From: Sphingopyxis sp. LC81
GTDB lineage: Bacteria > Pseudomonadota > Alphaproteobacteria > Sphingomonadales > Sphingomonadaceae
Length of the DNA: 64,000 bases
Assembly: GCF_000756375.1 (NCBI RefSeq)
Contig: NZ_JNFD01000007.1
Coordinates: 1 to 64,000, forward strand
Direction: 5' to 3'
The notes beneath the pieces were generated by a model. It did no database searches, had not been told where the DNA came from, and worked only from the letters and a program-made list of their open reading frames with translations. Each line of letters begins with the position of its first letter. Positions within the stretch are counted from its first letter, which is position 1. The translations under genes were made by a program, and so were the position numbers. Below, piece after piece: positions 1 through 64,000 of this stretch.

Positions 1-6
1 CATGGT

Positions 7-38
7 GGTTCCTTCGACTTGTTCAGGTCGAGGGAACC
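7..38. repeat. REP-like palindrome
   Basis: A 12-bp stem with one mismatch (7-18 against 27-38) encloses an 8-base loop. The core CCTTCGAC..TTCAGG resembles the short REP-type palindromes common in sphingomonad genomes. It sits immediately before the first gene and may interrupt a longer upstream reading frame. Confidence 0.4.
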
Positions 39-59
39 GTAATTATCTGGAGTGAAATC

Positions 60-1925
60 ATGGAAAACCGAAGGAAACCTGCGCCTCGCGCCGCCACGCT
101 CGACATAAACTGCGACTGCAAAGAATATGTGCTCGACTATCTGGCATCGAGCTTTCCGGTGCAGCTCTTCGAGCTTTGCAGCGACGGCGATGGAAATCTC
201 TATTCCCGGCCTGCCTATGATGACGATGGCAATATGATCGTCAGCCGCGAGGCCTGCCGCCGCCGTGACGCGATGATCGAGAAGCTCGCTTCGTTGCCGC
301 CGGTGCCGGGCGCGCTCGACCAGATCGTGCAACATTTCGGGGCGGATGAGGTCGCCGAGGTGACCGGTCGTTCGCGGCGTATCGTTCGGCGGACGGGCGA
401 AGATGGCGAGGTCCGCTTCTCGGTCGAGAACCGGTCCGGCAGCGCCAACATCGGCGAAACCCACGCCTTCATGGATGATGAAAAGCGCATTCTCGTCTTT
501 TCGGAAGCCGGCGGCACCGGGCGGTCCTATCATGCCGACCTCGGCGCGAAGAACCAGCGCCGCCGCATCCACTATCTGCTCGAGGCCGGATGGAAGGCGG
601 ATGCCGCGATCCAGGGTTTCGGGCGAACGAACCGCACGAACCAGAAACAGCCACCGATGTTCCGTCCGGTGACGACCGATGTGAAGGCGCAGAAGCGTTT
701 CATTTCGACGATCGCGCGCCGGCTCGATACGATGGGCGCGATCACGCGCGGTCAGCGCCAGACCGGCGGGCAGAACATGTTCCGCGCGCACGACAATCTC
801 GAATCCTTCTATGCGCGTGATGCGCTCCGACAGCTCTACATGTTGATCGTCCGGGGCAAGGTGGAAGGCTGCTCGCTGCTCGCCTTTGAAAGCGCGACGG
901 GCCTGTCATTGCTCGATGCAGAAGGCGGGATTCGTGACGAGCTGCCGCCGATCACCACTTTCCTCAACCGCATGCTGGCGCTTACCATCGATCTCCAGGA
1001 CATATTGTTCGAGGCCTTCGAAGGACTTCTTGTCGCGCGGATCGAGGCCGCGGTCGCCGCGGGCACCTATGAGGTCGGCCTTGAGACGCTGCGCGCCGAG
1101 AGCTTTCTCGTCACCGATCGCCGAACGATCTACACGCATCCGGGAACGGGCGCCGAGACGCAATTGCTCACGATCGAGCGCAAGAATCGCCAGGCGCCGG
1201 TAACGCTCGACAAGGCGCTCGACCTTCGCGGGAAGGACGGAGCGGCGCTGTTGGTCAACGCCCGCTCCGGCCGCGCAGCGGTGAGGATGCGGGCGCGCAG
1301 CCTCGTCGACGAGCAGGGAGCGGTCCATCGCCGCTTCCGGCTTGTGCGTCCAATGGAGACGACGGCGATCCTCGCCGATCAACTCGGGACGAGCCATTGG
1401 AAGGACGTCGAGCCCGATGCCTTCGCGATCGCCTGGAACGCCGAGCTCCGTGAGCTTCCCGAATATGAGACCGGGACGCTCCATATGGTCGCCGGGCTGT
1501 TGCTGCCCATCTGGCGGAGCCTGCCGAACGAGTCGACGCGGGTCTACCGTCTGCAGACCGATGCCGGCGAGCGCCTGATCGGGCGCCGTGTATCACCGGC
1601 ATGGGCGGCGCGGATTGTCGATGATGGGCCCTCGAAGCTCTCGGCCGGGGACGCATGGGCGATGCTGCTTGCGGGAGATGCTGTGTTGCATCTCGCCGAA
1701 GGTCAGCGTCTCGCGCGGGTCCGGGCGATGAATGACTGGCGGATCGAACTCACCGGCTTCAACGATCTCGGTGTCGAGCGATTGAAGGCATTTGGCTTGA
1801 TTTCGGAGATCGTCTCGTGGAAATTGAAGCTCTACGTGCCGGCAGGGGCTGCTGGTGCCGATGTGTTCGCGCGGCTCGTCGATCGGTTTCCGATTGAACG
1901 GGTCAACGACCGCAAGGCCGCCTGA
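60..1925 (+). CDS. Strawberry-notch family protein, C-terminal portion
   Basis: This 621-residue protein matches the C-terminal half of the large (about 1400-residue) strawberry-notch helicase/methylase proteins of ICEs. Recognisable landmarks are the FPVQLFE region near residue 35, GALDQIV..FG..EVAEVTGRSRR near residues 80-105, and EAGGTGRSYHADL..NQRRR and QGFGRTNRTNQ around residues 145-190, the helicase C-terminal core with the arginine-rich motif VI-like segment. The N-terminal ATPase lobe would lie upstream of the window. The ATG at 60 has a GGAG ribosome site at 49-52, but the frame stays open to the window edge and a palindrome lies just upstream. The gene may therefore be truncated, split, or merely cut by the window. 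The toprim gene follows after 11 bases. Confidence 0.75.
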   Translation: MENRRKPAPRAATLDINCDCKEYVLDYLASSFPVQLFELCSDGDGNLYSRPAYDDDGNMIVSREACRRRDAMIEKLASLPPVPGALDQIVQHFGADEVAEVTGRSRRIVRRTGEDGEVRFSVENRSGSANIGETHAFMDDEKRILVFSEAGGTGRSYHADLGAKNQRRRIHYLLEAGWKADAAIQGFGRTNRTNQKQPPMFRPVTTDVKAQKRFISTIARRLDTMGAITRGQRQTGGQNMFRAHDNLESFYARDALRQLYMLIVRGKVEGCSLLAFESATGLSLLDAEGGIRDELPPITTFLNRMLALTIDLQDILFEAFEGLLVARIEAAVAAGTYEVGLETLRAESFLVTDRRTIYTHPGTGAETQLLTIERKNRQAPVTLDKALDLRGKDGAALLVNARSGRAAVRMRARSLVDEQGAVHRRFRLVRPMETTAILADQLGTSHWKDVEPDAFAIAWNAELRELPEYETGTLHMVAGLLLPIWRSLPNESTRVYRLQTDAGERLIGRRVSPAWAARIVDDGPSKLSAGDAWAMLLAGDAVLHLAEGQRLARVRAMNDWRIELTGFNDLGVERLKAFGLISEIVSWKLKLYVPAGAAGADVFARLVDRFPIERVNDRKAA

Positions 1926-1936
1926 AGGAGCCCCGC

Positions 1937-2974
1937 ATGGAAAGCCCAGCCCGCGAAATCGCGCGTCGTCTTGCCCGGAATGCCGAAGCGGTGTGCCGTC
2001 ACTATCTCTCGAACGGTCGCCGCGAAGGCCATTATTGGATGGTCGGAGATATGCACAATGCGCCCGGGCGGAGCCTTTACGTCCGCCTCGACGGTGGCGA
2101 CGGGAATGCGCGGGCCGGCAAATGGACCGATGCGGCGAGCGGCGATCATGGCGATCTTCTCGACATCATTGCCGCAAACTGCGCGCACGCAGGCCTGGGC
2201 GAGACGCTCGCCGAGGCGCGGCGCTTTCTGAGTCTGCCGGCTCCGGAGGCGGCGCCCCGGAGGGCGCGGCCACGCCGGGCAAGTCCGGGAAGCCGGGAGG
2301 CGGCAGCGCGGCTTTGGGCGGCATCGAGATCCGTCGCCGGAACGCCCGTGCTGCACTATCTTGCGAGCCGTTCGCTCCGGCGCGGCGGCGATCTGCCTGC
2401 GCTCCGGTTTCATCCGCATTGCTATTATCGCCGGTCCGACGAAGATGCCGTCTCGGTCAAACCGGCCTGGCCCGCGATGATCGCCGCGGTGACCGATTTG
2501 GGCGGCTCGCTCATGGGCGTCCATCGCACATGGCTAGATCCTGCGCGGTCGACCAAAGCGCCCGTGGCCTATCCGCGGCGCGCGATGGGGCAACTCCTGG
2601 GTCATGGTGTCCGCTTCGGACTTGCCGGCGAGGTCATGGCCTTCGGCGAGGGACTCGAGACGATGCTGTCCCTGCGCGAAATCGCCCCCGCGCTTCCCCT
2701 CGTCGCCGGCCTGTCGGCCGCGCATCTCGCGGCGCTCGAATTTCCCGGACCGCTTCGCCGCCTCTATGTCGCGCGCGACAGGGACGCGGCCGGCCTTGCG
2801 GCGTTCGAGACGATCGCCGGGCGGTCGATCTCGCTTGGCATCGAGGTCCGACCCCTCGATCCGCGGTTCGACGATCTCAACAGCGACCTCGTCCGCATGG
2901 GCCGAAAGGATATGGCCGCCTGGGTCCGGAACCAGATGCAGCCCGTCGATGCGATGCGCCTTCTCGGGCGGTAA
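1937..2974 (+). CDS. Toprim domain-containing protein (DNA primase-like)
   Basis: The 345-residue protein has an N-terminal region (about 1-95) with the GHYWMVGD..GRSLYVRL pattern and KWTDAASGDHGDLLD, typical of the small primase-like toprim proteins of ICEs and phages. A C-terminal toprim fold follows, with EGLETMLSL near residue 238 (catalytic glutamate) and ARDRDAAG near residue 278 (acidic pair). It starts 11 bases after the strawberry-notch gene and is probably cotranscribed with it. By family it should act on DNA or RNA ends during element replication or maintenance. The exact reaction is not known. Confidence 0.8.
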   Translation: MESPAREIARRLARNAEAVCRHYLSNGRREGHYWMVGDMHNAPGRSLYVRLDGGDGNARAGKWTDAASGDHGDLLDIIAANCAHAGLGETLAEARRFLSLPAPEAAPRRARPRRASPGSREAAARLWAASRSVAGTPVLHYLASRSLRRGGDLPALRFHPHCYYRRSDEDAVSVKPAWPAMIAAVTDLGGSLMGVHRTWLDPARSTKAPVAYPRRAMGQLLGHGVRFGLAGEVMAFGEGLETMLSLREIAPALPLVAGLSAAHLAALEFPGPLRRLYVARDRDAAGLAAFETIAGRSISLGIEVRPLDPRFDDLNSDLVRMGRKDMAAWVRNQMQPVDAMRLLGR

Positions 2975-3007
2975 GCAGGCGCACAGTCGGCGAATGGGAG
3001 GGCGCGA

Positions 3008-4567
3008 TCAGCCCGCGCTGGGCAACCGGGCGGTCGCTTCGCCTTTCAGGGTGCTTTCGACAAGGCCGGCCAGAAAGTCGGCGAAGGGCGCGATATTCTG
3101 TTCGCTGCTCGCTGCTTCCAGCGCGGCCATATAATCCTTGCGCCGTTCGACCGGGATGACCGTCCACGGATAGCCGCCGGCGGCGAGCATCAGGTTCATG
3201 AGGAAGCGGCCGGTTCGTCCATTTCCGTCCATATAGGGATGGATATAGACGAAGATGAAATGGCCGAGGACGACGCGGACCGGGGCTTCGGTTTCCTCGC
3301 TGAGCAGTTCGAAAAAGATGGGCATCGCGTCGCGCACCGCGTCGGGGCTGAGCGGCACATGGAGCGCCCCGCTCAGATAGACCTGCCCGCTGCGATAGCC
3401 TGCGAGATCCTTCGCTTCGACGAAACCGAGCTCGACATTGGGACTGAACATCTCGCCATACCAGTCGCCATGGTCGGCGTCGGCGACCTCGCCGGGATTG
3501 GCGCCGCCGACGACCTTGCGGACGCTTGCCAGAACCGCCTGATAGGCGAGCCAATAGCCGCGTGCCGCGAGACCGTTCTTGAGTTCGCGGTCGGCGGCAT
3601 CGAGATCGGGATTCCAGACGCCGGTGCGCACCCGCTCGATCAGGTCGGCGCTCACGCGATACCCCTCGATCGACAGCGAATGATAGGCGTCGGTCACATA
3701 GACATCCTGAACGCGCTGAAGATAGGCCTCGACATCGGCGGGGAGCCCGGGCGCTTTGGGAAAGCGCTCGATGATCGGGCCTCGCATCGCCTCCCACATC
3801 AGGCGGATGCGCCCGGCATAAGGGGATCGTTCGCGAAGCGGCATTGCGTTGGCGAGCTTTTCCGTGAAGGGATCGACTTCGCGGACCTGATAGCCGGCGC
3901 GGTCCATGGTCTTGAGAATGTCGTCGGCGATCCGCCCGCGCCCGATGTTGCGAAAGGCGCCGGCGAGCCGGCCGGCAACGACGCTCTGCCCCTTCTGGAG
4001 CAGCCGCTCGAGCAGTTCCGACGCATCGCGGATCGTCCCGAGCGCTGCGCGCGCGTCGATCCTGTTCGCGTCGAAATAGCCCGGGCTCGCCGCGATCAGC
4101 GCGGCGGGGATCGAGAAGAGCCGAAGCCCGTCCTGCACGACGAGGTCGCTCGCCTCGGGAAGGGCGGCGCGCGTATCGAAGAGCGAGGTGCCGAGCAGCA
4201 GGCCGGTTGGCTTGTTTCCGGCCTTCGCGGCGCGAACGAGCAGTTGATGCGGCACGGTGCGGTTGCCGGTCTGGAGCGCAAGCGACAGCTCGGGGGTGAG
4301 CGACCAGTCGTCGCCGAAGCGGTCGGCGAGATATTGGGCGCAGAAGCTCCAATAGGCGGTGTACCAGATGCCGCTCTCGCCCTGCGCGCTTTCGGGCGGG
4401 CTGGCGATGTACCAGCCTTTCATCACGCTGCGCAGAAAACCGTGCTTGAGGAGCAGTTCGCGTTGGGGGCGATCGAGATCCTCGCTGCGGATGGCGATTC
4501 TACCCTTCTCCTGCAACTGGTGCAGCGTTTCGAGCGCATCGGCGAGCTTTTCTTGCGGGGTGGCCAT
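3008..4567 (-). CDS. Fic-domain protein with N-terminal AbiEi-like winged helix
   Basis: A 519-residue protein. Residues 1-60 look like the winged-helix antitoxin domain of the AbiEi type (a KG-R-I/L..DL..LLKHGFLR.VMKGWY pattern). The following region (about 70-150) also resembles AbiEi C-terminal sequence (TPELSLAL, VPHQLLVRA). The C-terminal half is a Fic domain: active-site HPYMDGNGRTGR near residue 443 and an inhibitory SLSIEG motif near residue 296. Fic enzymes transfer AMP or another nucleotide part to target proteins, and the inhibitory helix suggests self-restraint. The ATG at 4567 is chosen because GGAGG lies four bases upstream. An in-frame ATG at 4681 would translate the repeat array and is less likely. 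The fused DNA-binding domain suggests autoregulation through that array. Confidence 0.85.
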   Translation of the reverse strand: MATPQEKLADALETLHQLQEKGRIAIRSEDLDRPQRELLLKHGFLRSVMKGWYIASPPESAQGESGIWYTAYWSFCAQYLADRFGDDWSLTPELSLALQTGNRTVPHQLLVRAAKAGNKPTGLLLGTSLFDTRAALPEASDLVVQDGLRLFSIPAALIAASPGYFDANRIDARAALGTIRDASELLERLLQKGQSVVAGRLAGAFRNIGRGRIADDILKTMDRAGYQVREVDPFTEKLANAMPLRERSPYAGRIRLMWEAMRGPIIERFPKAPGLPADVEAYLQRVQDVYVTDAYHSLSIEGYRVSADLIERVRTGVWNPDLDAADRELKNGLAARGYWLAYQAVLASVRKVVGGANPGEVADADHGDWYGEMFSPNVELGFVEAKDLAGYRSGQVYLSGALHVPLSPDAVRDAMPIFFELLSEETEAPVRVVLGHFIFVYIHPYMDGNGRTGRFLMNLMLAAGGYPWTVIPVERRKDYMAALEAASSEQNIAPFADFLAGLVESTLKGEATARLPSAG

Positions 4568-4589
4568 GGTGCCTCCGGGGCTAGGTTTC

Positions 4590-4733
4590 AGGTTATTCTG
4601 CTGGATGGCTTTTAGGTTATCATGATGTGCGATTATTAGGTTATTTTGCAAGTCTAATTTTAGGTTTTTCCGATGATCCATATTTAGGTTATCATGTTCG
4701 ATGACCTTTAGGCTATTGTGCTATATGATTGAT
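4590..4733 (-). repeat. Six direct repeats of 24 bp upstream of the Fic gene
   Basis: AGGTTAT-like units begin at 4590, 4614, 4638, 4662, 4686 and 4710, an exact 24-base period. The fourth unit reads AGGTTTT and the sixth AGGCTAT. Most units extend to AGGTTAT(c/t)(a/t)TG, and positions just before each are T-rich. The array is clearly more AT-rich than its surroundings and fills the leader of the winged-helix/Fic gene, starting 22 bases before its ATG. It looks like a multi-site operator, or less likely an iteron set. Confidence 0.8.
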
Positions 4734-5203
4734 CCCAAGAGTTAATTCATAGCTGCAGCCACGCGGGTCGCTGCCGGGCATCTTCGACCACATCTCATAG
4801 CCTCGCCGAATATCCGGCCGAGCCTGCCCCGAGCCGAGCCTTCGAATAGCGCAGCACCGGCCCCAAATTTCCCGATCAACGCCGCGCCGGGGACAAGCGG
4901 CTCGCCTTTGTTCAGCTGAAAAACAGGGCGATCGCACCCCTTTCCCGGGCAACCGCACCTCCGGCCTTCGCTGGAGGGCGACTGCGGCAGCGGGCGCGGG
5001 CCTCGCAATGGCTTGGCGTGCGGCTATTTTCCGCCGGGGCTGCGCCCCTTTGCATCGCGAAGCAAAATAGCCTGCGCCCGCCATCCTCCGCTGGCGCTTC
5101 GGCCGCCCGGGCTCTGCCCGCGCGGTGCGGACCCGCACCCGCCGCCGCAAAGGCGTCGCCGCGAAGGCCGCGAGAGGCGCGGCCCCTGGATGCGAGAAAT
5201 GAC
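4734..5203. other. Gene-free GC-rich region with nested hairpins
   Basis: No convincing gene in 470 bases. The clearest structure is a 9-bp perfect inverted repeat, GGCTATTTT at 5022-5030 against AAAATAGCC at 5064-5072, enclosing a GGGGC-TGC-GCCCC hairpin. Several shorter palindromes lie on either side. It precedes the DUF2493 gene and could be an mRNA leader structure or a terminator cluster. Confidence 0.4.
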
Positions 5204-6145
5204 ATGACCGACCTGTCCGACTTTCCCGAACGCGGCGAACCGCACGAGCCCGGCTCCAGCGCCTATCTTCTCCAGGAAATGCAGCTTTACGGTCATCGCC
5301 CCTATGACGACGAGCCCGATGCACGGCCGCTTCCCGACGACCGGCTTGCCGGTGGCGCCGTCGCCGATATCTTCGACGCCATGGCGGGCTGTCTGATCGA
5401 CACGCGCATCGAGCCCGATCTCGAAGATCTGCTCTGGAACATCGTCAATATCTTCCACCGCGCCGGTGAGCGCATCGAACGCGACCTCGATCGCAACGAG
5501 CAGGCGCAGCGCGAACAGCAGCGTGAGCAGGACGGCAGCGAAATCCGTTCGGTCGAACTCGAGCGCGCCATCGCCGAGGGCATCACGATGATCGAGCGCC
5601 GCGACACCATGGAATTTTTCCGCGAATGCGCCGCTGAACAATTCCGTCTCCATGCCCGCAAGGCCTGGATGCCGCGCACCGGATCGCGCGCGCAGCACAA
5701 GGCGATGACCGCCTCGATGATCGACAGCCGCGATTTTCTCGACAAAAGGCTGCGCGAGAAAGCCGCAGCGCTGATCCCCGAGGGAACCCGCGTGGCGTTC
5801 AGCGGCGGCCCGGCCTGCAACGATCATCAGCATGTCTGGGCGGCACTCGACCGCATCCACGCCCGCCACCCCGATATGGTGCTGATGCACGGCGCGACAC
5901 CGACCGGCGCCGAACGCGCCGCCGCCTGCTGGGCCGACACCCGCCGCGTGCCGCAGGTCGCATTCCGGCCCGACTGGAACCGTCACAAGAAGGCCGCGCC
6001 CTTCAAGCGCAACGACCGGATGATCGACGCGATGCCCGCCGGGCTGGTCGTCTTCTCGGGCACCGGCATCCAGGACAATCTTGTCGACAAGGCGCGGGCG
6101 TTCGGCATTCCCGTCTGGGATTTTCGCGTGCCGCCCGCAAGTTGA
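5204..6145 (+). CDS. DUF2493 (YspA/cpYpsA-related SLOG family) protein
   Basis: A 313-residue protein common in sphingomonad conjugative elements. The C-terminal half carries the DUF2493/SLOG pattern: RVAFSGGPACNDHQHVW near residue 200, then HGATPTGAERAAACWA and PVWDF at the end, consistent with a Rossmann-like nucleotide-binding fold. The N-terminal half is charged and probably helical (RIERDLDRNEQAQREQQ). SLOG proteins are proposed to sense or bind nucleotide ligands, but the role here is unknown. The start at 5204 was chosen because the longer open frame upstream is alanine/arginine-rich and unlike protein sequence. Confidence 0.8.
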   Translation: MTDLSDFPERGEPHEPGSSAYLLQEMQLYGHRPYDDEPDARPLPDDRLAGGAVADIFDAMAGCLIDTRIEPDLEDLLWNIVNIFHRAGERIERDLDRNEQAQREQQREQDGSEIRSVELERAIAEGITMIERRDTMEFFRECAAEQFRLHARKAWMPRTGSRAQHKAMTASMIDSRDFLDKRLREKAAALIPEGTRVAFSGGPACNDHQHVWAALDRIHARHPDMVLMHGATPTGAERAAACWADTRRVPQVAFRPDWNRHKKAAPFKRNDRMIDAMPAGLVVFSGTGIQDNLVDKARAFGIPVWDFRVPPAS

Positions 6146-6208
6146 GTGCGGATTTGAATGCAACACTGCTTGCCATCCGGCGAGCGGACTTACAGGGTGA
6201 GAATAGTC

Positions 6209-7135
6209 ATGCGAAACGATCTCGATCATCTACCGCCGAACAAGCAGCGCGAGCTCGAGCGTGTGAAACAGATCATCTTCGAAGAATTCGAGGATGCGAT
6301 CGCGCTCGCTACGATGGGCTGGAAGAAAAAGGGCCGCATCGACAAGCTCATCCTCTACGGCAGCTATGCGCGCGGCGGCTGGGTCGACGAGCCGCATACC
6401 GCCAAGGGCTATCGCTCGGATTTCGACCTCCTCATCATCGTCAACGACAAGCGCCTGACCGAACGCGTCGATTTCTGGCTGAAGCTCGAAGATCGGCTCA
6501 TCCGCGAGCTCGCGATCGACAAGACGCTGCACACGCCGGTGAACTTCATCGTCCACACCTTGCAGGAGGTGAACGACGGGCTGGCGCACGGCCGCTATTT
6601 TTTCATGGATGTCGCGAAGGACGGCATCGCGCTCTACCAATATGACGAGAAGGAATTGCACAAGCCCAAGCCGAAGACGCCCGAGCAGGCGCTGGCGATG
6701 GCGCAGGAATATTTCGATGAGTGGTTTCCGGCCGCAATGCGGAAAGCAAAACTATCGCGAGATGCGGTGGATCAATCGTTCCACAAAGAAGCTGCGTTCC
6801 TTCTACATCAGACGACCGAAACGCTTTATCACTGCGTCCTATTGGTCTGCACCTTCTACACGCCCTACGTTCACAACCTCGGTTTTCTTCGCACCCAGGC
6901 CGAGCGCATCGATATGCGGCTGGTTAGTGCCTGGCCGCGCGAGACGCGCGCCGAGCGCGCGCGCTTCGAGAAGCTGAAGGAAGCCTATGTGAAGGCGCGC
7001 TACTCGAAGCATTACCGCATCACCGAGGAGGAACTTCTGTGGCTCGGCGGCTGTGTCGAGGAACTCGGGCGTGCGGTGCATGCGATCTGTTCGGAACGTA
7101 TCGCCAAGCTTGAGGCGGAGTGCCGCCAAGCGTGA
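6209..7135 (+). CDS. Nucleotidyltransferase and HEPN domain protein (single chain)
   Basis: A 308-residue protein. Residues about 40-130 form a minimal nucleotidyltransferase domain: LYGSYARGGW (GSxxRG) followed by SDFDLLII, giving the Asp-x-Asp metal pair. Residues about 165-290 look like a helical HEPN domain (ALAMAQEYFDEWF, SFHKEAAFLLHQTTETLYHCVLLV). Usually the two domains are separate proteins in MNT-HEPN toxin-antitoxin pairs, where MNT AMPylates HEPN. Here they are fused. The start at 6209 has AGGGTGA upstream. An alternative ATG at 6158 adds 17 residues. Confidence 0.8.
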   Translation: MRNDLDHLPPNKQRELERVKQIIFEEFEDAIALATMGWKKKGRIDKLILYGSYARGGWVDEPHTAKGYRSDFDLLIIVNDKRLTERVDFWLKLEDRLIRELAIDKTLHTPVNFIVHTLQEVNDGLAHGRYFFMDVAKDGIALYQYDEKELHKPKPKTPEQALAMAQEYFDEWFPAAMRKAKLSRDAVDQSFHKEAAFLLHQTTETLYHCVLLVCTFYTPYVHNLGFLRTQAERIDMRLVSAWPRETRAERARFEKLKEAYVKARYSKHYRITEEELLWLGGCVEELGRAVHAICSERIAKLEAECRQA

Positions 7136-7145
7136 TGGCCGCGGG

Positions 7146-7313
7146 CTAGTCCGCCGCGCCTTCGGCTTTTCGCAGCACCTCGGCGATCATCGCCGCCAGC
7201 GACTCTTCCGCCTGGATGCGGACAACATGATCTTTGGAATCGAGGTCGCGGCGTATCCATTGCGGAGCCCGTTCGATCGCGCGAAGGACGATGCTGGTCA
7301 GTTCATCGGTCAT
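7146..7313 (-). CDS. Small DUF6771-type protein
   Basis: A 55-residue protein with the pattern ...VLRAIERAPQWIRRDL..KD..VRIQAEESLAAMI..., resembling the short DUF6771 family of sphingomonads. It is similar in layout to the other small protein at 12771-12962 (APGW near residue 17, paired alanine-rich helix). No function is known. It lies convergent to the MNT-HEPN gene and downstream of the EexN lipoprotein. Confidence 0.6.
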   Translation of the reverse strand: MTDELTSIVLRAIERAPQWIRRDLDSKDHVVRIQAEESLAAMIAEVLRKAEGAAD

Positions 7314-7386
7314 GCTCGCGCTATATCGCAGCGGCGCCGGCTCGCAACCGCCAACGACACTGGCGATCGACAAGCGGCTTCTTCTG

Positions 7387-7617
7387 CTAATCCCGGCTTC
7401 TGAAGCGCTTGAAGCGTTCCTTGGCCTCGACCACCTGCACCGCGATGTCGGCGTTCGTGCATTCTTCGCCGCGCGTCGAGCCGTCCTTGCACTCGGCGAC
7501 GACCGTTCGCGCTTCCTCGATATGCGCCTCGAAATATTGACTGCTGCGCGGCTCGCTCTGCCCGCAGGCGGCAAGGCCGAGCCCGAGCAGCATGACACTG
7601 ATATATCGCAATTTCAT
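7387..7617 (-). CDS. EexN-family lipoprotein (entry exclusion)
   Basis: A 76-residue protein with a lipoprotein signal peptide ending in LAAC (Cys18), followed by a short domain with YFEAHIEEARTVVAECKDG and conserved cysteines, as in EexN entry-exclusion lipoproteins. These sit in the envelope and reduce redundant conjugation between cells already holding the element. AGGTGGAGA lies directly before the ATG. Unusually, the gene is far from the trb genes, next to accessory genes. Confidence 0.7.
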   Translation of the reverse strand: MKLRYISVMLLGLGLAACGQSEPRSSQYFEAHIEEARTVVAECKDGSTRGEECTNADIAVQVVEAKERFKRFRSRD

Positions 7618-7814
7618 TCTCCACCTGATGGCCGGCCGACGAGCATAGCCTTCGCCGGAACTGCGGAAAGGAGAACTGGACCCAGATATGAAGCTATTTC
7701 CTTGGGAGCTTTATGCCCAATCCCGGCCATTCTGAGCCCGCGATGCGTGGCCCAACCAGCCCTTTGCAAAGGCGCCCATAGCCGTGGTCGGGCGCGTCCC
7801 ATCTCGCACGGGAC

Positions 7815-8231
7815 CTAACCGTCGCGGGAAACGTCAATATTTTGGGAACGCGAGAACCTGCCCCAGGCTCGTTCGCTGCCCCACCACAGGCCAGCAAAGC
7901 CGACCAGCGCGACCCCGCCCAGAATATGCCAGCCATAAGGTCCCATCGGCAGCAGGCCGATTGCGTAGCCAACGACCAGTCCCGCCATCGCAATCAGGAA
8001 AGGTCCGGTGAAACGGCAATGAGTCCGGCCGCAGCGTTGAGCGTTCAAGATGCAAGCGGCGCCCATGGAGACCAGCATGAGGGTCCAGATGACTGCGCGG
8101 GTAGTGGGTTCCAGCCACATGGCGGCCAGCATGGCCGCGCCCGGAATGCCCCAGAACATAACCATCGTGCGCGAGCTTCCCGACCAGTCTCTGGCGCCGC
8201 AGGCGGGACCGGAACCGTGCGGGCTGCTCAT
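7815..8231 (-). CDS. Membrane protein of the mer operon
   Basis: A 138-residue protein with four hydrophobic segments (about 23-42, 45-62, 78-95 and 98-117). Between the second and third lies RCGRTHCRFTGPF, a cysteine pair at the membrane edge. Proteins of this type are often found beside merA but are usually left unnamed. It starts 33 bases after merA stops and is last in the mer operon. Cysteines near the membrane would fit metal transport or metal sensing, but this is inference. Confidence 0.65.
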   Translation of the reverse strand: MSSPHGSGPACGARDWSGSSRTMVMFWGIPGAAMLAAMWLEPTTRAVIWTLMLVSMGAACILNAQRCGRTHCRFTGPFLIAMAGLVVGYAIGLLPMGPYGWHILGGVALVGFAGLWWGSERAWGRFSRSQNIDVSRDG

Positions 8232-8264
8232 GCCATCTCACCGCGGGGATGCGGCCGAGCGATC

Positions 8265-9704
8265 CTAACCCGCACAGCACGATAGCCGTTTTACGTCCCG
8301 GTCGAATGTCTGCGCCGCCAGCTTCAGACCTTCGACGGTGGTCAGATAGGGGAAAATCGTCTCCGCCAGATCGTCGATCGTAAGACCGCAGCGGAGCGCC
8401 ATGGCGGCGGTCTGGATGCTGTCCGCCCCTTCCGGCGCGAGGATATGTGCGCCAAGCAGTTTGCGGGTCCGGTCATCTGCAACCAGCTTGATCAGGCCAC
8501 GCGTGTCGCGGGCTGCCAATGCGCGCGGGACGTTCTCGAGCGGAAGGATCGACGTTCGCGTCGCATATCCTGCCGCGATAGCCTGCGCTTCGGTAAGGCC
8601 GACACTGGCGACCTGCGGATCGCTGAATACAACGGCTGGCATGACCGAATTGTCGTACCTCAGACTATCGCCGTTCAAGGCGTTCTTGGCCGCGATTTTT
8701 GCGCCATAGGCCGCCATGTAGACGAATTGGTCTCGGCCTGTCACGTCGCCGGCGGCATAGACTCCGTGCGCCGAGGTTCGCATATGGTCATCGACAATGA
8801 TTGTACCACTGGGTGCCTGTTTCACCCCAGCCTCGATGAGACCGAGGTCCTCCACATTCGGCGCGCGCCCGGTCGCCAGGAGCAGGCGCTCAGCGACGAT
8901 CGTTTCGGCGACACCGTTGCGCAGAATGGTCAGCGCAGCGCCTCCTTCCGCCGTTTTGCGGACTGACTGATAGGCGAGATTGCCCACGATGGAGATGCCT
9001 TCGCTCGAAAGATAGTCGGTCAGTGCGGCGCCGATCTCTGGCTCCGCAGCGGGGAGAAGGCGGCTGCGGAAAACGAGCGTCACATTGACGCCGGCGCGGG
9101 AGAACATCTGAGCAAGTTCGACACCGACATAGCCGCCGCCGAGAACGATCATCGATTGCGGCAACTCGGTAAGGTCGAGCGCGGCAGTGCTGTCGAGTGC
9201 ATCGACATCCGGAAGGCCCGGGATGGCCGGCAATGCCGGGCGCGTACCCGTCGCAATCAGGATCTTGTCGGCCGTGAACCGCTTTCCATCAGCCTCGACG
9301 CCATTTTCGACGATCCGGGCCCTGCCCTCATGATAGGCGACGTTATCATAGAGGGGCAAAAGGTCCGCATATTTCGCCTGGCGAAGGTTCGACACGAGCG
9401 TGGCCTTTTCGGCGATCACCTGGCCCCAATCAGCCATTCGCGCGCGGGCCTCGACACCCTGGAATCGCATCGGTGCGGCATTGGCGTGGTGGATGCTCTC
9501 GACCACGCGGATTAGCGCCTTGGATGGAACGCAGCCGACATTGACGCAGGTTCCACCGATGGTGCCGGCACCGATAACGGCGACTTCGGCTCCTTGCTCT
9601 GCCGCGGTGATCGCCGCCGAGAATCCCGCCGATCCGCCGCCGACGACGACAAGGTCATACTTCTTGTCTTGTGGGCGGCCGACCGGATTACAGCAATCGC
9701 TCAT
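8265..9704 (-). CDS. merA: Mercuric reductase
   Basis: A 479-residue flavoprotein that reduces Hg(II) to Hg(0) with NADPH in the cytoplasm. Residues about 16-46 form the FAD-binding GGGSAG site. The redox pair is GGTCVNVGCVPSK (Cys53, Cys58). The NAD(P) site is GGGYVGVELA near residue 180. AAGDVTG near residue 315 and the C-terminal Cys-Cys (LSCCAG) complete the metal relay. It lacks the N-terminal heavy-metal-binding domain seen in many MerA proteins. The start at 9704 has AGGCGG upstream. It is third in merT-merP-merA. Confidence 0.95.
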   Translation of the reverse strand: MSDCCNPVGRPQDKKYDLVVVGGGSAGFSAAITAAEQGAEVAVIGAGTIGGTCVNVGCVPSKALIRVVESIHHANAAPMRFQGVEARARMADWGQVIAEKATLVSNLRQAKYADLLPLYDNVAYHEGRARIVENGVEADGKRFTADKILIATGTRPALPAIPGLPDVDALDSTAALDLTELPQSMIVLGGGYVGVELAQMFSRAGVNVTLVFRSRLLPAAEPEIGAALTDYLSSEGISIVGNLAYQSVRKTAEGGAALTILRNGVAETIVAERLLLATGRAPNVEDLGLIEAGVKQAPSGTIIVDDHMRTSAHGVYAAGDVTGRDQFVYMAAYGAKIAAKNALNGDSLRYDNSVMPAVVFSDPQVASVGLTEAQAIAAGYATRTSILPLENVPRALAARDTRGLIKLVADDRTRKLLGAHILAPEGADSIQTAAMALRCGLTIDDLAETIFPYLTTVEGLKLAAQTFDRDVKRLSCCAG

Positions 9705-9714
9705 GATCCGCCTT

Positions 9715-9996
9715 TCACTTGCGGACTTTTGAAGGGTAGCCAGCGTTGGTGGTCGCCGCGACCAGCGCTTTTGTGCTCGTTTTGGCATCATCATAGGTAA
9801 CCGTCGCGGTGTGCGCTTCGGCTGACACTTCGACGGCGGTCACGCCGGGAACGCGCGACAGGCTCTTTTTGACGACGGGGCCGCAAGTCACGCACGTCAT
9901 ATTCTCGACGGCCAGCGTGACGGTCCGGATTGCTGCAAAGGCGGGACCGGATGCGAACATCACAGCCACGGTTGCGAACAGGGCAAGCTTCTTCAT
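9715..9996 (-). CDS. merP: Periplasmic mercury-binding protein
   Basis: A 93-residue protein with a signal peptide (cleavage after AFA, about residue 21) and one HMA domain. The metal-binding motif is MTCVTC at residues 33-38, the usual M-T-C-x-x-C. It binds Hg(II) in the periplasm and passes it to MerT. It lies 14 bases after merT and 10 bases before merA in the same operon. Confidence 0.93.
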   Translation of the reverse strand: MKKLALFATVAVMFASGPAFAAIRTVTLAVENMTCVTCGPVVKKSLSRVPGVTAVEVSAEAHTATVTYDDAKTSTKALVAATTNAGYPSKVRK

Positions 9997-10010
9997 GATG
10001 GTCTCCTTGT

Positions 10011-10382
10011 TCAAACTTCGAGGAATAGGGGGGCGAGATAGGGGAAGAGGACGGCGAGGCCGACCAGCGCCGTTGCAAGCCACAACGCCGTTTTTGCCAG
10101 GCGGTTGGAGGCAGGCGTGCCGCATTCGTCCGCCGCGCAGACTGCCTGCGGCCGACGATATATCTTCCAGAACCCGGCGGCCAGAAAGGCGATGGCCACC
10201 GCCAGGAAGATGGGCTGATAGGGGGCGAGCGCGGTCAGGTTGCCGATCCAAGCGCCGCTGACACCCAGCATGAAGAGCACCAGCGGGACGATACAACACG
10301 AGGCTGCACCAAGCGCGCCGAGACTTCCTCCGGCGATCGCAAACCACGCGGAGCGCCTGGAAGCCATTTTCGGCTGAGTCAT
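10011..10382 (-). CDS. merT: Mercury transport membrane protein
   Basis: A 123-residue inner-membrane protein with three predicted helices. The first helix carries the vicinal pair SCC near residue 29, and the loop after helix two carries AVCAADEC, the second cysteine pair. Both are characteristic of MerT, which moves Hg(II) from MerP to cytoplasmic MerA. It is the first gene after the mer promoter. Confidence 0.95.
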   Translation of the reverse strand: MTQPKMASRRSAWFAIAGGSLGALGAASCCIVPLVLFMLGVSGAWIGNLTALAPYQPIFLAVAIAFLAAGFWKIYRRPQAVCAADECGTPASNRLAKTALWLATALVGLAVLFPYLAPLFLEV

Positions 10383-10412
10383 TTTCTGTTCTCCGAATCA
10401 CCTAGTTGACCC

Positions 10413-10443
10413 TAGATAGGATCTGTAGTGGCTACAGATACAA
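10413..10443 (-). promoter_or_regulatory. merT promoter with MerR operator
   Basis: On the minus strand, TTGTAT (10438-10443) and TATCTA (10413-10418) are separated by exactly 19 bases, the over-long spacer typical of MerR-activated promoters. The spacer region holds a perfect 8-bp dyad, ATCTGTAG-CCA-CTACAGAT. It lies between the divergent merT and merR genes. Confidence 0.85.
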
Positions 10444-10456
10444 GAGGTATTTCAGC

Positions 10457-10903
10457 ATGGATCGGAAAAATCTCGGGGACACGGCGCCCCGGCTTCCAAT
10501 CGGGGTGCTGTCGCGGCGTACCGGGTGCAATATCGAGACCATCCGCTACTATGAGAAAGTCGGCCTGCTGCCGGCGCCGGCGCGCAGCGACGGCGGTCAC
10601 CGGCTCTATGGTCATGGCCATTTCATGCGCCTCGGCTTTGTGCGGCGTGCGCGGGAACTGGGCTTCACGTTGGACGAGATCCGCGCGCTGCTACAGCTGG
10701 CCGAGGATCGCGACCGTCCGTGCGCCGAAGCGCGCGAGGTCGCCGTAGTCCATCTCGAGGACGTCCGCACCAAGATCGCGGATCTTCAGGCCATGGAGGC
10801 AGTGCTTGCCGAAACCGTTGTGCGATGCGCGGACGGCCAGACGCCGGAGTGTCCGTTGCTGGAGACATTATTCGGTTCGTTCGATCCGTCTGCGGGCAAG
10901 TGA
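10457..10903 (+). CDS. merR: Mercury-responsive MerR-family regulator
   Basis: A 148-residue regulator. The N-terminal winged helix contains IGVLSRRTGCNIETIRYYEKVGLLPAP, followed by a long dimer helix. The three mercury-binding cysteines are visible: PCAEA near residue 84, then RCADGQTPEC near residues 119-128. It should bind the dyad between itself and merT, repressing without and activating with Hg(II). The start at 10457 (MDRKN) is chosen over an upstream in-frame ATG because AAGAGG precedes it and the upstream frame overlaps the promoter. Confidence 0.93.
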   Translation: MDRKNLGDTAPRLPIGVLSRRTGCNIETIRYYEKVGLLPAPARSDGGHRLYGHGHFMRLGFVRRARELGFTLDEIRALLQLAEDRDRPCAEAREVAVVHLEDVRTKIADLQAMEAVLAETVVRCADGQTPECPLLETLFGSFDPSAGK

Positions 10904-11220
10904 GGGCCGTACGGGAATGTGCCGATCTCCGGTGGTTAGCCGCCGTCGGGCCGCGCTACCTCCGGTCGGCCATGCAGGCACGGCGCTTGAGCAAATCTCA
11001 ATCTAGGCTTCCTTCCATTCTTGGTCTGTAAGCAGGCGGCTGAAAACGGTGCCATTGTCGACGCACAGTCAATCAAGAGGTCCGTTTGGCCGACCCGGCA
11101 GGTCGCGACGGTCCGGCCGGGGCCGCTGATATCCTGCGCGTGAACGAAGACCGGATGCAGCTGAGACGATACCGAGAGTTGCCAGCGGCTTGCGGTGTCC
11201 TGATATTGTGCGCCGCGCCG
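10904..11220. other. Intergenic region with no gene seen
   Basis: About 317 bases between merR and the SRAP gene. Only short arginine- and proline-rich open frames are present and no ribosome site supports them. I see no transposon end or strong terminator. It is the right-hand edge of the mercury cassette. Confidence 0.5.
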
Positions 11221-11895
11221 TCATAACAACGTCGCGCTTGTCGGGGCCGGTTCCTTCTTGGCGCGGCCGGCATGCCAAGGCTCGGCAGTGTGATTTATCA
11301 GCAGGCGTTCCGCCGGATATTGGCGGACCAGTTTCAGGGCTTCCTCCGCTGGGGCGTGGAGCCAGGCTTCATGATCTTCCGGGCTGAGGATGACCGGCAT
11401 ACGATCGTGTATCTCGATCATCTCGGGTACGGCATCGACCATGACCATCGTATAGCTGTCGCCCCATTCGTCCGTGGGGCGCCAGAATCCGGCGCAGGCG
11501 GCGAGGGGCTGGTCGGCGATACTGATCCAGGTTCGCGTCATCTGCCCCTCGGGGCCGACGGCTTCGGCGAAGGCGCTGATCGGAATCAGGCACCGATGCT
11601 TGGGCCGGACGAACCATTCGCGCCACATGCCATAGGGCGACATCAACTTGTCGTCGCGCGCGTTGTTGACGTGGGTCGGTTTGTTGGGTGCGCCCGTCTT
11701 CTTGTTCGTCGAGTGCCGCGGGAAGCCCCAGGTCATCGCGTCGATCTGCCGTGCGCCGGCGGCCTCGCGGACCACAAAGCCCGTGCCGCCCTTCCAGACG
11801 TCGCCCGGGCTCGCATTGGTCGGCTTGGGGCGCCGCGCCTTGAAATAGGATGCGACCTCGTCGACCGAGGCTTTGAGGGTGATCTGGTTGCACAT
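11221..11895 (-). CDS. SOS response-associated peptidase family protein (SRAP/HMCES/YedK)
   Basis: A 224-residue SRAP-domain protein. The catalytic cysteine is residue 2 (MCNQ), which in this family forms a DNA-protein crosslink with abasic sites in single-stranded DNA. Other family landmarks are MTWGFPR near residue 54, NNARDDKL near residue 78, RCLIPISAFAEA near residue 98, CAGFWRP, and HDRMPVIL near residue 162 (conserved His). It is last in a four-gene operon preceded by a LexA box, which matches the family name. AAAGGG lies upstream of the start. Confidence 0.9.
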   Translation of the reverse strand: MCNQITLKASVDEVASYFKARRPKPTNASPGDVWKGGTGFVVREAAGARQIDAMTWGFPRHSTNKKTGAPNKPTHVNNARDDKLMSPYGMWREWFVRPKHRCLIPISAFAEAVGPEGQMTRTWISIADQPLAACAGFWRPTDEWGDSYTMVMVDAVPEMIEIHDRMPVILSPEDHEAWLHAPAEEALKLVRQYPAERLLINHTAEPWHAGRAKKEPAPTSATLL

Positions 11896-11913
11896 CCTCG
11901 GCCCTTTCGCTTC

Positions 11914-12429
11914 TCAGGCGGCGCCGAGCAGCCCTTCGAGACTGTGCTGGATCGGCGGCATGATATTGAAGCTTCCTTCGGGGAAGGGGCGCAATATGTC
12001 TAGCGGCGGACGCTCCTGCAGCAGCCAGTCGACCCAGTCGTCCGGGTGGACGACGGCGACATGGCGGTCCTTGTGCGGAGCAAGATCGGGATAGGCCGGG
12101 ACAGTGAGCGCGGCGAAGGCGTCCGGATAGTCGCGCGTGCCGCGCTGCCAGACGCCGGCAATGCAGAAGAAGGGCACATCGGTGATGAGGCTCGCCGCAT
12201 AGAGCGTCTTGCCGTCGCGCTTGATGCCGAACTCGTTGGCAAGGATCAGGCACGGCTGTTCGATCCGGGCGGTCTCGGACTTGAGGAGCGGGATCTGCCC
12301 GATCTCGGGGTCGCGTGACTTCAGGCCCCAATGTGCCTCGATCTGGCGTTCCTCGTCGCCGTCCCAGATCATGATCCGGTGACCGCCCTTGCCGAGGCCC
12401 TGCAGCGAGTCGTCGAAATCCCTTTCCAT
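11914..12429 (-). CDS. SRAP-like paralogue lacking the N-terminal cysteine
   Basis: A 171-residue protein that resembles the SRAP fold in its middle and C-terminal parts: HWGLKSRD, CLILANEFG, FFCIAGVWQ, FAALTVPAYPDLAPHKDRHVAVVHPDDWVDWL. It starts with MERDF rather than MC, so the crosslinking residue is absent. It lies 18 bases before the active SRAP gene. It may be a regulatory or accessory partner, or it may bind DNA without crosslinking. TAGGAG precedes the start. Function is inferred. Confidence 0.65.
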   Translation of the reverse strand: MERDFDDSLQGLGKGGHRIMIWDGDEERQIEAHWGLKSRDPEIGQIPLLKSETARIEQPCLILANEFGIKRDGKTLYAASLITDVPFFCIAGVWQRGTRDYPDAFAALTVPAYPDLAPHKDRHVAVVHPDDWVDWLLQERPPLDILRPFPEGSFNIMPPIQHSLEGLLGAA

Positions 12430-12439
12430 CGTCTAGCTC

Positions 12440-12769
12440 CTAGCTCCGGTAGCGGCGGATCGCGCGCTTCCATTCGCGTTCGTCGACCAGCTCCTTGAGG
12501 CGGATCGCATCCTTGTCCCACGGGACCACCTCGAGGCGGAGCGGCTCGACGCGATAGCCCGCCTTCCACGCGCATTGCCGGCACCAGAAATGCCGGCACG
12601 CTTTACGAAGATTGTCGTCCCAGCCCTTCCGATGGAATCGATACCAGAGCAGTCCCGCATCGAATTTGGCGCGATGTCCGCAGCGGCAGACCGGCTGCAC
12701 CGCATAATGCCAGATGGCCGCCTCGAAGATGTGCGTGGCACGCGGAATGCCGGATTTCGTATGCTGCAC
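12440..12769 (-). CDS. Small cysteine-rich (zinc-ribbon-like) protein
   Basis: A 109-residue protein starting at a GTG that lies one base after the stop of the gene before it. It contains VCRCGHRAKFD near residue 28 and CRHFWCRQC near residues 58-66. Four or five cysteines and several histidines are spaced as in a zinc ribbon. No family is recognised. Its place in the operon with SRAP genes behind a LexA box suggests a role in the DNA-damage response or DNA binding. Confidence 0.65.
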   Translation of the reverse strand: MQHTKSGIPRATHIFEAAIWHYAVQPVCRCGHRAKFDAGLLWYRFHRKGWDDNLRKACRHFWCRQCAWKAGYRVEPLRLEVVPWDKDAIRLKELVDEREWKRAIRRYRS

Positions 12770-12770
12770 G

Positions 12771-12962
12771 TCACAGCGCCAACACCAGCTGGTTCGGATC
12801 GGCGATGGTCGATGCCTCTCCGTCGATGCGCGCGATCGTGAGTGCCAGTTCCTGCGCTGCCGCCTCGCGTATTGTTTCGGTCGGCGCGGTAAGGCCGACA
12901 CGTGCCCATCCGGGTGCATCGAGGAGCGCGCGTGCGACTCGGTCGGGGTCGATTCTCGTCAT
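12771..12962 (-). CDS. Small DUF6771-type protein, first gene of the SRAP operon
   Basis: A 63-residue protein (MTRIDPDRVARALLDAPGW...) resembling DUF6771 proteins and the small protein at 7146-7313. It has an APGWARVGL segment near residue 16 and an alanine-rich helix. Its stop codon is separated from the next gene's GTG by one base, so translation is likely coupled. The LexA box lies 11 bases before its ATG, and no clear ribosome site is seen. The function is unknown. Confidence 0.6.
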   Translation of the reverse strand: MTRIDPDRVARALLDAPGWARVGLTAPTETIREAAAQELALTIARIDGEASTIADPNQLVLAL

Positions 12963-12973
12963 GACGCGAACGA

Positions 12974-12988
12974 GAACATAAAAAGAAC
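12974..12988 (-). promoter_or_regulatory. LexA (SOS) box
   Basis: On the minus strand the sequence is GTTC-TTTTTAT-GTTC, an exact match to the alphaproteobacterial LexA consensus GTTC-N7-GTTC. It ends 11 bases before the first gene of the DUF6771/zinc-ribbon/SRAP/SRAP operon, where bound LexA would block transcription. Confidence 0.75.
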
Positions 12989-13211
12989 AAATGAGCAAGC
13001 CTTCGACGATGCCGTCGCCACCGGGGAAAGGCCCCGACCGACTGCAGCGACATCACCTGGACCACACTCCAAACGCTCGTAGCGAAATTGACGTCGGGCA
13101 AATGGAGCCGCTTGCCGCGCCGCAATTATCCTGTACGATCCAGCCTGCACATCGGCCGAAAGCCGGTGTGCGGCGGCGGGAGCTGCGATGATCCTCGAAC
13201 GGGAGCAAGAC

Positions 13212-13793
13212 ATGACGACACCACCCTTTTATTCGCAATTCTTCGCGTGCCTGCACGATCAGGCCGGGCCAGTGGGCCATATTGGCCGCGGTACACATCA
13301 TTCGGTGTTCCGAAGCATCCAATGGCGCGATATCGATGGCGATTTTCGCGACAGCGGACGTATTCATGACTTCGCGGTGATCTGGGACGAGGATCACGAT
13401 ACGCGCGTCGTCGAAATCGCCGAGCAACTGCACATGGCGGGACTGCTCTGGCCCGTCGTATTCATTGGCGAACGCAAGGGCATGCTGACGCTGCTGCTCT
13501 GGGCAGGCGTCGATCCGACCAAGGAACGCGCGGATTGGTTCGAACTTGTCGAGCATTTGGCGGATACGGTCGTCGAGAACGATGTGTGGAACGTCGAAAT
13601 TGGCAGATTCGAGCGCGATCCTGCCAATCGCCGTCAGCTCACCGAGCCCGCTGAAATCATCGCCGGGGACGATAGCGAAACGGTGGCCTATCTCCAGGCC
13701 ATCGACCTGTTGTGGCAACTCGGAGAAAAGAAGCGCTCGTCCTATTCGCCGATCGTCCTGTCGGACGACGACGCTGCGCGGTTGACATCATGA
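13212..13793 (+). CDS. Hypothetical protein coupled to a ParB-like protein
   Basis: A 193-residue acidic protein (MTTPPFYSQFF...). It contains HHSVFRSIQW near residue 35, AVIWDEDHDTRVVEIAEQL near residue 57 and a mostly alpha/beta-looking centre. I do not recognise a family. A GGGAGC site lies before the ATG at 13212. An in-frame ATG at 13188 is possible. Its TGA overlaps the ATG of the next gene by four bases, so the two products are probably made together. It sits at the left edge of a defence-like cluster. Confidence 0.6.
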   Translation: MTTPPFYSQFFACLHDQAGPVGHIGRGTHHSVFRSIQWRDIDGDFRDSGRIHDFAVIWDEDHDTRVVEIAEQLHMAGLLWPVVFIGERKGMLTLLLWAGVDPTKERADWFELVEHLADTVVENDVWNVEIGRFERDPANRRQLTEPAEIIAGDDSETVAYLQAIDLLWQLGEKKRSSYSPIVLSDDDAARLTS

Positions 13794-14356
13794 GCACGCG
13801 CAACGAACGGCGGCAGCGCAAAAAGCAACTTGGCCGACGTGTTCTCGATCACCCGGTGACGAAGCGGATGAAACGCAATCTCCGCGAAGGCGGCAAGGCG
13901 GCGACCGAAGTGTTTCGGCTGGAGGGCGAAACACCCGAACGGCATCTCTATTTCGATGTCTATTCGATGAAAAAATGGGCTGAAGCCCATGGGCAGCTCG
14001 TTGTCTCGACCCTCTGCTGGGAACGTGTCAACCGGATGCGATCGAACGGCGCAATCGATGAAGATCGGCTTGCGAACCATACAACCAAACAGCAAATGGA
14101 ACCGATCATTATCGGTATCGACGCCGCCGGTCCTGGCGAAGACCAGATTCTCGATGGCTCCCACCGATTCTTCGCCTATGCGATGGCGGCATCCGCCGCG
14201 GGAATGGAGGGAGCGCCTCTGCCCCTTCCCGCATATGCGCTTGAACCCGCGGAGTGGCGTCAGTTCTTGATTCCACGGTTCATTGCCAAGGCAATGAGAT
14301 TTGACGAGACCGACGATGATATGTCGGCTGATGTGGCGGACGGGTTTCGCGCTTAG
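13790..14356 (+). CDS. ParB/sulfiredoxin-fold-like protein
   Basis: A 188-residue protein with a basic N-terminus (MSTRNERRQRKKQLGRR). In the centre is a segment resembling the ParB/Srx fold: MEPIIIGIDAAGPGEDQILDGSHR near residues 105-125, where the DGSHR motif matches the DGxHR of ParB-like nucleases or NTPases. The start overlaps the previous stop (ATGA). The family link is by motif only. It might be the effector of a two-gene unit with its neighbour. Confidence 0.5.
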   Translation: MSTRNERRQRKKQLGRRVLDHPVTKRMKRNLREGGKAATEVFRLEGETPERHLYFDVYSMKKWAEAHGQLVVSTLCWERVNRMRSNGAIDEDRLANHTTKQQMEPIIIGIDAAGPGEDQILDGSHRFFAYAMAASAAGMEGAPLPLPAYALEPAEWRQFLIPRFIAKAMRFDETDDDMSADVADGFRA

Positions 14357-14438
14357 CCTGGCTACCGCAGCGATGCGCATCATCGAAGGGCCGTGATGCG
14401 CTCTGGAGTTGCCGCGCCCGTCGTTGCAAGAGGCTGCG

Positions 14439-15347
14439 ATGTCCGTCCCGCGCAAACATCATTATCTGCCCAAATTCTTCATGGCGCGCTGGGGGGACGC
14501 CGCCGGCCTCGTATTCGAATTTCGACGTCCGCGCGAAGCGCTGGTCGTCAAACATCGCCATCCTGCCGAGACCGGATATATTGTCGATCTTTATGCAAAT
14601 GAGGTTGCGGCCGACCCGGCGACACGTCAGGCGCTCGAAATGCTGTTCATGCAGCAGGTCGACGATGGCGCGGCGGATGCGCTCGTCTGGTTGGAAACCG
14701 AGTGCCGCAAACCCGCCGATCCGCGACTTCGCGACGCCTGGTCGCGTTTTTTGATGTCGCTGCTTCACCGGTCGCCCGCGCGCGTGAAGTTTCTGAGTGC
14801 CAAGCTCGAAAATTATGAGGCAGGCAGCCTCAATCCCGACCTCGCCTCGAAATACAATGCTCTAAGAGGACCCGAGGACCCGCTCCAATTCGAGGAATGG
14901 CTTGCCGCGAGCGGACCGATCGCCCCCGAGCTCAAGGTGCGGCTGCTCATGCGGCTGATCGACAATCCGCGAATAGGGGAGGCGCTGAGCGGGATGATAT
15001 GGGACGTCATCGCGTTCGATTCCCCGCGCTTTGGTTTCCTGACCGGCGATCAACCGATCATGATGAGCAATGGGGTCGGGACGCCGAATGGCTTTGTCCT
15101 GCTCGCGATCGGACCGAACAGCTTGTTCATTGCAGCAAACCGCCGCGAGGTCATCAAGGCATTTCGCAGTCAGCGGCCAAATGCGATCGAAACGGCGATC
15201 AATGATGCCTGTATCCGACAATCACATCATGTCGTCATCGCCCATCATGGCCAGCATCGAAACTTCGTCGATCGCCGCTTCCTCCGCGAGACGCTCGACG
15301 CCGGCGAAAGCGGGCATGTCACCTGGAAGTCACCGCTCGATCCATGA
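14439..15347 (+). CDS. DUF4238 domain-containing protein
   Basis: A 302-residue protein with the DUF4238 N-terminus KHHYLPKFFMARW at residues 6-18 and the family's central LTGDQP segment near residue 205. DUF4238 proteins are common in defence islands and on mobile elements, and their activity is unknown. The ATG at 14439 is preceded by AGAGG. The gene follows the ParB-like gene by 82 bases on the same strand and ends facing the nuclease gene. Confidence 0.8.
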   Translation: MSVPRKHHYLPKFFMARWGDAAGLVFEFRRPREALVVKHRHPAETGYIVDLYANEVAADPATRQALEMLFMQQVDDGAADALVWLETECRKPADPRLRDAWSRFLMSLLHRSPARVKFLSAKLENYEAGSLNPDLASKYNALRGPEDPLQFEEWLAASGPIAPELKVRLLMRLIDNPRIGEALSGMIWDVIAFDSPRFGFLTGDQPIMMSNGVGTPNGFVLLAIGPNSLFIAANRREVIKAFRSQRPNAIETAINDACIRQSHHVVIAHHGQHRNFVDRRFLRETLDAGESGHVTWKSPLDP

Positions 15348-15376
15348 CCGCATCGCGGATACGGATTTGACGACCC

Positions 15377-16162
15377 TCAATTCTTCGGCGCAATGATCAC
15401 CCGGACTTTGAGTGGGCCGCCATGATCCTCAAGATCGCGCTCGATACCGACGGGGTTACCGATGCGGCACTCCGGGTCGTAGACGAAGCAGACAAGCGTT
15501 TTGCAGTCTGGATGTTTTTCATATCGTGCACGGTCAACGATCAGCTGCTCTCCAAGCTCCTTTGCCTTCAACGAAGGTCGCGTCTTCTTCACTTCGACCA
15601 CGATCTGCTCCTTCTTGAGCAAGAAATCGACGCGCGCGCCGGCACCGGCGCTGCTTGGTGTTGTTTCTTCGCGCCTGACATCGTCGAAGTGAACGAGGAG
15701 CAAGGCGTGCATCAGGTCCTGCACGTCATATTCGTCATCGATCGCCATCGCCGTCCGGTCCGCATGGCGCGCCTGCAATTGCCGTGCAGCACGGTTGAAG
15801 CCAAGGCAGATGCGCTCGATGAGGCTCAGCACATCGGGCGTCCCCGCGTCGCTTTCCGCGTCGCCATATTCGCGTATCTCGTCGATCATCGAGGCGAGCA
15901 CGGCGTCGGCTTTGGCCAGCCCGCGATGAAAGGAATCCGACCAGACGCTGTCCGGCGAACTGGTCGTCAGAACCTGGGGAGAATAGCCAATTGCTTCAAA
16001 GTCGGCGACGTTCCGGCTTTGGGGGCCAAATATGCGCTCGATCGCGATTTCAGTATCGCGGCGCCATTTGGTGAACTCGGGCGCCGATGTGTCCTTGTTG
16101 ACGACGTCCTTGATCGCCAGTTTTTGCCGTTCGAGTTTGGCGATCGCCTGTTGCGCGTCCAT
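15377..16162 (-). CDS. DpnII/MboI-type restriction endonuclease-fold protein
   Basis: A 261-residue protein. Residues about 1-130 are helical and charged. The C-terminal part is a PD-(D/E)XK nuclease-like domain of the REase_DpnII-MboI type: YDVQDLMHALLLVHFDDV, then ARVDFLL (catalytic Asp), VVEVKKTR (Glu-x-Lys), and the ending LVCFVYDPECRIGNP. No methyltransferase is adjacent, so it is not a classical restriction-modification pair. It is more likely a stand-alone defence nuclease. It is divergent from the Gabija-like operon. Confidence 0.8.
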   Translation of the reverse strand: MDAQQAIAKLERQKLAIKDVVNKDTSAPEFTKWRRDTEIAIERIFGPQSRNVADFEAIGYSPQVLTTSSPDSVWSDSFHRGLAKADAVLASMIDEIREYGDAESDAGTPDVLSLIERICLGFNRAARQLQARHADRTAMAIDDEYDVQDLMHALLLVHFDDVRREETTPSSAGAGARVDFLLKKEQIVVEVKKTRPSLKAKELGEQLIVDRARYEKHPDCKTLVCFVYDPECRIGNPVGIERDLEDHGGPLKVRVIIAPKN

Positions 16163-16535
16163 TTCGTAAATCCCTGCTCATCGGCTGGGGCCGTGACCGA
16201 TGTCATGACGCGGATAGCGGGCCTCAGGATTGCGCGACAGCCCCAAAGACCATGTCCGCGTTGGAGTGCCCCGGTTACTTCAGCAGTGGGGCAAACGATG
16301 TCGGTTCGTCACGACATGAGCGGTGGGGCACCTGTCTCGGGCCCATCCGAATTTTCTGCATCTGATCAATTTCACGCTCAGCGTGGCTTCGATTCGATGT
16401 CATCGATATGCACTTGCGAACCTGCGACTTTCCAGCGCACTTTCTGAACCATCCGGATCCAATTATTGTTGATGATCGGGGATGCTGCCCGCAGAGATAA
16501 ACGGATGCGCGTTCGTGTCGCAGCGGGGGAGGGAA
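16163..16535. promoter_or_regulatory. Divergent intergenic region of the defence cluster
   Basis: This 373-base region should hold the promoters of the nuclease (minus) and the Gabija-like operon (plus). Possible operator elements are the inverted repeat ATGTCG at 16298-16303 with CGACAT at 16312-16317, flanked by a near-direct repeat of GCAGTGGGGCA/GCGGTGGGGCA (around 16283 and 16320). No gene is seen. Confidence 0.35.
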
Positions 16536-18329
16536 ATGGCAGCGATAAGAGAGGTGGAGATCCGCAACTTCCGGGGGATTTCGCATCTGAAATGGCGACC
16601 GAGGCCAGGGCTCAATTGCCTGATCGGTCCCGGGGACGCCGGCAAATCGACGATTCTCGACGCCATCGAACTGGCACTCGGGTCGCGGCAGTCGTTCACC
16701 TTCTCGGACGCGGATTTCCATCGTTGCAATATCAGCGAACCGATCATCATCGACATCACGCTCGGGGGTCTGGATGACGAACTGATAAATCTGGAGGCTT
16801 ACGGACATTTTCTTCGGGGCTGGGATTCACTGACCGGCAACATCGAGAACGAGCCGGCCATGCATCTCGAGACGGTCCTGACTTTGCGATTGACGGTTCG
16901 CGACGATCTCGAACCCCAATGGCTCCTTCACTCGGAAGGGGCGGGCGCCGAAGGACGCGAACGCAATCTTCAGTGGAAGCACCGTCAGAAGGTTGCGCCG
17001 GTTAGACTTGGGACGGTCGCCGCTCACCATATGGCGCTCGGGCCGCGTTCGATCCTCGGCAAGCTGTCAGCCGATGCCACGCAGGCTTCGGCGGCGCTCG
17101 CCGGGGCCTCGCGACAGGCGCGCCAGGCCTTTGCCGATCGGGGATGCGAGGGCGTGGAGCCCATTCTCGAAGCCTCCAAACGCATCGCGGACAATATGGG
17201 AATTCGCGTCGAGGAAGTGCGAGCGCTCCTCGATGTGAGGGGTGTGACTCTGTCGGGCGGGGCCATCGCGCTTCACGATGAAGACCATGTACCAATGAAA
17301 AGTCTGGGATCGGGCTCGATGCGCCTCCTTGTGGCCGGGTTGCAAAAGGAGGTAGGCCAGTCGTCGATTTTCATCATCGACGAGCTCGAATTCGGGCTCG
17401 AGCCGTACAGGATCGTCCGGCTGCTCGATTCTCTCGGCGCGAAAAATGATGATGGAAGCCAGCAGGTCTTCATGACTACGCACTCCCCGATCGTCCTTCG
17501 GGAACTCTCCGCCCCGCAATTGTTCACGGTCCGGACCGAGCGGACGACCTCCCCGCCCGCGCTGAGCTTCGACGACTTGATCGGAATGCCCGCAACGAAA
17601 GTCACTGCAAACGTCATTCGGCCTCTCGGCGGATCTGAGGAGGCCCAGAAGACTCTGCGGGCCTGTGCGGAAGCCTTTCTCGCGCCGAGTATCATTGTCT
17701 GTGAAGGCAAGACGGAAATCGGGCTGGTTCGCGGCCTCGACCTCTGGCTTCAGGATAGCGGCAACCGAAGCTTGTTGTCGCGCGGTTGTCATTGGGCGGA
17801 TGGCGCTGGCTCCACGATGATGGAGCGGGCGCAAATCTTCGCGGCCATGGGCTATCGTACCGCGCTCTTCATGGACTCCGACGTCCAATATGCACATGAC
17901 GTCTACGCCGGGCTCGCGGCGGCCGGCGTGGAAGTCGTCCGCTGGCAGGACGGCTTCTCCACCGAGACAGCCATCTTCGCCGGCGTACCAGCTGCCCGAA
18001 TTCCCGACCTGCTCCGGATCGCGATGGACTGGCGGGGAGAAGATTCGGTCAATGCGCGGATTCAGCGGCTGAGCAACAATCGCTACAGTCTGCAGACTTG
18101 CCTGACGAGCTTCACGGAGGACATGCGCACCATTCTTGGCCAAGGTGCCGGGGAAGGGAAATGGTTCAAGGACATCGAACCGGCCGAGCGGGTGGCAAGA
18201 GAGGTGTTCGCCTTTGCTTGGAGCGATTCAGGCGCCGCCTTCACCGCGCCAGTCGCCCGGCTCATGCAGTGGGCAGGGGCTTGGGCTGTTCCCGTCGCGC
18301 CGGTGCAGACGGCCCTGATTGCCGGCTAG
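16536..18329 (+). CDS. OLD-family ATP-dependent nuclease, Gabija GajA-like
   Basis: A 597-residue protein. Residues 1-40 carry the ABC-type ATPase start EIRNFRGI and Walker A GPGDAGKST (31-39). A signature-like SLGSGSMR near residue 253 and Walker B FIIDELEFGLEP near residue 280 complete the ATPase. TTHSPIVLREL follows. The C-terminal TOPRIM nuclease shows VCEGKTE near residue 388 and FMDSDV near residue 445. In Gabija, GajA is a nucleotide-sensing DNA nuclease that acts against phage with GajB. GGAGGG lies directly before the ATG at 16536. The downstream helicase overlaps by one base, supporting a two-gene Gabija-like system. Confidence 0.75.
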   Translation: MAAIREVEIRNFRGISHLKWRPRPGLNCLIGPGDAGKSTILDAIELALGSRQSFTFSDADFHRCNISEPIIIDITLGGLDDELINLEAYGHFLRGWDSLTGNIENEPAMHLETVLTLRLTVRDDLEPQWLLHSEGAGAEGRERNLQWKHRQKVAPVRLGTVAAHHMALGPRSILGKLSADATQASAALAGASRQARQAFADRGCEGVEPILEASKRIADNMGIRVEEVRALLDVRGVTLSGGAIALHDEDHVPMKSLGSGSMRLLVAGLQKEVGQSSIFIIDELEFGLEPYRIVRLLDSLGAKNDDGSQQVFMTTHSPIVLRELSAPQLFTVRTERTTSPPALSFDDLIGMPATKVTANVIRPLGGSEEAQKTLRACAEAFLAPSIIVCEGKTEIGLVRGLDLWLQDSGNRSLLSRGCHWADGAGSTMMERAQIFAAMGYRTALFMDSDVQYAHDVYAGLAAAGVEVVRWQDGFSTETAIFAGVPAARIPDLLRIAMDWRGEDSVNARIQRLSNNRYSLQTCLTSFTEDMRTILGQGAGEGKWFKDIEPAERVAREVFAFAWSDSGAAFTAPVARLMQWAGAWAVPVAPVQTALIAG

Positions 18330-19753
18330 TGGTCGATGTCCCCCAGATTCTCGGCGCCAGCCGCGGCCATGTCGTAGCGCCTGCGGGATGCGGCAAGACC
18401 GAGCTGATCGCGCGCTCGGTAGCAACACCGGGACCGAAACCCACTCTCATCCTGACCCACACGACCGCGGGCGTTGCGGCCCTCCGTCAGCGTCTGAAAC
18501 GCGACGGCGTTCCCGCCGGACACTACCGCCTCAACACGATCGCCGGCTGGGCCTTGAGCATGGTCTCGATGTTCCCGGAGCGCGCGGGCTTCCGGCAGGA
18601 CCCGCTCGCGGCACCAAACTATGCCCAGGTCCAGTCCGCCATTGGCCGCCTATGCCAGTCGGGCAATGTTACGCGAGAGATCCAGGCAACCTACGGCCGT
18701 TTGCTGGTCGACGAGTATCAGGACTGCTCGGTTACCCAGCATGCGATCGTTTCGGGTATCGCCAATGCCATTCCGACCGTTGTCTTCGGGGACCCGATGC
18801 AGGCGATTTTCGGGTTCGGTGCGGATCCACTCGCTGACTGGCATTCCGACGTCACTGGGGCGTTTCCGGAGCTCGGCCGGCTATCCACGCCCTGGCGCTG
18901 GTCCAATGTGGGTGCGAACGATCTCGGACTTTGGCTTCTTGGCGCGCGCGAAACACTTTCGCAGGGCGCTCCGATCGACCTTCGAACCTGCCCGAACGGT
19001 GTATTCTGGCATCAGATCGGGTCGGATACCAATGCCACCATCGCCGAGCAAATTCGCGTTCAGTTCGAGATATCGAGGCGCAACACGAACGAAAGCATCC
19101 TGATCGTGGGTGATCCTATGCGCGCCGGTGCCCGGCACGATTATGCGAGTCGCGCAGCTGGCGTGAGTGTCGTCGAACCCGTGGATTTCCGGGACGTAGT
19201 GGGTGCTGCTGAGAATATGGACGGTCTGACAGGCGAAGCGCTGTTGCAGGCCTGTATCGCATTCCTCATCCTGGTCATGACGAATGTATATGGAGACCGC
19301 CTTCAGCAGCGGATTCAGTCGATCCGGGCCGGTCGCCATCGGTCGCCGCCAAATCCCCAGGAACTGGCCGGCATCGCTCTTTTCGAGCGAGGCGCATATC
19401 CTCAGGCGATTGCCTTCCTCAAAAGCATGGCCTCGGATCGTGAACGCCGGATATATCGGCATAGCGCGTTCGGCATAATGATCGAAGCATTGTCCATGGC
19501 CGCGAGCGGAAAGGTTGACCTTCGCTCGGCGATAGCGATGCTCCGCGAACGAAACCGGCAGGCGGGACGAATAGTGCCTTCGAAGGCCGTAGGCTCGACG
19601 CTGCTTTTGAAGGGCCTTGAGGCGCAGCATGTCATCATCCTGGATGCCGACCAGCCGGGCGCCGCGATGTCACGGCAGCATTTATATGTCGCTCTCACGC
19701 GAGGCGCCCGATCAGCTCATATTTTTTCGCGGCGCCCTGTATTACCGGCATAG
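18329..19753 (+). CDS. UvrD-like helicase, Gabija GajB-like
   Basis: A 474-residue superfamily 1A helicase: Walker A APAGCGKTE near residue 16, motif Ia TTAGVAALRQRL, Walker B LLVDEYQD near residue 125, FGDPMQAIFGF (motif III), and near the end KGLEAQHVIILDAD and HLYVALTRG (motifs V and VI). The length fits GajB, shorter than UvrD itself. The GTG start at 18329 shares its G with the stop of the upstream gene. There is no ATG that fits better. It should form the partner of the OLD nuclease. Confidence 0.75.
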   Translation: MVDVPQILGASRGHVVAPAGCGKTELIARSVATPGPKPTLILTHTTAGVAALRQRLKRDGVPAGHYRLNTIAGWALSMVSMFPERAGFRQDPLAAPNYAQVQSAIGRLCQSGNVTREIQATYGRLLVDEYQDCSVTQHAIVSGIANAIPTVVFGDPMQAIFGFGADPLADWHSDVTGAFPELGRLSTPWRWSNVGANDLGLWLLGARETLSQGAPIDLRTCPNGVFWHQIGSDTNATIAEQIRVQFEISRRNTNESILIVGDPMRAGARHDYASRAAGVSVVEPVDFRDVVGAAENMDGLTGEALLQACIAFLILVMTNVYGDRLQQRIQSIRAGRHRSPPNPQELAGIALFERGAYPQAIAFLKSMASDRERRIYRHSAFGIMIEALSMAASGKVDLRSAIAMLRERNRQAGRIVPSKAVGSTLLLKGLEAQHVIILDADQPGAAMSRQHLYVALTRGARSAHIFSRRPVLPA

Positions 19754-19799
19754 GATTTCGTGGGTCACCGATGGAACGAACTGACAGGAATGAGAACAG

Positions 19800-20249
19800 A
19801 TGAGCTGGTCTGCCGCAGTGACATTGGCGATAGCGGTGCTTGGCGCTGTCCTTGGTATCCTAAATACTTGGAACAGCATCAACGACCGGCGTGTTCGCAT
19901 CCGGGTCGTACCCAAGTGGAGCCTGGCTCCGGGCTTCAGCGGCATGGCCATAGAAGTCGTAAACCTGAGTGCATTTCCTGTTACCATCTCGGAGATCGGT
20001 TTTACCATCGGGCGCAGCCGGGGCTCCTTGCCGCGCCGTATCGCGTTGGCAGCGCAATCATTCGTTGATGGGACCGAGCTTCCGATTCGGCTGGAACGTC
20101 ACGCATCATTCAGCGGGACGTTCCATGTTCGCGGATTGGAAGAACATGACATCCGCAAAGCCTATGCTCTGACGACCTCAGGCGTGATCAGCTACGGCAA
20201 AAGTCCAGCACTTCAGCAATGGATAGCGGACTCGAATCACAAAGGTTGA
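19800..20249 (+). CDS. Membrane-anchored small protein after the Gabija-like pair
   Basis: A 149-residue protein. One N-terminal transmembrane helix (about residues 5-22) is followed by a cytoplasmic or periplasmic domain of mainly beta-strand look (RIRVVPKWSL, MAIEVVNLSAFPVTISEIGFTIG). No family is recognised. It starts 46 bases after the helicase stop on the same strand. It could be a third component of the defence system or a passenger gene. Confidence 0.55.
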   Translation: MSWSAAVTLAIAVLGAVLGILNTWNSINDRRVRIRVVPKWSLAPGFSGMAIEVVNLSAFPVTISEIGFTIGRSRGSLPRRIALAAQSFVDGTELPIRLERHASFSGTFHVRGLEEHDIRKAYALTTSGVISYGKSPALQQWIADSNHKG

Positions 20250-20339
20250 ACCGTTCGATCTGGCTTGCAGGCGGCGACATCGAGCAAGAGCCCAGTTCTG
20301 AGGTCATACGTTCGGCCCGCCGCTTCCGATCAGCCAGCC

Positions 20340-20712
20340 TCATTGCAGCCAGAAATCAGGTATCCGCAGCACTCGGGATGCCTCTTCAGCGCGATAGCCG
20401 CTGGTCGTGTTGCGATAATCGTCGGCGGCAACCAGCCGGCGCGATCCGAGGTTGAGCGTGAAGCGACCGGCCTGGAATCCGAGCTTGGAGCCCGGCCCGA
20501 AGGCCTCCGGCACATCATAGCCGACATAGGCCTGCGCCAGTTCGAGCGTGTTGACCTCGTTCGTGGAGATCGTCGGACTCGTTGAAGCCCGTGCGTGGCT
20601 GGCCCTCGATCGTCTCGTAGCGCAGGCGCGTATTGGCGCTCAACGTCAGGCCGTCTTCGGCGTAGGCAGGGCTCGATAGGGGCAGCAACGTCAGGAACGA
20701 AAAACGCTTCAA
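20340..20712 (-). pseudogene. Remnant of an alginate-export-type outer-membrane porin gene
   Basis: From a TTG at 20712 behind GAGGAGG, a signal peptide (FLTLLPLSSPAYA) leads into LSANTRLRYETIEGQ..GFNESDDL, the start of alginate-export-family beta-barrel porins. After about 20590 the frame changes. The rest of the similarity, TNEVNTLELAQAYVGYD..GPGSKLGFQAGRFTLNLGSRRL, continues in another frame and stops at 20340 after only about 125 residues in all. An internal deletion with frameshift and loss of the whole C-terminal barrel make it non-functional. It marks an old recombination junction at the edge of the arsenic region. Confidence 0.6.
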
Positions 20713-20916
20713 GCAAACCTCCTCATCCCCGCAATGGCAGGGATCAAAAGGCAACGCTTGAGCGCACGCTGCGCTTGTCCGGGAGGTTGCTTCGCCCCGG
20801 TGATAGAAGACTAGATCGACTTGGGTGCAATCACAAGCGAGATGAGACGGGCTATCCTGAATGACGGCTTGCGTGCGATCACACCCGAAAGCCGCCGGTC
20901 CGCAATCGGCCGGCCG

Positions 20917-21672
20917 TCAAGCGCCCGGCAATTCCGCCAGCTGCGCGGGAGTGGCAACCGGCTCTTGCCGATCTTTGCGTTCCGAATAGCGGTCAACGAG
21001 CTGGTCGGCATGGCTGCGCGTAAGGACGGTGAAGCGGACAAGCTCCTCGGCGACGTCGACGATCCGGTCGTAATAGCTCGACGGCAGCATGCGGCCGGCT
21101 TCGTCGAACTCCTGCCAGGCCTTCGCCACGCTCGACTGGTTGGGGATGGTGATCATCCGCATCCAGCGGCCGAGGATGCGGAGCGTGTTGACGCTGTTGA
21201 AGGACTGCGACCCAGCCGACACCTGCATCACCGCGAGCGTGCGCCCCTGCGTTGGACGGAGGCCTTTATAGGCGAGCGGAAGATGATCGACCTGCGCTTT
21301 CATGATACCGGTTATCTGTCCATGGCGCTCGGGGCTGCACCAGACCTGGCCTTCGGACCAGATCGAATGCTGCCTGAGTTCCTCGACCGCCGGATGATCG
21401 TCGTCGGCGATCTGGTCAGGGAGCGGCAAGTCGGACGGGTCGAAGATGCGTGTCTCGCAGCCGAAGAGCTGGAGCAGGCGCGCCGTCTCCTCGACGACGA
21501 GCCGCGAATAGGAGCGCTCGCGCAACGAGCCGTAGAGCAGCAGGATGCGCGGCGCGGGATCGAGCGGGCCGAGGCCGAGCGCGGGCTGCGCGCGAAGATA
21601 TGCCGGGCTGAGCGCCGGGAGATGGTTCGGGTCCGAGAGTGTTCGAAGGCGGCTGTGGGTCTGTTCTGTCAT
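20917..21672 (-). CDS. arsH: Arsenical resistance flavoprotein ArsH
   Basis: A 251-residue NADPH-dependent FMN reductase-family protein. Landmarks are [19 protein letters not shown] near residue 42 (FMN phosphate site), [23 protein letters not shown] near residue 110, and [16 protein letters not shown]. ArsH oxidises trivalent organoarsenicals or defends against arsenic-driven oxidative stress. It is last in the ars operon, five bases after acr3. Confidence 0.93.
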
Positions 21673-21677
21673 GATAC

Positions 21678-22745
21678 TCAGGCTTGTGAAGGCGTGGTGG
21701 CCGGGAACCAGCGGCGCCCGAGGCGAAAGGCGACGCCGACGAGCAGGATGAGGACGGGCACTTCGACGAGCGGGCCTATGACGGCGGCGAAGGCCACCGG
21801 CGAAGCAAGGCCGAAGGCGGCGATCGCGACAGCGATCGCGAGTTCGAAATTATTGCCCGCGGCCGTGAAGGCGACTGCCGTCGTGCGGGGATAATCGGCC
21901 TCGATCAGCTTCCCCATCCAGAAGCTGATGAGGAATTGCACGACGAAGTAGATGGTGAGCGGGATTGCGATCCGGACGACGTCGGCAGGGATGGTGACGA
22001 TCTCGCCGCCCTTGAGGCTGAACATCGCGACGATCGTGAACAGCAGCGAGACGAGCGTGATCGGGCCGATCCTGGGCAGGAAGCGCGTCTCGTACCATTC
22101 ATCGCCTTTCGCGCGGGCTAGGAAGCGGCGCGTGAGATAGCCAGCGAGGAAGGGGATGCCGAGATAGATGAGCACGGCCTCCGCGATCGTCCAGAAGCCT
22201 ACATCGATGACGCTGCCTTCGAGGCCGAAGAGCGGCGGCAGCACGGTGAGGAAGAACCAGGCATAAACGCTGAAGAAGAGTATCTGAAAGATCGAGTTGA
22301 AGGCGACGAGCGCCGCGACATATTGATTGTCGCCCTTGGCCAGCTGGTTCCACACGATCACCATCGCGATGCAGCGGGCGAGCCCGATCAGGATCAGGCC
22401 GGTCATATATTCGGGCCTGTCCGCGAGGAAGATGACCGCGAGCGCGAACATGAGCACGGGTCCGATAATCCAGTTCTGGATCAGCGAAATCGCCAGAACG
22501 CGCTTGTCCTCGAACACGCGCGGCAGTTCATCGTAGCGCACGCGGGCGAGCGGCGGATACATCATCAGGATGAGGCCGATCGCGATCGGGATGTTCGTCG
22601 TGCCCACCGACATGGCATCGATCGCGGCAGGCAGGCCCTTGAACAGCGATCCCAAGAGGACGCCGAGCGCCATCGCGAGGAAGATCCAGAGCGTCAGATA
22701 GCGGTCGAGGAACGACAGGCGTTCGCTCTTTGCGGCGGCGGTCAT
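21678..22745 (-). CDS. Arsenite efflux transporter ACR3
   Basis: A 355-residue inner-membrane protein with about ten helices. Family landmarks are the [13 protein letters not shown] start, [29 protein letters not shown] near residue 50, [19 protein letters not shown] near residue 122 (conserved Cys), and [17 protein letters not shown] near residue 300. It extrudes As(III) using the proton gradient. The ATG at 22745 has GGAGAG upstream. It lies 10 bases after arsC and 5 bases before arsH. Confidence 0.93.
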
Positions 22746-22755
22746 TACGCTCTCC

Positions 22756-23187
22756 TCAGGCCTGTACGCGATTGCCGTCGTTATCGACGACCTGTTCGCC
22801 GTCTTCCTTGGCGAAAGCGCCAAGCTGGCGTGTGGGGAGGATGTCGAGCACCGCTTCGGACGGCCGGCAGAGCTTGACCCCGAGCGGCGACACGACGAGC
22901 GGGCGGTTGATGAGGATCGGATGCGCCATCATTGCATCGATGAGCGCGCTGTCGCCAAGGCTTGCGTCGCCGAGGCCTAGGTCAGCATAAGGCGTGCCTT
23001 TCTCGCGGAGCAGCTCGCGCGGTGCGATACCGGCGCGCTCGATCAATTGCTCGAGCAAGGCGCGCGAAGGCGGCGTCTTCAGATATTCGATGACATGCGG
23101 CTCGATCCCGGCATTGCGGATGAGCGCGAGCGTGTTGCGCGACGTGCCGCATTCCGAATTGTGATAGATGATGATGTCGGCGGTCAT
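22756..23187 (-). CDS. arsC: Arsenate reductase, glutaredoxin-dependent type
   Basis: A 143-residue ArsC of the glutaredoxin-coupled family. The active site is ECGTSRN (Cys13), followed by EYLKTPPS near residue 34, and ILINRPLV near residue 90 with the conserved arginine. It reduces As(V) to As(III). Its start overlaps the stop of the upstream phosphatase-type ArsC by four bases, so two unrelated arsenate reductases are coupled in the same operon. Confidence 0.93.
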
Positions 23188-23705
23188 GCGTTGGCCTCCC
23201 GTCCGCCGGTGGCGCCTTCGGTGCGGCCGATTTCCTTGAGCTTCCGATCCATCGCCATCTCGTCGATGCTTTCGTGCGGGAGCGCGAGGAAGAGCGAGAT
23301 GCGGTTCGAGAGATAATGGAGTGCATGTTCAAAGGCTTCGCGCTGACCGGGGCCTTCGACCGCGGCGGGATCCTCGATCCCCCAATGCGCATTCATCGGC
23401 TTGCCTGGCCAGACGGGGCAGGTTTCGCCCGCCGCATTGTCGCAGACGGTGAAGATGAAATCGAACACCGGCGCATCGGGCTTCGAGAACTCGTCCCAGC
23501 TCTTCGAGCGGAGGTCCGCAGTCTCGAAACCGAGCTCATCGAGAAGGGCGAGTGCCTGCGGATGGACCTCGCCCTTGGGGAAACTGCCCGCGCTGTAGGC
23601 GCGAAAGCGCCCCTTGCCGTCGCGGTTCAGCAAGGCCTCGGCGAGGATCGAGCGCGCGCTGTTGCCGGTGCACAGGAACAGCACGTTGTAAATCTTGTCG
23701 GCCAT
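23184..23705 (-). CDS. Arsenate reductase, low-molecular-weight phosphatase type
   Basis: A 173-residue ArsC of the thioredoxin or mycothiol/phosphatase-like family. The phosphate loop is LCTGNSARS (residues 11-19), followed by SAGSFPKGEVHP near residue 38, then FIFTVCDNAAGETCPVWPG near residue 83 with the second and third cysteines. It reduces As(V) by a different chemistry from the adjacent ArsC. It is second in the operon after arsR. Confidence 0.92.
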   Translation of the reverse strand: MADKIYNVLFLCTGNSARSILAEALLNRDGKGRFRAYSAGSFPKGEVHPQALALLDELGFETADLRSKSWDEFSKPDAPVFDFIFTVCDNAAGETCPVWPGKPMNAHWGIEDPAAVEGPGQREAFEHALHYLSNRISLFLALPHESIDEMAMDRKLKEIGRTEGATGGREANA

Positions 23706-23735
23706 GAAATTCTCCCTCGGCGCAGGTCGCGCCGA

Positions 23736-24065
23736 TCAGCAGCAGGAAAGTTCGGCGAGGAGCGGCTCGCATAGTTCGGCGCGGCCCTGGCAGCAGTCTT
23801 TCGCGAGGAAGATCATCAGACCCTTCAGCGCATCGATCTCCGCGCGTTGGATGAACTGACGCCCGCGCTTTTCCGATTTGACCAAACCGGCCTTTGCCAA
23901 GACCGCAAGATGTGTGGAGAACGTGCTTTGGGACAGCCCCGAAGCATCCACGAGCTGGCCGGTCGACAGGCCTTCAGGCTCATGCTGGACCAGTAAACGG
24001 AAAGCTTCGAGACGGGTAGGATGAGACAGCGCGGCGAGTGCGGCAAGGGCGGTGTCGGTGTTCAT
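23736..24065 (-). CDS. arsR: Arsenite-responsive ArsR/SmtB repressor
   Basis: A 109-residue repressor with a winged helix: LSHPTRLEAFRLL near residue 13, and GLSQSTFSTHLAVLAKAGLV near residue 43. Cysteines lie only in the C-terminal part: DCCQGRAELC near residue 89 and a terminal Cys-Cys, a plausible As(III) site. It is the first gene of the operon arsR-arsC-arsC-acr3-arsH. The promoter prediction puts the transcription start very near or at its ATG. Confidence 0.92.
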   Translation of the reverse strand: MNTDTALAALAALSHPTRLEAFRLLVQHEPEGLSTGQLVDASGLSQSTFSTHLAVLAKAGLVKSEKRGRQFIQRAEIDALKGLMIFLAKDCCQGRAELCEPLLAELSCC

Positions 24066-24071
24066 GCATCG

Positions 24072-24111
24072 GAATTATCCGATAGGTTTACTCGCGTCAA
24101 TACCTATCGGA
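24072..24111 (-). promoter_or_regulatory. ars promoter and ArsR operator
   Basis: On the minus strand, TTGACG (24095-24100) and TAATTC (24072-24077) are 17 bases apart. A perfect 10-bp inverted repeat, TCCGATAGGT (24078-24087) and ACCTATCGGA (24102-24111), overlaps the promoter elements and is a good ArsR operator. The predicted start point is about six or seven bases after the -10, which is at or next to the arsR ATG. Confidence 0.8.
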
Positions 24112-24266
24112 AATATACGATGTGTACGGATATTGGTGTCTGCAACCGAGTGGCCTGCGGCCGGGCGGCCTATGCAGGTCCCAGACGCAACAGAGGGCGC
24201 AATGCCTTGATTGCCCGGATGCGACACGCCAGTCTGGACAAAATCTGATTCCGGAGCGGTACAGCC

Positions 24267-24752
24267 ATGCATGTGCGTCAAATAGTCATGGGGGATGCGC
24301 CAGCCGTTCAGGCCATCTATGCGCCATATGTCAGTGACACCACCATCTCCTTCGAGGAAGTGCCGCCTGACATTACGGAGATCGAAAGGCGCATCACCAC
24401 CATTCTGCAGCGCCATCCCTATCTCGTTGCCGAACTGGATGGGCGCGTTGTCGGTTACGCCTATGCTTCTGAACATCGAACTCGCGCGGCATATCGGACA
24501 TCGATCGATGTGGCAGTTTATGTGGCACCTGGAACGCAACGGATGGGCGTGGCGCGCGCCCTATACGCCCGACTGCTGCCCGCCGCAGCCGGCATGGGAT
24601 ATCACGCTGCCTTCGCCGGCATCGCGCTGCCAAACGAAGCAAGCGTTGGGCTGCATGAAGCTATGGGTTTCGACTTGGTCGGCATCTACCGCGAGGTCGG
24701 ACGAAAGTTCGATGCTTGGCATGATGTCGGTTGGTGGCAGCGATTGCTGTAA
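24267..24752 (+). CDS. ArsN1/phosphinothricin-type GNAT N-acetyltransferase
   Basis: A 161-residue GNAT enzyme of the Pat/Bar/ArsN1 group: AIYAPYVSDTTISFEEVPPD near residue 17, YAYASEHRTRAAYRTSIDVAVYV near residue 64, and the acetyl-CoA loop QRMGVARALY near residue 91. Such enzymes acetylate the amino group of phosphinothricin or arsinothricin. Its position divergent from the ars operon favours the arsinothricin role. The start at 24267 is behind CGGAGCGG. The ars promoter region lies 150-200 bases upstream. Confidence 0.8.
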   Translation: MHVRQIVMGDAPAVQAIYAPYVSDTTISFEEVPPDITEIERRITTILQRHPYLVAELDGRVVGYAYASEHRTRAAYRTSIDVAVYVAPGTQRMGVARALYARLLPAAAGMGYHAAFAGIALPNEASVGLHEAMGFDLVGIYREVGRKFDAWHDVGWWQRLL

Positions 24753-24862
24753 GCGACATGTGAGAGCTCGAGCGCGCGGCTTTTTGAATTTCATGCGGCC
24801 GCCTCCAGACAAAGATCAGCTCAGCGCGAAAGTCCGAAACATCTCATGGGCTTCCGTCGTGA

Positions 24863-26341
24863 TCATCTCTCGCGCGCGATGAGCATGTCTCCGGAATAGC
24901 GGCCAGGGCGCACCGCCGGAATCCGTTGCACCTTTCGCCCGGCAGCGGTCAGAAAGGTCACTTCGACGGTCACCGGCGCCGCCGATCTCAGGCCAAAGTG
25001 AAGCGGCTGGGTTCCTTGCGAATTATAGCCCTCGCCGGTCGATACCTGGCGGGTCGCGAGTATCTTGCCGGCGGCGTCATAGAGCCGGACCTCGGCGCCC
25101 ATGCGCGTGAAGCGCCCGGACTTGTCGAGAACGCGGACCGCGAGGCTGCGCCGTGCCTCCGTCTTGCCGAGATCGCTGCGAAAGAGGAAATGCCCGCCGG
25201 CCGCAGTGTATCCGCGCGTTACCGACAGGTCGAGCGCACCGTCGCGGTTATAGTCGATCCACTGGACGCCGTGATCGGCAACGTCGAGCGCCGAACCGGC
25301 GGGAAGGATATTGGCGAACGCCTTGCCGCCGAGATTCCGATAGAGGCGGTTCGCGGGTTGCTGGGCGCCGGACTGGCCGGTGTAGGCGGTGACGAAAAGA
25401 TCGAGCCAGCCGTCATTGTCGAAATCGCCCCACGCCGCGCCGACGGCATGATTATCCTCGGCGAGGCCAAGCCGGGGCGCGACATTCTCGAAGCTGCCGT
25501 CGCCCTTGTTGCGGTACAGGACATTGATCCCGTAGCTCGTGACGAACAGGTCGAGCTCGCCATCATTGTCATAGTCGCCGATCGCGCAGCCAACGCTGCC
25601 TTCTTCGCGCGAACGGCCCGGACGATCCATCCCGAGCGCGGGTGCAATGTCGGTGAAGCGATCGCCGTCGTTGCGCCACAAGGCATCGGTCGCACCGGCC
25701 TGGTTGGCGAGGAAGAGATCGAGATCGCCATCGCGGTCATAGTCGAACCAGCAGGCGCCGACCGTCGGCCGCGCGTCATCACCGGCCTGATCGGCGGGAA
25801 CCCGCACGAATCGGCCCCCATCCTGGCGAAACAATGCGTTGGGACCGTTGCGGTTCGCCGCGAAGAGATCGAGGTCACCATCATTGTCGAAATCGACCCA
25901 GCTCGACTGCCGCGCCGAGCGGCCCCCGGGGACGGGGCCGGCGTCGGGGACCGGGATGAACCGGCGGCCCTTATCGTTCCGAAAAAGAAGGTTGGCCGCA
26001 CTCGTGCTGGTTGCGCCGGCGTAGAGGTCGGGCCAGCCGTCGCCGTCATAATCGCCCCAGGCGAGGCCGCGCATCTCGGCCCCGGCAAGGGGCAGGCCCA
26101 TCGCGGCGCCGACGTTGATGAAGATGCCGCGATCGTTGCGATAGAGACGAATCTCGCCGGTCTTGATCGAGACGGCAAGGTCGAGATCTCCGTCGCCATC
26201 GAAATCGGCCCAGCTGTTGGAGAGCGAACCCGCAACGGTGAAATCGGCGGGCTGCACCGGTGTGAAGGCGGGCGCGATCGCCCCGGCCGCCCCGCCTCCG
26301 GCAATGCCGGTCGACAGGACGGCCCAGGACAGGATCCGCAT
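24863..26341 (-). CDS. Secreted CRTAC1/FG-GAP (VCBS) repeat protein
   Basis: A 492-residue protein with a signal peptide and about six or seven FG-GAP-type repeats, each with a calcium-binding D-x-D-x-D-G-x-x-D core (for example DFDGDGDLDL, DYDGDGWPDLY, DFDNDGDLDLF). The C-terminal part carries the CRTAC1-type AGGHFLFRSDLG and GEGYNSQGTQPLHFGL segments. It should fold as a beta-propeller outside the cytoplasm and is often paired with TonB receptors. It follows the TonB receptor by 41 bases and is the last gene of that operon. Confidence 0.85.
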   Translation of the reverse strand: MRILSWAVLSTGIAGGGAAGAIAPAFTPVQPADFTVAGSLSNSWADFDGDGDLDLAVSIKTGEIRLYRNDRGIFINVGAAMGLPLAGAEMRGLAWGDYDGDGWPDLYAGATSTSAANLLFRNDKGRRFIPVPDAGPVPGGRSARQSSWVDFDNDGDLDLFAANRNGPNALFRQDGGRFVRVPADQAGDDARPTVGACWFDYDRDGDLDLFLANQAGATDALWRNDGDRFTDIAPALGMDRPGRSREEGSVGCAIGDYDNDGELDLFVTSYGINVLYRNKGDGSFENVAPRLGLAEDNHAVGAAWGDFDNDGWLDLFVTAYTGQSGAQQPANRLYRNLGGKAFANILPAGSALDVADHGVQWIDYNRDGALDLSVTRGYTAAGGHFLFRSDLGKTEARRSLAVRVLDKSGRFTRMGAEVRLYDAAGKILATRQVSTGEGYNSQGTQPLHFGLRSAAPVTVEVTFLTAAGRKVQRIPAVRPGRYSGDMLIARER

Positions 26342-26382
26342 CAGTTCATCGCGCATGATGCGGTCTCTCTTGGCAGTCGAGG

Positions 26383-28857
26383 TCAGAAATCGAGCGAGAT
26401 CCGGCCATAATAATATCCGCCATACTGGCCGAACGGTCCGGCGCCATAGGGCGCGAGCCCGATCGTGTTGGCGACGGTCGTCCGGTCGGGATAGACATCG
26501 AAGATATTATAGGCGCCCGCGGCGACCCGCAGTTTCTCGGTCACGCCGTAGGAGACCTCAAGATCGGTGATCCACTTGGCGCCGAAGCTCTGGTCGTTGA
26601 CGGGAAGGCCGCCGACGAGATTATCGAGCGACTTGAACTTGTCGTAGCGGGTTTCCTTGATGTTGATCGCGAACGGACCCGACTCGAAGTTGGCGCCGAG
26701 GATCAGTTTGGTCTTCGGAGTCGAGGTGAACCAGCCCTGCGTGCGCCGGTCGAACAGCGTCAGGCCGAGACCAGCAAGTTCGCTCGGGTTGGGTGCAATC
26801 TTCCGGATGTCGGTATCATTATAGTTGAACCCGACGCTCGTGCGCAGGCGTCCGGCGCTGCCGACGTCGAACGCATAGGTGCCAACGACATCGACGCCGC
26901 GCGTGCGCGTGTCGACGGCGTTGGTGAAGAAGCGCACCGACTGGTCACCCGAGAAGCCGTTGGCGATCAGGATGTTCCGGATGCCTGCGCCCGACAACAG
27001 GCCGGTGAGGGTGATGCGGTCGTCGAGATCGATCTGATAGGCGTCGACCGAGAGCGAAAGACCTGCCGCCGGCGTCAAGGTGAAGCCGAGGCTGAAGTTC
27101 TTCGACTTTTCGGGCTTGAGCGGCTGCGCCCCGAGGGCCTGCGCGACCGCCGAGTTCGTCTTCACGATCTTGGTGAGCACGGGGATATAGACGCCGCCGA
27201 CGAGGTTGATCGACGTCGAGGTCTGCGCGAAATCCTGCTGCGCGAGCGAGGGCGCCCGGAAGCCGTTGCTGAACGCGCCGCGCAGCGCGAGCCAGTCGGT
27301 CACTTCATAGCGCGCGCTGACCTTGCCGCTGAAGACGCTGCCCGAGCTGTCATCGAAATGCTCGAAGCGGCCCGCCGCGGTGACGAGGAAGCGCGGGCTG
27401 ACGTCGAGCGCGAGATCGACATAGCCAGCCCAGATGTTGCGGTTCACGTCCGCCGCATCTTCAGGGGTGACGACGATCGCGCCCTGCGCCCCGACCTGCG
27501 CCGGGCGCCCGGCGAGCGGGCCGGTCGGGTAGAAATAGCCCCCGGACCGGTAGCTGTCGACGTCGAGCGGCTTGGTCACGTAATTTTCGTAGCGATATTC
27601 GGCGCCCATCGAGACCTGGAGCGCGGTCTCGCCGCCGAACTCGAAGCGGCGCGTCAGGTCGAGATTGTTCGTCCACTGGTCGAACGCCGAGCTGAAGGTC
27701 TTGAACTCGGTCGGGCTCGACGGACCGATCGACGCGTTGAGCGTATTGTCGGCGCCATTCTCGGCATGGTTGCGCCCATAGGTGCTGCTGAGGTCGATAT
27801 TCCAGCCCGCCGTTTCGCCGCGCAGGCCGCCCGTGAACTGGAAGTCGGTTTCCTTCAGCGTATAGAAGGGCGAGAAGCCGTCGGGGTAGATTTCGATGAT
27901 ATTCTGGTTGCTGTTCGGGCGGCGGCCGGCCTGGCCGACGCGCGCATCGCGATATCCGAAGGTCCCGTCAGAATAGAATTCGACATTGCCGAGCGGCAGG
28001 ACGAGCGTCTGCGCGACCTTGACGTCCTTCACATCGGGGAGGCCGCCGAGATAGGTGCGGCGGTTGGCGGTGAGTTCGCGCGGATCGGGTGTACCACCGG
28101 GAAGCGGGAAGTAGAGCGCTCCCGTAACGTCGCTATTGCGGATCGCGGCCTTGGCCTTCTTGCCCTCGACCGAGAGCGTGAACGACCCGCCGTCGCCGAT
28201 CGCGAAACCATGCGAGACGCTCGCCGAGATGGTCTCGCCGTCGCTGCCGCTCCCGTCGCGGCCATAGCGCTGGCCGGCTTCGAGCGTCGCCTTGCCGCCC
28301 GAGTCATTGGTCTTCAGGATGACATTGATCACCCCCGCGATCGCGTCCGAGCCATATTGCGCCGAGGCGCCGTCGCGCAGCACTTCGATGCGCTCGATCG
28401 CGCTCGACGGGATGAGATCGAGATCGACCGGGTTGCCGCCCTGCGAGGTCGCGCCCGAGTTGAAGTCGATGATCGAGCTGTTGTGGCGGCGCTTGCCATT
28501 GACGAGCACGAGGACATGGACGCCCGAGAGGCCGCGAAGACCGGCGGGGCGGGTCAGGCTGTTGAACGACGAGCTGCCCACGGTCGTCGACTGGAAGGAC
28601 GGCACGAGCTGGGTGAGCGCATCGCGCAGCTGCATGCCGCCGCCGAGCTTTTCGAGCTCTTCGCCTCCGATCACGTCAATAGGGGTCGGGCTGGAAATGA
28701 CGGTGCGGGCCTGGCCGCGGGTGCCGGTGACGATGATGTCGGATTGGGAAACCGCTTCTGCGGCGTCGTCGGCCGTGGTGTCCTGCGCGAAGACAGGCGA
28801 GGCGATTGCCGCCGCGGCGCACGATGCCCCGGCCAGCAGTCTCGAATATATTTTCAT
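26383..28857 (-). CDS. TonB-dependent outer-membrane receptor
   Basis: An 824-residue receptor. It has a signal peptide (cleaved after VFA, about residue 24) and a TonB-box-like DIIVTGTR near residue 44. The plug domain spans about 60-175 (GGEELEKLGGG.QLRDAL..LVPSF, VLVNGKRRH, VLRDGASAQYGSDAIAGVIN). A long beta-barrel ends in GRISLDF with terminal phenylalanine. It imports a large or scarce substrate across the outer membrane. TAGGAG precedes the ATG. It lies between the PLP lyase and the CRTAC1 gene on the same strand, likely one operon led by the ECF sigma factor. Confidence 0.93.
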   Translation of the reverse strand: MKIYSRLLAGASCAAAAIASPVFAQDTTADDAAEAVSQSDIIVTGTRGQARTVISSPTPIDVIGGEELEKLGGGMQLRDALTQLVPSFQSTTVGSSSFNSLTRPAGLRGLSGVHVLVLVNGKRRHNSSIIDFNSGATSQGGNPVDLDLIPSSAIERIEVLRDGASAQYGSDAIAGVINVILKTNDSGGKATLEAGQRYGRDGSGSDGETISASVSHGFAIGDGGSFTLSVEGKKAKAAIRNSDVTGALYFPLPGGTPDPRELTANRRTYLGGLPDVKDVKVAQTLVLPLGNVEFYSDGTFGYRDARVGQAGRRPNSNQNIIEIYPDGFSPFYTLKETDFQFTGGLRGETAGWNIDLSSTYGRNHAENGADNTLNASIGPSSPTEFKTFSSAFDQWTNNLDLTRRFEFGGETALQVSMGAEYRYENYVTKPLDVDSYRSGGYFYPTGPLAGRPAQVGAQGAIVVTPEDAADVNRNIWAGYVDLALDVSPRFLVTAAGRFEHFDDSSGSVFSGKVSARYEVTDWLALRGAFSNGFRAPSLAQQDFAQTSTSINLVGGVYIPVLTKIVKTNSAVAQALGAQPLKPEKSKNFSLGFTLTPAAGLSLSVDAYQIDLDDRITLTGLLSGAGIRNILIANGFSGDQSVRFFTNAVDTRTRGVDVVGTYAFDVGSAGRLRTSVGFNYNDTDIRKIAPNPSELAGLGLTLFDRRTQGWFTSTPKTKLILGANFESGPFAINIKETRYDKFKSLDNLVGGLPVNDQSFGAKWITDLEVSYGVTEKLRVAAGAYNIFDVYPDRTTVANTIGLAPYGAGPFGQYGGYYYGRISLDF

Positions 28858-28928
28858 GCTCTTGCTCCTAACGCTCTGAAAGGCGTTCCCCTGTTGAACC
28901 TGCTATTTTCTTCTCGACGTGTCCGCAG

Positions 28929-30131
28929 CTATCCGGCCGCCCGAAGCGGCTGCTGCGCAACATTGTCCTGGGAAAGGGTGTCGAGCCCTTGCCGCAAATC
29001 GGCGATGAGGTCATCCACCCTTTCGAGCCCGATGTGCAATCTTAGCAAGGGCCCGGGATAGCTGAGCTTGTGGGTCCGCGCCGTCAGCTGCGGGTCGACG
29101 GGAATGGCGAGACTCTCATACCCGCCCCAGCTGAATCCGAGGCCAAAAAGCTCGAGCTGCTCGACCATCGCCGCGACCGCCGTCTCGGGGGCGGGGTGAA
29201 GAACCGCGCCGATCAGCCCGCAAATGCCGGTGAAGTCGCGCTTCCAGATAGCATGGCCGGGATCGCCCGGCAGCGCCGGGCACATGACCGAATGGACCTC
29301 GGGCTGCGCCTCGAGCCATTTGGCAACCTGAAGCGCGGCGGCGCCATGCTGCGCGAGGCGGGTGTGGAGCGTGCGCAGGCCGCGGATCGCCATATAGGCG
29401 TCGTCGGGCGAGACGGCCCAGCCGGTCTCATAGCTTGAGGCGGCCAGCAACTCGGCAGCATGCCCTTTCGCTGCGGCGAGGCCCATGAACACGTCCGAAT
29501 GGCCGCAGACATATTTGGTGAGCGACTGGATGCTGACGTCGACGCCATGATCGAGCGGTTTGAACAGCACGCCCGCTGCCCAGGTATTATCGATCACGGT
29601 CATCACTCCGGCCTCCTTCGCCATCGCGGCGATGGCGGGAATGTCCTGCATCTCGAAGGTCAGCGAACCCGGAGATTCCAGGAAGATGACGCGAGTGGCC
29701 GGGGTGATCATCGACCGGATCGTTTCGGCGTCGTCCGCCGGATCGAAATAGCGCGCGGTGACGCCGTAGCGCGCGAGCGTGCCGGCGAGGAAGCGCCGGG
29801 TCGGGTTGTAAACCGTATCGCAGGCAAGCACCTCGTCGCCTGACGAGAGCAGCGCGAGGAGCGTGCCGGTGATCGCGGTGAGGCCCGAGGGATAGATGAA
29901 GGCCTCGTCGGCATTTTCGAGGTTGCGCAAGGCGTCGCGGAGCGTGCGCTGGGTCGAAAGGCCGACCCGGCCGTAAGTCACCTTGCCGCCATCATAGAGC
30001 GCCTCGCAGCTTGGCAGCAGTACGGTCGAACCGCGTTGAATGGGAGGGCCGGGGGTCCGCTGGAGCGCGTCGCACGGGCTGTCGCCGTGGATAAGCCGCG
30101 TCTGCTCATGAACCGTGCTGCAAAGCTTCAT
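28929..30131 (-). CDS. Cystathionine beta-lyase-type PLP enzyme
   Basis: A 400-residue PLP enzyme of the Cys/Met metabolism family. Landmarks are YGRVGLSTQRTLRDAL near residue 53, FIYPSGLTAI near residue 78, VIDNTWAAGVLF near residue 180, and the PLP lysine in SLTKYVCGHSD near residue 203. MetC-type members cleave C-S bonds of cystathionine or cystine and release pyruvate (via 2-aminoacrylate), ammonia and a thiol or sulfide. The operon with a TonB receptor and sigma factor suggests a catabolic rather than biosynthetic role. It starts 14 bases after the sigma gene. Confidence 0.88.
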   Translation of the reverse strand: MKLCSTVHEQTRLIHGDSPCDALQRTPGPPIQRGSTVLLPSCEALYDGGKVTYGRVGLSTQRTLRDALRNLENADEAFIYPSGLTAITGTLLALLSSGDEVLACDTVYNPTRRFLAGTLARYGVTARYFDPADDAETIRSMITPATRVIFLESPGSLTFEMQDIPAIAAMAKEAGVMTVIDNTWAAGVLFKPLDHGVDVSIQSLTKYVCGHSDVFMGLAAAKGHAAELLAASSYETGWAVSPDDAYMAIRGLRTLHTRLAQHGAAALQVAKWLEAQPEVHSVMCPALPGDPGHAIWKRDFTGICGLIGAVLHPAPETAVAAMVEQLELFGLGFSWGGYESLAIPVDPQLTARTHKLSYPGPLLRLHIGLERVDDLIADLRQGLDTLSQDNVAQQPLRAAG

Positions 30132-30145
30132 TTATCTTTTCTTTC

Positions 30146-30829
30146 TCAGATGGAATTGGAGAGGAGTGTCTGTCGCGGCGGCGTGCCGTTGCGGTTCGCC
30201 GCAACGAGGTCGCTGCGGCGAACGACCGAAAGCGCCTTTGCGGCCTTGGTCACATGCTTTTCGATCGCACTCGTCGAGATGTTGTAGCGGCTCGCGAGGC
30301 TCTTGAGGCTCGAGCCCTCGACGCGGATCGCAACAAGGATTTCCTGGGTGCGCTCGGGAAGCTGACGAAGCGTTTCCTCGACCTCCCGGACTTCATCCTT
30401 CGCAAGAAGGATGCGCAGCGGCGACATCTCGTCGACCGGATGGTCGGGCTCGTCGAGCTCGCAGTGGCAATCGCTGCGGCGCGTAGTCCGGCGGCGATGG
30501 CGGTCGATGAGTGCGGCTTGCGCGGCCTGGAAGAGATAGCATTTGGGATGGGCAACCGCAGCGGCGTCGGCGCGGCGGATGATGCTGAGGAGGACATCCT
30601 GCAGCACGTCGTCGAGGTCGGAGGCGGGCACGCGGCGGCGAAGATATTTCCGGAGGAGGGGAAGGTGCGGCCAGAAGGCCTCGACGAGGTCGGGTGCATC
30701 GCCCGATGCCGCTGCGACGGCGACGGGCGGTATTTTTACCGGCGGAGCGACGATTTCGAACGCCTGCCAGGCATCGCCAGCCGCGACGTTTTCAGTCTCA
30801 TACTCTGCCCCATAGGCGCTGAATGTCAT
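30146..30829 (-). CDS. ECF (FecI-like) RNA polymerase sigma factor
   Basis: A 227-residue sigma factor. After a 45-residue N-terminal extension, region 2 is seen in LPLLRKYLRRRVPASDLDDVLQDVLL near residue 55, and region 4 in LRQLPERTQEILVAIRVEGSSLKSLASRYNISTSAIEKHVTKA near residues 155-200. FecI-type factors switch on TonB receptor genes, usually with a FecR anti-sigma protein, and none is next to it. AAGGGGATGCACG precedes the ATG. It heads an operon with the PLP lyase, TonB receptor and CRTAC1 protein. Confidence 0.88.
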   Translation of the reverse strand: MTFSAYGAEYETENVAAGDAWQAFEIVAPPVKIPPVAVAAASGDAPDLVEAFWPHLPLLRKYLRRRVPASDLDDVLQDVLLSIIRRADAAAVAHPKCYLFQAAQAALIDRHRRRTTRRSDCHCELDEPDHPVDEMSPLRILLAKDEVREVEETLRQLPERTQEILVAIRVEGSSLKSLASRYNISTSAIEKHVTKAAKALSVVRRSDLVAANRNGTPPRQTLLSNSI

Positions 30830-30944
30830 CGTGCATCCCCTTATGGCGACATTTTATGACATGGATGCCGGGGAGAATTCTTCACCAACTTTGACGGTGA
30901 TTTGTCGAATGTTGGGATATTTGAACCGGAGATGCGGTATCTGG

Positions 30945-30960
30945 TCGATCAAATGATCGA
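30945..30960. promoter_or_regulatory. Operator-like palindrome TCGATCA-AA-TGATCGA
   Basis: A perfect 7-bp inverted repeat with a 2-base centre lies in the 316-base divergent region between the ECF sigma gene and the symporter-Lrp operon. Nothing else in this region looks like a gene. It may be a binding site for the Lrp-type regulator encoded downstream or for another factor. Confidence 0.35.
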
Positions 30961-31145
30961 ATCCATGCATGAACATCGTCGGTTCGGTCGAATCGGCTGC
31001 CCCTGAATTGCCTCCAGATTGCAACAATCGCCGCAAGACCGCGAAACTTCCTCGCGGAATCGCGCTTGGGGCGATGGGGTATTCGGTTCGCAGCGCGTCA
31101 AAGCCAAGGGGCCTCCCGCGACGAGGGGGCAGGAGGAGTGGTCGC

Positions 31146-32492
31146 ATGGCGAGAACCTGGCTCATTTTGTCGGCGCTGGTCGCCGGGCTGGCGCTCGGGG
31201 TGGGCTGGACGCGGTTCGGACTCGCCGGCCTTGCCGACGCCGTGGTGATCGCCGACAGCGTCGGCGGCATCTGGCTCGATGGGCTCCGGATGACGATCAT
31301 TCCGCTTGTGGTTTCGCTTCTGATCACCGGGATCGCGAAGACGGTCGACAGTGCGCGCGGGGACCGCGTCGCGATGCGCTCGGTCGTCACCTTCGTCGCG
31401 TTGCTGTGGATTTCGACCGCGATGGCGGCCGTCCTGGTTCCCACGCTGCTCGGCATATTTCCGATGCCTGCCGAGGCGGCGCGATCGCTCGCGGCAAGCA
31501 TATCGACAGGGCATGGACACCATGTCGATGCGCCGACCGTCGGGGTCGGGGCCTTCCTGCGCTCGATTGTACCCACCAATCCCGTTGCCGCGGCGGCAAA
31601 CGATGCGTTGCTTCCGCTCATCCTCTTCACGGCGGTCTTCGCCGTCGCGCTTGCTCGGCTTCCCGCTGCGCAGCGTGAACCGGTGACCGCCTTCTTCGAC
31701 ACGATCGCGAGCGCTGTGCTGCTAATCGTCGGCTGGGTGCTTGCGCTCGCGCCGATCGGCGTGCTTGCTCTGGCTTTCGGCGTCGGCGCGCGAGCGGGCA
31801 CGTCCGCGATCGGCGCGCTCGCCCATTATGTCGTGATCGTCTCTAGCGCCGGGCTTGCTGCCTGGGCGCTCGCCTATCCGGTAGCAGTTTTCGGCGGCCG
31901 CGTCCGTCTGCTCGCCTTCGCGAAGGCGGTGGCACCCGCGCAGGCGGTCGCGCTCAGCACCCAGTCGTCGCTCGCCTCGCTTCCGCCGATGCTCAAGGCC
32001 TCGGCCGATCTTGGAGTCGAACGGTCGGTGTCGCGCGTGTCTCTTCCGGTCGCGGTCGCAATCTTTCGGGTGACCAGCCCGGCGATGAACCTTGCGGTCG
32101 CCATCTATGTCGCACACTGGCTGGGACTTCCACTCGCCCCCTCGGCGATCGCGGCGGGCGCCGCGGTGGCGGCCATCACGACAATCGGGTCGGTGAGCCT
32201 CCCCGGACAGGTGAGCTTTCTTACCTCGATCGCGCCGATTTGCGTCGCGATGGGTATTCCGATCGAACCGCTCGCGCTGCTCATCGCGGTGGAGATGATC
32301 CCGGATCTCGTGCGAACGGTGGGCAATGTGACGATGGATGTCGCCGCGACGACGGCCATCGCCCGGATGGGAACCGCGCAGGTTGCCGCCGGTGAGGATG
32401 CCGATGGTCTTGAGGTCGGGGAGATCGCTTCGGCCCCGCGAGCCGCTCTCTCGACCGCCGGCGCACAGGAATTTGAAGGAGCAATGCCATGA
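31146..32492 (+). CDS. Dicarboxylate/amino acid:cation symporter (DAACS family)
   Basis: A 448-residue inner-membrane carrier with eight or more helices and the DAACS landmarks LRMTIIPLVVSLLITGIAKT near residue 49, IVPTNPVAAAANDALLPLI near residue 142, and the re-entrant serine-rich VALSTQSSLASLPPM near residue 275. Family members take up glutamate, aspartate or C4-dicarboxylates with sodium or protons. The start at 31146 lies behind AGGAGG. An open frame upstream is arginine-rich and unlikely. It is translationally coupled (ATGA) to the Lrp-type regulator. Confidence 0.88.
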   Translation: MARTWLILSALVAGLALGVGWTRFGLAGLADAVVIADSVGGIWLDGLRMTIIPLVVSLLITGIAKTVDSARGDRVAMRSVVTFVALLWISTAMAAVLVPTLLGIFPMPAEAARSLAASISTGHGHHVDAPTVGVGAFLRSIVPTNPVAAAANDALLPLILFTAVFAVALARLPAAQREPVTAFFDTIASAVLLIVGWVLALAPIGVLALAFGVGARAGTSAIGALAHYVVIVSSAGLAAWALAYPVAVFGGRVRLLAFAKAVAPAQAVALSTQSSLASLPPMLKASADLGVERSVSRVSLPVAVAIFRVTSPAMNLAVAIYVAHWLGLPLAPSAIAAGAAVAAITTIGSVSLPGQVSFLTSIAPICVAMGIPIEPLALLIAVEMIPDLVRTVGNVTMDVAATTAIARMGTAQVAAGEDADGLEVGEIASAPRAALSTAGAQEFEGAMP

Positions 32493-32968
32493 CCCGCGTT
32501 TCACTCGACGATGCCGATGTCCGGATATTGGGGTTCCTCCAGGAGGATGCCACGCTCTCGGTCGCCGCGGTTGCCGCCAAGGCAAACATGTCGCAAAATG
32601 CGTGCTGGCGGCGGATCAAGCGGCTTGAGGAAAGCGGGGTTATCTCGCGGCGCGTCACGATTCTCGACGCGAGCGCCCTCGGCCTCGATCTCACTGTGTT
32701 CGTGAGCCTGCGTGCCTCCGAACATAGCGAGGCCTGGCTCGAAATGCTCAACTCGGCGATCCGCGATATTCCCGAGGTCGTCGAATTCTACCGCATGACC
32801 GGCGACGTCGACTATCTGCTCAAGCTCAGGGTCGAGAATATGGCCGCCTATGACGCCGTCTACCGGCGCATCATTCGCTCGATCCGGCTCACCGACGTCA
32901 GCTCGGCCTTCTCGATGGAAGAAATCAAGTTCACCACCGCGCTGCCGCTCACGGCGCGCCCGTCCTGA
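32489..32968 (+). CDS. Lrp/AsnC-family transcriptional regulator
   Basis: A 159-residue regulator. The N-terminal helix-turn-helix (LDDADVRILGFLQEDATLSVAAVAAKANMSQNACWRRI, given here in parts: DDADVRILGFL, then VAAKANMSQNACWRRIKRLE) is followed by the RAM ligand-sensing domain (IPEVVEFYRMTGDVDYLLKL near residue 90). Lrp proteins sense amino acids. The four-base overlap with the symporter gene suggests that it controls this transporter and perhaps the neighbouring catabolic operons in response to an imported amino acid. Confidence 0.9.
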   Translation: MTRVSLDDADVRILGFLQEDATLSVAAVAAKANMSQNACWRRIKRLEESGVISRRVTILDASALGLDLTVFVSLRASEHSEAWLEMLNSAIRDIPEVVEFYRMTGDVDYLLKLRVENMAAYDAVYRRIIRSIRLTDVSSAFSMEEIKFTTALPLTARPS

Positions 32969-32985
32969 TCGTCGGGACGGGCGCG
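32955..32985. terminator. GC-rich hairpin between convergent genes
   Basis: A perfect 11-bp stem, CGCGCCCGTCC (32955-32965) and GGACGGGCGCG (32975-32985), with a 9-base loop. It overlaps the end of the Lrp-type gene and lies before the end of the convergent amidohydrolase gene. There is no clear T-run, so termination efficiency is uncertain. Confidence 0.45.
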
Positions 32986-32996
32986 ACGCGGCGCGT

Positions 32997-34244
32997 TCAG
33001 CGCGTGTAGCGCTTGCCGAGTTCGGTTGCGCGCGACGTGAGCGGTTGCTCCTTGCCCGCGATGAAGATCGCGGTCGGCTGGGTGAGCGGCTCGAGAGGAT
33101 CGCCGTCCCAGATCACGATGTCGGCGGCCTTGCCCGGGGCGATCGAGCCCATCTGGTCGGCGACCCCGAAGATGCGCGCGGGCGCGAGCGTGAGCGCCTC
33201 GATGCCGCTGGCATATGGAAGTCCCCGCGACACCGCGAGCCCGGCATTATAGCGCATCTCGCGAACGCGGTGCCCCGCATCGTTGCCGCCGATCGCGATC
33301 TCGACCCCCGCCGCCTTCAGGATCGAGGCGTTCTGCAGCGAGGCACCGAGCATGTCGAAGTTCGACGGAATGTTCGAGGTCGGGTTGATGAGGACAGGGA
33401 CTTTCGCCGCCGCGATCTCGCCCGCGACGCGCCAGGCCTCCTCGGCGCCGGAGAGGATGATCTTCAGCTTATAGTCGCGTGCGAGCTTCAAAACCTGCTG
33501 GATGTCGGCGGCGCGGTGGACGACGACGATCAGCGGCATCGTGCCCGCGAGAACGGGCTTCAGGGCGAGGACGTCGGCCTGCGAGAGCTCGAAGGGATAT
33601 TCGTCGCGTGGCGCCTGACGGGCGAGGTCGAAGATCTGGCGAAGCTGCACGAATTCGGCGGCGCGCGAGCCGCCGACGCGTGCGGCACCATCCTCGCCGA
33701 GTTCGAGCATCATCCCAACGCCGGGCCGGTGGAGAATGTTCGCACCCTCGCCGAGCGAGATGAGCGCGGCCTTGCCGGCGAAGGGCAGCTCGCGTTCCTG
33801 GTCGCTGTCGTCATAGTCGGGCATGACGATGGCGTGCGTGACGCCGCCGAGCCGCGCGATCGGAATCAAAGTTGAGTCCGGATTGAGACCATATTGAACG
33901 TCGAACGAGGCGCTGATCCCCGAATTCTTCGTCTTGTTGTCAACCGAGCCGTCGACCGAGCTGACCTCGATGAGGCCGAGGGCGGTATTGACCGCAATAA
34001 GGCCGGGGGTGACGATCGCGCCGCGCGCATCGATGGTGCGAATGCCCGCGGGGAGCGCCACATTCGCTCCGGCCGCGGAGATCCGCCCGTCGCGGACAAT
34101 CACCGTGCCATTCTCGACCTCGCCGACCGGGCCGGGAGTCACGAGATGCGCGTTGGTGATCGCGAAGGTCTGCGCTGCGACCGGTGTGGCGGCCGCAGCG
34201 AGGGCCAGGGCGAGGCTTGTGAAAATCGGGAGCCGTCGTTGCAT
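32997..34244 (-). CDS. Secreted amidohydrolase-family protein without the HxH motif
   Basis: A 415-residue protein with a signal peptide (to about residue 25) and an amidohydrolase fold: GTVIVRDGRISAAGANV near residue 43, GAIVTPGLI near residue 71, and the C-terminal GSIAPGKAADIVIWDGDPLE near residue 370. The usual metal-binding His-x-His after PGLI is replaced by AVNTALG, so the metal site must be incomplete or different. The ATG at 34244 follows GGGGAGG and lies one base after the stop of the upstream amidohydrolase gene. The pair may form a heteromeric enzyme, with this subunit being the degenerate one. Confidence 0.8.
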   Translation of the reverse strand: MQRRLPIFTSLALALAAAATPVAAQTFAITNAHLVTPGPVGEVENGTVIVRDGRISAAGANVALPAGIRTIDARGAIVTPGLIAVNTALGLIEVSSVDGSVDNKTKNSGISASFDVQYGLNPDSTLIPIARLGGVTHAIVMPDYDDSDQERELPFAGKAALISLGEGANILHRPGVGMMLELGEDGAARVGGSRAAEFVQLRQIFDLARQAPRDEYPFELSQADVLALKPVLAGTMPLIVVVHRAADIQQVLKLARDYKLKIILSGAEEAWRVAGEIAAAKVPVLINPTSNIPSNFDMLGASLQNASILKAAGVEIAIGGNDAGHRVREMRYNAGLAVSRGLPYASGIEALTLAPARIFGVADQMGSIAPGKAADIVIWDGDPLEPLTQPTAIFIAGKEQPLTSRATELGKRYTR

Positions 34245-34245
34245 C

Positions 34246-35712
34246 TCATTCCTCCCCGACCGGTTGGCCGATTTCAAAATCGCTTCGGTAGCGTGTGGCC
34301 GGATCGCTCGTGTCGAGGATGAGCGCACCGTCGATGAAGACCTTCTCGGCGATCGCATAGACGCTGAAGGGATTTTTGCTCCACAGGACCACGTCCGCCA
34401 TCTTGCCGGGCTCGAGCGAGCCTGTCCGGTCCGCGATACCCATGATCTTCGCCGGGTTGAGGGTAATCCACTTGATCGCCTCTTCCTGCGGAATGTCGAT
34501 GCCGGCACGGCGGCCTGCGGCGAGTGCGACTGCACTCTCGACGTTCAGGCGCTGGATCAGGCGCTGCTCGTCCGAATGGATCGCGACGCAGACACCCGCC
34601 TTACTGAGGATTGCGGCATTTTCCTCGATCGCGTCATAGGCTTCCATCTTGAAACCCCAGCGTGTCGCCCAGGTCGCGACGCAGACATCGTCGGCGGCAA
34701 GCTGGTCGGCGATCTTGTAGGCTTCGACAGCGTGGTGGAAAGCGCGCGTCTTGTAGCCGAACTCGCGGCCGACATCGAGCATCACCGCCATCTCGTCGGC
34801 ACGGTAGCAATGGTTCTGGACGAGAATATCGCCCTTGAGCACGCCCGCGAGCGTTTCGAGACCGAGATCGCGCTTGGGAGCCTCGCCGCCTTCGCCGCGC
34901 GCACGCTTCTTTTCATACGCGTCGACCTTGCGGCCATATTCGGCGGCATCGATCCACGCGCGGCGAAAGCCCGCGACCTCGCCCATGCGTGTCGCGGGGG
35001 CGCGGCCGCGGCTGCCGTAGCGGCCCTTGGGATTCTCGCCGCACGCCATCTTGAGCGTGTAGGGCGCACCGGGGAATTTCATCTGTTGGACGGTGACCGC
35101 GGGCACATTCTTCACGCTGACGCCGCGGCCGCCGAAGAGATTGGCGGAGCCGGGAAGGATGAGAAGGCTCGTCACGCCGCCGGCGCGCGCCTTGGTGAAG
35201 ACTGGATCCTGCGGCCAGATCGAATGCTCGGCCCAGACGTGCGCGGTATAGGGGTCGATATTCTCGTTACCGTCGGCATGGCCCTGGACGCCGGGCGCGG
35301 GAAAGACGCCGAGGTGCGAGTGCGCGTCGATGATGCCGGGGGTCACCCATTTGCCGCGCCCGTCGATGACGCGTGCGCCCGAAGGAACGGCGATGTCGGC
35401 GCCAACCGCGACGATCTTGCCTGCCGCCATCAGCACAGTGCCATTGTCGATCCGTGTGCCGGTGCCGGTGAGGATCGATGCGCCGACGATGGCGGTGTCG
35501 GCGGCGGGACGCGGCTGATAGGTGCTCGCGAACGGGGCGGGCGCCGGCGCAGCCGCCGGTTCCACGGGCGGCGGCGGGGCATCGGCGGGCCGTGCCGAGG
35601 AGGCATCGGCAGCACAGCCCGCAAGGAACGCGAGCGTGGTGCCGAGAAGCGCGGCGCGGGCGGCGCGGCGGGCGCGGGGCGGAGGGCAAGTATCGGGCAT
35701 ATGTCGTGTCAC
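34246..35712 (-). CDS. Secreted amidohydrolase (lipoprotein-like)
   Basis: A 488-residue protein. The signal ends in LAGC (a lipobox near residue 33), followed by a proline/alanine-rich linker to about residue 65. The amidohydrolase domain has GIIDAHSHLG near residue 127 (His-x-His), VQNHCYRADEMAVML near residue 305, TRAFHHAVEAYK, AIHSDEQRLIQ near residue 390 (metal Asp), and GSLEPGKMADVVLW at the end. This is the imidazolonepropionase/prolidase-like branch often annotated only as amidohydrolase. A GTG start at 35712 with AAGGTGA upstream is used. An ATG four codons later is also possible. It is paired with the next gene. Confidence 0.82.
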   Translation of the reverse strand: MTRHMPDTCPPPRARRAARAALLGTTLAFLAGCAADASSARPADAPPPPVEPAAAPAPAPFASTYQPRPAADTAIVGASILTGTGTRIDNGTVLMAAGKIVAVGADIAVPSGARVIDGRGKWVTPGIIDAHSHLGVFPAPGVQGHADGNENIDPYTAHVWAEHSIWPQDPVFTKARAGGVTSLLILPGSANLFGGRGVSVKNVPAVTVQQMKFPGAPYTLKMACGENPKGRYGSRGRAPATRMGEVAGFRRAWIDAAEYGRKVDAYEKKRARGEGGEAPKRDLGLETLAGVLKGDILVQNHCYRADEMAVMLDVGREFGYKTRAFHHAVEAYKIADQLAADDVCVATWATRWGFKMEAYDAIEENAAILSKAGVCVAIHSDEQRLIQRLNVESAVALAAGRRAGIDIPQEEAIKWITLNPAKIMGIADRTGSLEPGKMADVVLWSKNPFSVYAIAEKVFIDGALILDTSDPATRYRSDFEIGQPVGEE

Positions 35713-35753
35713 GCCGGGATCACCTTGTCGGAAACGATGGGAAGGGCGGCAAT

Positions 35754-35785
35754 CCGGCCGCCGCGCGCGAATGCGCGGCGGCCGG
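35754..35785 (-). terminator. Strong hairpin after the second TonB receptor gene
   Basis: A perfect 13-bp stem, CCGGCCGCCGCGC (35754-35766) and GCGCGGCGGCCGG (35773-35785), with a 6-base loop. It begins 12 bases after the TonB receptor stop codon on the minus strand. There is no strong T-run after it. Confidence 0.5.
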
Positions 35786-35797
35786 ACGGGAGGCGGT

Positions 35798-38700
35798 TCA
35801 GAAATTCTTCTTCACGCTCGCATACCAGTAGCGCGGGTTCGGCGAATAGAGCGAGCCCATATAGCCGAAGGCGCTCGAATCGAGGGGCGGCCGCGCATTG
35901 GTGATGTTGCGCACGCCGACCCTGAGCTGGGTGCCGTCGGTGAAGCCGCCCTTGAGGTCATATTGGAGATAGAGATTGCCGGTCGTATAGGCTTTGAGCA
36001 GCAGATTCTCGCCGTTCACCGAAATATCATTGTCGAGCACGCTTCCGGTGTAGCTCACGAAGCCGCCCGCGGTGAACTGGCCGAGCTTCCAGGTCAGCGA
36101 GGCCGAGCCGCGCCATTTGGGAAGCCCGTCCTGGCGGATCAGGCTGCCGCCTTCGGGAATGATCGTGTCGACGTTGATCGTCCCCGCCGCACGCGCATCG
36201 AGCAGGGTCTGGATGTCGGGCGAGGCGTCGCGGAAATATTTCAGCAGATAGGCCGCGTTGGCGCTGAAGTCGAAGGTGCCGATGCCGGTGTCGCGGACCG
36301 AGAGGTTGAAGCCGAAGTCGATGCCGCGGACCGTTTGCGGTTCGAGGTTTCGATAGATGTCGTCGACATATTGGACCTGCCCGACCGGCGCGATGCCCGT
36401 TCCGGCGAACAGGGCGATGTCGTCGGCGGTCGGCGCGAGACGCACGACATTGGGATCGGTCGAACCCTGGAGGCGCTGGAGATAGTCGTTGATGAGCGCA
36501 TTGCCCTCGCCATAGACGCCGACGATGCCCTTCTGCTTCACCTGCCAATAGTCGACCGTGAAAGTCGTGCGCACGCTGCCGCTGTTGAAGATTGGCGGCT
36601 GGAGCACGGTCCCGACCGTGAAGGTGGTCGAGGTTTCGGGCTTGAGATCGGGGTTGCCCGCCCGGCGGCCTGTGGTCACGAAGCTCTGGGCGCAATTGCC
36701 GAAGGTCGCGATGCGACCCGCGCGCAGGTCAGCCTCGCAGCGAATATAGTCGGTGCGGCTGTTGCCGCGGGTGATGATCGTCGCGTTGGTCTGTTCAAGG
36801 TTCGGCGCGCGGAAGCCCTGCGCCCACGAGCCGCGGATACGCCAGCCTTCGAACAGGTCCCAGGCGGCTGCCACCTTCGGCTTCGCGATGCTGCCAAAGT
36901 CCGAATAATGCTCGTAGCGACCTGCGAGCTGAAGCTCGAGGCTGCGGATGAGCGGGATTTCCATCTCGGGTGCAATGAGCGGCACCGCGAGCTCGGCATA
37001 GGCCGCAAAGACCGTGCGCGAACCCTTGGTGTCCGGGGTCGGGCTGACGCCGAACAGGTCGCTGTCCTGAACGACGCCGGTGACGGTATCGGTCCATTTG
37101 ATCGTCCCGTCGACGCGCTCGTCGCGGTCGTCGAGCTGTGAATCGCGGCGGATCTCGCCGCCGATCGCCATGCCGACATTGCCCGCTGGCAGCGCGAAGA
37201 GATCGGCCTTCGACGCCTTGAAATCCCACATCGCAAGCGTTGCCTTGCCGCGGCGCACGCTCTTGATGCGGATCGCGTCGAGCGCGGCCTGGTTACTCGC
37301 GCTGGTGTCGATGCCGGTCGGGTCGGCGGGATTGCCTCCGTTGAACGGGTTATAGGCGTCCGGGGTCGAGAGGGCGAGATTCTTCTGGAGGAGCGTCGCA
37401 CTGATCCCGTCCTGCACATCGCGCACCGAGGCCTCGGAATAGACCGCCGCGGTTTCCCAATGGAAGCCGAGCGCCTCGCCGCGCAGGCCGAGCAATGCGC
37501 GATACTGGCGATTGGTCACATCGACGATCGTCGGCCCGAGGTCGGTGAAGCGATAGTTGGTCATCGTCACCGGGAGGCCCGCTGCGGGGGCGTCGATGCC
37601 CGCGAGGCGGTTCGGATTGACGCTGCCATTGGCGAAGGTGACGGGACCGAAGGGGTTCCAGTAGTTCGACGACGGGATCGACATGCGGATCGAGCCGATC
37701 GTGAAGACACTGTCCTGCACGCTGCGCGTCTTGCCGTAATAATAGCCGGCCTCGCCGAACAGGGTCACGCTGTCGGAGAGATCATAATGGCCGCTTGCGA
37801 ACAGATTGACGCGGTCGAGCTTCGGCGAGATCGAGATCGGATAATTGGCTTGCGAATTCCAGCGGGTATTCCGGTCGGCACCGGTCGTGGCGCGAGTGCC
37901 GTCGTCGATGCAGATGTCGCCCGCGAGCGTCGCCGAGCAGCCGCCGTTCGCGGTCGGCTGGATCGAGAAGACGCCGGCGTTGGTCGTGATATTGGTCGCG
38001 CCGCGACGGACACGCACGCCGGTCGTGAAATCACCCCATGGCGACAGCGTGCTACGATCGTCGAGCGCATTATTGCCCGCGAAGACAGTGCCCACGAAAT
38101 CGGGGAAATCGCGATGATCGCCGGTCGCGGTGAAATCCTGGTCCTGCGAGGTCAGCGCGGTACGCCGCGTATAGTTGAAAAGCAGCGAGATATTGCCGCG
38201 GTTCTCGGCGAGGTCTTTGCCGAGATAACCCGAGGCGTTGAATTCCCGCAGGCCCGTGCCTTCGCCGCCGCCATATTGGAGCGACAGGCTGCCGCCGTCG
38301 ATATTGTCGCGCAGCACCGTGTTGACGACGCCGGCAACCGCGTCGGTGCCGTAGAGCGCCGCCGCACCGTCGCGCAGCACTTCGACGCGCTGGACGCCGT
38401 ACACGGGGATGGCATTCGTATTGTAGGTGATGACGGGAGCGAGCGACGCGCTGGCCTGGCTGCCCGGATGCTGGACGACCCGGCGGCCGTTGAGAAGCAC
38501 CAGCGTATTGCCGACCCCGAGTCCGCGCAGGTCGACCGAGCCAATGTCGCCACGCGCGAAGTTGCTGCTCGTCTGGCCGTTGCTGCTGTTGAACGAGACA
38601 TCGCCCATCTGCGGGATAGAGCGGAACAGGTCGTCGCCCGAGACCGCTGCGGTGGCAGCGATCTCGCTCTCGCCGACAACAGTGACAGGAAGCGCCTCGG

Positions 38701-38878
38701 TGATCTTCGACCCGGCGATGCGGCTGCCGGTCACGACGATTTCGGAACCTGCGGGATCGGCCGAAGCGGCCTCCCCGGAAGCGGCATCCTGTGCAAAGGC
38801 GGTGCCGGCGCTCGCAAGGCACAGCGACGAGGAAGCGAGCAGCAAGGCCCGGCGAAGCGGCAAGTTAAGCTTAAGCAT
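35798..38878 (-). CDS. Large TonB-dependent outer-membrane receptor
   Basis: A 1026-residue receptor. The signal peptide ends near TAFA (about residue 30). The TonB-box-like segment is EIVVTGSRI near residue 50, and the plug domain spans about 60-190 (VVGESEIAATAAVSGDDLFRSIPQM, VLLNGRRVVQHPG, VEVLRDGAAALYGTDAVAGVVN). A long barrel ends in YASVKKNF. AAGGGG lies before the ATG at 38878. It is larger than siderophore receptors and typical of receptors for peptides or oligomers in sphingomonads. It belongs to the block with the two amidohydrolase genes (same strand, downstream) and faces RidA/symporter upstream. Confidence 0.93.
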   Translation of the reverse strand: MLKLNLPLRRALLLASSSLCLASAGTAFAQDAASGEAASADPAGSEIVVTGSRIAGSKITEALPVTVVGESEIAATAAVSGDDLFRSIPQMGDVSFNSSNGQTSSNFARGDIGSVDLRGLGVGNTLVLLNGRRVVQHPGSQASASLAPVITYNTNAIPVYGVQRVEVLRDGAAALYGTDAVAGVVNTVLRDNIDGGSLSLQYGGGEGTGLREFNASGYLGKDLAENRGNISLLFNYTRRTALTSQDQDFTATGDHRDFPDFVGTVFAGNNALDDRSTLSPWGDFTTGVRVRRGATNITTNAGVFSIQPTANGGCSATLAGDICIDDGTRATTGADRNTRWNSQANYPISISPKLDRVNLFASGHYDLSDSVTLFGEAGYYYGKTRSVQDSVFTIGSIRMSIPSSNYWNPFGPVTFANGSVNPNRLAGIDAPAAGLPVTMTNYRFTDLGPTIVDVTNRQYRALLGLRGEALGFHWETAAVYSEASVRDVQDGISATLLQKNLALSTPDAYNPFNGGNPADPTGIDTSASNQAALDAIRIKSVRRGKATLAMWDFKASKADLFALPAGNVGMAIGGEIRRDSQLDDRDERVDGTIKWTDTVTGVVQDSDLFGVSPTPDTKGSRTVFAAYAELAVPLIAPEMEIPLIRSLELQLAGRYEHYSDFGSIAKPKVAAAWDLFEGWRIRGSWAQGFRAPNLEQTNATIITRGNSRTDYIRCEADLRAGRIATFGNCAQSFVTTGRRAGNPDLKPETSTTFTVGTVLQPPIFNSGSVRTTFTVDYWQVKQKGIVGVYGEGNALINDYLQRLQGSTDPNVVRLAPTADDIALFAGTGIAPVGQVQYVDDIYRNLEPQTVRGIDFGFNLSVRDTGIGTFDFSANAAYLLKYFRDASPDIQTLLDARAAGTINVDTIIPEGGSLIRQDGLPKWRGSASLTWKLGQFTAGGFVSYTGSVLDNDISVNGENLLLKAYTTGNLYLQYDLKGGFTDGTQLRVGVRNITNARPPLDSSAFGYMGSLYSPNPRYWYASVKKNF

Positions 38879-39075
38879 GCAATGTCCCCTTGTTGTCGAC
38901 CCTGTGTCGTCCTCCATGCGCGCGGATGGGTCGTTGACGCCCATCTCATTTCGCTTTGACGCAATGCCGGTCGATATCCCCACCGCGATTCGGCAGAAAG
39001 TTTCAACCGGTTGCGCCCGAAGGCAATTTTATGTGGGGAGAGCCCATAGCAGCCTAAGGATGATTGTCTATTATT

Positions 39076-39540
39076 TTAATCGACAATCTCGATGACCGCA
39101 TCGACCTCGACCGCGAAATTGAACGGCAGCCGGTAGACACCGATCGCCGATCGCGCATGTTTGCCCGCCTCGCCAAAGACGTCAACGATGAGATCGGAGC
39201 AGCCATTCATGACGGACGGGATTTCGTAAAATTCGGGGCCCGCCTGAACATAGCCGCCGAGCCTCAGGACGCGCGCGACGCGGTCGAGGTCGCCGCCCGC
39301 CGCCATTTTGAACTGGGCGATGAGGTTGATCGCGCAGAGCCGCGCGGCGATGATGCCGTCGGCGAGGCTGCAGTCGGCCCCGACGGTGCCCTTGATCCCG
39401 CCACCCGCATGGGTCGAGAGCTGTCCCGATATCTGCACGATATTCCCCGAGCGGGTCGACGAGACATAGTTGGCGACGGGCGGGCAGACGTCGGGCAGCT
39501 CGATCCCGAGGCTGGCGAGACGGCTTTCGATATTGGGCAT
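39076..39540 (-). CDS. RidA (YjgF/YER057c) family protein
   Basis: A 154-residue RidA-family protein, slightly longer than RidA itself (about 128): LPPVANYVSSTRSGNIVQISGQLST (in two parts, near residues 20-44), and YVQAGPEFYEIPSVMNGCSDLIVDVFGE near residues 96-123. RidA hydrolyses 2-aminoacrylate and related enamines made by PLP enzymes. The longer subfamily is often linked to amino acid catabolism. The start at 39540 has AAGGA six bases upstream. The ATG at 39546 overlaps the symporter stop but has no room for the ribosome site. Its presence fits the PLP lyase in this region. Confidence 0.9.
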   Translation of the reverse strand: MPNIESRLASLGIELPDVCPPVANYVSSTRSGNIVQISGQLSTHAGGGIKGTVGADCSLADGIIAARLCAINLIAQFKMAAGGDLDRVARVLRLGGYVQAGPEFYEIPSVMNGCSDLIVDVFGEAGKHARSAIGVYRLPFNFAVEVDAVIEIVD

Positions 39541-39542
39541 GT

Positions 39543-40829
39543 TCATTCCTTGGTTGCAAGTGAGGGCAATTGTTCGGTGGGGGCGGGTTCGCCCGCGGCG
39601 GCTTCGCACGCCATGCGGCGGCCTTCCCAGCGGTCGATGACCGCGGCGGCGACCGAATTGCCTACGACGTTGGTGGCCGAGCGGCCCATGTCGAGCAGAT
39701 GGTCGACCGCGAGGATCAGGAGCAGCCCCGCCTCGGGCAGCTTGAAATAAGCGAGCGTTGCCGAAATCACGACGAGCGAGGCGCGCGGCACACCTGCCAT
39801 GCCCTTCGACGTCACCATCAGGAGCAGCAGCATCGTGATCTGCTGTCCGATGCTCATGTCGATGCCATAGGCCTGCGCGATGAAGAGGACCGCGAAGGTG
39901 CAATACATCATCGAGCCGTCGAGGTTGAAGCTGTAGCCCAAGGGCAGGACGAAGGAGACGATACGCCGGTTGACGCCCTGCCGCTCCAGCTCCTCCATCG
40001 TCTTCGGATAGGCTGCCTCCGAGCTCGCGGTCGAAAAGGCGAGGAGGACCGGTGTGCGGATGCCGCGAAAGAGACCGAACGCGCGCGCGCCGATAATCGC
40101 GAGTGCTGCGAGAAACATGACGAGCCAGAGCACGCCGAGCGAGAGATAGAAGCCCGAGACGAAGCCTGCATAGGTCACAAGGACGCCCGGGCCCTGCGTC
40201 GCGACCGTCGAGGCGAGCGCCGCGAAGATTGCGATCGGCGCGGTCTTCATCACGAAGCCGGTCACCTTGAGCATGATCGCGGCGACCTGCTCGACGAGCG
40301 CGAGCACCGCCGGCGCCTTGTCGTCGATCGCCGCCACCGCCGAGCCGACGAGAACCGAGAAGACGACGATCTGCAAGATTTCGTTCTCGGCCATCGCCTG
40401 GACGATCGATTGCGGAATGAGGTGCGTGACGAACTGCTTGAGCGAGAAGTCGCCCGTCGCGACCACGCCGGCGGCGCCGCCGGTGGGCAAGTCGAGCGCC
40501 AGGCTCGCGCCGGGCTGGAGCAGATGGACCATGACGAGCCCGATCGAGAGCGACACGATCGAGGCGCCGATGAACCAGCCCATCGTCTTCGCGCCGACGC
40601 GGCCGATCGCGGCGGCGTCCTCCATATGGGCGATCCCCGCGACGAGCGTCGCGAAGACCAGAGGTGCGATGATCATCTTGATCAGTCGCAGGAAGAGGTC
40701 GGTGAGGATCGAAAGATTGTCCGCGATTTCCGCGGCCTTTGCCGCTGGGAAGTGCGAATTGACGAACCAGCCCGCCGCGATGCCCGCTACCATGGCAAAG
40801 ATGAGGATGAAGGCGAATGCTCTGTTCAT
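39543..40829 (-). CDS. Glutamate/aspartate-type dicarboxylate symporter (DAACS family)
   Basis: A 428-residue inner-membrane carrier of the GltP/DctA type: LFLRLIKMIIAPLVFATLVAGIAHM near residue 45, then LLAFSTASSEAAYPKTMEELE near residue 263 (serine-rich re-entrant loop), GYSFNLDGSMMYCTFAVLFIAQAYG near residue 300, and DHLLDMGRSATNVVGNSVAA near residue 378 (the conserved DMxRTxxNVxGN-like substrate site). It closely matches the standard family, unlike the more divergent symporter at 31146. The stop overlaps the RidA start region, so the two are in one operon. Confidence 0.93.
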   Translation of the reverse strand: MNRAFAFILIFAMVAGIAAGWFVNSHFPAAKAAEIADNLSILTDLFLRLIKMIIAPLVFATLVAGIAHMEDAAAIGRVGAKTMGWFIGASIVSLSIGLVMVHLLQPGASLALDLPTGGAAGVVATGDFSLKQFVTHLIPQSIVQAMAENEILQIVVFSVLVGSAVAAIDDKAPAVLALVEQVAAIMLKVTGFVMKTAPIAIFAALASTVATQGPGVLVTYAGFVSGFYLSLGVLWLVMFLAALAIIGARAFGLFRGIRTPVLLAFSTASSEAAYPKTMEELERQGVNRRIVSFVLPLGYSFNLDGSMMYCTFAVLFIAQAYGIDMSIGQQITMLLLLMVTSKGMAGVPRASLVVISATLAYFKLPEAGLLLILAVDHLLDMGRSATNVVGNSVAAAVIDRWEGRRMACEAAAGEPAPTEQLPSLATKE

Positions 40830-41032
40830 GACTGTCCCGTTCCGGCTTCGCCCCCGCTGGGGCGTACAGGAAGCAGAGACGCAGGCGCGGCGCGGTTCCG
40901 CAGCAGCAATGCAGTCGACAAGGACAATTTGTTGCGACATGGCGGGCCCGGACCGAGCGGGATGGTGGGGACATTCGCCGCGCCTGCGTCACAGCAGGGC
41001 AGGGTGATATTCAGACAATCGAGGAGACGCGC

Positions 41033-42832
41033 GTGGCCAGTTTTCGGAAGATGCTCGTAGCAGGAACGGCAATCGCCGCCGGCCTTGGCTGGGCGAGCCA
41101 GTCGGTGCTTGCCGAACCGGGCGGCGACGTGGTCGCGATCACCGGCGCGACGATCTTCGATGCGACCGGCAAGGAGCCCTATCGTGGCACCGTCGTTGTG
41201 CGCGGCGGCCGGATCGAGGCCGTGGGCGCTGACGTCAGGGTTCCCAAGGGAGCAAAAATCGTGCGTGCCGACGGCAAAGCACTGCTCCCGGGCTTCATTG
41301 ATGTCCATACCCACTGGTCGCCCTCTGGGTCGCCCGGTGCCCTCCCGCAGATCGCCAACGCCTATCTGGCGAGCGGCGTGACGACGGTGAATGATTTTCA
41401 CCAGCAGCCCGAAGCCTTCGCGCCGCGCCGCGCCTGGCTCGCGGATATCTACGCGCCGCACGTCAATTTCGTCGCGCGCATGAGTACGCCGGGCGGTCAC
41501 GGTGCCGACTGGGCGGACACAAATACCACCAAATGGGTCGCAACCGCCGAGAGCGCGCGGCGCGAGGTACAGGCGCTTCAGGTCTATCGCCCCGACTATG
41601 TCAAGGCGTTTGCCGACGGCTGGCGCTATGGCCAGCTGCCTGAGGAAACCTCGATGAATGTCGAGACGCTCGCCGCGCTCGCCGACGAAGCCCACAAGCA
41701 TGGCCAGCGTGTCCTCACCCACACGGTGACCGTCGAGCGCGGCAAGATCGCGGCCGACGCGGGCGTCGATGTGATTGCGCACAGCATCCAGGACGGCGTG
41801 CTCGACGCCGCCGCGATCGCCCGGATCAAGAAAGCGGGGACCTTCTACGCTCCGACGCTCGCCATCTATCAGCTGAAGCCCGACGAGATGGGCCCCGGGC
41901 GCAAGGACGATGCCGCGACGCGCCAGCGCATCCGCAAATATGGCTTCGCCGAGGAGAATGTCCGCAACCTTTTCGCCGCTGGCGTAACGATCGCGGTCGG
42001 GACCGACGCAGGGATCGGCGGCGCGAAACATGGCGTGTCGACGCTCCAGGAAATGGAACTGCTTGTCGCGGCTGGCCTGACGCCTAAGGCGGCGCTGCTT
42101 GCGGGCACGTCGAACAGCGCACTCGCCCTCGGGCTTTCGAGTGACCGCGGCACGATCGAGAAGGGCAAGCGCGCCGATCTCGTCCTCATCGACGGCAAGC
42201 CGTGGGAAGCAATCGGCGACGTCAACAAGATCGATCGCGTATTCGTCGACGGCAAGCTCGTCCATGGCGGCGGCGTCAAACTGCCGGCAGGCAATTTGGC
42301 CAACGCGCTTTCCGCGTCGCCCGCCGCCGCGCTGATCGACGATTTCGAGCGCGCCGATGGGCGCAGCTCGCTCGACACGCTGCGCCTCACCGACATGGAC
42401 GGCGGTGTAGAGCGCTCGTCCGTAGTCACGAACCGCGTGACGCACTCGGGCGGCAACGGCTCGGCGCTCGCCTTTGCGGTGCAGATGTCCCTCAAGGACA
42501 AGCCCGAGGGTGGTGTTCTTGTTCCGCTCAGCCGCGGTTCGGTGCGCCCGGTCGATGCGCGCAAGTTCGAGGGGGTCCGGCTCGATATGCGCGGCGCCGG
42601 CCGCTATCTCCTCGTCGTCAACACGCTCGCCGGCGAATTCACCGCGCCGATCGAGGCCAAGGAAGGATGGTCCGAGTTGCGCATACCCTTTGCCGCGCTC
42701 GTTCCGACGCGGCCCGGCCGCGGCGATCCGCCTTCATGGCGCGGCGATGATCTCGTCCAGGTCGGTGTTGTCGTCCAGCGCGAAGCGGGCGCCAGCGCTT
42801 GGGGTGAAATGGACAATCTCGGCTTCTACTGA
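41033..42832 (+). CDS. Secreted amidohydrolase with C-terminal CIA30-like domain
   Basis: A 599-residue protein. The signal peptide ends near VLA (about residue 25). The amidohydrolase domain has GFIDVHTHWSP near residue 88 (His-x-His), YVKAFADGWR near residue 190 (carbamylated Lys), VLTHTVTVERG and VIAHSIQDG (metal His), and VGTDAGIGG near residue 322 (Asp). All expected metal ligands are present. Residues about 430-599 form a beta-sandwich-like domain (DDFERADGRSS, FEGVRLDMRGAGRYLL, WSELRIPFAAL), similar to CIA30/carbohydrate-binding folds. The GTG start at 41033 follows GAGGAGA. It is divergent from the symporter. Confidence 0.85.
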   Translation: MASFRKMLVAGTAIAAGLGWASQSVLAEPGGDVVAITGATIFDATGKEPYRGTVVVRGGRIEAVGADVRVPKGAKIVRADGKALLPGFIDVHTHWSPSGSPGALPQIANAYLASGVTTVNDFHQQPEAFAPRRAWLADIYAPHVNFVARMSTPGGHGADWADTNTTKWVATAESARREVQALQVYRPDYVKAFADGWRYGQLPEETSMNVETLAALADEAHKHGQRVLTHTVTVERGKIAADAGVDVIAHSIQDGVLDAAAIARIKKAGTFYAPTLAIYQLKPDEMGPGRKDDAATRQRIRKYGFAEENVRNLFAAGVTIAVGTDAGIGGAKHGVSTLQEMELLVAAGLTPKAALLAGTSNSALALGLSSDRGTIEKGKRADLVLIDGKPWEAIGDVNKIDRVFVDGKLVHGGGVKLPAGNLANALSASPAAALIDDFERADGRSSLDTLRLTDMDGGVERSSVVTNRVTHSGGNGSALAFAVQMSLKDKPEGGVLVPLSRGSVRPVDARKFEGVRLDMRGAGRYLLVVNTLAGEFTAPIEAKEGWSELRIPFAALVPTRPGRGDPPSWRGDDLVQVGVVVQREAGASAWGEMDNLGFY

Positions 42833-43170
42833 TCCGGCTTCGGCTAACTTGTCGCGATAGCTGTTTTACATAACCCCGTGCTGCTGCGCGGGAGAATAGC
42901 TCGTGCTGCGCTGCATCCGCGTATCATCGCGGCGCGCTCGCGTATCCTGATCCTCAACGAGTTGTTGCGTCAGTGCGCGCGGTGGCGGTGGAGCGCGCCG
43001 CGATGTCTCGGCAACTTGGCACTTCGCCGGACGAGGTGACGGCAGGGAATCTCCATGGTTTGAAAAAGTCTGGTGGGGTCGTCCCGCCCGGTTGCGTCTC
43101 TACCCACGAGGGCGGGTCTTTCAGGCCGAATCAAGAACCTGCCCTCACTACAAAGGAGCCGCCGCCCGCC
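42833..43170. other. Intergenic region between two amidohydrolase genes
   Basis: 338 bases with no supported gene. An in-frame ATG at 42973 would extend the next protein by 66 residues, but that stretch is not signal-peptide-like, so the region most likely holds the promoter and leader of the downstream operon. Confidence 0.4.
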
Positions 43171-44625
43171 ATGAATGCTAAACTGTCCTTCCAGTCCTCC
43201 CTTGCGAGGACCTGTCTTGGGGCCACGGCCGCGGCTGCTCTTCTCGGCATTTCGACGATATCCGCTGCGCAGACGCCCGCCGGCGAGTCGGTTCCGAAGC
43301 TCAACGACCGCCGCCCGCTCCTCGCGCCCGAGGCGCGGACGAGCGGCGATCCCGTGCGTATCCCGATGAAGCCCGCCCCAGAAACAGGTCCCGAACTCGT
43401 CATTCGCGGCGGACGGTTGTTCGACGCGGTGAGCGGAGACGTGCGCCCCGCGACGGTCGTCGTCCAGGGCAATCGTATCAAGGCCGTGCTGCCGCCCGGC
43501 GCGACCGGCTGGGGCGCCGACGCGCGGATCATCGAGGCCGCGGGCAAGACGGTGATGCCCGGGCTGATCGACATGCACACGCACGTCACCTATCCCGACC
43601 GCGCCTCGCCGTTCGACGAACAGGGTAGCGAGGGTGCGGGGACGCTGCGCGGCCAGCGCAACCTTCGCTATTTCCTCGAATCCGGCTTCACCTCGGTGCG
43701 CGACCTCAACGGCGTCAGCAACGCGCCCTTCCTGCTCAGTGAATGGAGCGCGGCCGGCATGATCCCGGCACCACGCGTCTTCGCCGCGGGCTGGATCATC
43801 ACCGGCACCGGTGGTCATGCAACCGAGCGGCCGGTGATCCCCAGCCACGGCCCTGACTATGCCAAGGAGGTCGACGGACCCGACGCCTGGCGTGCCATGG
43901 TGCGCAAGGCGTTCAAGGAGGGCGCGAGCGTCATCAAGATCGCGAGCCACTTCGCGCCCGACGAAGTGCGCGCCGCGATCGGCGAAGCGCACCTGCTCGG
44001 CCTCAAGGTCACTTGCGACTGCGAGACCATCTACACAGAAATGGCGGTCGACGCGGGCATCGACATGATCGAGCATCCGCTGCCGCGATCGGATGCCGCG
44101 ATTGCGAAGATGGCGAAGAAGAAAATCGCTGCGGTCCCGACGCTGCAGGTCTATCAGAATCTCCTCGACCGCGCGGGCGGCTTCTACGGCTCGACCTCGC
44201 GCCGCTTCACGATGACCAGCCAGGGCAATTTCGACGAATTCAAGAAGATGAAGGCGGCCGGGATCGTCATGGGTATCGGCACCGACTCGATCGGCGATGC
44301 CAGCCTGATGGTGCCCAACAGCTATATCGCCGAACTCAAGTGGTTCGTGCGCGGCGGCTACTCGGTCATCGACGCACTTAAGGCAGGAACAATCGTCAAC
44401 GCGCGGCTGCTCGACATGGGCGACGAACTTGGCAGCGTCGAGCCCGGAAAACTCGCCGACATTATCGTCGTTGACGGGCGACCCGACGAGAATCTGGATG
44501 ATTTGTCGCGCGTCGAGCATGTCATCAAGGATGGCCAGTGGCTGATCGAGAGCGGCCGACTGGTTACTCCGCGCCATATCTCCACGCCGCTCGTCAAGCC
44601 GTCGCCTCCGGCGGACGTGAAGTGA
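43171..44625 (+). CDS. Secreted amidohydrolase (prolidase/imidazolonepropionase-like)
   Basis: A 484-residue protein with a signal peptide to about residue 33 (ISTISAAQ). The amidohydrolase domain has GLIDMHTHVTYP near residue 131, VIKIASHFAPDE near residue 255 (Lys), DMIEHPLPR near residue 300 (His), and GIGTDSIGD near residue 370 (Asp). The position of the first single metal histidine seems occupied by cysteine in LKVTCDCE. GSVEPGKLADIIVVDG closes the domain. The start at 43171 begins a normal signal peptide, and AAAGGAG lies 13 bases upstream. Its stop overlaps a possible start of the M14 peptidase gene. Confidence 0.84.
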   Translation: MNAKLSFQSSLARTCLGATAAAALLGISTISAAQTPAGESVPKLNDRRPLLAPEARTSGDPVRIPMKPAPETGPELVIRGGRLFDAVSGDVRPATVVVQGNRIKAVLPPGATGWGADARIIEAAGKTVMPGLIDMHTHVTYPDRASPFDEQGSEGAGTLRGQRNLRYFLESGFTSVRDLNGVSNAPFLLSEWSAAGMIPAPRVFAAGWIITGTGGHATERPVIPSHGPDYAKEVDGPDAWRAMVRKAFKEGASVIKIASHFAPDEVRAAIGEAHLLGLKVTCDCETIYTEMAVDAGIDMIEHPLPRSDAAIAKMAKKKIAAVPTLQVYQNLLDRAGGFYGSTSRRFTMTSQGNFDEFKKMKAAGIVMGIGTDSIGDASLMVPNSYIAELKWFVRGGYSVIDALKAGTIVNARLLDMGDELGSVEPGKLADIIVVDGRPDENLDDLSRVEHVIKDGQWLIESGRLVTPRHISTPLVKPSPPADVK

Positions 44626-44684
44626 TGCGCTGCCCCATCGCGCGATCGCCAACCGCGACCGCCACCAGAAAAAGAGTATCGCCT

Positions 44685-47468
44685 GTGAAGAAACTGGCTG
44701 CCGTTACCGCCTTTGCGTGGTTGATAACGACGAGCGCCGCGATCGCGGGCCCCGTCCCGACGCCGAAAGAGGTGCTCGGGCACGATATGGGTGAGGACCG
44801 CTATGTCGCGAGCTACAGCGAGACGGCGATCTACTGGAAGCGGCTCGCCGAAGTCAGCGACCGGATCAAGCTCGTCGATATCGGTCCGACGGTCGAGAAA
44901 AGGCGCCAGCTCATGGCGATCGTCTCCTCGCCCGAGAATCTTGCTTTGCTCGACAAATATAAGGATATCTCCGAGCGGCTCGGCCGCGCCGAGGGACTGA
45001 CCGACGAGCAAGCGCGCGCACTCGCCGCTGAAGGCAAGGCGGTGATATGGGTCGACGGCGGCATCCATGCGAGCGAGACGCTGACCCATTCGGCGATCAT
45101 CCAGCAGGTCTACGACCTTGTGAATAGCGACGACGCCGAGGCGAAGCGCATCCGCGACAATGTCATCATCCTTTTTGTCGCCAACAATCCCGACGGGCAG
45201 GAACTGGTCGCCAATTGGTATATGCGGATCAAGGATCCGGCGAAGCGCGAGGCGGGCTTCGAAAGCCTGCCCAAGCTCTACCACGCCTATGTCGGCCACG
45301 ATAACAATCGCGACTTCTACATGGCCGAGATGCCCGAGACGCAGAATATCACGCGCGTCCTCTTTCGCGACTGGCGTCCGCAGGTCGTGCTCAACCAGCA
45401 CCAGACCGGCCCGGCAGGCACCGTCGTCTTCATTCCGCCCTTCCGCGATCCGTTCAACTTCAACTTCGATCCGCTCGTGATGACGAGCCTCGAAGAGGTC
45501 GGGGCTGCCATGCAGTCGCGCCTCCTCGCCGAGGGCAAGCGCGGTGGCACCTCACGCGACGGGGCGCACTACGACACCTGGTACAATGGCAATCTCCGCT
45601 CGATCTCCTATTTCCACAATGCGATCGGCATCCTCACCGAGACGATCGGCAAGCCGGTGCCGATCGACATCGAGCTCGTTCCCGAACGCCAGCTTCCCGG
45701 CAACAACCAGCCGGCACCGATCGCGCCGCAAAAATGGCATATCGGTCAGTCGCTCGAATATAGCATGACGATCAATCGCGCGGTGCTGAGCTATGCCGCC
45801 GCGAACCGCGAGAAGCTGCTCTTCAACATCTATCGCATGGGCGCGAACAGCATCGCGCGCGGCAGCGAGGATAGCTGGACGATGACCCCGACGCGGGTCG
45901 CCGAGATGCATACCGCCTCGGCGGCGACCGGGGCCAAGCCCGTCGCGACGCGCACGCGCGGCAGCAGTTCGATCGAACCTCGATTTTACGAAGCCGTCAT
46001 GCGGAATCCGGCAAACCGCGATGCGCGCGCCTATGTCATCGATCCCGGCCAGCGCGACTATCCGACCGCGGTCCGCTTCCTCAACGCACTGATCAAGCTC
46101 GGGGTCGATGTCGATCGCGCCAGCGCGCCCTTCTCCGCCAACGGCAGAAAATATCCTGCAGGCACCTATTTCGTCCGCACCGCGCAAGCGTACCGCCCGC
46201 ATATCCTCGATATGTTCGAGCCGCAGGATTATCCCGAGAATTTCGAATATCCCGGCGGCCCGCCGATCCCGCCCGCCGACGCGACGGGCTATACCCCCGC
46301 CATCCAGATGGGGATTGGATTCGACCGCGTGCTCGATCCGCTCGATGTGTCGTCCGAGCGCGTCTCGACCCTGCTTTCGAACAGTCCGGGGCGGATCGTC
46401 GGCGAAGGCAAGGCGGGTTACCTTGTCGGTCACGGCGCGAACAACAGCTTTATCCTCTCCAATCGCCTGCTGAAGGTCGGTCAGCCCGTCTCGTGGCTGT
46501 CGCAGCCGGTATCGGTCGCAGGCAGCGTCGCCGAGCCCGGCGCGCTTTGGGTGCCCGCGTCCCCGGCCGCGACGCGCATCGTCGAGAGCGCCGCCTCCGA
46601 GCTCGGGCTCGATGTCGAGCGTGTGTCGGCGGCTCCGGCCGGCGAGCGCACTTCCATGAGGCGGCCGCGCGTCGCGCTCGTCGATGTCTATGGCGGGCTC
46701 ATGCCGACCGGGTGGATGCGCTGGATCTTCGACCAGCATGAATTCCCCTTCACGATCGTCTATCCGCAGCAGCTCGATGCGGGGAAGCTGCGCAAGGATT
46801 TCGATGTCGTCATCCTGCCGCACGCTGCCTTTCAGCTCCAGACGGCGCGCGCGAGCGGTGACGGCATGTTCCGCGGGCGCGGCGACGACAAACAACCGAA
46901 ACCCGAAGACATCCCGGCCGAATATCGCGGCTGGCTCGGGACGGTGAGCGCCGAAAAGACGATCCCGGCCTTGCGAGCATTCGTCGATGCGGGCGGCTCG
47001 CTGATCGCGATGGGCGGCTCGGCGCAGGCGGTGGCGCAGGCGATGGGCCTGCCGGTCGAGGACGCGGTCGCCGAAGCGGTCGACGGCAAGAGCGCCCGCC
47101 CGCCGCGCAGCAAATTCTATGTGCCGGGCGCGTTGGTCGAGGCGTCGGTCGATCCCGCGTCGCCCTTGACCTACGGACTGTCCGGAAAGGTCGATTTGTT
47201 CTTCGACGACAGTCCGGTGTGGAAGCTCAAACCAGGCGCTGCCGGCGTTCAGGTCCCGGTGCGTTTCGCAGGCGTCCCGAAGCTGCGCAGCGGCTGGGCG
47301 CATGGACTCGAGCGGCTCGATGGTGCGGCAGCGATCGTCGAGGTCGACCGCGGCAAGGGCCGCATTGTCCTTTTCGGACCCGAGGTCGCGCTTCGCGCGC
47401 AGACGCACGGCGCCTTCAAGCTGCTGTTCAATGCCATCTATCTGGGTGCCGACCATGGCCGGCGCTGA
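44685..47468 (+). CDS. Secreted M14-family zinc carboxypeptidase
   Basis: A 927-residue protein. The GTG at 44685 gives a clean signal peptide (VKKLAAVTAFAWLITTSAA). An ATG at 44625, overlapping the previous stop, is an alternative. The M14 domain (about 40-350) shows GGIHASETLTHSAI near residue 125 (His-x-x-Glu zinc ligands), NNPDGQELV, NNRDFYMAEMPETQNI, and VLNQHQTGPAG near residue 243 (third zinc ligand). The long C-terminal part (about 600-927) includes a class I amidotransferase-like region. M14 enzymes remove C-terminal residues from peptides. Secretion fits degradation of the imported or external substrate. Confidence 0.85.
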   Translation: MKKLAAVTAFAWLITTSAAIAGPVPTPKEVLGHDMGEDRYVASYSETAIYWKRLAEVSDRIKLVDIGPTVEKRRQLMAIVSSPENLALLDKYKDISERLGRAEGLTDEQARALAAEGKAVIWVDGGIHASETLTHSAIIQQVYDLVNSDDAEAKRIRDNVIILFVANNPDGQELVANWYMRIKDPAKREAGFESLPKLYHAYVGHDNNRDFYMAEMPETQNITRVLFRDWRPQVVLNQHQTGPAGTVVFIPPFRDPFNFNFDPLVMTSLEEVGAAMQSRLLAEGKRGGTSRDGAHYDTWYNGNLRSISYFHNAIGILTETIGKPVPIDIELVPERQLPGNNQPAPIAPQKWHIGQSLEYSMTINRAVLSYAAANREKLLFNIYRMGANSIARGSEDSWTMTPTRVAEMHTASAATGAKPVATRTRGSSSIEPRFYEAVMRNPANRDARAYVIDPGQRDYPTAVRFLNALIKLGVDVDRASAPFSANGRKYPAGTYFVRTAQAYRPHILDMFEPQDYPENFEYPGGPPIPPADATGYTPAIQMGIGFDRVLDPLDVSSERVSTLLSNSPGRIVGEGKAGYLVGHGANNSFILSNRLLKVGQPVSWLSQPVSVAGSVAEPGALWVPASPAATRIVESAASELGLDVERVSAAPAGERTSMRRPRVALVDVYGGLMPTGWMRWIFDQHEFPFTIVYPQQLDAGKLRKDFDVVILPHAAFQLQTARASGDGMFRGRGDDKQPKPEDIPAEYRGWLGTVSAEKTIPALRAFVDAGGSLIAMGGSAQAVAQAMGLPVEDAVAEAVDGKSARPPRSKFYVPGALVEASVDPASPLTYGLSGKVDLFFDDSPVWKLKPGAAGVQVPVRFAGVPKLRSGWAHGLERLDGAAAIVEVDRGKGRIVLFGPEVALRAQTHGAFKLLFNAIYLGADHGRR

Positions 47469-47513
47469 GGGCCGCACGACAATCCGGGGCCTGCCTCTCG
47501 CGCCGGTGTCGTC

Positions 47514-48443
47514 ATGAGCGGGGCGGGCGAAGACGCCGCGCTTGCGGCAGCCCGCGAGCAGTTGATCGGGGCGGCCAAGGCGCGCGCAGCCGTGCGCGCC
47601 TTTTTCGATCCCGCGACCTCGACGATCAGCTATGTCGTCCACGATCCCGTGACGATGCGCGGCGCGGTGATCGACAGCGTCCTCGACTATGATGCGGCCT
47701 CGGGGCGGACCTCGACCGCATCAGCCGAGACCGTTGTCGCCTATGTCCGCGACGCGGGCATCATCCTCGACTGGTTGCTCGAGACCCACGCCCACGCCGA
47801 TCATCTGTCGGCGGCGCCCTGGCTTGCGAAGACCTTGGGCGGGACGATCGCCATCGGCGAGCATATCCGCGATGTGCAGGCCGTGTTCGGCGACATTTTC
47901 AACGCCGGACCTGAGTTTCGCCGCGACGGCTCGGACTTCGGGAGGCTCTGGTCCGACGGCGAACACTTCGCGATCGGCGAGTTGCCGGTCACCGTGCTTC
48001 ATGTTCCCGGGCATACGCCGGCGTGCGTCGCATACGTCATCGGCGACGTCGTCTTCGTCGGCGATACGATGTTCATGCCCGACTATGGTTCGGCGCGCGC
48101 CGATTTTCCGGGCGGCGATGCGGCTTTGCTTTTCCGCTCGCTTCGCCGCATCCTCGAACTTCCGCCCGAAACGCCGCTTTTCATGTGTCACGACTATCTG
48201 ACCGCCGGGCGGCAGGATCATCGGTGGGAAACCACCGTTGCCGAGCAGCGCAGGTCAAACGTCCACGCGCGCGAGGGCATTTCGGAACAGGAGTTTGTCG
48301 CGCGTCGGCGCGCGCGCGACGCCGGGCTTTCGATGCCCGCGCTGCTGCTGCCGGCGGTGCAGGTGAACATGCGCGCGGGACGGCTGCCGCCTGCGGAGGA
48401 CAATGGCGTCGCCTACCTCAAGATACCGGTCGACCGGCTGTAA
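47514..48443 (+). CDS. Persulfide dioxygenase-like metallo-beta-lactamase fold protein (Blh/ETHE1 type)
   Basis: A 309-residue metallo-beta-lactamase-fold protein. Landmarks are RAFFDPATSTISYVVHDPVT near residue 27, LETHAHADHLSAAPWL near residue 89, LHVPGHTPACVAYVIGD near residue 162, and VGDTMFMPDYGSARADFPGGD near residue 181, which is the sulfur-dioxygenase signature. It oxidises glutathione persulfide or similar to sulfite in the cytoplasm. It is the first of three genes with SQR and TauE, 45 bases after the M14 gene on the same strand. Confidence 0.9.
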   Translation: MSGAGEDAALAAAREQLIGAAKARAAVRAFFDPATSTISYVVHDPVTMRGAVIDSVLDYDAASGRTSTASAETVVAYVRDAGIILDWLLETHAHADHLSAAPWLAKTLGGTIAIGEHIRDVQAVFGDIFNAGPEFRRDGSDFGRLWSDGEHFAIGELPVTVLHVPGHTPACVAYVIGDVVFVGDTMFMPDYGSARADFPGGDAALLFRSLRRILELPPETPLFMCHDYLTAGRQDHRWETTVAEQRRSNVHAREGISEQEFVARRRARDAGLSMPALLLPAVQVNMRAGRLPPAEDNGVAYLKIPVDRL

Positions 48444-48472
48444 GCGCCGGCCCCCCGACGAACGGAGAGATT

Positions 48473-50053
48473 ATGACCATCAGGACCCTGACCCCGACGC
48501 TTCGCGTGTCGCCGCAGATCGACCCCGCCGATGTCGGGGGGCTCGCCGCGTCGGGATTTCGCTCGATCGTCTGCAATCGCCCCGATGGCGAGGAGCCGGG
48601 CCAGCCCACGGCGGCCGCAGTCGCCGCAGCGGCCGAAGCGCATGGCCTTCGCTTCGTGCACATCCCCGTCGTGCCGGGATCGATTGGCGAAGGCGATGCC
48701 GCCGCGATGGCGCGCGCGCTCGCCGACCTCCCCGCGCCGATACTCGCTTATTGCCGCTCGGGCGCGCGTTCCGAGCAACTCGCCGGTATGGCGGCCGCGT
48801 GCGGCGGCGATGGCGGCGTTGACCGTTACGATGTCGTGGTGATCGGCGGCGGCAGCGCGGGGATCGCGACCGCCGCGAGCATCCTGCGCCGCCGTTCGGG
48901 CGTGTCGATCGCGATCGTCGAACCGAGCGAGGATCATTATTACCAGCCCGGGTTCACGATGGTCGGCGGAGGCATCTTTGCGGCCGAGGCGACGCGGCGC
49001 GGCGAGGCGGGGCTGATCCCCGAGGGTGCCGAATGGATCCGCGGCGCGGCGGTGTCTTTCGATCCCGCCGACGATCGGGTCACGCTCGCTGACGGACGGG
49101 TGATCGGCTATCGGGCACTGGTCGTCTGCCCGGGGTTGAAGCTCGACTGGGATGCCATTCCGGGGCTGGCCGGGGCGCTGGGATCGGACGGCGTGACGTC
49201 CAACTATCGCTACGATCTCGCCCCCTATACCGACCGGCTGGTGCGCCGCTTCCGCGGCGGGCGGGCGCTCTTTACCCAGCCGCCGATGCCGATCAAATGT
49301 GCAGGCGCACCGCAAAAGGCGATGTATCTGTCGTGCCATCGCTGGGAACGCAGCGGGACGCTCGGTCAGGCAGCGGTGCAATTTCATACCGCGACGCCAT
49401 CGCTCTTCGGCGTCGCGGCCTATGTCCCCGCGCTCGAAGCCTATGTCGCACGTTACGGAATCGACTTGCAGATGGAATCGCGGCTCGTTTCGATCGATGG
49501 CGCCGCGAAGGTGGCACTGTTCGAGCAGCGCCGCGGTGACACGGTCCGCCGCGTCGAGGAGCGTTTCGACATGATCCATGTCGTGCCGCCGCAGGTCGCG
49601 CCCGATTTCATCGCATCGAGCCCGCTCGCGGCGCCCTCGGGCTTCGTCGCGGTCGACGAGACGACGCTGCGGCATCCCGTTCACGCCAATGTCTTCGCTC
49701 TCGGCGACGTCGCGGCGACCACCAATGCCAAAACGGCGGCGGCGGCGCGCAAGCAGGCACCGGTTGTCGCGCTCAATATACTCGCGGCGCTCGACGGCGC
49801 ACCGCCTGTCGCCGCCTACAATGGCTATGGCAGTTGCCCGCTGACCGTCGAAGCGGGCCGGATCGTGCTTGCCGAATTCGGCTATGGCGGCAAATTGCTC
49901 CCGACCTTCCCCAAATGGCTGATCGAGGGCACCCGCCCGTCGCGCCTGTCCTGGCTGCTCAAGGAGAAGATCCTGCCGCCCGTCTATTGGCACGGCATGC
50001 TGCGTGGTCGCGAGTGGCTCGCGGCACCCGAGCCGATCGGTCGGGGCAGGTGA
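48473..50053 (+). CDS. DUF442 (beta-lactamase hydrolase-like) fused to sulfide:quinone oxidoreductase
   Basis: A 526-residue fusion. Residues 1-115 form the DUF442 phosphatase-fold domain (GFRSIVCNRPDGEEPGQP near residue 28, AYCRSGARSEQL near residue 97). From about residue 120 there is an SQR/FCSD flavoprotein: YDVVVIGGGSAGIATAASI, YYQPGFTMVGGG near residue 160, VVCPGLKLDWD near residue 222 (redox Cys), MPIKCAGAPQKAMYLSCH near residue 275, and the C-terminal GSCPLTVEAGRIVLAEFGYGGKLLPTFP. SQR oxidises sulfide and passes electrons to quinone. GGAG precedes the ATG at 48473. The stop overlaps the TauE start. Confidence 0.9.
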   Translation: MTIRTLTPTLRVSPQIDPADVGGLAASGFRSIVCNRPDGEEPGQPTAAAVAAAAEAHGLRFVHIPVVPGSIGEGDAAAMARALADLPAPILAYCRSGARSEQLAGMAAACGGDGGVDRYDVVVIGGGSAGIATAASILRRRSGVSIAIVEPSEDHYYQPGFTMVGGGIFAAEATRRGEAGLIPEGAEWIRGAAVSFDPADDRVTLADGRVIGYRALVVCPGLKLDWDAIPGLAGALGSDGVTSNYRYDLAPYTDRLVRRFRGGRALFTQPPMPIKCAGAPQKAMYLSCHRWERSGTLGQAAVQFHTATPSLFGVAAYVPALEAYVARYGIDLQMESRLVSIDGAAKVALFEQRRGDTVRRVEERFDMIHVVPPQVAPDFIASSPLAAPSGFVAVDETTLRHPVHANVFALGDVAATTNAKTAAAARKQAPVVALNILAALDGAPPVAAYNGYGSCPLTVEAGRIVLAEFGYGGKLLPTFPKWLIEGTRPSRLSWLLKEKILPPVYWHGMLRGREWLAAPEPIGRGR

Positions 50054-50832
50054 CGCTCGATACGATCCAATATCTTTTCGGCGCGCTGTCGGGCGGCATT
50101 GTCGGCTTTACCCTCGGTCTCGTCGGGGGTGGGGGCTCGATCCTCGCGGTTCCCCTGATGGTCTATCTCGTCGGGGTCTCAAACCCGCATGTCGCGATCG
50201 GGACGAGCGCGCTCGCGGTTGCCGCCAACGCTGCCTCGGGACTAGCCCAGCACGCACGGGCGGGTACAGTCAAATGGCGCTGCGGCTTTCTCTATGCCGG
50301 GAGCGGCATCGTCGGCGCGCTTGTAGGCTCGATAGTCGGCAAGGCGATCGACGGGCAGAAGTTGCTCTTCCTGTTCGCGCTGTTGATGCTCGTCGTTGGC
50401 GCCCTGATGCTGCGCGGGCGAAACAATCCCGGCATCGAGGGCGCCGCGTGCAACCGCCACAACGCACCCGCGGTGCTCGGCTATGGTCTCGGCACCGGCG
50501 GCATTTCAGGCTTTTTTGGAATAGGCGGCGGCTTCCTCATTGTGCCGGGACTGATTGCCTCGACGAAGATGCCAATCCTCAATGCGGTCGGCACCAGTCT
50601 TGTCGCGGTGACCGCCTTCGGGCTGACCACCGCGCTGAGCTATGCTGCGTCGGAACTGGTCGACTGGAAACTGGCCGCGATCTTCATCGCCGGTGGATTT
50701 TTTGGCGGGATTGCCGGCACGCGGGCGGCACGGATACTCTCGAACCGGGGTAGCCTGGTCGCCATCTTTGCCGGCCTGATCTTCGCTGTTGCTGGCTATA
50801 TGCTGTTCAGGAGCGCGAGCGCACTTCTGTAG
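50050..50832 (+). CDS. TauE/SafE-family sulfite exporter (TSUP)
   Basis: A 260-residue membrane protein with about eight helices. The two TSUP repeats are seen in GFTLGLVGGGGSILAVPLMVYLVG near residue 19 and SGFFGIGGGFLIVPGLIA near residue 152. Family members export sulfite or organosulfonates. The GTG start at 50050 overlaps the stop of the SQR gene (GTGA), so the genes are coupled. In this operon it would remove sulfite made by the persulfide dioxygenase. It is the last cargo gene before the transfer core. Confidence 0.9.
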   Translation: MTLDTIQYLFGALSGGIVGFTLGLVGGGGSILAVPLMVYLVGVSNPHVAIGTSALAVAANAASGLAQHARAGTVKWRCGFLYAGSGIVGALVGSIVGKAIDGQKLLFLFALLMLVVGALMLRGRNNPGIEGAACNRHNAPAVLGYGLGTGGISGFFGIGGGFLIVPGLIASTKMPILNAVGTSLVAVTAFGLTTALSYAASELVDWKLAAIFIAGGFFGGIAGTRAARILSNRGSLVAIFAGLIFAVAGYMLFRSASALL

Positions 50833-51008
50833 CATCGCTCCGGCCTTCCGCCGTCTCTTTTGCGCCGATGAAGCAGAGGGCAATGGTTCCGCGGTTGGTC
50901 GGGGCCATTCCCTCTTGTCGCCTGCTGCGGGTCTCGGATCGCCTCATCCGTCAACCCCCTCCGGGGGTTCGCCCTTCGCTTGCGCTCCGGTGACGGCGGC
51001 TCCCGGCC

Positions 51009-51052
51009 CCTTGGTTGGGCTCCATCGGGGATGGCCCCGACCAACCAAGGAG
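51009..51052 (+). promoter_or_regulatory. Leader hairpin next to the ribosome site of the first DUF736 gene
   Basis: A perfect 10-bp inverted repeat, CCTTGGTTGG (51009-51018) and CCAACCAAGG (51041-51050), with inner pairing (GGGC..CCAT against ATGG..CCC). The 3' arm contains the AAGG of the AAGGAG ribosome site (51047-51052) for the ATG at 51060. Folding would hide part of the ribosome site. Confidence 0.55.
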
Positions 51053-51059
51053 ACAACCT

Positions 51060-51380
51060 ATGGCCACCATCGCAAATCTCACCGTCAAGGCCGACGGCAG
51101 CTTCGAGGGCACGCTCGCGACCCTCAATGTCACCGCGCCGATCGCGATCGTTCCGAACGGCCGCAAGGCCAAGGACAGCGAACCCGACTATCGCGTCATC
51201 AGCCGCAAGAATGGCTTCGAGCTCGGCGCCGGCTGGAAGCGCTTTTCGCAGGCCAACGGCGCTGAATATGTGTCGGTGACGATGTCGGCCCCCGAGTTCG
51301 GGACCATCTACGGCAATGTCGCCAACGCCCCCGGCGACGATCCGATGAAGAAGGTCATCATCTGGAATCCGCCGGCCTGA
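51060..51380 (+). CDS. DUF736 protein, first copy
   Basis: A 106-residue protein of the DUF736 family: MATIANLTVKADGSFEGTLATLN at the start (in short, a beta-strand repeat), APIAIVPN, DYRVI near residue 44, GAGWKR near residue 56, and VSVTMSAPEFG near residue 72. DUF736 proteins are typical passengers of alphaproteobacterial conjugative elements and are not characterised. The start has a good AAGGAG. A terminator follows closely, so it is likely a single-gene unit. Two other copies lie at 52908 and 55561. Confidence 0.85.
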   Translation: MATIANLTVKADGSFEGTLATLNVTAPIAIVPNGRKAKDSEPDYRVISRKNGFELGAGWKRFSQANGAEYVSVTMSAPEFGTIYGNVANAPGDDPMKKVIIWNPPA

Positions 51381-51389
51381 CCGGCATCC

Positions 51390-51420
51390 CGGCTCCACCT
51401 TCGGGTGGAGCCGCTTCTTC
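51390..51420 (+). terminator. Rho-independent terminator after the first DUF736 gene
   Basis: CGGCTCCACC, a TTCG tetraloop and GGTGGAGCCG make a perfect 10-bp stem (51390-51413), followed by CTTCTTC. It begins 10 bases after the stop codon. Confidence 0.8.
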
Positions 51421-51785
51421 ATTTGCGGCAATCGAAGACAGGCGGTGTGAATAGCCGCCTGTTTCCGTACTCGTCCCGCTATCGTCCATATCATGGCACT
51501 TCGATCCGTCGCCGCCTCCCTTTCGTCGGGGGGCATAGGGAGTCGTGAAGGACCTGCTCGCAGGAGCGTCGGGGGATTCGATGTCCCGAGGACCGGCCAG
51601 CAGCGATGCCGGAACGCGGCGGCGAACCGGGGTGTGTCGGGCGTGGCTGTCCGCCGCACGGGAGCGGCTCCATTCCCGCTCTCGATTGCCGCTGGTCCCT
51701 TGGCCGGGGCCAGGCCTCCTTCAATCAACCCGCAAGGGGTCCCGACGCTTCGCTCGGGCCGCGGCTTTGCTCGCGGTGATTGCAG
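51421..51785. other. Gene-free GC-rich region
   Basis: Between the first DUF736 terminator and the leader hairpin of the small gene at 51855. Only short open frames rich in Arg, Ser and Pro are present. No recognisable protein or RNA is seen, and the region holds several GC-rich palindromes. Confidence 0.4.
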
Positions 51786-51846
51786 CCTGTCCCCGTCCGG
51801 CGGGGCGCCTGTCGAGCGGGAATGGACCCGCTCCCAAGGACAGGAG
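51786..51846 (+). promoter_or_regulatory. Leader inverted repeat abutting the ribosome site of a small gene
   Basis: CCTGTCC (51786-51792) pairs with GGACAGG (51838-51844), with further hairpins inside. The 3' arm overlaps the AGGAG ribosome site (51842-51846) for the ATG at 51855. This is the same layout as the leader at 51009-51052. Confidence 0.45.
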
Positions 51847-51854
51847 TTCATCCC

Positions 51855-52019
51855 ATGCCGCTTTCCACTGCCCAATCGCTCGGCTGGAACCTCGCCCGCA
51901 CGATGATGACCGTGATCATCCTCGTCGAGACCAGCGCCGGATATTCGGTCATGCCGCTCGACGAGTTTGACGGCGATCCCGAAACGATCGTCTGCGAATA
52001 TGATCCGTTCGGTCGTTGA
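51855..52019 (+). CDS. Small conserved-element protein of unknown function
   Basis: A 54-residue protein (MPLSTAQSLGWNLARTMM...) ending in acidic ETIVCEYDPFGR. It has a good AGGAG ribosome site and an inverted-repeat leader. No family is recognised. It may be exported or membrane-associated only weakly (a short VIILVETSAGY segment). Confidence 0.45.
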   Translation: MPLSTAQSLGWNLARTMMTVIILVETSAGYSVMPLDEFDGDPETIVCEYDPFGR

Positions 52020-52142
52020 TTTCGTCCATCCCGGCCCGGGACAGAACCGCTCGCGGTTCCGCCCGGGTCCCCATTCTGCCCCGGCGAACCCGCAGGTCAT
52101 GCTGCGGCGCCCGGGGTGCGTGCATCCGGCGGGACGAAACCC

Positions 52143-52583
52143 ATGACCCTGATGATCATCCTCGGCATTGCCGCCGCCCTCTATCTCGCCTGGTTGATGG
52201 TCCGCCTGGCTTCGCTGGCCTTGCCTGTGTGCCTCGGCGTCTCCGCCTTCTTCCTCCTTCGCGATCAAGGGTTTGGATTGGCGGCAGCAATTGCGATCGG
52301 AGCGATAACGGCTATCGTCCTTCATCAGACTGGACGGGTGCTGCTGGCCCGGTCCGGTTCTCCCCATGTGCGCCTTCTGATCATATCGCTGTTTGCTATT
52401 CCTGCCGGCGTTGCAGGCATGGAGGTGGGGGCGGCGCTGGCACACATCATCGATATCGACGGGGTTTGGCGCATTCCTTTCATCGTGGGTTTCGGGATCC
52501 TGACCGCCCGTGCCAGTTGGCGATTGCTGGTGGCAGACCAGCCATCTTCTGGCGGACGACGGCGGCATCCGACCTTCCGATAG
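52143..52583 (+). CDS. Small membrane protein of unknown function
   Basis: A 146-residue protein with four hydrophobic segments (about 2-20, 28-45, 46-66 and 80-100) and a hydrophilic C-terminal tail. No family is recognised. It lies in the accessory part of the transfer region between two DUF736 genes, and the position is similar to that of small membrane proteins in other such elements. Confidence 0.55.
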   Translation: MTLMIILGIAAALYLAWLMVRLASLALPVCLGVSAFFLLRDQGFGLAAAIAIGAITAIVLHQTGRVLLARSGSPHVRLLIISLFAIPAGVAGMEVGAALAHIIDIDGVWRIPFIVGFGILTARASWRLLVADQPSSGGRRRHPTFR

Positions 52584-52907
52584 GAGGAGTTTCGCGAAGC
52601 CCCGAAATATTTCGTCACAGGCGACCCGGCCATATGACACCTTCCGGCTGCGGACCGTACCAGCCCGGCCTCTCGGGATGCGCGATCTGCCGCCAAGCCG
52701 CTGACGCTGGTCCGGCATTGCCGCAACGGCGCTTGCCCGACTTTCTTCCCCCGGCGTGCCGCCGTTCCTCGCGAGACAAGAAAGACGGACCGCGCCGTCC
52801 TTCGCTTCGCTTCGGGCCTGGCGGCTGCAGCACCGGCCCCTTGCCGGCCGCCGATGCGCATCGAGGCCGCGCTGGTGCGGCCCGACCCCAAGGAAAGGAC
52901 AAGCATC
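52584..52907. other. Leader region of the second DUF736 gene
   Basis: 324 bases without a supported gene. The ribosome site AAGGAAAGG is preceded by a possible weak stem (CCTTG at 52839-52843 with CAAGG at 52889-52893), again abutting the ribosome site. A short cysteine-rich open frame from 52634 is not supported by a ribosome site. Confidence 0.35.
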
Positions 52908-53225
52908 ATGGCCAGAATCGGCACGTTCAAGAAGGTCTCCGGTGAATATCGGGGTCAAATCATCACCCTCTCGGTGCAGGCGAAATCGGTTCGCATCGTT
53001 CCCGAAGACAAGCCGAGCGGCAACGCCCCGAGCCATCGCGTCTTCATCGGCGAGGCCGAGGTCGGCGCGGCCTGGGAAAAGCAGACGCAGGACAAGCGCG
53101 CTTATCTGTCGGTCAAGCTCGACGATCCGAGCTTCGCTGCGCCCATCTTCGCCCAGCTTTTCGCCGGCGAAGACGATGCGCACGATCTGGTCTGGAGCCG
53201 CCAGACCCGCCGCGGCGGAGATTGA
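52908..53225 (+). CDS. DUF736 protein, second copy
   Basis: A 105-residue DUF736 protein: MARIGTFKKVSGEYRGQIITL at the start (first residues), SHRVFIG near residue 43, GAAWEK near residue 53, AYLSVKLDDPSFAAPIFAQLF near residue 65, and LVWSR near residue 95. This is the canonical form of the family, closer to the third copy than to the first. AAGGAAAGGA precedes the ATG. A strong terminator follows. Confidence 0.88.
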   Translation: MARIGTFKKVSGEYRGQIITLSVQAKSVRIVPEDKPSGNAPSHRVFIGEAEVGAAWEKQTQDKRAYLSVKLDDPSFAAPIFAQLFAGEDDAHDLVWSRQTRRGGD

Positions 53226-53233
53226 GCCGCCGC

Positions 53234-53264
53234 ATCCCGCCCGGCAGGTGCTGCCGGGCGGGAT
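53234..53264 (+). terminator. Hairpin terminator after the second DUF736 gene
   Basis: A perfect 13-bp stem, ATCCCGCCCGGCA (53234-53246) and TGCCGGGCGGGAT (53252-53264), with a 5-base loop, followed by ACCCATTTCT. Confidence 0.75.
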
Positions 53265-53353
53265 ACCCATTTCTGGGGAGCGGCCTCCTGCCATCTTGGA
53301 ATAGGCTGGCCCGGTGCGATCGCGATGCTGCCGTCATCCTGAAAGAGGCGGCA

Positions 53354-53566
53354 GTGGCAGACATGACCGGATCTCAGATCACGCAGCGGGCGCCGCTCGA
53401 TTTTCCGGGCTTCGCGCAGGAGTTTCTGCGCCGCAATCCTGCCTACTCCCAAGACCATGACAGGGTCATGTCCGGCGCCCGGCGCGGCGACGCGGCGGCG
53501 CGGGAGGTGGTGGCCCGGCGTTGGGGTCTTTGCTTTCCCCTGCTCGCCGACTGCCTCCGCGCGTGA
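53354..53566 (+). CDS. DUF6499-type N-terminal half of an FseA-like activator
   Basis: A 70-residue open frame with the DUF6499 pattern LDFPGFAQEFLRRNPAY near residues 13-30 and RRWGLCFP near the end. In ICEs of the ICEMlSymR7A type, this domain is made in fusion with a following DUF2285 protein by programmed +1 ribosomal frameshift. The fused product FseA activates the excisionase gene rdfS. Here the DUF2285 frame overlaps in the +1 register, and the next gene is an RdfS-like protein. A GTG at 53354 behind AGAGG is used. The ATG at 53363 is possible. Confidence 0.7.
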   Translation: MADMTGSQITQRAPLDFPGFAQEFLRRNPAYSQDHDRVMSGARRGDAAAREVVARRWGLCFPLLADCLRA

Positions 53567-54143
53567 CAGCCCGGCACTCTGGTCGGCCGCCTTCTGTGGT
53601 TACACCAACATATTCGATGCCGCGCCGCCGGGATGCGGTGGCGCACCCTTCGCGGTGTGGCCTGCGCACTCTGTCGCGGCCGATCAGACATTGCCCGATG
53701 GGAGGCATCTCGTACTCTTCGGCGGCGGCGAATGGCATCGACTGTGGCTTCGCATCGATGATCCTGGTGTCCCGCTTGCGAGCCTGATCCTTCACGATGG
53801 TCTGGTCGACCTGCGCCGCGCGGCGGCCGGCAGGCTCGATTCATGGAGGGGTGGTGCGACCGGCCGGGCGCCGGCGGGATTCTTGCCGACCGCTTATCAG
53901 GCGCATCGTCTCGGCACCATGCTCGCCATTCTCGATCTGATGCAGGGGCCGGAGGGCGGCGGTGTCACGTCGCACGATGTCGCGCGCCGGATCATTTATC
54001 CGGGCCTGTCGGTCGGGCGCGGCGCCGAATGGAAATCCTCGTCCGAACGTCGGCGGACCCAGCGGCTGATCGAGGAAGCGCGCGCCCTGATGCAGGGCGG
54101 CTACCGGGCGCTCCTCGCCGGCCCGTCGGGGCGACAAAAATAG
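53457..54143 (+). CDS. DUF2285 half of an FseA-like excision activator (in +1 frame)
   Basis: The DUF2285 domain (about residues 60-228) shows LPDGRHLVLFGGGEWHRLWLRIDD near residue 78, YQAHRLGTMLAILDLMQGPEGG near residue 145, VARRIIYPGL, and RGAEWKSSSERRRTQRLIEEARALMQGGYRALL near the end. The first 40 or so residues are the wrong-frame reading of the DUF6499 gene and look artificial, so the natural product is probably the +1 frameshift fusion (about 262 residues from 53354). Possible slip codons CTT-T, TTT-C and CCC-C lie at 53528-53540. If unshifted, no good start codon lies near the domain. This supports a fused activator. Confidence 0.7.
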   Translation: MTGSCPAPGAATRRRGRWWPGVGVFAFPCSPTASARDSPALWSAAFCGYTNIFDAAPPGCGGAPFAVWPAHSVAADQTLPDGRHLVLFGGGEWHRLWLRIDDPGVPLASLILHDGLVDLRRAAAGRLDSWRGGATGRAPAGFLPTAYQAHRLGTMLAILDLMQGPEGGGVTSHDVARRIIYPGLSVGRGAEWKSSSERRRTQRLIEEARALMQGGYRALLAGPSGRQK

Positions 54144-54246
54144 CCGCGCCTTTTAGCCGCTCCGCCTCCCGGACCTCCTCGCGCCACGACGCTCCACGAC
54201 CCGCCGCACCGGCTTTTCCGGCCCGGCAGCTGGAAGGAGCACGCGA

Positions 54247-54498
54247 ATGAATTCCCCCTTTCCCGTGGCTGGCCCGCGCTACCTCAGAACCCCCGATGCT
54301 GCGGTGCATCTCGGCCTCTCGGCCCGAACCCTCGAAAAGCACCGCTGCTACGGCACGGGGCCGACGTACCGCAAGCTCGGTGGACGCGTCGTCTATGCGA
54401 TCGAAGAGCTCGACGCCTGGGCCGAGATCGGCCGCCGCAGCTCGACATCGGATCCGGGCAAGGGCACCGTCCATCCAGCACGGCCGGTGCGCCGCTGA
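54247..54498 (+). CDS. RdfS/AlpA-type excisionase (HTH_17)
   Basis: An 83-residue protein with a MerR/AlpA-like winged helix: YLRTPDAAVHLGLSARTLEKHRCYGTGPTYRKLGGRVVYAIEELDAW (in short segments, residues 12-58). RdfS of ICEMlSymR7A is of this type. It directs the integrase to excise the element. GGAAGGAG lies before the ATG. The 103-base gap after the FseA-like gene should hold its promoter. Its stop overlaps the DUF2840 start (TGATG), so it is coupled to the transfer genes. Confidence 0.75.
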   Translation: MNSPFPVAGPRYLRTPDAAVHLGLSARTLEKHRCYGTGPTYRKLGGRVVYAIEELDAWAEIGRRSSTSDPGKGTVHPARPVRR

Positions 54499-55001
54499 TG
54501 CCGGACCATAGTCTCTCCGGGGCGGGAATAGCGGCGCGCCTGCCGTTGACCGAGGTCGAACTGACCTGGATCGCGGGCCGTACCGAGCAATGGATCCGCT
54601 TCGGCCGCGTCGCGGCCGAGCGCATCGTCAGCCGCCGCACGCGCATCGTCATGTTTCGTCCGGGCGCGCTCTTCGCCTTCGTGCGCTGGACGTCCAACGA
54701 CTTCGGCACCATCCATTCGAATATAGCAATCGCTGCCGCAACGGCGCTCGGCGAACCCTATGCCACCTTGCCGTTCGTTCGCCCCGGCGCCGAAATCCTG
54801 GCGCGCATCGACGGTTGGCCGAAAGTGCAGAAGGTGCTTGAGGCGATCGATGCGGTGGAAGCCGCCGGCATCGACGCGTGCGATGCGGCGCCCGATCATT
54901 GGCGCCATGTGGGCAGCCGGATCGCAGCCGGCTTGCCGTTCCGGCCCTATAGCATCGACCGCCACACGGCATGGCTTCGCCGCCGGGCAGTCGAGTCATG
55001 A
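54498..55001 (+). CDS. DUF2840 domain-containing protein
   Basis: A 167-residue DUF2840 protein: LTEVELTWIAGRTEQWIRFGR near residue 17, VMFRPGALFAFVRW near residue 51, and LPFVRPGAEILARIDGWPKVQKVLEAID near residue 90. The family is known only from conjugative elements next to traF. It is probably an accessory factor for DNA transfer. It overlaps RdfS (TGATG) and TraF (ATGA) on either side. Confidence 0.88.
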   Translation: MPDHSLSGAGIAARLPLTEVELTWIAGRTEQWIRFGRVAAERIVSRRTRIVMFRPGALFAFVRWTSNDFGTIHSNIAIAAATALGEPYATLPFVRPGAEILARIDGWPKVQKVLEAIDAVEAAGIDACDAAPDHWRHVGSRIAAGLPFRPYSIDRHTAWLRRRAVES

Positions 55002-55564
55002 ACCGCCGGGCGCTTCACGCCACGGCGGCGGCCGCAACGCTGTTCGGCACCCTGTTCGCGGCGGTCGCCTGGCTGAAGCCGGCGCCGCGGCTCCTCTGGA
55101 ATGCGAGCGCCAGTGCGCCGACGGGACTCTACAGGATCGACGCCGGCGCGCAGCCGCGGCTCGGCGACCTGGTCGCCATCGCCCCGCCGCCCGCGCTCGC
55201 GGCTTTCCTGACGCGGCGCGGATATCTGCCGCAGGGCGTGCCGCTGCTGAAGCGGGTTGTCGGCCTCCCCGGCGCCCTCGTCTGCCGTTCCGGCACCTTT
55301 GTCACCGTCAATGGGGCAGGCGTCGCCCGCGCGCTGGCGCGCGACCGGGCGAACCGTCCGCTGCCTGTCTGGGGCGGCTGCCGGGTCGTCGGGCGCGGTG
55401 AATATTTCCTCGTCAATGCGGCGCGAGACAGTCTCGATGGCCGCTATTTCGGACCGGTTTCGGCTGCGGGCCTGATCGGCACCGCGCATCCGGTTCTCAC
55501 GCGCTCGAATGCCGGGACAGCGGCCGGCGCACTTTCCATCACCACGAAGGAGAAGGACAGATGA
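54998..55564 (+). CDS. TraF-type S26 signal peptidase
   Basis: A 188-residue inner-membrane peptidase of the TraF family: N-terminal helix, SASAPTGLYRI near residue 38 (serine nucleophile region), LLKRVVGLPGALVCRSG near residue 80 (general-base lysine), and NAARDSLDGRYFGPV near residue 140. TraF matures the pilin TrbC by cyclisation in trb-type systems. It overlaps DUF2840 and DUF736 genes by four bases at each end. Confidence 0.9.
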   Translation: MNRRALHATAAAATLFGTLFAAVAWLKPAPRLLWNASASAPTGLYRIDAGAQPRLGDLVAIAPPPALAAFLTRRGYLPQGVPLLKRVVGLPGALVCRSGTFVTVNGAGVARALARDRANRPLPVWGGCRVVGRGEYFLVNAARDSLDGRYFGPVSAAGLIGTAHPVLTRSNAGTAAGALSITTKEKDR

Positions 55565-55893
55565 TCATCGGTACGATGCGCGGGAAAGCCGCGGCAGGTT
55601 TTACGGGCTCGATCAAAACACTCGCGTTTGATGCGCCGATCACGCTCGTGAAGGCGCCCTTCTCTGAAAATGAAAATGCGCCCGAGTGGCGAATCCTGAT
55701 CGGCGATCCGGCGCTCGGCGCCGAGATCGGCGCCGGCTGGGACCGCGCGGGATCGCGCGGCTATTATATCGCCCTGCAGATCGACGACCCGAGCCTTGCA
55801 GCCCCGCTGCGCGCGAACATGGTGCGTCTTGGCGATGATCTCGGCTGCTTTTCGCTCCTCTGGTCGCGCCCCGAACCGCAGGGCGGGAACTGA
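55561..55893 (+). CDS. DUF736 protein, third copy
   Basis: A 110-residue DUF736 protein: MIIGTMRGKAAAGFTGSIKTL (start), WRILIG near residue 43, GAEIGAGWDRAG near residue 54, YYIALQIDDPSLAAPL near residue 68, and FSLLWSRPE near the end. Unlike the other copies it is embedded in the traF-relaxase operon, coupled to traF by ATGA. Confidence 0.88.
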   Translation: MIIGTMRGKAAAGFTGSIKTLAFDAPITLVKAPFSENENAPEWRILIGDPALGAEIGAGWDRAGSRGYYIALQIDDPSLAAPLRANMVRLGDDLGCFSLLWSRPEPQGGN

Positions 55894-55896
55894 TCC

Positions 55897-56604
55897 ATGG
55901 TACGGCTGCTGCGTGCCGCCGGCGGCCTCGCACTGCGCTTCGCCGCGCCATGCGGTGCGCTGCCCGCGGCGCTCGTCTTGCCCTTGACTTGCGCGCCGGC
56001 TGCCGCCGCGGTGCAGCCGGGTGGCCAAAGCTTTGCAGCGCCGGTCGCCGAAGCGGCACAGCGCTTCGGCATTCCGGAACTCTGGATCTGGCGCGTGATG
56101 CACGCCGAAAGCCGGGGGAAAGCTGGCGCCGTCTCGCACGCGGGTGCGATGGGCCTGATGCAGATCATGCCCGCCACTTGGGCATCGTTGACCGCGCGCC
56201 ACCGGCTCGGCCCCGATCCGTTCAACCCGCGCGCAAATATCCTCGCCGGCGCGGCCTATCTGCGCGCGATGTGGGATCGCTTTGGCGATGTCCGGTTGAT
56301 GCTCGCTGCCTATAATGCGGGACCGGGCCGCGCCGATGCTTATGCATCGGGACGCCGCGGACTCCCCGCCGAGACAATCGCATATGTTGCAAAGATCGCG
56401 CCCGAACTGCACGCGCCGGAAAGCGCAACGGCTACCGTCGCGGCGCCGTCGCCAAGGCCCGGCTGGCGCGAAGCCGCGCTCTTCGCCGAGCGAGCACCGT
56501 CGTTCCAGATCGCCGATCCTGTACCTCCGGTGGGACCGGCCGGGCCTGCTCCCGCAGCAGGTGCGTCGCTCTTCATTCCCCTGTCCGTGGGGCCCGACCG
56601 GTGA
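55897..56604 (+). CDS. Lytic transglycosylase (conjugation peptidoglycanase)
   Basis: A 235-residue secreted protein. The signal peptide ends near AAA (about residue 37). The SLT-like domain has ELWIWRVMHAESRGKAGAVSHAGAMGLMQIMPATW near residues 62-96 (catalytic Glu in ESRGK), and RLMLAAYNAGPGRADAYA near residue 131. The C-terminal tail is proline-rich. It opens the cell wall for the mating channel. It follows the third DUF736 gene by three bases. Confidence 0.92.
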   Translation: MVRLLRAAGGLALRFAAPCGALPAALVLPLTCAPAAAAVQPGGQSFAAPVAEAAQRFGIPELWIWRVMHAESRGKAGAVSHAGAMGLMQIMPATWASLTARHRLGPDPFNPRANILAGAAYLRAMWDRFGDVRLMLAAYNAGPGRADAYASGRRGLPAETIAYVAKIAPELHAPESATATVAAPSPRPGWREAALFAERAPSFQIADPVPPVGPAGPAPAAGASLFIPLSVGPDR

Positions 56605-56689
56605 GGTCCCGCGGTCTTGAAGCTGTTTGCCGAGGGTCTGGTTCCCGGGTTCCGCAACCTTGCAGCAAGGGAAATTCGGGAGGGCAAGA

Positions 56690-56823
56690 TAAAAGCCGTG
56701 CCAGCTTCGGGCACGGGATGGTCGGTTTCCTGCGGCCTTGCGCGTATGGCACTGCCGAAATCAGCCATACAAATCGGAGGAACGCGGGCGTCTCCGCGCC
56801 CTTTTCGTATGGCACCGATCCTC
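56690..56823 (+). other. Possible oriT region
   Basis: The gap before the relaxase has two inverted repeats: CCGTGCC (56696-56702) with GGCACGG (56710-56716), and GTATGGC (56744-56750) with GCCATAC (56764-56770). Between them lies GGTTTCCTGCGG, which resembles the nic core (TCCTGC) of IncP-type origins. A second GTATGGC follows at about 56808. Position, stem and nic-like core agree with an oriT, but no direct similarity to a known oriT was established. Confidence 0.4.
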
Positions 56824-58569
56824 ATGCGCGGTGACGACGGAGAATTCCGGGTCAGGCCGGGACGGAGCCGCGATCGCGGGGCGGGGTCGGCGAGCAAAGG
56901 CAAACGGCTCGCGGCCCAGGTCCGCAAGGCCGCCGCCCGATCGGGCTATACCCGCTCGCGGTCCGGCCGAGGCTCTGGCGGCGGAACCGGCGCACATGGC
57001 CGGGGCCGGCGGGCCATGGCCGCGATGCAGCGCCAGCCGGGTGCCCGGCGCGTCACCGTCATGGCGCGCGTCGTCCGTCATCAGGGCGCGCGGTTTCGCG
57101 CCGCGCCGCTGGCGCGCCACATCCGCTATCTCGAGCGCGACGGCGTCACCCGCGACGGCCGTGATGCAAGCATGTTCGACGCGGACGGCGACGCGGCCGA
57201 TCGTGATGCGTTCGCCGAGCGTTGCGAGGATGACCGGCATCATTTCCGGCTGATCGTCAGCCCCGAGGACGCGGCCGATCTCGGCGACCTTCGTACCTTC
57301 ACCCGCGACCTCATGACCGACATGGCGAAGGATCTCGATACCCGCCTCGACTGGGTGGCGGTCGACCATTGGAACACCGACAATCCCCACATCCATATTC
57401 TCGTGCGCGGCGTCGCCGACGATGGCTCCGATCTCGTCATCGACCGCGGCTATATTGCCGCCGGCATTCGCGGGCGGGCCGAAGTCTCGGCAACGCTGGA
57501 GCTTGGCCCGCGCAGCGAGTTCGACATCCAGAACGCCCTGGCGCGCGAAGTCGATGCCGAGCGCTGGACGAGCCTGGATGTCCGGCTGCAGAGGATGGCG
57601 GACGATGCGGGCGGCGTTGTCGATCTTCGGCCAGCGACGGGCGAAGACCGGAAGATGCATGGCTTGCTCGTCGGCCGCGCAGCGAAGCTCGAGCAGATGG
57701 GGCTCGCCGAACGGCAATGTGCAGGGCTCTGGTCGCTTGGTGCCGGCGCTGAGACGACGCTCCGCGAGGTCGCGGTGCGCGGCGACATCATCAAGACGAT
57801 GCACCGCGCGCTGTCGCGCGGCGGCGGCCGCTTCGATCCCGCCGCGCTCGCGCTTCACGATGGCGTGCCCGGGAGTCCAATCCTGGGCCGGCTCGTCGAG
57901 CGGGGGCTCCATGACGAGCTTGCGGGCAATGCCTATGCGATCGTCGACGGCGCCGATGGGCGCACGCACCATATCCGGTTCGACGACCTGGAGATGACCG
58001 GCGACGCGAGGCCCGGCGCGATCGTCGAACTGCGCAGCTGGGAGGATGGCAAGGGGCGCACACGACTGTCGCTCGCGACCCGCTCGGACCTGCCGCTCGT
58101 ATCGCAGGTGACGGCGCCGGGCGCCACCTGGCTCGACCGGCAACTCGTCGCGCGCGACCCGGCCCTCTGCGGGAACGGGTTCGGGCTCGAGATCCGCCAG
58201 GCGATGGACGAGCGGACGCGCTATCTCGTCGAACAGGGGCTCGCGTCGCGAAGCGGCGGGCGGTTGACCCTGGCGACGGGGCTCATCGACAAGCTCGCGT
58301 CGCGCGAGCTCGACGCCGCCACCGCATCGATTGCCGAACGGACGGGCCTTTCGCCCCGGCCCTCGGCCGCCGGCGAATATGTGAGCGGCATTTACCGCGA
58401 GCGGGTGACCCTCGCATCGGGGCGCTTCGCCATGATCGACGATGGGCTGGGCTTCCAGCTCGTACCCTGGCGCCCCGCGCTCGACCGCCATCTCGGCCAG
58501 CACATCACCGGCACCATGTCGCCCGGCGGCTCGGTCGATTGGGCGCTGGGCCGTGGCATCGGCATCTAG
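56824..58569 (+). CDS. VirD2-like relaxase (MOBP/RlxS type)
   Basis: A 581-residue protein of the relaxase/mobilisation nuclease family. The basic N-terminus (RVRPGRSRDRG) leads into RRVTVMARVVRHQG, then HIRYLERDGV near residue 100, DRHHFRLIVSPED near residue 137, and the metal-binding histidine motif DHWNTDNPHIHILVRG near residue 181. The C-terminal half (DUF3363-like) contains ATWLDRQLV near residue 435. It nicks oriT and leads the strand into the VirD4 channel. The start at 56824 is chosen by comparison with related N-termini. Open frame upstream to 56617 is probably not translated, as it covers the oriT candidate. Confidence 0.9.
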   Translation: MRGDDGEFRVRPGRSRDRGAGSASKGKRLAAQVRKAAARSGYTRSRSGRGSGGGTGAHGRGRRAMAAMQRQPGARRVTVMARVVRHQGARFRAAPLARHIRYLERDGVTRDGRDASMFDADGDAADRDAFAERCEDDRHHFRLIVSPEDAADLGDLRTFTRDLMTDMAKDLDTRLDWVAVDHWNTDNPHIHILVRGVADDGSDLVIDRGYIAAGIRGRAEVSATLELGPRSEFDIQNALAREVDAERWTSLDVRLQRMADDAGGVVDLRPATGEDRKMHGLLVGRAAKLEQMGLAERQCAGLWSLGAGAETTLREVAVRGDIIKTMHRALSRGGGRFDPAALALHDGVPGSPILGRLVERGLHDELAGNAYAIVDGADGRTHHIRFDDLEMTGDARPGAIVELRSWEDGKGRTRLSLATRSDLPLVSQVTAPGATWLDRQLVARDPALCGNGFGLEIRQAMDERTRYLVEQGLASRSGGRLTLATGLIDKLASRELDAATASIAERTGLSPRPSAAGEYVSGIYRERVTLASGRFAMIDDGLGFQLVPWRPALDRHLGQHITGTMSPGGSVDWALGRGIGI

Positions 58570-58583
58570 AAAGGCAAATCGAG

Positions 58584-60596
58584 GTGAACGACAAGATCCT
58601 CTGGGGACAGATCGCGGCGGTCGGTACGATCGTGATTCTCGCGATATGGGCGGCGACGCAGTGGACAGCGGCCGCGCTCGGGTTTCAGGCGGCGCTCGGC
58701 GCGCCATGGTTCCGCATCGGCGATTATCCCGTCTACCCGCCGCCCGCCTTCTTCTGGTGGTGGTTCGTCTATGACGCTTATGCGCCGCCGATCTTCTATC
58801 GCGGCGCGATGATCGCCGCGTCGGGCGGCTTCCTTTCGATCATCGTGGCGATCGCGATGTCGGTGTTGCGCGCTCGCGAGCGCCGCCGCGCCGAGACTTA
58901 TGGCTCGGCGCGCTGGGCCGATACCGCCGAAATCCGGCGTGCAGGGATGCTCGGCGATACCGGCGTGATCCTCGGCCAATATCGGCGCCACTATCTGCGC
59001 CATGACGGCGCCGAGCATATCCTCTGCTTCGCGCCGACCCGCTCGGGAAAGGGCGTGGGGCTCGTGGTTCCGACCTTGCTCACCTGGCCCGGCAGCTGCA
59101 TCGTCCACGACATCAAGGGCGAGAATTGGCAGCTGACGTCGGGCTTTCGCGCGAAGCACGGCCGTGTCCTGCTCTTCGATCCGACCAACATCGGCTCGGC
59201 CGCCTATAATCCGCTGCTCGAAGTCAGGCGGGGTGAATGGGAAGTGCGCGACGTGCAGAATGTCGCCGACGTGCTCGTCGATCCCGAAGGCAGCCTCGAG
59301 AAGCGCAACCATTGGGAGAAGACCAGCCACTCGCTCCTCGTGGGCGCGATCCTGCATGTCCTCTATGCCGAGGAAGACAAGTCGCTCGCGGGCGTCGCGG
59401 CCTTCCTGTCGGACCCGCGCCGCGGGATCGCGACGACCCTGCGGATCATGCAGACGACCGCGCATCTCGGCGAAGCGGGCGTCCATCCCGTGGTCGCCTC
59501 GGCGGCGCAGGACCTTCTCAATAAATCGGCGAACGAGCGATCGGGCGTGCTTTCGACAGCGATGTCCTTTTTGGGGCTGTACCGCGACCCGGTGATCGCG
59601 GCGGTAACCCGGCGATCGGACTGGCGCATCGCCGACCTGGTGACGGGTGAGGTGCCTACCTCGCTCTATCTGGTCGTCCCGCCCGGCGATATCAGCCGCA
59701 CCAAGCCTCTCATTCGGCTCATCCTCAATCAGGTCGGGCGGCGCCTGACCGAAGAACTCAATCCTGCGGCGAGGCCGCAACGCTTCTTGCTGATGCTCGA
59801 CGAATTCCCGGTGCTCGGACGGCTCGACTTTTTCGAGAGCGCGCTCGCCTTCATGGCCGGCTACGGGATCAAGGCCTTCCTGATCGCCCAGTCGCTCAAT
59901 CAGATCGAGAAGGCCTACGGGCAAAACAATGCTATCCTCGACAATTGTCATGTCCGTGTGAGTTTCGCGACCAATGACGAGCGCACCGCCAAACGCATCT
60001 CCGACGCGCTCGGCACCGCGACCGAAATGCGCGCGATGAAGAATTATGCCGGCCACCGGCTGTCGCCCTGGCTCGGCCATCTCATGGTGTCGCGCACCGA
60101 AACCGCCCGCGCCTTGCTGACGCCCGGCGAGGTCATGCAGCTTCCGCCCGATCAGGAAATCGTGATGGTGGCCGGCGTCGCTCCGATCCGCGCGAGCAAG
60201 GCGCGTTATTATACCGATCCCCGATTCAAGGCGCGGCTCCTGCCTCCGCCTCCGCCGCCGGAAGCGCGCGAGGCCCGACCCGACGACTGGAGTTCGCTGG
60301 AACGTCCGGCGGTTTTGCCGGGCAATGTCGCCCACATGGCGGACAGCGATGAGATCGTCGATGCGGCCGAAAGCGAGGAGCAAGATGACGACACCAACGG
60401 CGGCATCCGGCAGGAGCCCGCGATCCCCGATCATGAGAATATCGCACCCGAACCTCGCGCGGGAACCAGCGAGTTCGACTTTGGGAATGAGTCCCGAGAC
60501 GATGATCCGGTTCGGGAGCGGAAGGCCATCGAGGGTGCGATGCGCCGGGGTGCCCGGCTGGCCTCACAGGATCCGGACGATGGGATCGACCTGTGA
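58584..60596 (+). CDS. VirD4/TraG coupling protein
   Basis: A 670-residue inner-membrane ATPase. It has N-terminal helices (about 10-35 and 75-95), Walker A APTRSGKGVG near residue 150, DIKGENW, Walker B FLLMLDEFPVLG near residue 399, and AQSLNQIEKAYGQNNAILDNCHVRVSFA near residue 433. The acidic proline-rich tail (550-670) is variable. It delivers the relaxase-DNA complex to the Trb channel. The GTG at 58584 has AAAGG upstream. It follows the relaxase by 14 bases and overlaps the next gene. Confidence 0.95.
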   Translation: MNDKILWGQIAAVGTIVILAIWAATQWTAAALGFQAALGAPWFRIGDYPVYPPPAFFWWWFVYDAYAPPIFYRGAMIAASGGFLSIIVAIAMSVLRARERRRAETYGSARWADTAEIRRAGMLGDTGVILGQYRRHYLRHDGAEHILCFAPTRSGKGVGLVVPTLLTWPGSCIVHDIKGENWQLTSGFRAKHGRVLLFDPTNIGSAAYNPLLEVRRGEWEVRDVQNVADVLVDPEGSLEKRNHWEKTSHSLLVGAILHVLYAEEDKSLAGVAAFLSDPRRGIATTLRIMQTTAHLGEAGVHPVVASAAQDLLNKSANERSGVLSTAMSFLGLYRDPVIAAVTRRSDWRIADLVTGEVPTSLYLVVPPGDISRTKPLIRLILNQVGRRLTEELNPAARPQRFLLMLDEFPVLGRLDFFESALAFMAGYGIKAFLIAQSLNQIEKAYGQNNAILDNCHVRVSFATNDERTAKRISDALGTATEMRAMKNYAGHRLSPWLGHLMVSRTETARALLTPGEVMQLPPDQEIVMVAGVAPIRASKARYYTDPRFKARLLPPPPPPEAREARPDDWSSLERPAVLPGNVAHMADSDEIVDAAESEEQDDDTNGGIRQEPAIPDHENIAPEPRAGTSEFDFGNESRDDDPVRERKAIEGAMRRGARLASQDPDDGIDL

Positions 60597-61030
60597 GGAA
60601 ATCCTCCGTCAAGCGAACCTTCCGCATCGACGCCGTGCTGGCACGCCAACTCGACGAACGGGCCAGCAGTCGCCGGATCACCCGTACCGATATCGTCGAG
60701 GCCGCGCTCGCATCCTTGCTCACACCCGACCATGAGGAGCGGGTCGAAGCCGTTCTGACCCGCAGGCTCGACCGGATATCGCGGCAGCTCGATCGCCTCG
60801 AATGGAATGTAGAATTATCGAACGAAGGTTTCGCGCTGTTCGTTCGCTCCTGGCTCATCAACCATCCGCCACTCCCCGACGCGGCGCTTCGGGCTGCGCA
60901 GGTCACCGGCAAGAAAAGATGGGAGGCTTTCGTGGAATCGCTCAGCCGCCGCATGGAGCTCGGACCGAAACTCGGTGACGAGCTTTCACGCGACTGCGAC
61001 GGCGATCATTCGTCGCCGGCCGCAAAATAG
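60593..61030 (+). CDS. CopG/ribbon-helix-helix-type protein after traG
   Basis: A 145-residue protein with a ribbon-helix-helix start (RTFRIDAVLARQLDERASSRRITRTDIVEAALASLL, in short: strand at residues 8-12, helix-turn-helix to about 43), a coiled middle, and a WLINHPPLP segment near residue 88. Such proteins are annotated as CopG-family regulators in trb operons. The GTG overlaps the traG stop. Its 3' end overlaps the end of the convergent radC gene by 25 bases. Confidence 0.82.
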   Translation: MRKSSVKRTFRIDAVLARQLDERASSRRITRTDIVEAALASLLTPDHEERVEAVLTRRLDRISRQLDRLEWNVELSNEGFALFVRSWLINHPPLPDAALRAAQVTGKKRWEAFVESLSRRMELGPKLGDELSRDCDGDHSSPAAK

Positions 61031-62070
61031 GCTGTAAGGCGATGCGCGAGATCGGGTGTAAGGCGGATGAAATTGCGTCTGCCGTCTTGGCGGTCGGCTT
61101 CGCGGGTCACCAATCCTGCATCGCAGAGGCGCTGGACCAACCTGAGCGCGCTGCTCATCCCGAGACCCGATGCTATGCCGAGCGAGCTGGTCGATACCGG
61201 CCTTGCTTCGGCTTCATGGATGAAAAGATCGATCAGCATATCCCAAGCGGGCTCGCCGAACAGGTCATCGGCCCCGACGAGTTGGCGGCGGAGCATTCGA
61301 CGCCGGGACGTCCTGTGCGCATTGGCCAGCGCCCGGGCTGTGTCGGGGCCGCCCACCCAATCCGGTGTCTCGCTGCGAAGCATGATCTGCGGCGACGGAG
61401 CAGGACGGGCTGAGGTTCGCCCTTGCAGGATCGTCCGATGTCCGCCGAGTGTTACGACGATATGTTCAACTATTTCGACATTCAGGGACCGTCCAATCGC
61501 GGCCAGTCGCTCGGTTGCTTCGATATCGGACCGGCTTGGCGTCGGGTCGCCGCTTGGATGATTGTGGACGAGGATGATTGCCGCGGCGTCCAGCTCAATG
61601 GCGCGGCGAAATATGGTGCGCGGATAAATTGCGAGTTGCCCGAGCGTCCCATGTTGCAACTGCTCATCGGCGAGAAGACGCCGCGATGTATCGAGGAACA
61701 GCACTCTCAGCACTTCGTCGGACAGCGCTCCCATTGACGTCCTTAAATATCGGAGCAGCCCCGGGTTGGACGGATCGATATCGCAGCCGGCAAGCTCTGC
61801 GCGCATTGCTTCCAGCGTGGCGGCGCGCGCGGCGACGAGCATCGCGGCCACCGGACTGCTCTTGCCCAGCGTGCGCGCCAAGGCTTCGGGTGACCGGGTG
61901 AGAAGTCGCGCGAGCGTGCGATGTTCCGCGAGCAGCGCGTCAGCTACTTCCCGGCTGTTGTCGGGATCGATCGCCGCGACGAGATTTGCCAGGATGGCTC
62001 GTTGTCGCCGCGCGCCAGCCGACGCTGGTGACGCCAGGTTGCGAGGATGAGGATCGCAGGCACCGGCCAT
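61006..62070 (-). CDS. RadC-like JAB-domain protein with C-terminal winged helix
   Basis: A 354-residue protein. The helix-hairpin-helix-like region (about 30-75) precedes the JAB/MPN domain: VLFLDTSRRLLADEQLQHGTLGQLAIYPRTIFRRAIE near residue 122, and IILVHNHPSGDPTPSRSD near residue 165 (His-x-His-x7-Asp metal motif). Residues about 240-354 resemble a MarR/winged-helix domain (MSSALRLVQRLCDAGLVTREADRQDGRRNFIRLT). That added DNA-binding part is unusual. It is inverted relative to the transfer genes and overlaps the gene at 61944 by 127 bases. The start at 62070 is tentative. Confidence 0.8.
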   Translation of the reverse strand: MAGACDPHPRNLASPASAGARRQRAILANLVAAIDPDNSREVADALLAEHRTLARLLTRSPEALARTLGKSSPVAAMLVAARAATLEAMRAELAGCDIDPSNPGLLRYLRTSMGALSDEVLRVLFLDTSRRLLADEQLQHGTLGQLAIYPRTIFRRAIELDAAAIILVHNHPSGDPTPSRSDIEATERLAAIGRSLNVEIVEHIVVTLGGHRTILQGRTSARPAPSPQIMLRSETPDWVGGPDTARALANAHRTSRRRMLRRQLVGADDLFGEPAWDMLIDLFIHEAEARPVSTSSLGIASGLGMSSALRLVQRLCDAGLVTREADRQDGRRNFIRLTPDLAHRLTAYFAAGDE

Positions 62071-62417
62071 GAGGTCGCCACCTGCATCGCGAGATAGGCC
62101 GCCGGATGCAGCGCCACGTCGATGATCCGGCTTGTGTGAGCCAGAAGCGGAACCAGGTGCAAAACGGCGATGCACATGGGCCAGAAACGATGTGCAAAGA
62201 GCGCGAGCGTGACGGTGGCTGCCGCCCCGAACAGGTCGATCGCGAGATGGCCGGTGTCGAGCGATGCGAAGTTCGGCGGAACGAAAGCGTGGAGCAGTTG
62301 GTCCAGCCCCACCATCGTCACGGCTATCGCCGCCATCGCCCGTTCGGGGCCGCCGCCACGCCAGGCGGCATAGCCGACAGCAACGGCCAAGAAAGCAAGA
62401 AACAAGGCTATACGCAC
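61944..62417 (-). CDS. Small membrane protein upstream of radC
   Basis: A 157-residue protein with four hydrophobic segments (about 1-18, 28-45, 58-78 and 83-100, with another at 113-127). No family is recognised. It overlaps radC by 127 bases in another frame. The long overlap means one of the two starts may be wrong. Its hydrophobicity pattern is clean enough that I think the gene is real. Confidence 0.55.
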   Translation of the reverse strand: MRIALFLAFLAVAVGYAAWRGGGPERAMAAIAVTMVGLDQLLHAFVPPNFASLDTGHLAIDLFGAAATVTLALFAHRFWPMCIAVLHLVPLLAHTSRIIDVALHPAAYLAMQVATSWPVPAILILATWRHQRRLARGDNEPSWQISSRRSIPTTAGK

Positions 62418-62458
62418 GCCCTGAGACTTTCACGGCCGTCGCTTCCGGTCAATCGGCA

Positions 62459-62791
62459 TCAGGCGGCTGATGCCCGCGCGCCGGCTCCTGCTTCGGCAAT
62501 CGACGGACATTCGTGGAGATCGTAACCGGCGGTTTCGCGTCCGAGGTCGGCGAGTTCGCCATGAACACGCAGAATGTCGCCGCTGACGCCGACGAGTGCC
62601 GACTGCGCTTTCAGCAGCAGGCGGAGGGTCGCATGACCCTTGGTTGCCGGGACGCCTTTGATGTCCCGCCGCGCTGTGACCACGCTGGTCATCAGCGATG
62701 ACACCGCGATGAGCGCATCGTCGACTCTCACTTCGGCGGCCGGAACATCGCGGGCCAAGCGTGCTGCCGCGATGGTGATTTCGTTGGACAT
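62459..62791 (-). CDS. Small helical protein of unknown function
   Basis: A 110-residue, alanine-rich, mostly helical protein (AEVRVDDALIAVSSLMTSVVTARRDIKGVP near residue 19, LLLKAQSALVGVSGDILRVHGELADLG near residue 57). AGAGGAG precedes the ATG. No family is recognised. It lies between the LuxR-like gene and the membrane protein on the same strand, probably one operon. Confidence 0.6.
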   Translation of the reverse strand: MSNEITIAAARLARDVPAAEVRVDDALIAVSSLMTSVVTARRDIKGVPATKGHATLRLLLKAQSALVGVSGDILRVHGELADLGRETAGYDLHECPSIAEAGAGARASAA

Positions 62792-62850
62792 GACTTCTCC
62801 TCTGCCGGAAGCGCACGCTCCGGCGATTGATGACGGACAGGATGAAAGAA

Positions 62851-63366
62851 TCAGCCGGAGATCAGCCGGGTCAGCGTTTCGCCGATCGTCACGCCCGCAA
62901 GAGCAAGAAGGATCAGGCCGACAAGCATCGCCGCCATGATCCAGCCCCGGTTCGGGCGGGAGTGATCATGCCTCCAGAGACTCTTGAACAGTGGGTCGTT
63001 CGCGACTGGTTGCTGTGTGAGCGATGTACTATCGTTCAGCGCCAATGCGGCCGGCCCGCCGTCCGGGAAGTCGGATGGCACGAGGTCGGGCGGCGGCGGT
63101 AGTATGACCGCATCCCATGGTATCCGGTCATAGGTCTGCCTGAGGCGTGCATAGCGGATCGCGGTCTCGTCGCGGTTCGCCGCTCCCAATATGTCGCGCG
63201 CGGTCGTGAGCCTCAGATCTACGGCTTGCTTTGAAATATCGAGACGGCGGGCAATTTGCTTCGAAGTCTGCCGCTCGAGCAGCAGATCGAGGCAAGCGCG
63301 TTGCTTGTCCGTGAGGCGCGCCCAGCGCGCTTCGTCCTCTGACGGCTGCGACCCCGAATCAGTCAT
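62851..63366 (-). CDS. LuxR-type HTH protein with C-terminal transmembrane tail
   Basis: A 171-residue protein. The N-terminal LuxR-like helix-turn-helix is seen in ARLTDKQRACLDLLLERQTSKQIARRLDISKQAVDLRL (in short, residues 15-52). The middle is proline-rich. A transmembrane helix lies near the end (about 140-162, WIMAAMLVGLILLALAGVTI). There is no autoinducer domain. It is placed to regulate the divergent trbB operon, 219 bases away, from the membrane. Confidence 0.75.
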   Translation of the reverse strand: MTDSGSQPSEDEARWARLTDKQRACLDLLLERQTSKQIARRLDISKQAVDLRLTTARDILGAANRDETAIRYARLRQTYDRIPWDAVILPPPPDLVPSDFPDGGPAALALNDSTSLTQQPVANDPLFKSLWRHDHSRPNRGWIMAAMLVGLILLALAGVTIGETLTRLISG

Positions 63367-63585
63367 TGTTACACTCTTGTCAAAATCGGGCCGAACACAA
63401 GCTACCGGACCCGATATGCGGTTTCTTGGAGGATGTTACCCGAGCGGCGCCTACGCCGCTCCCTGTCTTTCTTCGCCATTGTACGACGCGAACAAAAGCT
63501 TGTTGAATCGCATCCTTCTCTGCGTCTCTTACTCGTCCCCGTCGAACGGGGCGCCCTTGCCCCGGGTCAAGAAACGGGGATATCG

Positions 63586-64000
63586 ATGGGCGCAGAACCG
63601 ATCCGGCTGGAGGCACATCATCGCAGCGCGCGCATGCTGCGCACGGCGATGGGCGATGCGATCGCCAAATGGCTCGCCGATCCCGAAGTCATCGAAATCA
63701 TGCTCAATCCCGACGGCCGTCTGTGGGTCGACCGGCTGGGTCAGGGCGTCGCCGAGAGCGGGTATCGCCTGACTGCCGCAGACGGCGAACGCATCATTCG
63801 GCTCGTCGCCCATCATGTCGGCGCCGAAGTTCATGCGGCGGCACCGCGCGTCTCGGCCGAACTGCCCGAGGGCGGTGAGCGCTTCGAAGGCCTGCTGCCG
63901 CCGGTCGTCGCCGCACCGGCCTTTGCGATCCGCAAACCGGCGATCGCCGTCTTCTCGCTCGACGACTATGTCGCATCCGGCATCATGCGCGCAGGCGAGG
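63586..64000 (+). CDS. trbB: TrbB conjugal transfer ATPase, N-terminal part (cut by window end)
   Basis: 138 residues are visible. They match the N-terminal domain of TrbB/VirB11-like secretion ATPases: [39 protein letters not shown] near residues 15-50, HHVGAEVHA near residue 76, [28 protein letters not shown] near residues 92-118. The nucleotide-binding core lies beyond the window. The ATG at 63586 has GGGGA upstream. It opens the trb mating-channel operon, divergent from the LuxR-like gene. Confidence 0.9.

Follow-up and report, generated by a model that had tools for sequence, protein, structure and literature searches.

Two overlapping reading frames and their relatives

The window, a stretch of 64,000 nucleotides from Sphingopyxis sp. 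LC81, harbors two overlapping reading frames on its forward strand. The first (53354–53566) encodes a DUF6499 domain, and the second, an open reading frame from 53457 to 54143 that is displaced by +1, encodes a DUF2285 domain. This arrangement had been described in a preceding sequence-only reading, and frame arithmetic as well as the matches to PF20109 and PF10074, both above the Pfam cut-offs, agree with it. Each of the two profiles finds one match in the whole 4.4 Mb genome (E ≤ 0.001), NCBIfam yielded no match for either part, and an Rfam search of positions 53000–54800 returned two matches only, both far under the gathering scores. The features around the junction are:

53354–53566, forward strand: putative fseA part 1, 0 frame, DUF6499 (PF20109, E 2.7e-16), with AQEFLRRN inside and a TGA stop at 53564–53566
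53522–53527, forward strand: UGGGGU, Shine-Dalgarno-like, encoding Trp-Gly before the slip site; UGGGGG in most split relatives
53534–53537, forward strand: candidate +1 slip site UUU-C (Phe codon plus C), based on codon conservation in split relatives
53538–54143, forward strand: putative fseA part 2, +1 frame, middle domain and DUF2285 (RovC_DNA-bd; PF10074, E 7.6e-21)

Translation of the DUF6499 frame is likely to start at GTG 53354, with the sequence AAAGAGG situated 5 nt upstream; in the relative L003, a GTG at the equivalent position is preceded by GGAGG, also 5 nt upstream (both by eye). The PF20109 match extends 3 codons beyond the Leu codon of the motif WGL. Within the +1 frame, start codons are absent between ATG 53457 (77 nt before the UUU codon) and GTG 53655 (121 nt after it), and no ribosome site is visible by eye upstream of ATG 53457, in line with the earlier remark that the DUF2285 frame lacks a believable start.

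For comparison, 397 genomes of the family were searched, 135 of which contain PF20109, and the best matches, about 150, were taken as loci. This resulted in 157 sphingomonad-family loci: the window plus 7 (from a set of genome contigs), 30 and 119 (family search, among the matches listed). Removal of 11 duplicates left 146 unique loci among the matches listed, comprising 125 split loci with a +1 displacement, 15 loci in one frame, 2 with 'shift 2' and 4 with no DUF2285 match, the last two groups being left out of the split and fused counts. Outside the family, profile searches of 289 genomes of the class and 398 of the phylum, both sets including the window's own genome, revealed 17 and 43 genomes with PF20109, respectively. 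The outside set consists of 46 loci and 2 plasmid loci (48 in all, duplicates kept in). Of these, 47 were scorable, with 34 split loci, 10 fused ones, 1 with another shift and 2 with no DUF2285.

A lone +1 displacement resembles an indel, as would be left by a sequencing error or by the decay of a pseudogene. Against this stands the equal displacement of 125 of the 146 unique family loci listed, together with dN/dS values below 0.5 on both sides of the junction against the four nearest relatives tested. In comparison with L003, L004 and L006, dN/dS amounts to 0.37–0.46 for DUF6499, 0.24 for the +1 frame and 0.25–0.27 for its first 100 codons; the corresponding values against L009 are 0.30, 0.41 and 0.39. 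These ratios indicate purifying selection before and after the junction, for which reason a pseudogene was rejected. Since the relation is shared so widely and dN/dS is low on both sides, the +1 arrangement is not due to chance, and a pseudogene or sequencing error is regarded as exceedingly improbable.

Alternatively, two separate proteins could be made, DUF2285 from a start of its own, the pair representing two subunits or including a QseM-like antiactivator. The halves are indeed annotated as two separate CDS on plasmids pMC4 and pBSY18_2, and for the homologous genes rihF1b and rihF1a of Azorhizobium caulinodans, the authors hold that each is bounded by a start and an end codon of its own, with no frameshift (PMC9601964); elsewhere, two-gene annotation of split fseA is described as misannotation (PMC10359603). 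An independent DUF2285 start was rejected, since 99 of the 122 split genes listed have no ATG, GTG or TTG in the +1 frame between −9 and +30; in 45 of these 122 listed genes the frame is open without any upstream start. Separate proteins are further contradicted by purifying selection over the first 100 +1-frame codons after the junction, by the UUU-C conservation described below, which they would leave unexplained, and by the existence of natural fusions among the relatives. The conceptual fusion, a joining already proposed from the window, aligns with these naturally fused proteins at 24–30% identity and with no gap at the junction. Production of two independent proteins thus appears highly improbable.

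A profile built jointly from the fusion and related sequences matches RovC (PDB-ID: 6xz5) in two stretches (E 4.5e-13). A phmmer search of the PDB with the fusion alone gave just two chance-like ribosomal matches, and a predicted model of the naturally fused relatives (pLDDT 64.9, low confidence) did not resemble any solved fold at E ≤ 0.001. The α2 motif of the window, AQEFLRRN, shares 7 of 8 letters with AWEFLRRN, Gln replacing Trp, and is found in 32 of 123 split loci (matches listed). At the Trp position, these 123 listed loci display Trp (43), Gln (34), Ala (18) or another residue (2), the remaining 26 being unscored by the pattern.

Conservation of the candidate slip site

Three slip-prone contexts had been pointed out by the sequence-only reading, namely CTT-T (53528), TTT-C (53534) and CCC-C (53537). 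All three are present in the window; the choice between them, which had been left open, is not open, as conservation favours UUU-C at 53534–53537. With the Leu codon of WGL as anchor, the second codon after Leu was scored as slip codon, and this fixed codon is UUU in 122 of the 125 unique split family loci listed. After re-anchoring by eye, in-frame UUU-C is also seen in L091 and, two codons later, in L145; counting both after the fact raises the number to 124 of the 125 split loci listed, leaving L029 as the sole one of them lacking UUU. UUU is followed by C in 118 of the 122 listed split genes and by T in the other 4. Among the naturally in-frame relatives listed, UUU occurs in 3 of 15, a difference with a Fisher p of 2.7e-12 that is uncorrected for kinship. 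The background share of UUU among the Phe codons of split genes is 95/294 before and 171/549 after the slip site. Of the three contexts, TTT-C alone is conserved across the family (matches listed), and CCC-C, unlike TTT-C not conserved, was rejected as slip site.

In the outside set, UUU is found in 32 of 34 split loci and in 0 of 10 fused loci, the latter count being weakened by 5 fused rows that lack the WG anchor. When the sphingomonad rows L159, L160, L206, L207 and L210 are removed, 27 of 29 split loci carry UUU. Outside exceptions are L202, which lacks UUU, and L184, with UUU-C one codon later. The relative L156 has UUC and no frame change at the junction, which gives it the look of a former frameshift gene turned into a fusion, but a second frame break precedes DUF2285.

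The influence of kinship can be judged from a tree of 138 sequences, 123 of them split, from which L043 and L061 (split, with a stop inside DUF6499) were omitted. L091 was set to UUU by hand, the slip columns were kept in the alignment and long-branch warnings were issued. Among the 123 split genes, UUU changes 2 times on this tree, the Leu codon 44 times, the neighbouring x codon 33 times and GGG 13 times; the split or fused state undergoes three changes. Because the neighbour codons change 44 and 33 times as against 2 for UUU, conservation of UUU is not due to kinship.

The position of the shift can be bracketed by individual relatives. Six split loci read YTG-AGC-UUU, with UGA in the +1 frame as a consequence. 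Shifts upstream of the Leu codon are thereby excluded, and slippage on that codon itself would oblige the tRNA to re-pair on UGA, an unlikely event. Three loci have a 0-frame stop that follows UUU by one codon, which makes that codon the latest place for their shift. UUU is the sole invariant codon within the bracketed interval, which points to UUU-C at 53534–53537 as the most likely slip site.

Slippage at CTT-T (53528–53531) instead would resemble that of prfB and yield Leu-Ala-Phe-Pro rather than Leu-Cys-Phe-Pro, a difference of one residue. CUU-U is the known slip sequence of RF2, and in the window's closest clade (the window, L003, L004, L005, L006 and L009) CTT-TGC-UUU-C is retained as a block, so that conservation within this clade alone is compatible with either place. 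Across the family, CTT is found at the Leu codon in just 18 of the 125 unique split loci listed and undergoes 10 changes on the tree. The six relatives mentioned above would depend on re-pairing on UGA, and the invariance of UUU would be left without explanation. Altogether, a slip at CTT-T is considered unlikely in comparison with UUU-C.

A second in-frame UUU-C occurs upstream in 36 of 122 split genes (in the window at 53402–53405, by eye), and UUU-C alone is therefore insufficient as a signal and needs context. The Gly codon before the slip site is GGG in 86 of the 122 split genes with UUU; of the Gly codons further upstream, 58 of 281 are GGG. The median predicted anti-Shine-Dalgarno pairing is −9.6 in split genes, −2.7 in control windows and −5.9 in fused relatives. 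Both the GGG excess and the stronger pairing of split genes fit a published remark on UGGGGG (PMC10359603). The window itself has GGU as Gly codon and a pairing of −5.9 kcal/mol, which equals the fused median and is reached by 12% of control windows. No stimulatory RNA structure was found in the window (z −0.84 and −0.05), and a downstream structure was rejected as stimulator, given z-scores of −0.84 to 0.30 over the four stretches folded.

Downstream genes and element context

The putative fseA gene is followed on the same strand by conserved blocks and by genes of conjugative transfer:

54128–54140, forward strand: conserved block GGGGCGACAAAAA at the fseA end, invariant in 8/8 aligned sequences
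54155–54163, forward strand: conserved block AGCCGCTCC, 5' of the rdfS-like gene, invariant in 8/8 aligned sequences
54247–54498, forward strand: rdfS-like helix-turn-helix gene (HTH_17; PF12728, E 1.9e-7), proposed target
54498–55001, forward strand: DUF2840 gene (PF11000, E 3.6e-68)
54971–55564, forward strand: traF-like S26 peptidase (PF10502, E 4.9e-25)
56617–58569, forward strand: RlxS-like relaxase (DUF3363, E 1.4e-81; NF041267 relax_RlxS 539.8 bits, below the cut-off of 850)
58539–60596, forward strand: TraG/VirD4 coupling protein (PF02534, E 2e-102)

A DUF736 gene and a lytic transglycosylase are also situated between fseA and the relaxase, and a TrbE match lies on the contig beyond the window (C7:65695). 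An rdfS-like gene is found downstream in 95 of the 146 unique loci listed, and in the 79 of these 95 for which the distance is given, it lies 720–756 nt from the WGL codon.

The published FseA box consists of inverted hexamers 15–16 bp apart near the −35 element of rdfS (PMC10359603). AGCCGCTCC and single bases within 54180–54186, likewise invariant in 8/8 aligned sequences, lie near the published distances, but a clear inverted repeat is absent. Palindrome counting and a motif search, the motif of which was dominated by coding sequence, did not reveal a convincing FseA box. AGCCGCTCC is possibly part of an activator site.

The TraR/TraI and QseM control arms of R7A were not found on this contig. 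Domains of AHL receptors (PF03472) and synthases are absent from it, one of each being located on contig C17, and no lone DUF2285 (QseM) was detected, the genome having one PF10074 match; a diverged QseM could escape this profile. The repA family PF10134 was not found, which leaves plasmid and chromosome both possible as location, and a search of viral contigs gave no match.

Three DUF736 genes surround fseA (51015–51380, 52911–53225 and 55561–55893), and on pMC4 and pBSY18_2 DUF736 directly precedes the DUF6499 gene. No conjugation gene was recognised in 61030–63430, a region bounded by the RHH gene and the genes that precede TrbE; it looks like an insertion. The four frames tested there lack a Pfam match, and a LuxR-type HTH gene (62851–63366) runs in the opposite direction. 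Judged by eye, 8265–10903 and 20917–24065 resemble mercury and arsenic genes. In L159 and L160, the fseA–rdfS-like module resides on plasmids with a MobF relaxase instead of RlxS, so that the module travels with different relaxases.

Proposed expression and comparison with known systems

Taken together, the locus very probably represents an fseA-type gene in which DUF6499 and DUF2285 are joined by a +1 slip at UUU-C. Ribosomes would start at GTG 53354 and read DUF6499 as far as Arg-Trp-Gly-Leu-Cys-Phe. Once UUU occupies the P site, tRNA-Phe, whose anticodon is GAA, may slip one base forward from UUU to UUC; elongation would then proceed in the +1 frame with Pro-Cys-Ser-Pro, followed by the middle domain and finally DUF2285. 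The majority of ribosomes would keep to the 0 frame and terminate at 53564, yielding a short protein with DUF6499 alone. The rare fusion of 262 amino acids could bind DNA and activate the rdfS-like gene together with the transfer genes downstream of it. The frames, the place and conservation of UUU-C, purifying selection on both sides and the gene order are seen in the sequence; the occurrence and rate of frameshifting, the step at tRNA-Phe and the promoter targeted are inferred.

The locus had been read as an FseA-type gene with an excision gate. Domains, frames, UUU-C and the rdfS-like and transfer genes agree with the first part, whereas control of excision is a matter of inference, and since relatives sit on plasmids, the module need not serve excision. 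A further proposal, put forward tentatively and rather doubtful at present, is that the frameshift is the main gate here, UUU-C slippage keeping FseA rare on an element devoid of quorum sensing and QseM, that CUU-UGC-UUU-C may add a second slip codon specific to the clade, and that in plasmid relatives the module switches transfer, not excision.

As public records of relatives show two genes, such a switch of a conjugative element is easily missed. Naming the slip letters by comparison allows a direct test, in which UUU is recoded to UUC and the protein stays unchanged, and the many split relatives, set beside a few natural fusions, offer an experimental system for asking why a frameshift throttle is retained by a mobile element.

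In prfB, which encodes RF2, the ribosome slips by +1 on CUU-U at a stop codon, with a Shine-Dalgarno-like G-run upstream. Such a run also precedes the slip site of the window. In contrast to prfB, the latter is UUU-C, and the 0-frame stop of the family lies from one codon to dozens of codons downstream.

The closest parallel is FseA (msi172-msi171) of ICEMlSymR7A from M. japonicum R7A, which likewise consists of DUF6499 and DUF2285 split by +1, with WGL right before the slip, and which shares one element with rdfS-like, traF, relaxase and traG genes. Relatives of ICEMlSymR7A carry rdfS, traF, rlxS, traG and trb genes, a set that the window resembles (PMC5882170). The window differs from R7A in the Gln of α2, where R7A FseA has Trp32, in AHL receptor and synthase domains confined to another contig, in the lack of a lone DUF2285 by PF10074 and in an unrecognised FseA box. 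Mesorhizobium fseA is located on ICEs and several plasmids (PMC8627217), with which the plasmid-borne modules of pMC4 and pBSY18_2 agree. The rihF1b-rihF1a pair of A. caulinodans ICEAc is a homologous module on an ICE (PMC9601964), interpreted by its authors, unlike the window here, as frameshift-free. RovC of Yersinia, to which the joint profile extends, is published as an activator of the type VI secretion system (PMC10359603). A literature search for FseA in sphingomonads retrieved no relevant paper. FseA, the +1 frameshift behind it and the binding of the protein to DNA are reported from experiments in M. japonicum, and the published homologues number 4709, of which about 61% are split (PMC10359603); the gene of the window adds a member to this already described and widespread group.
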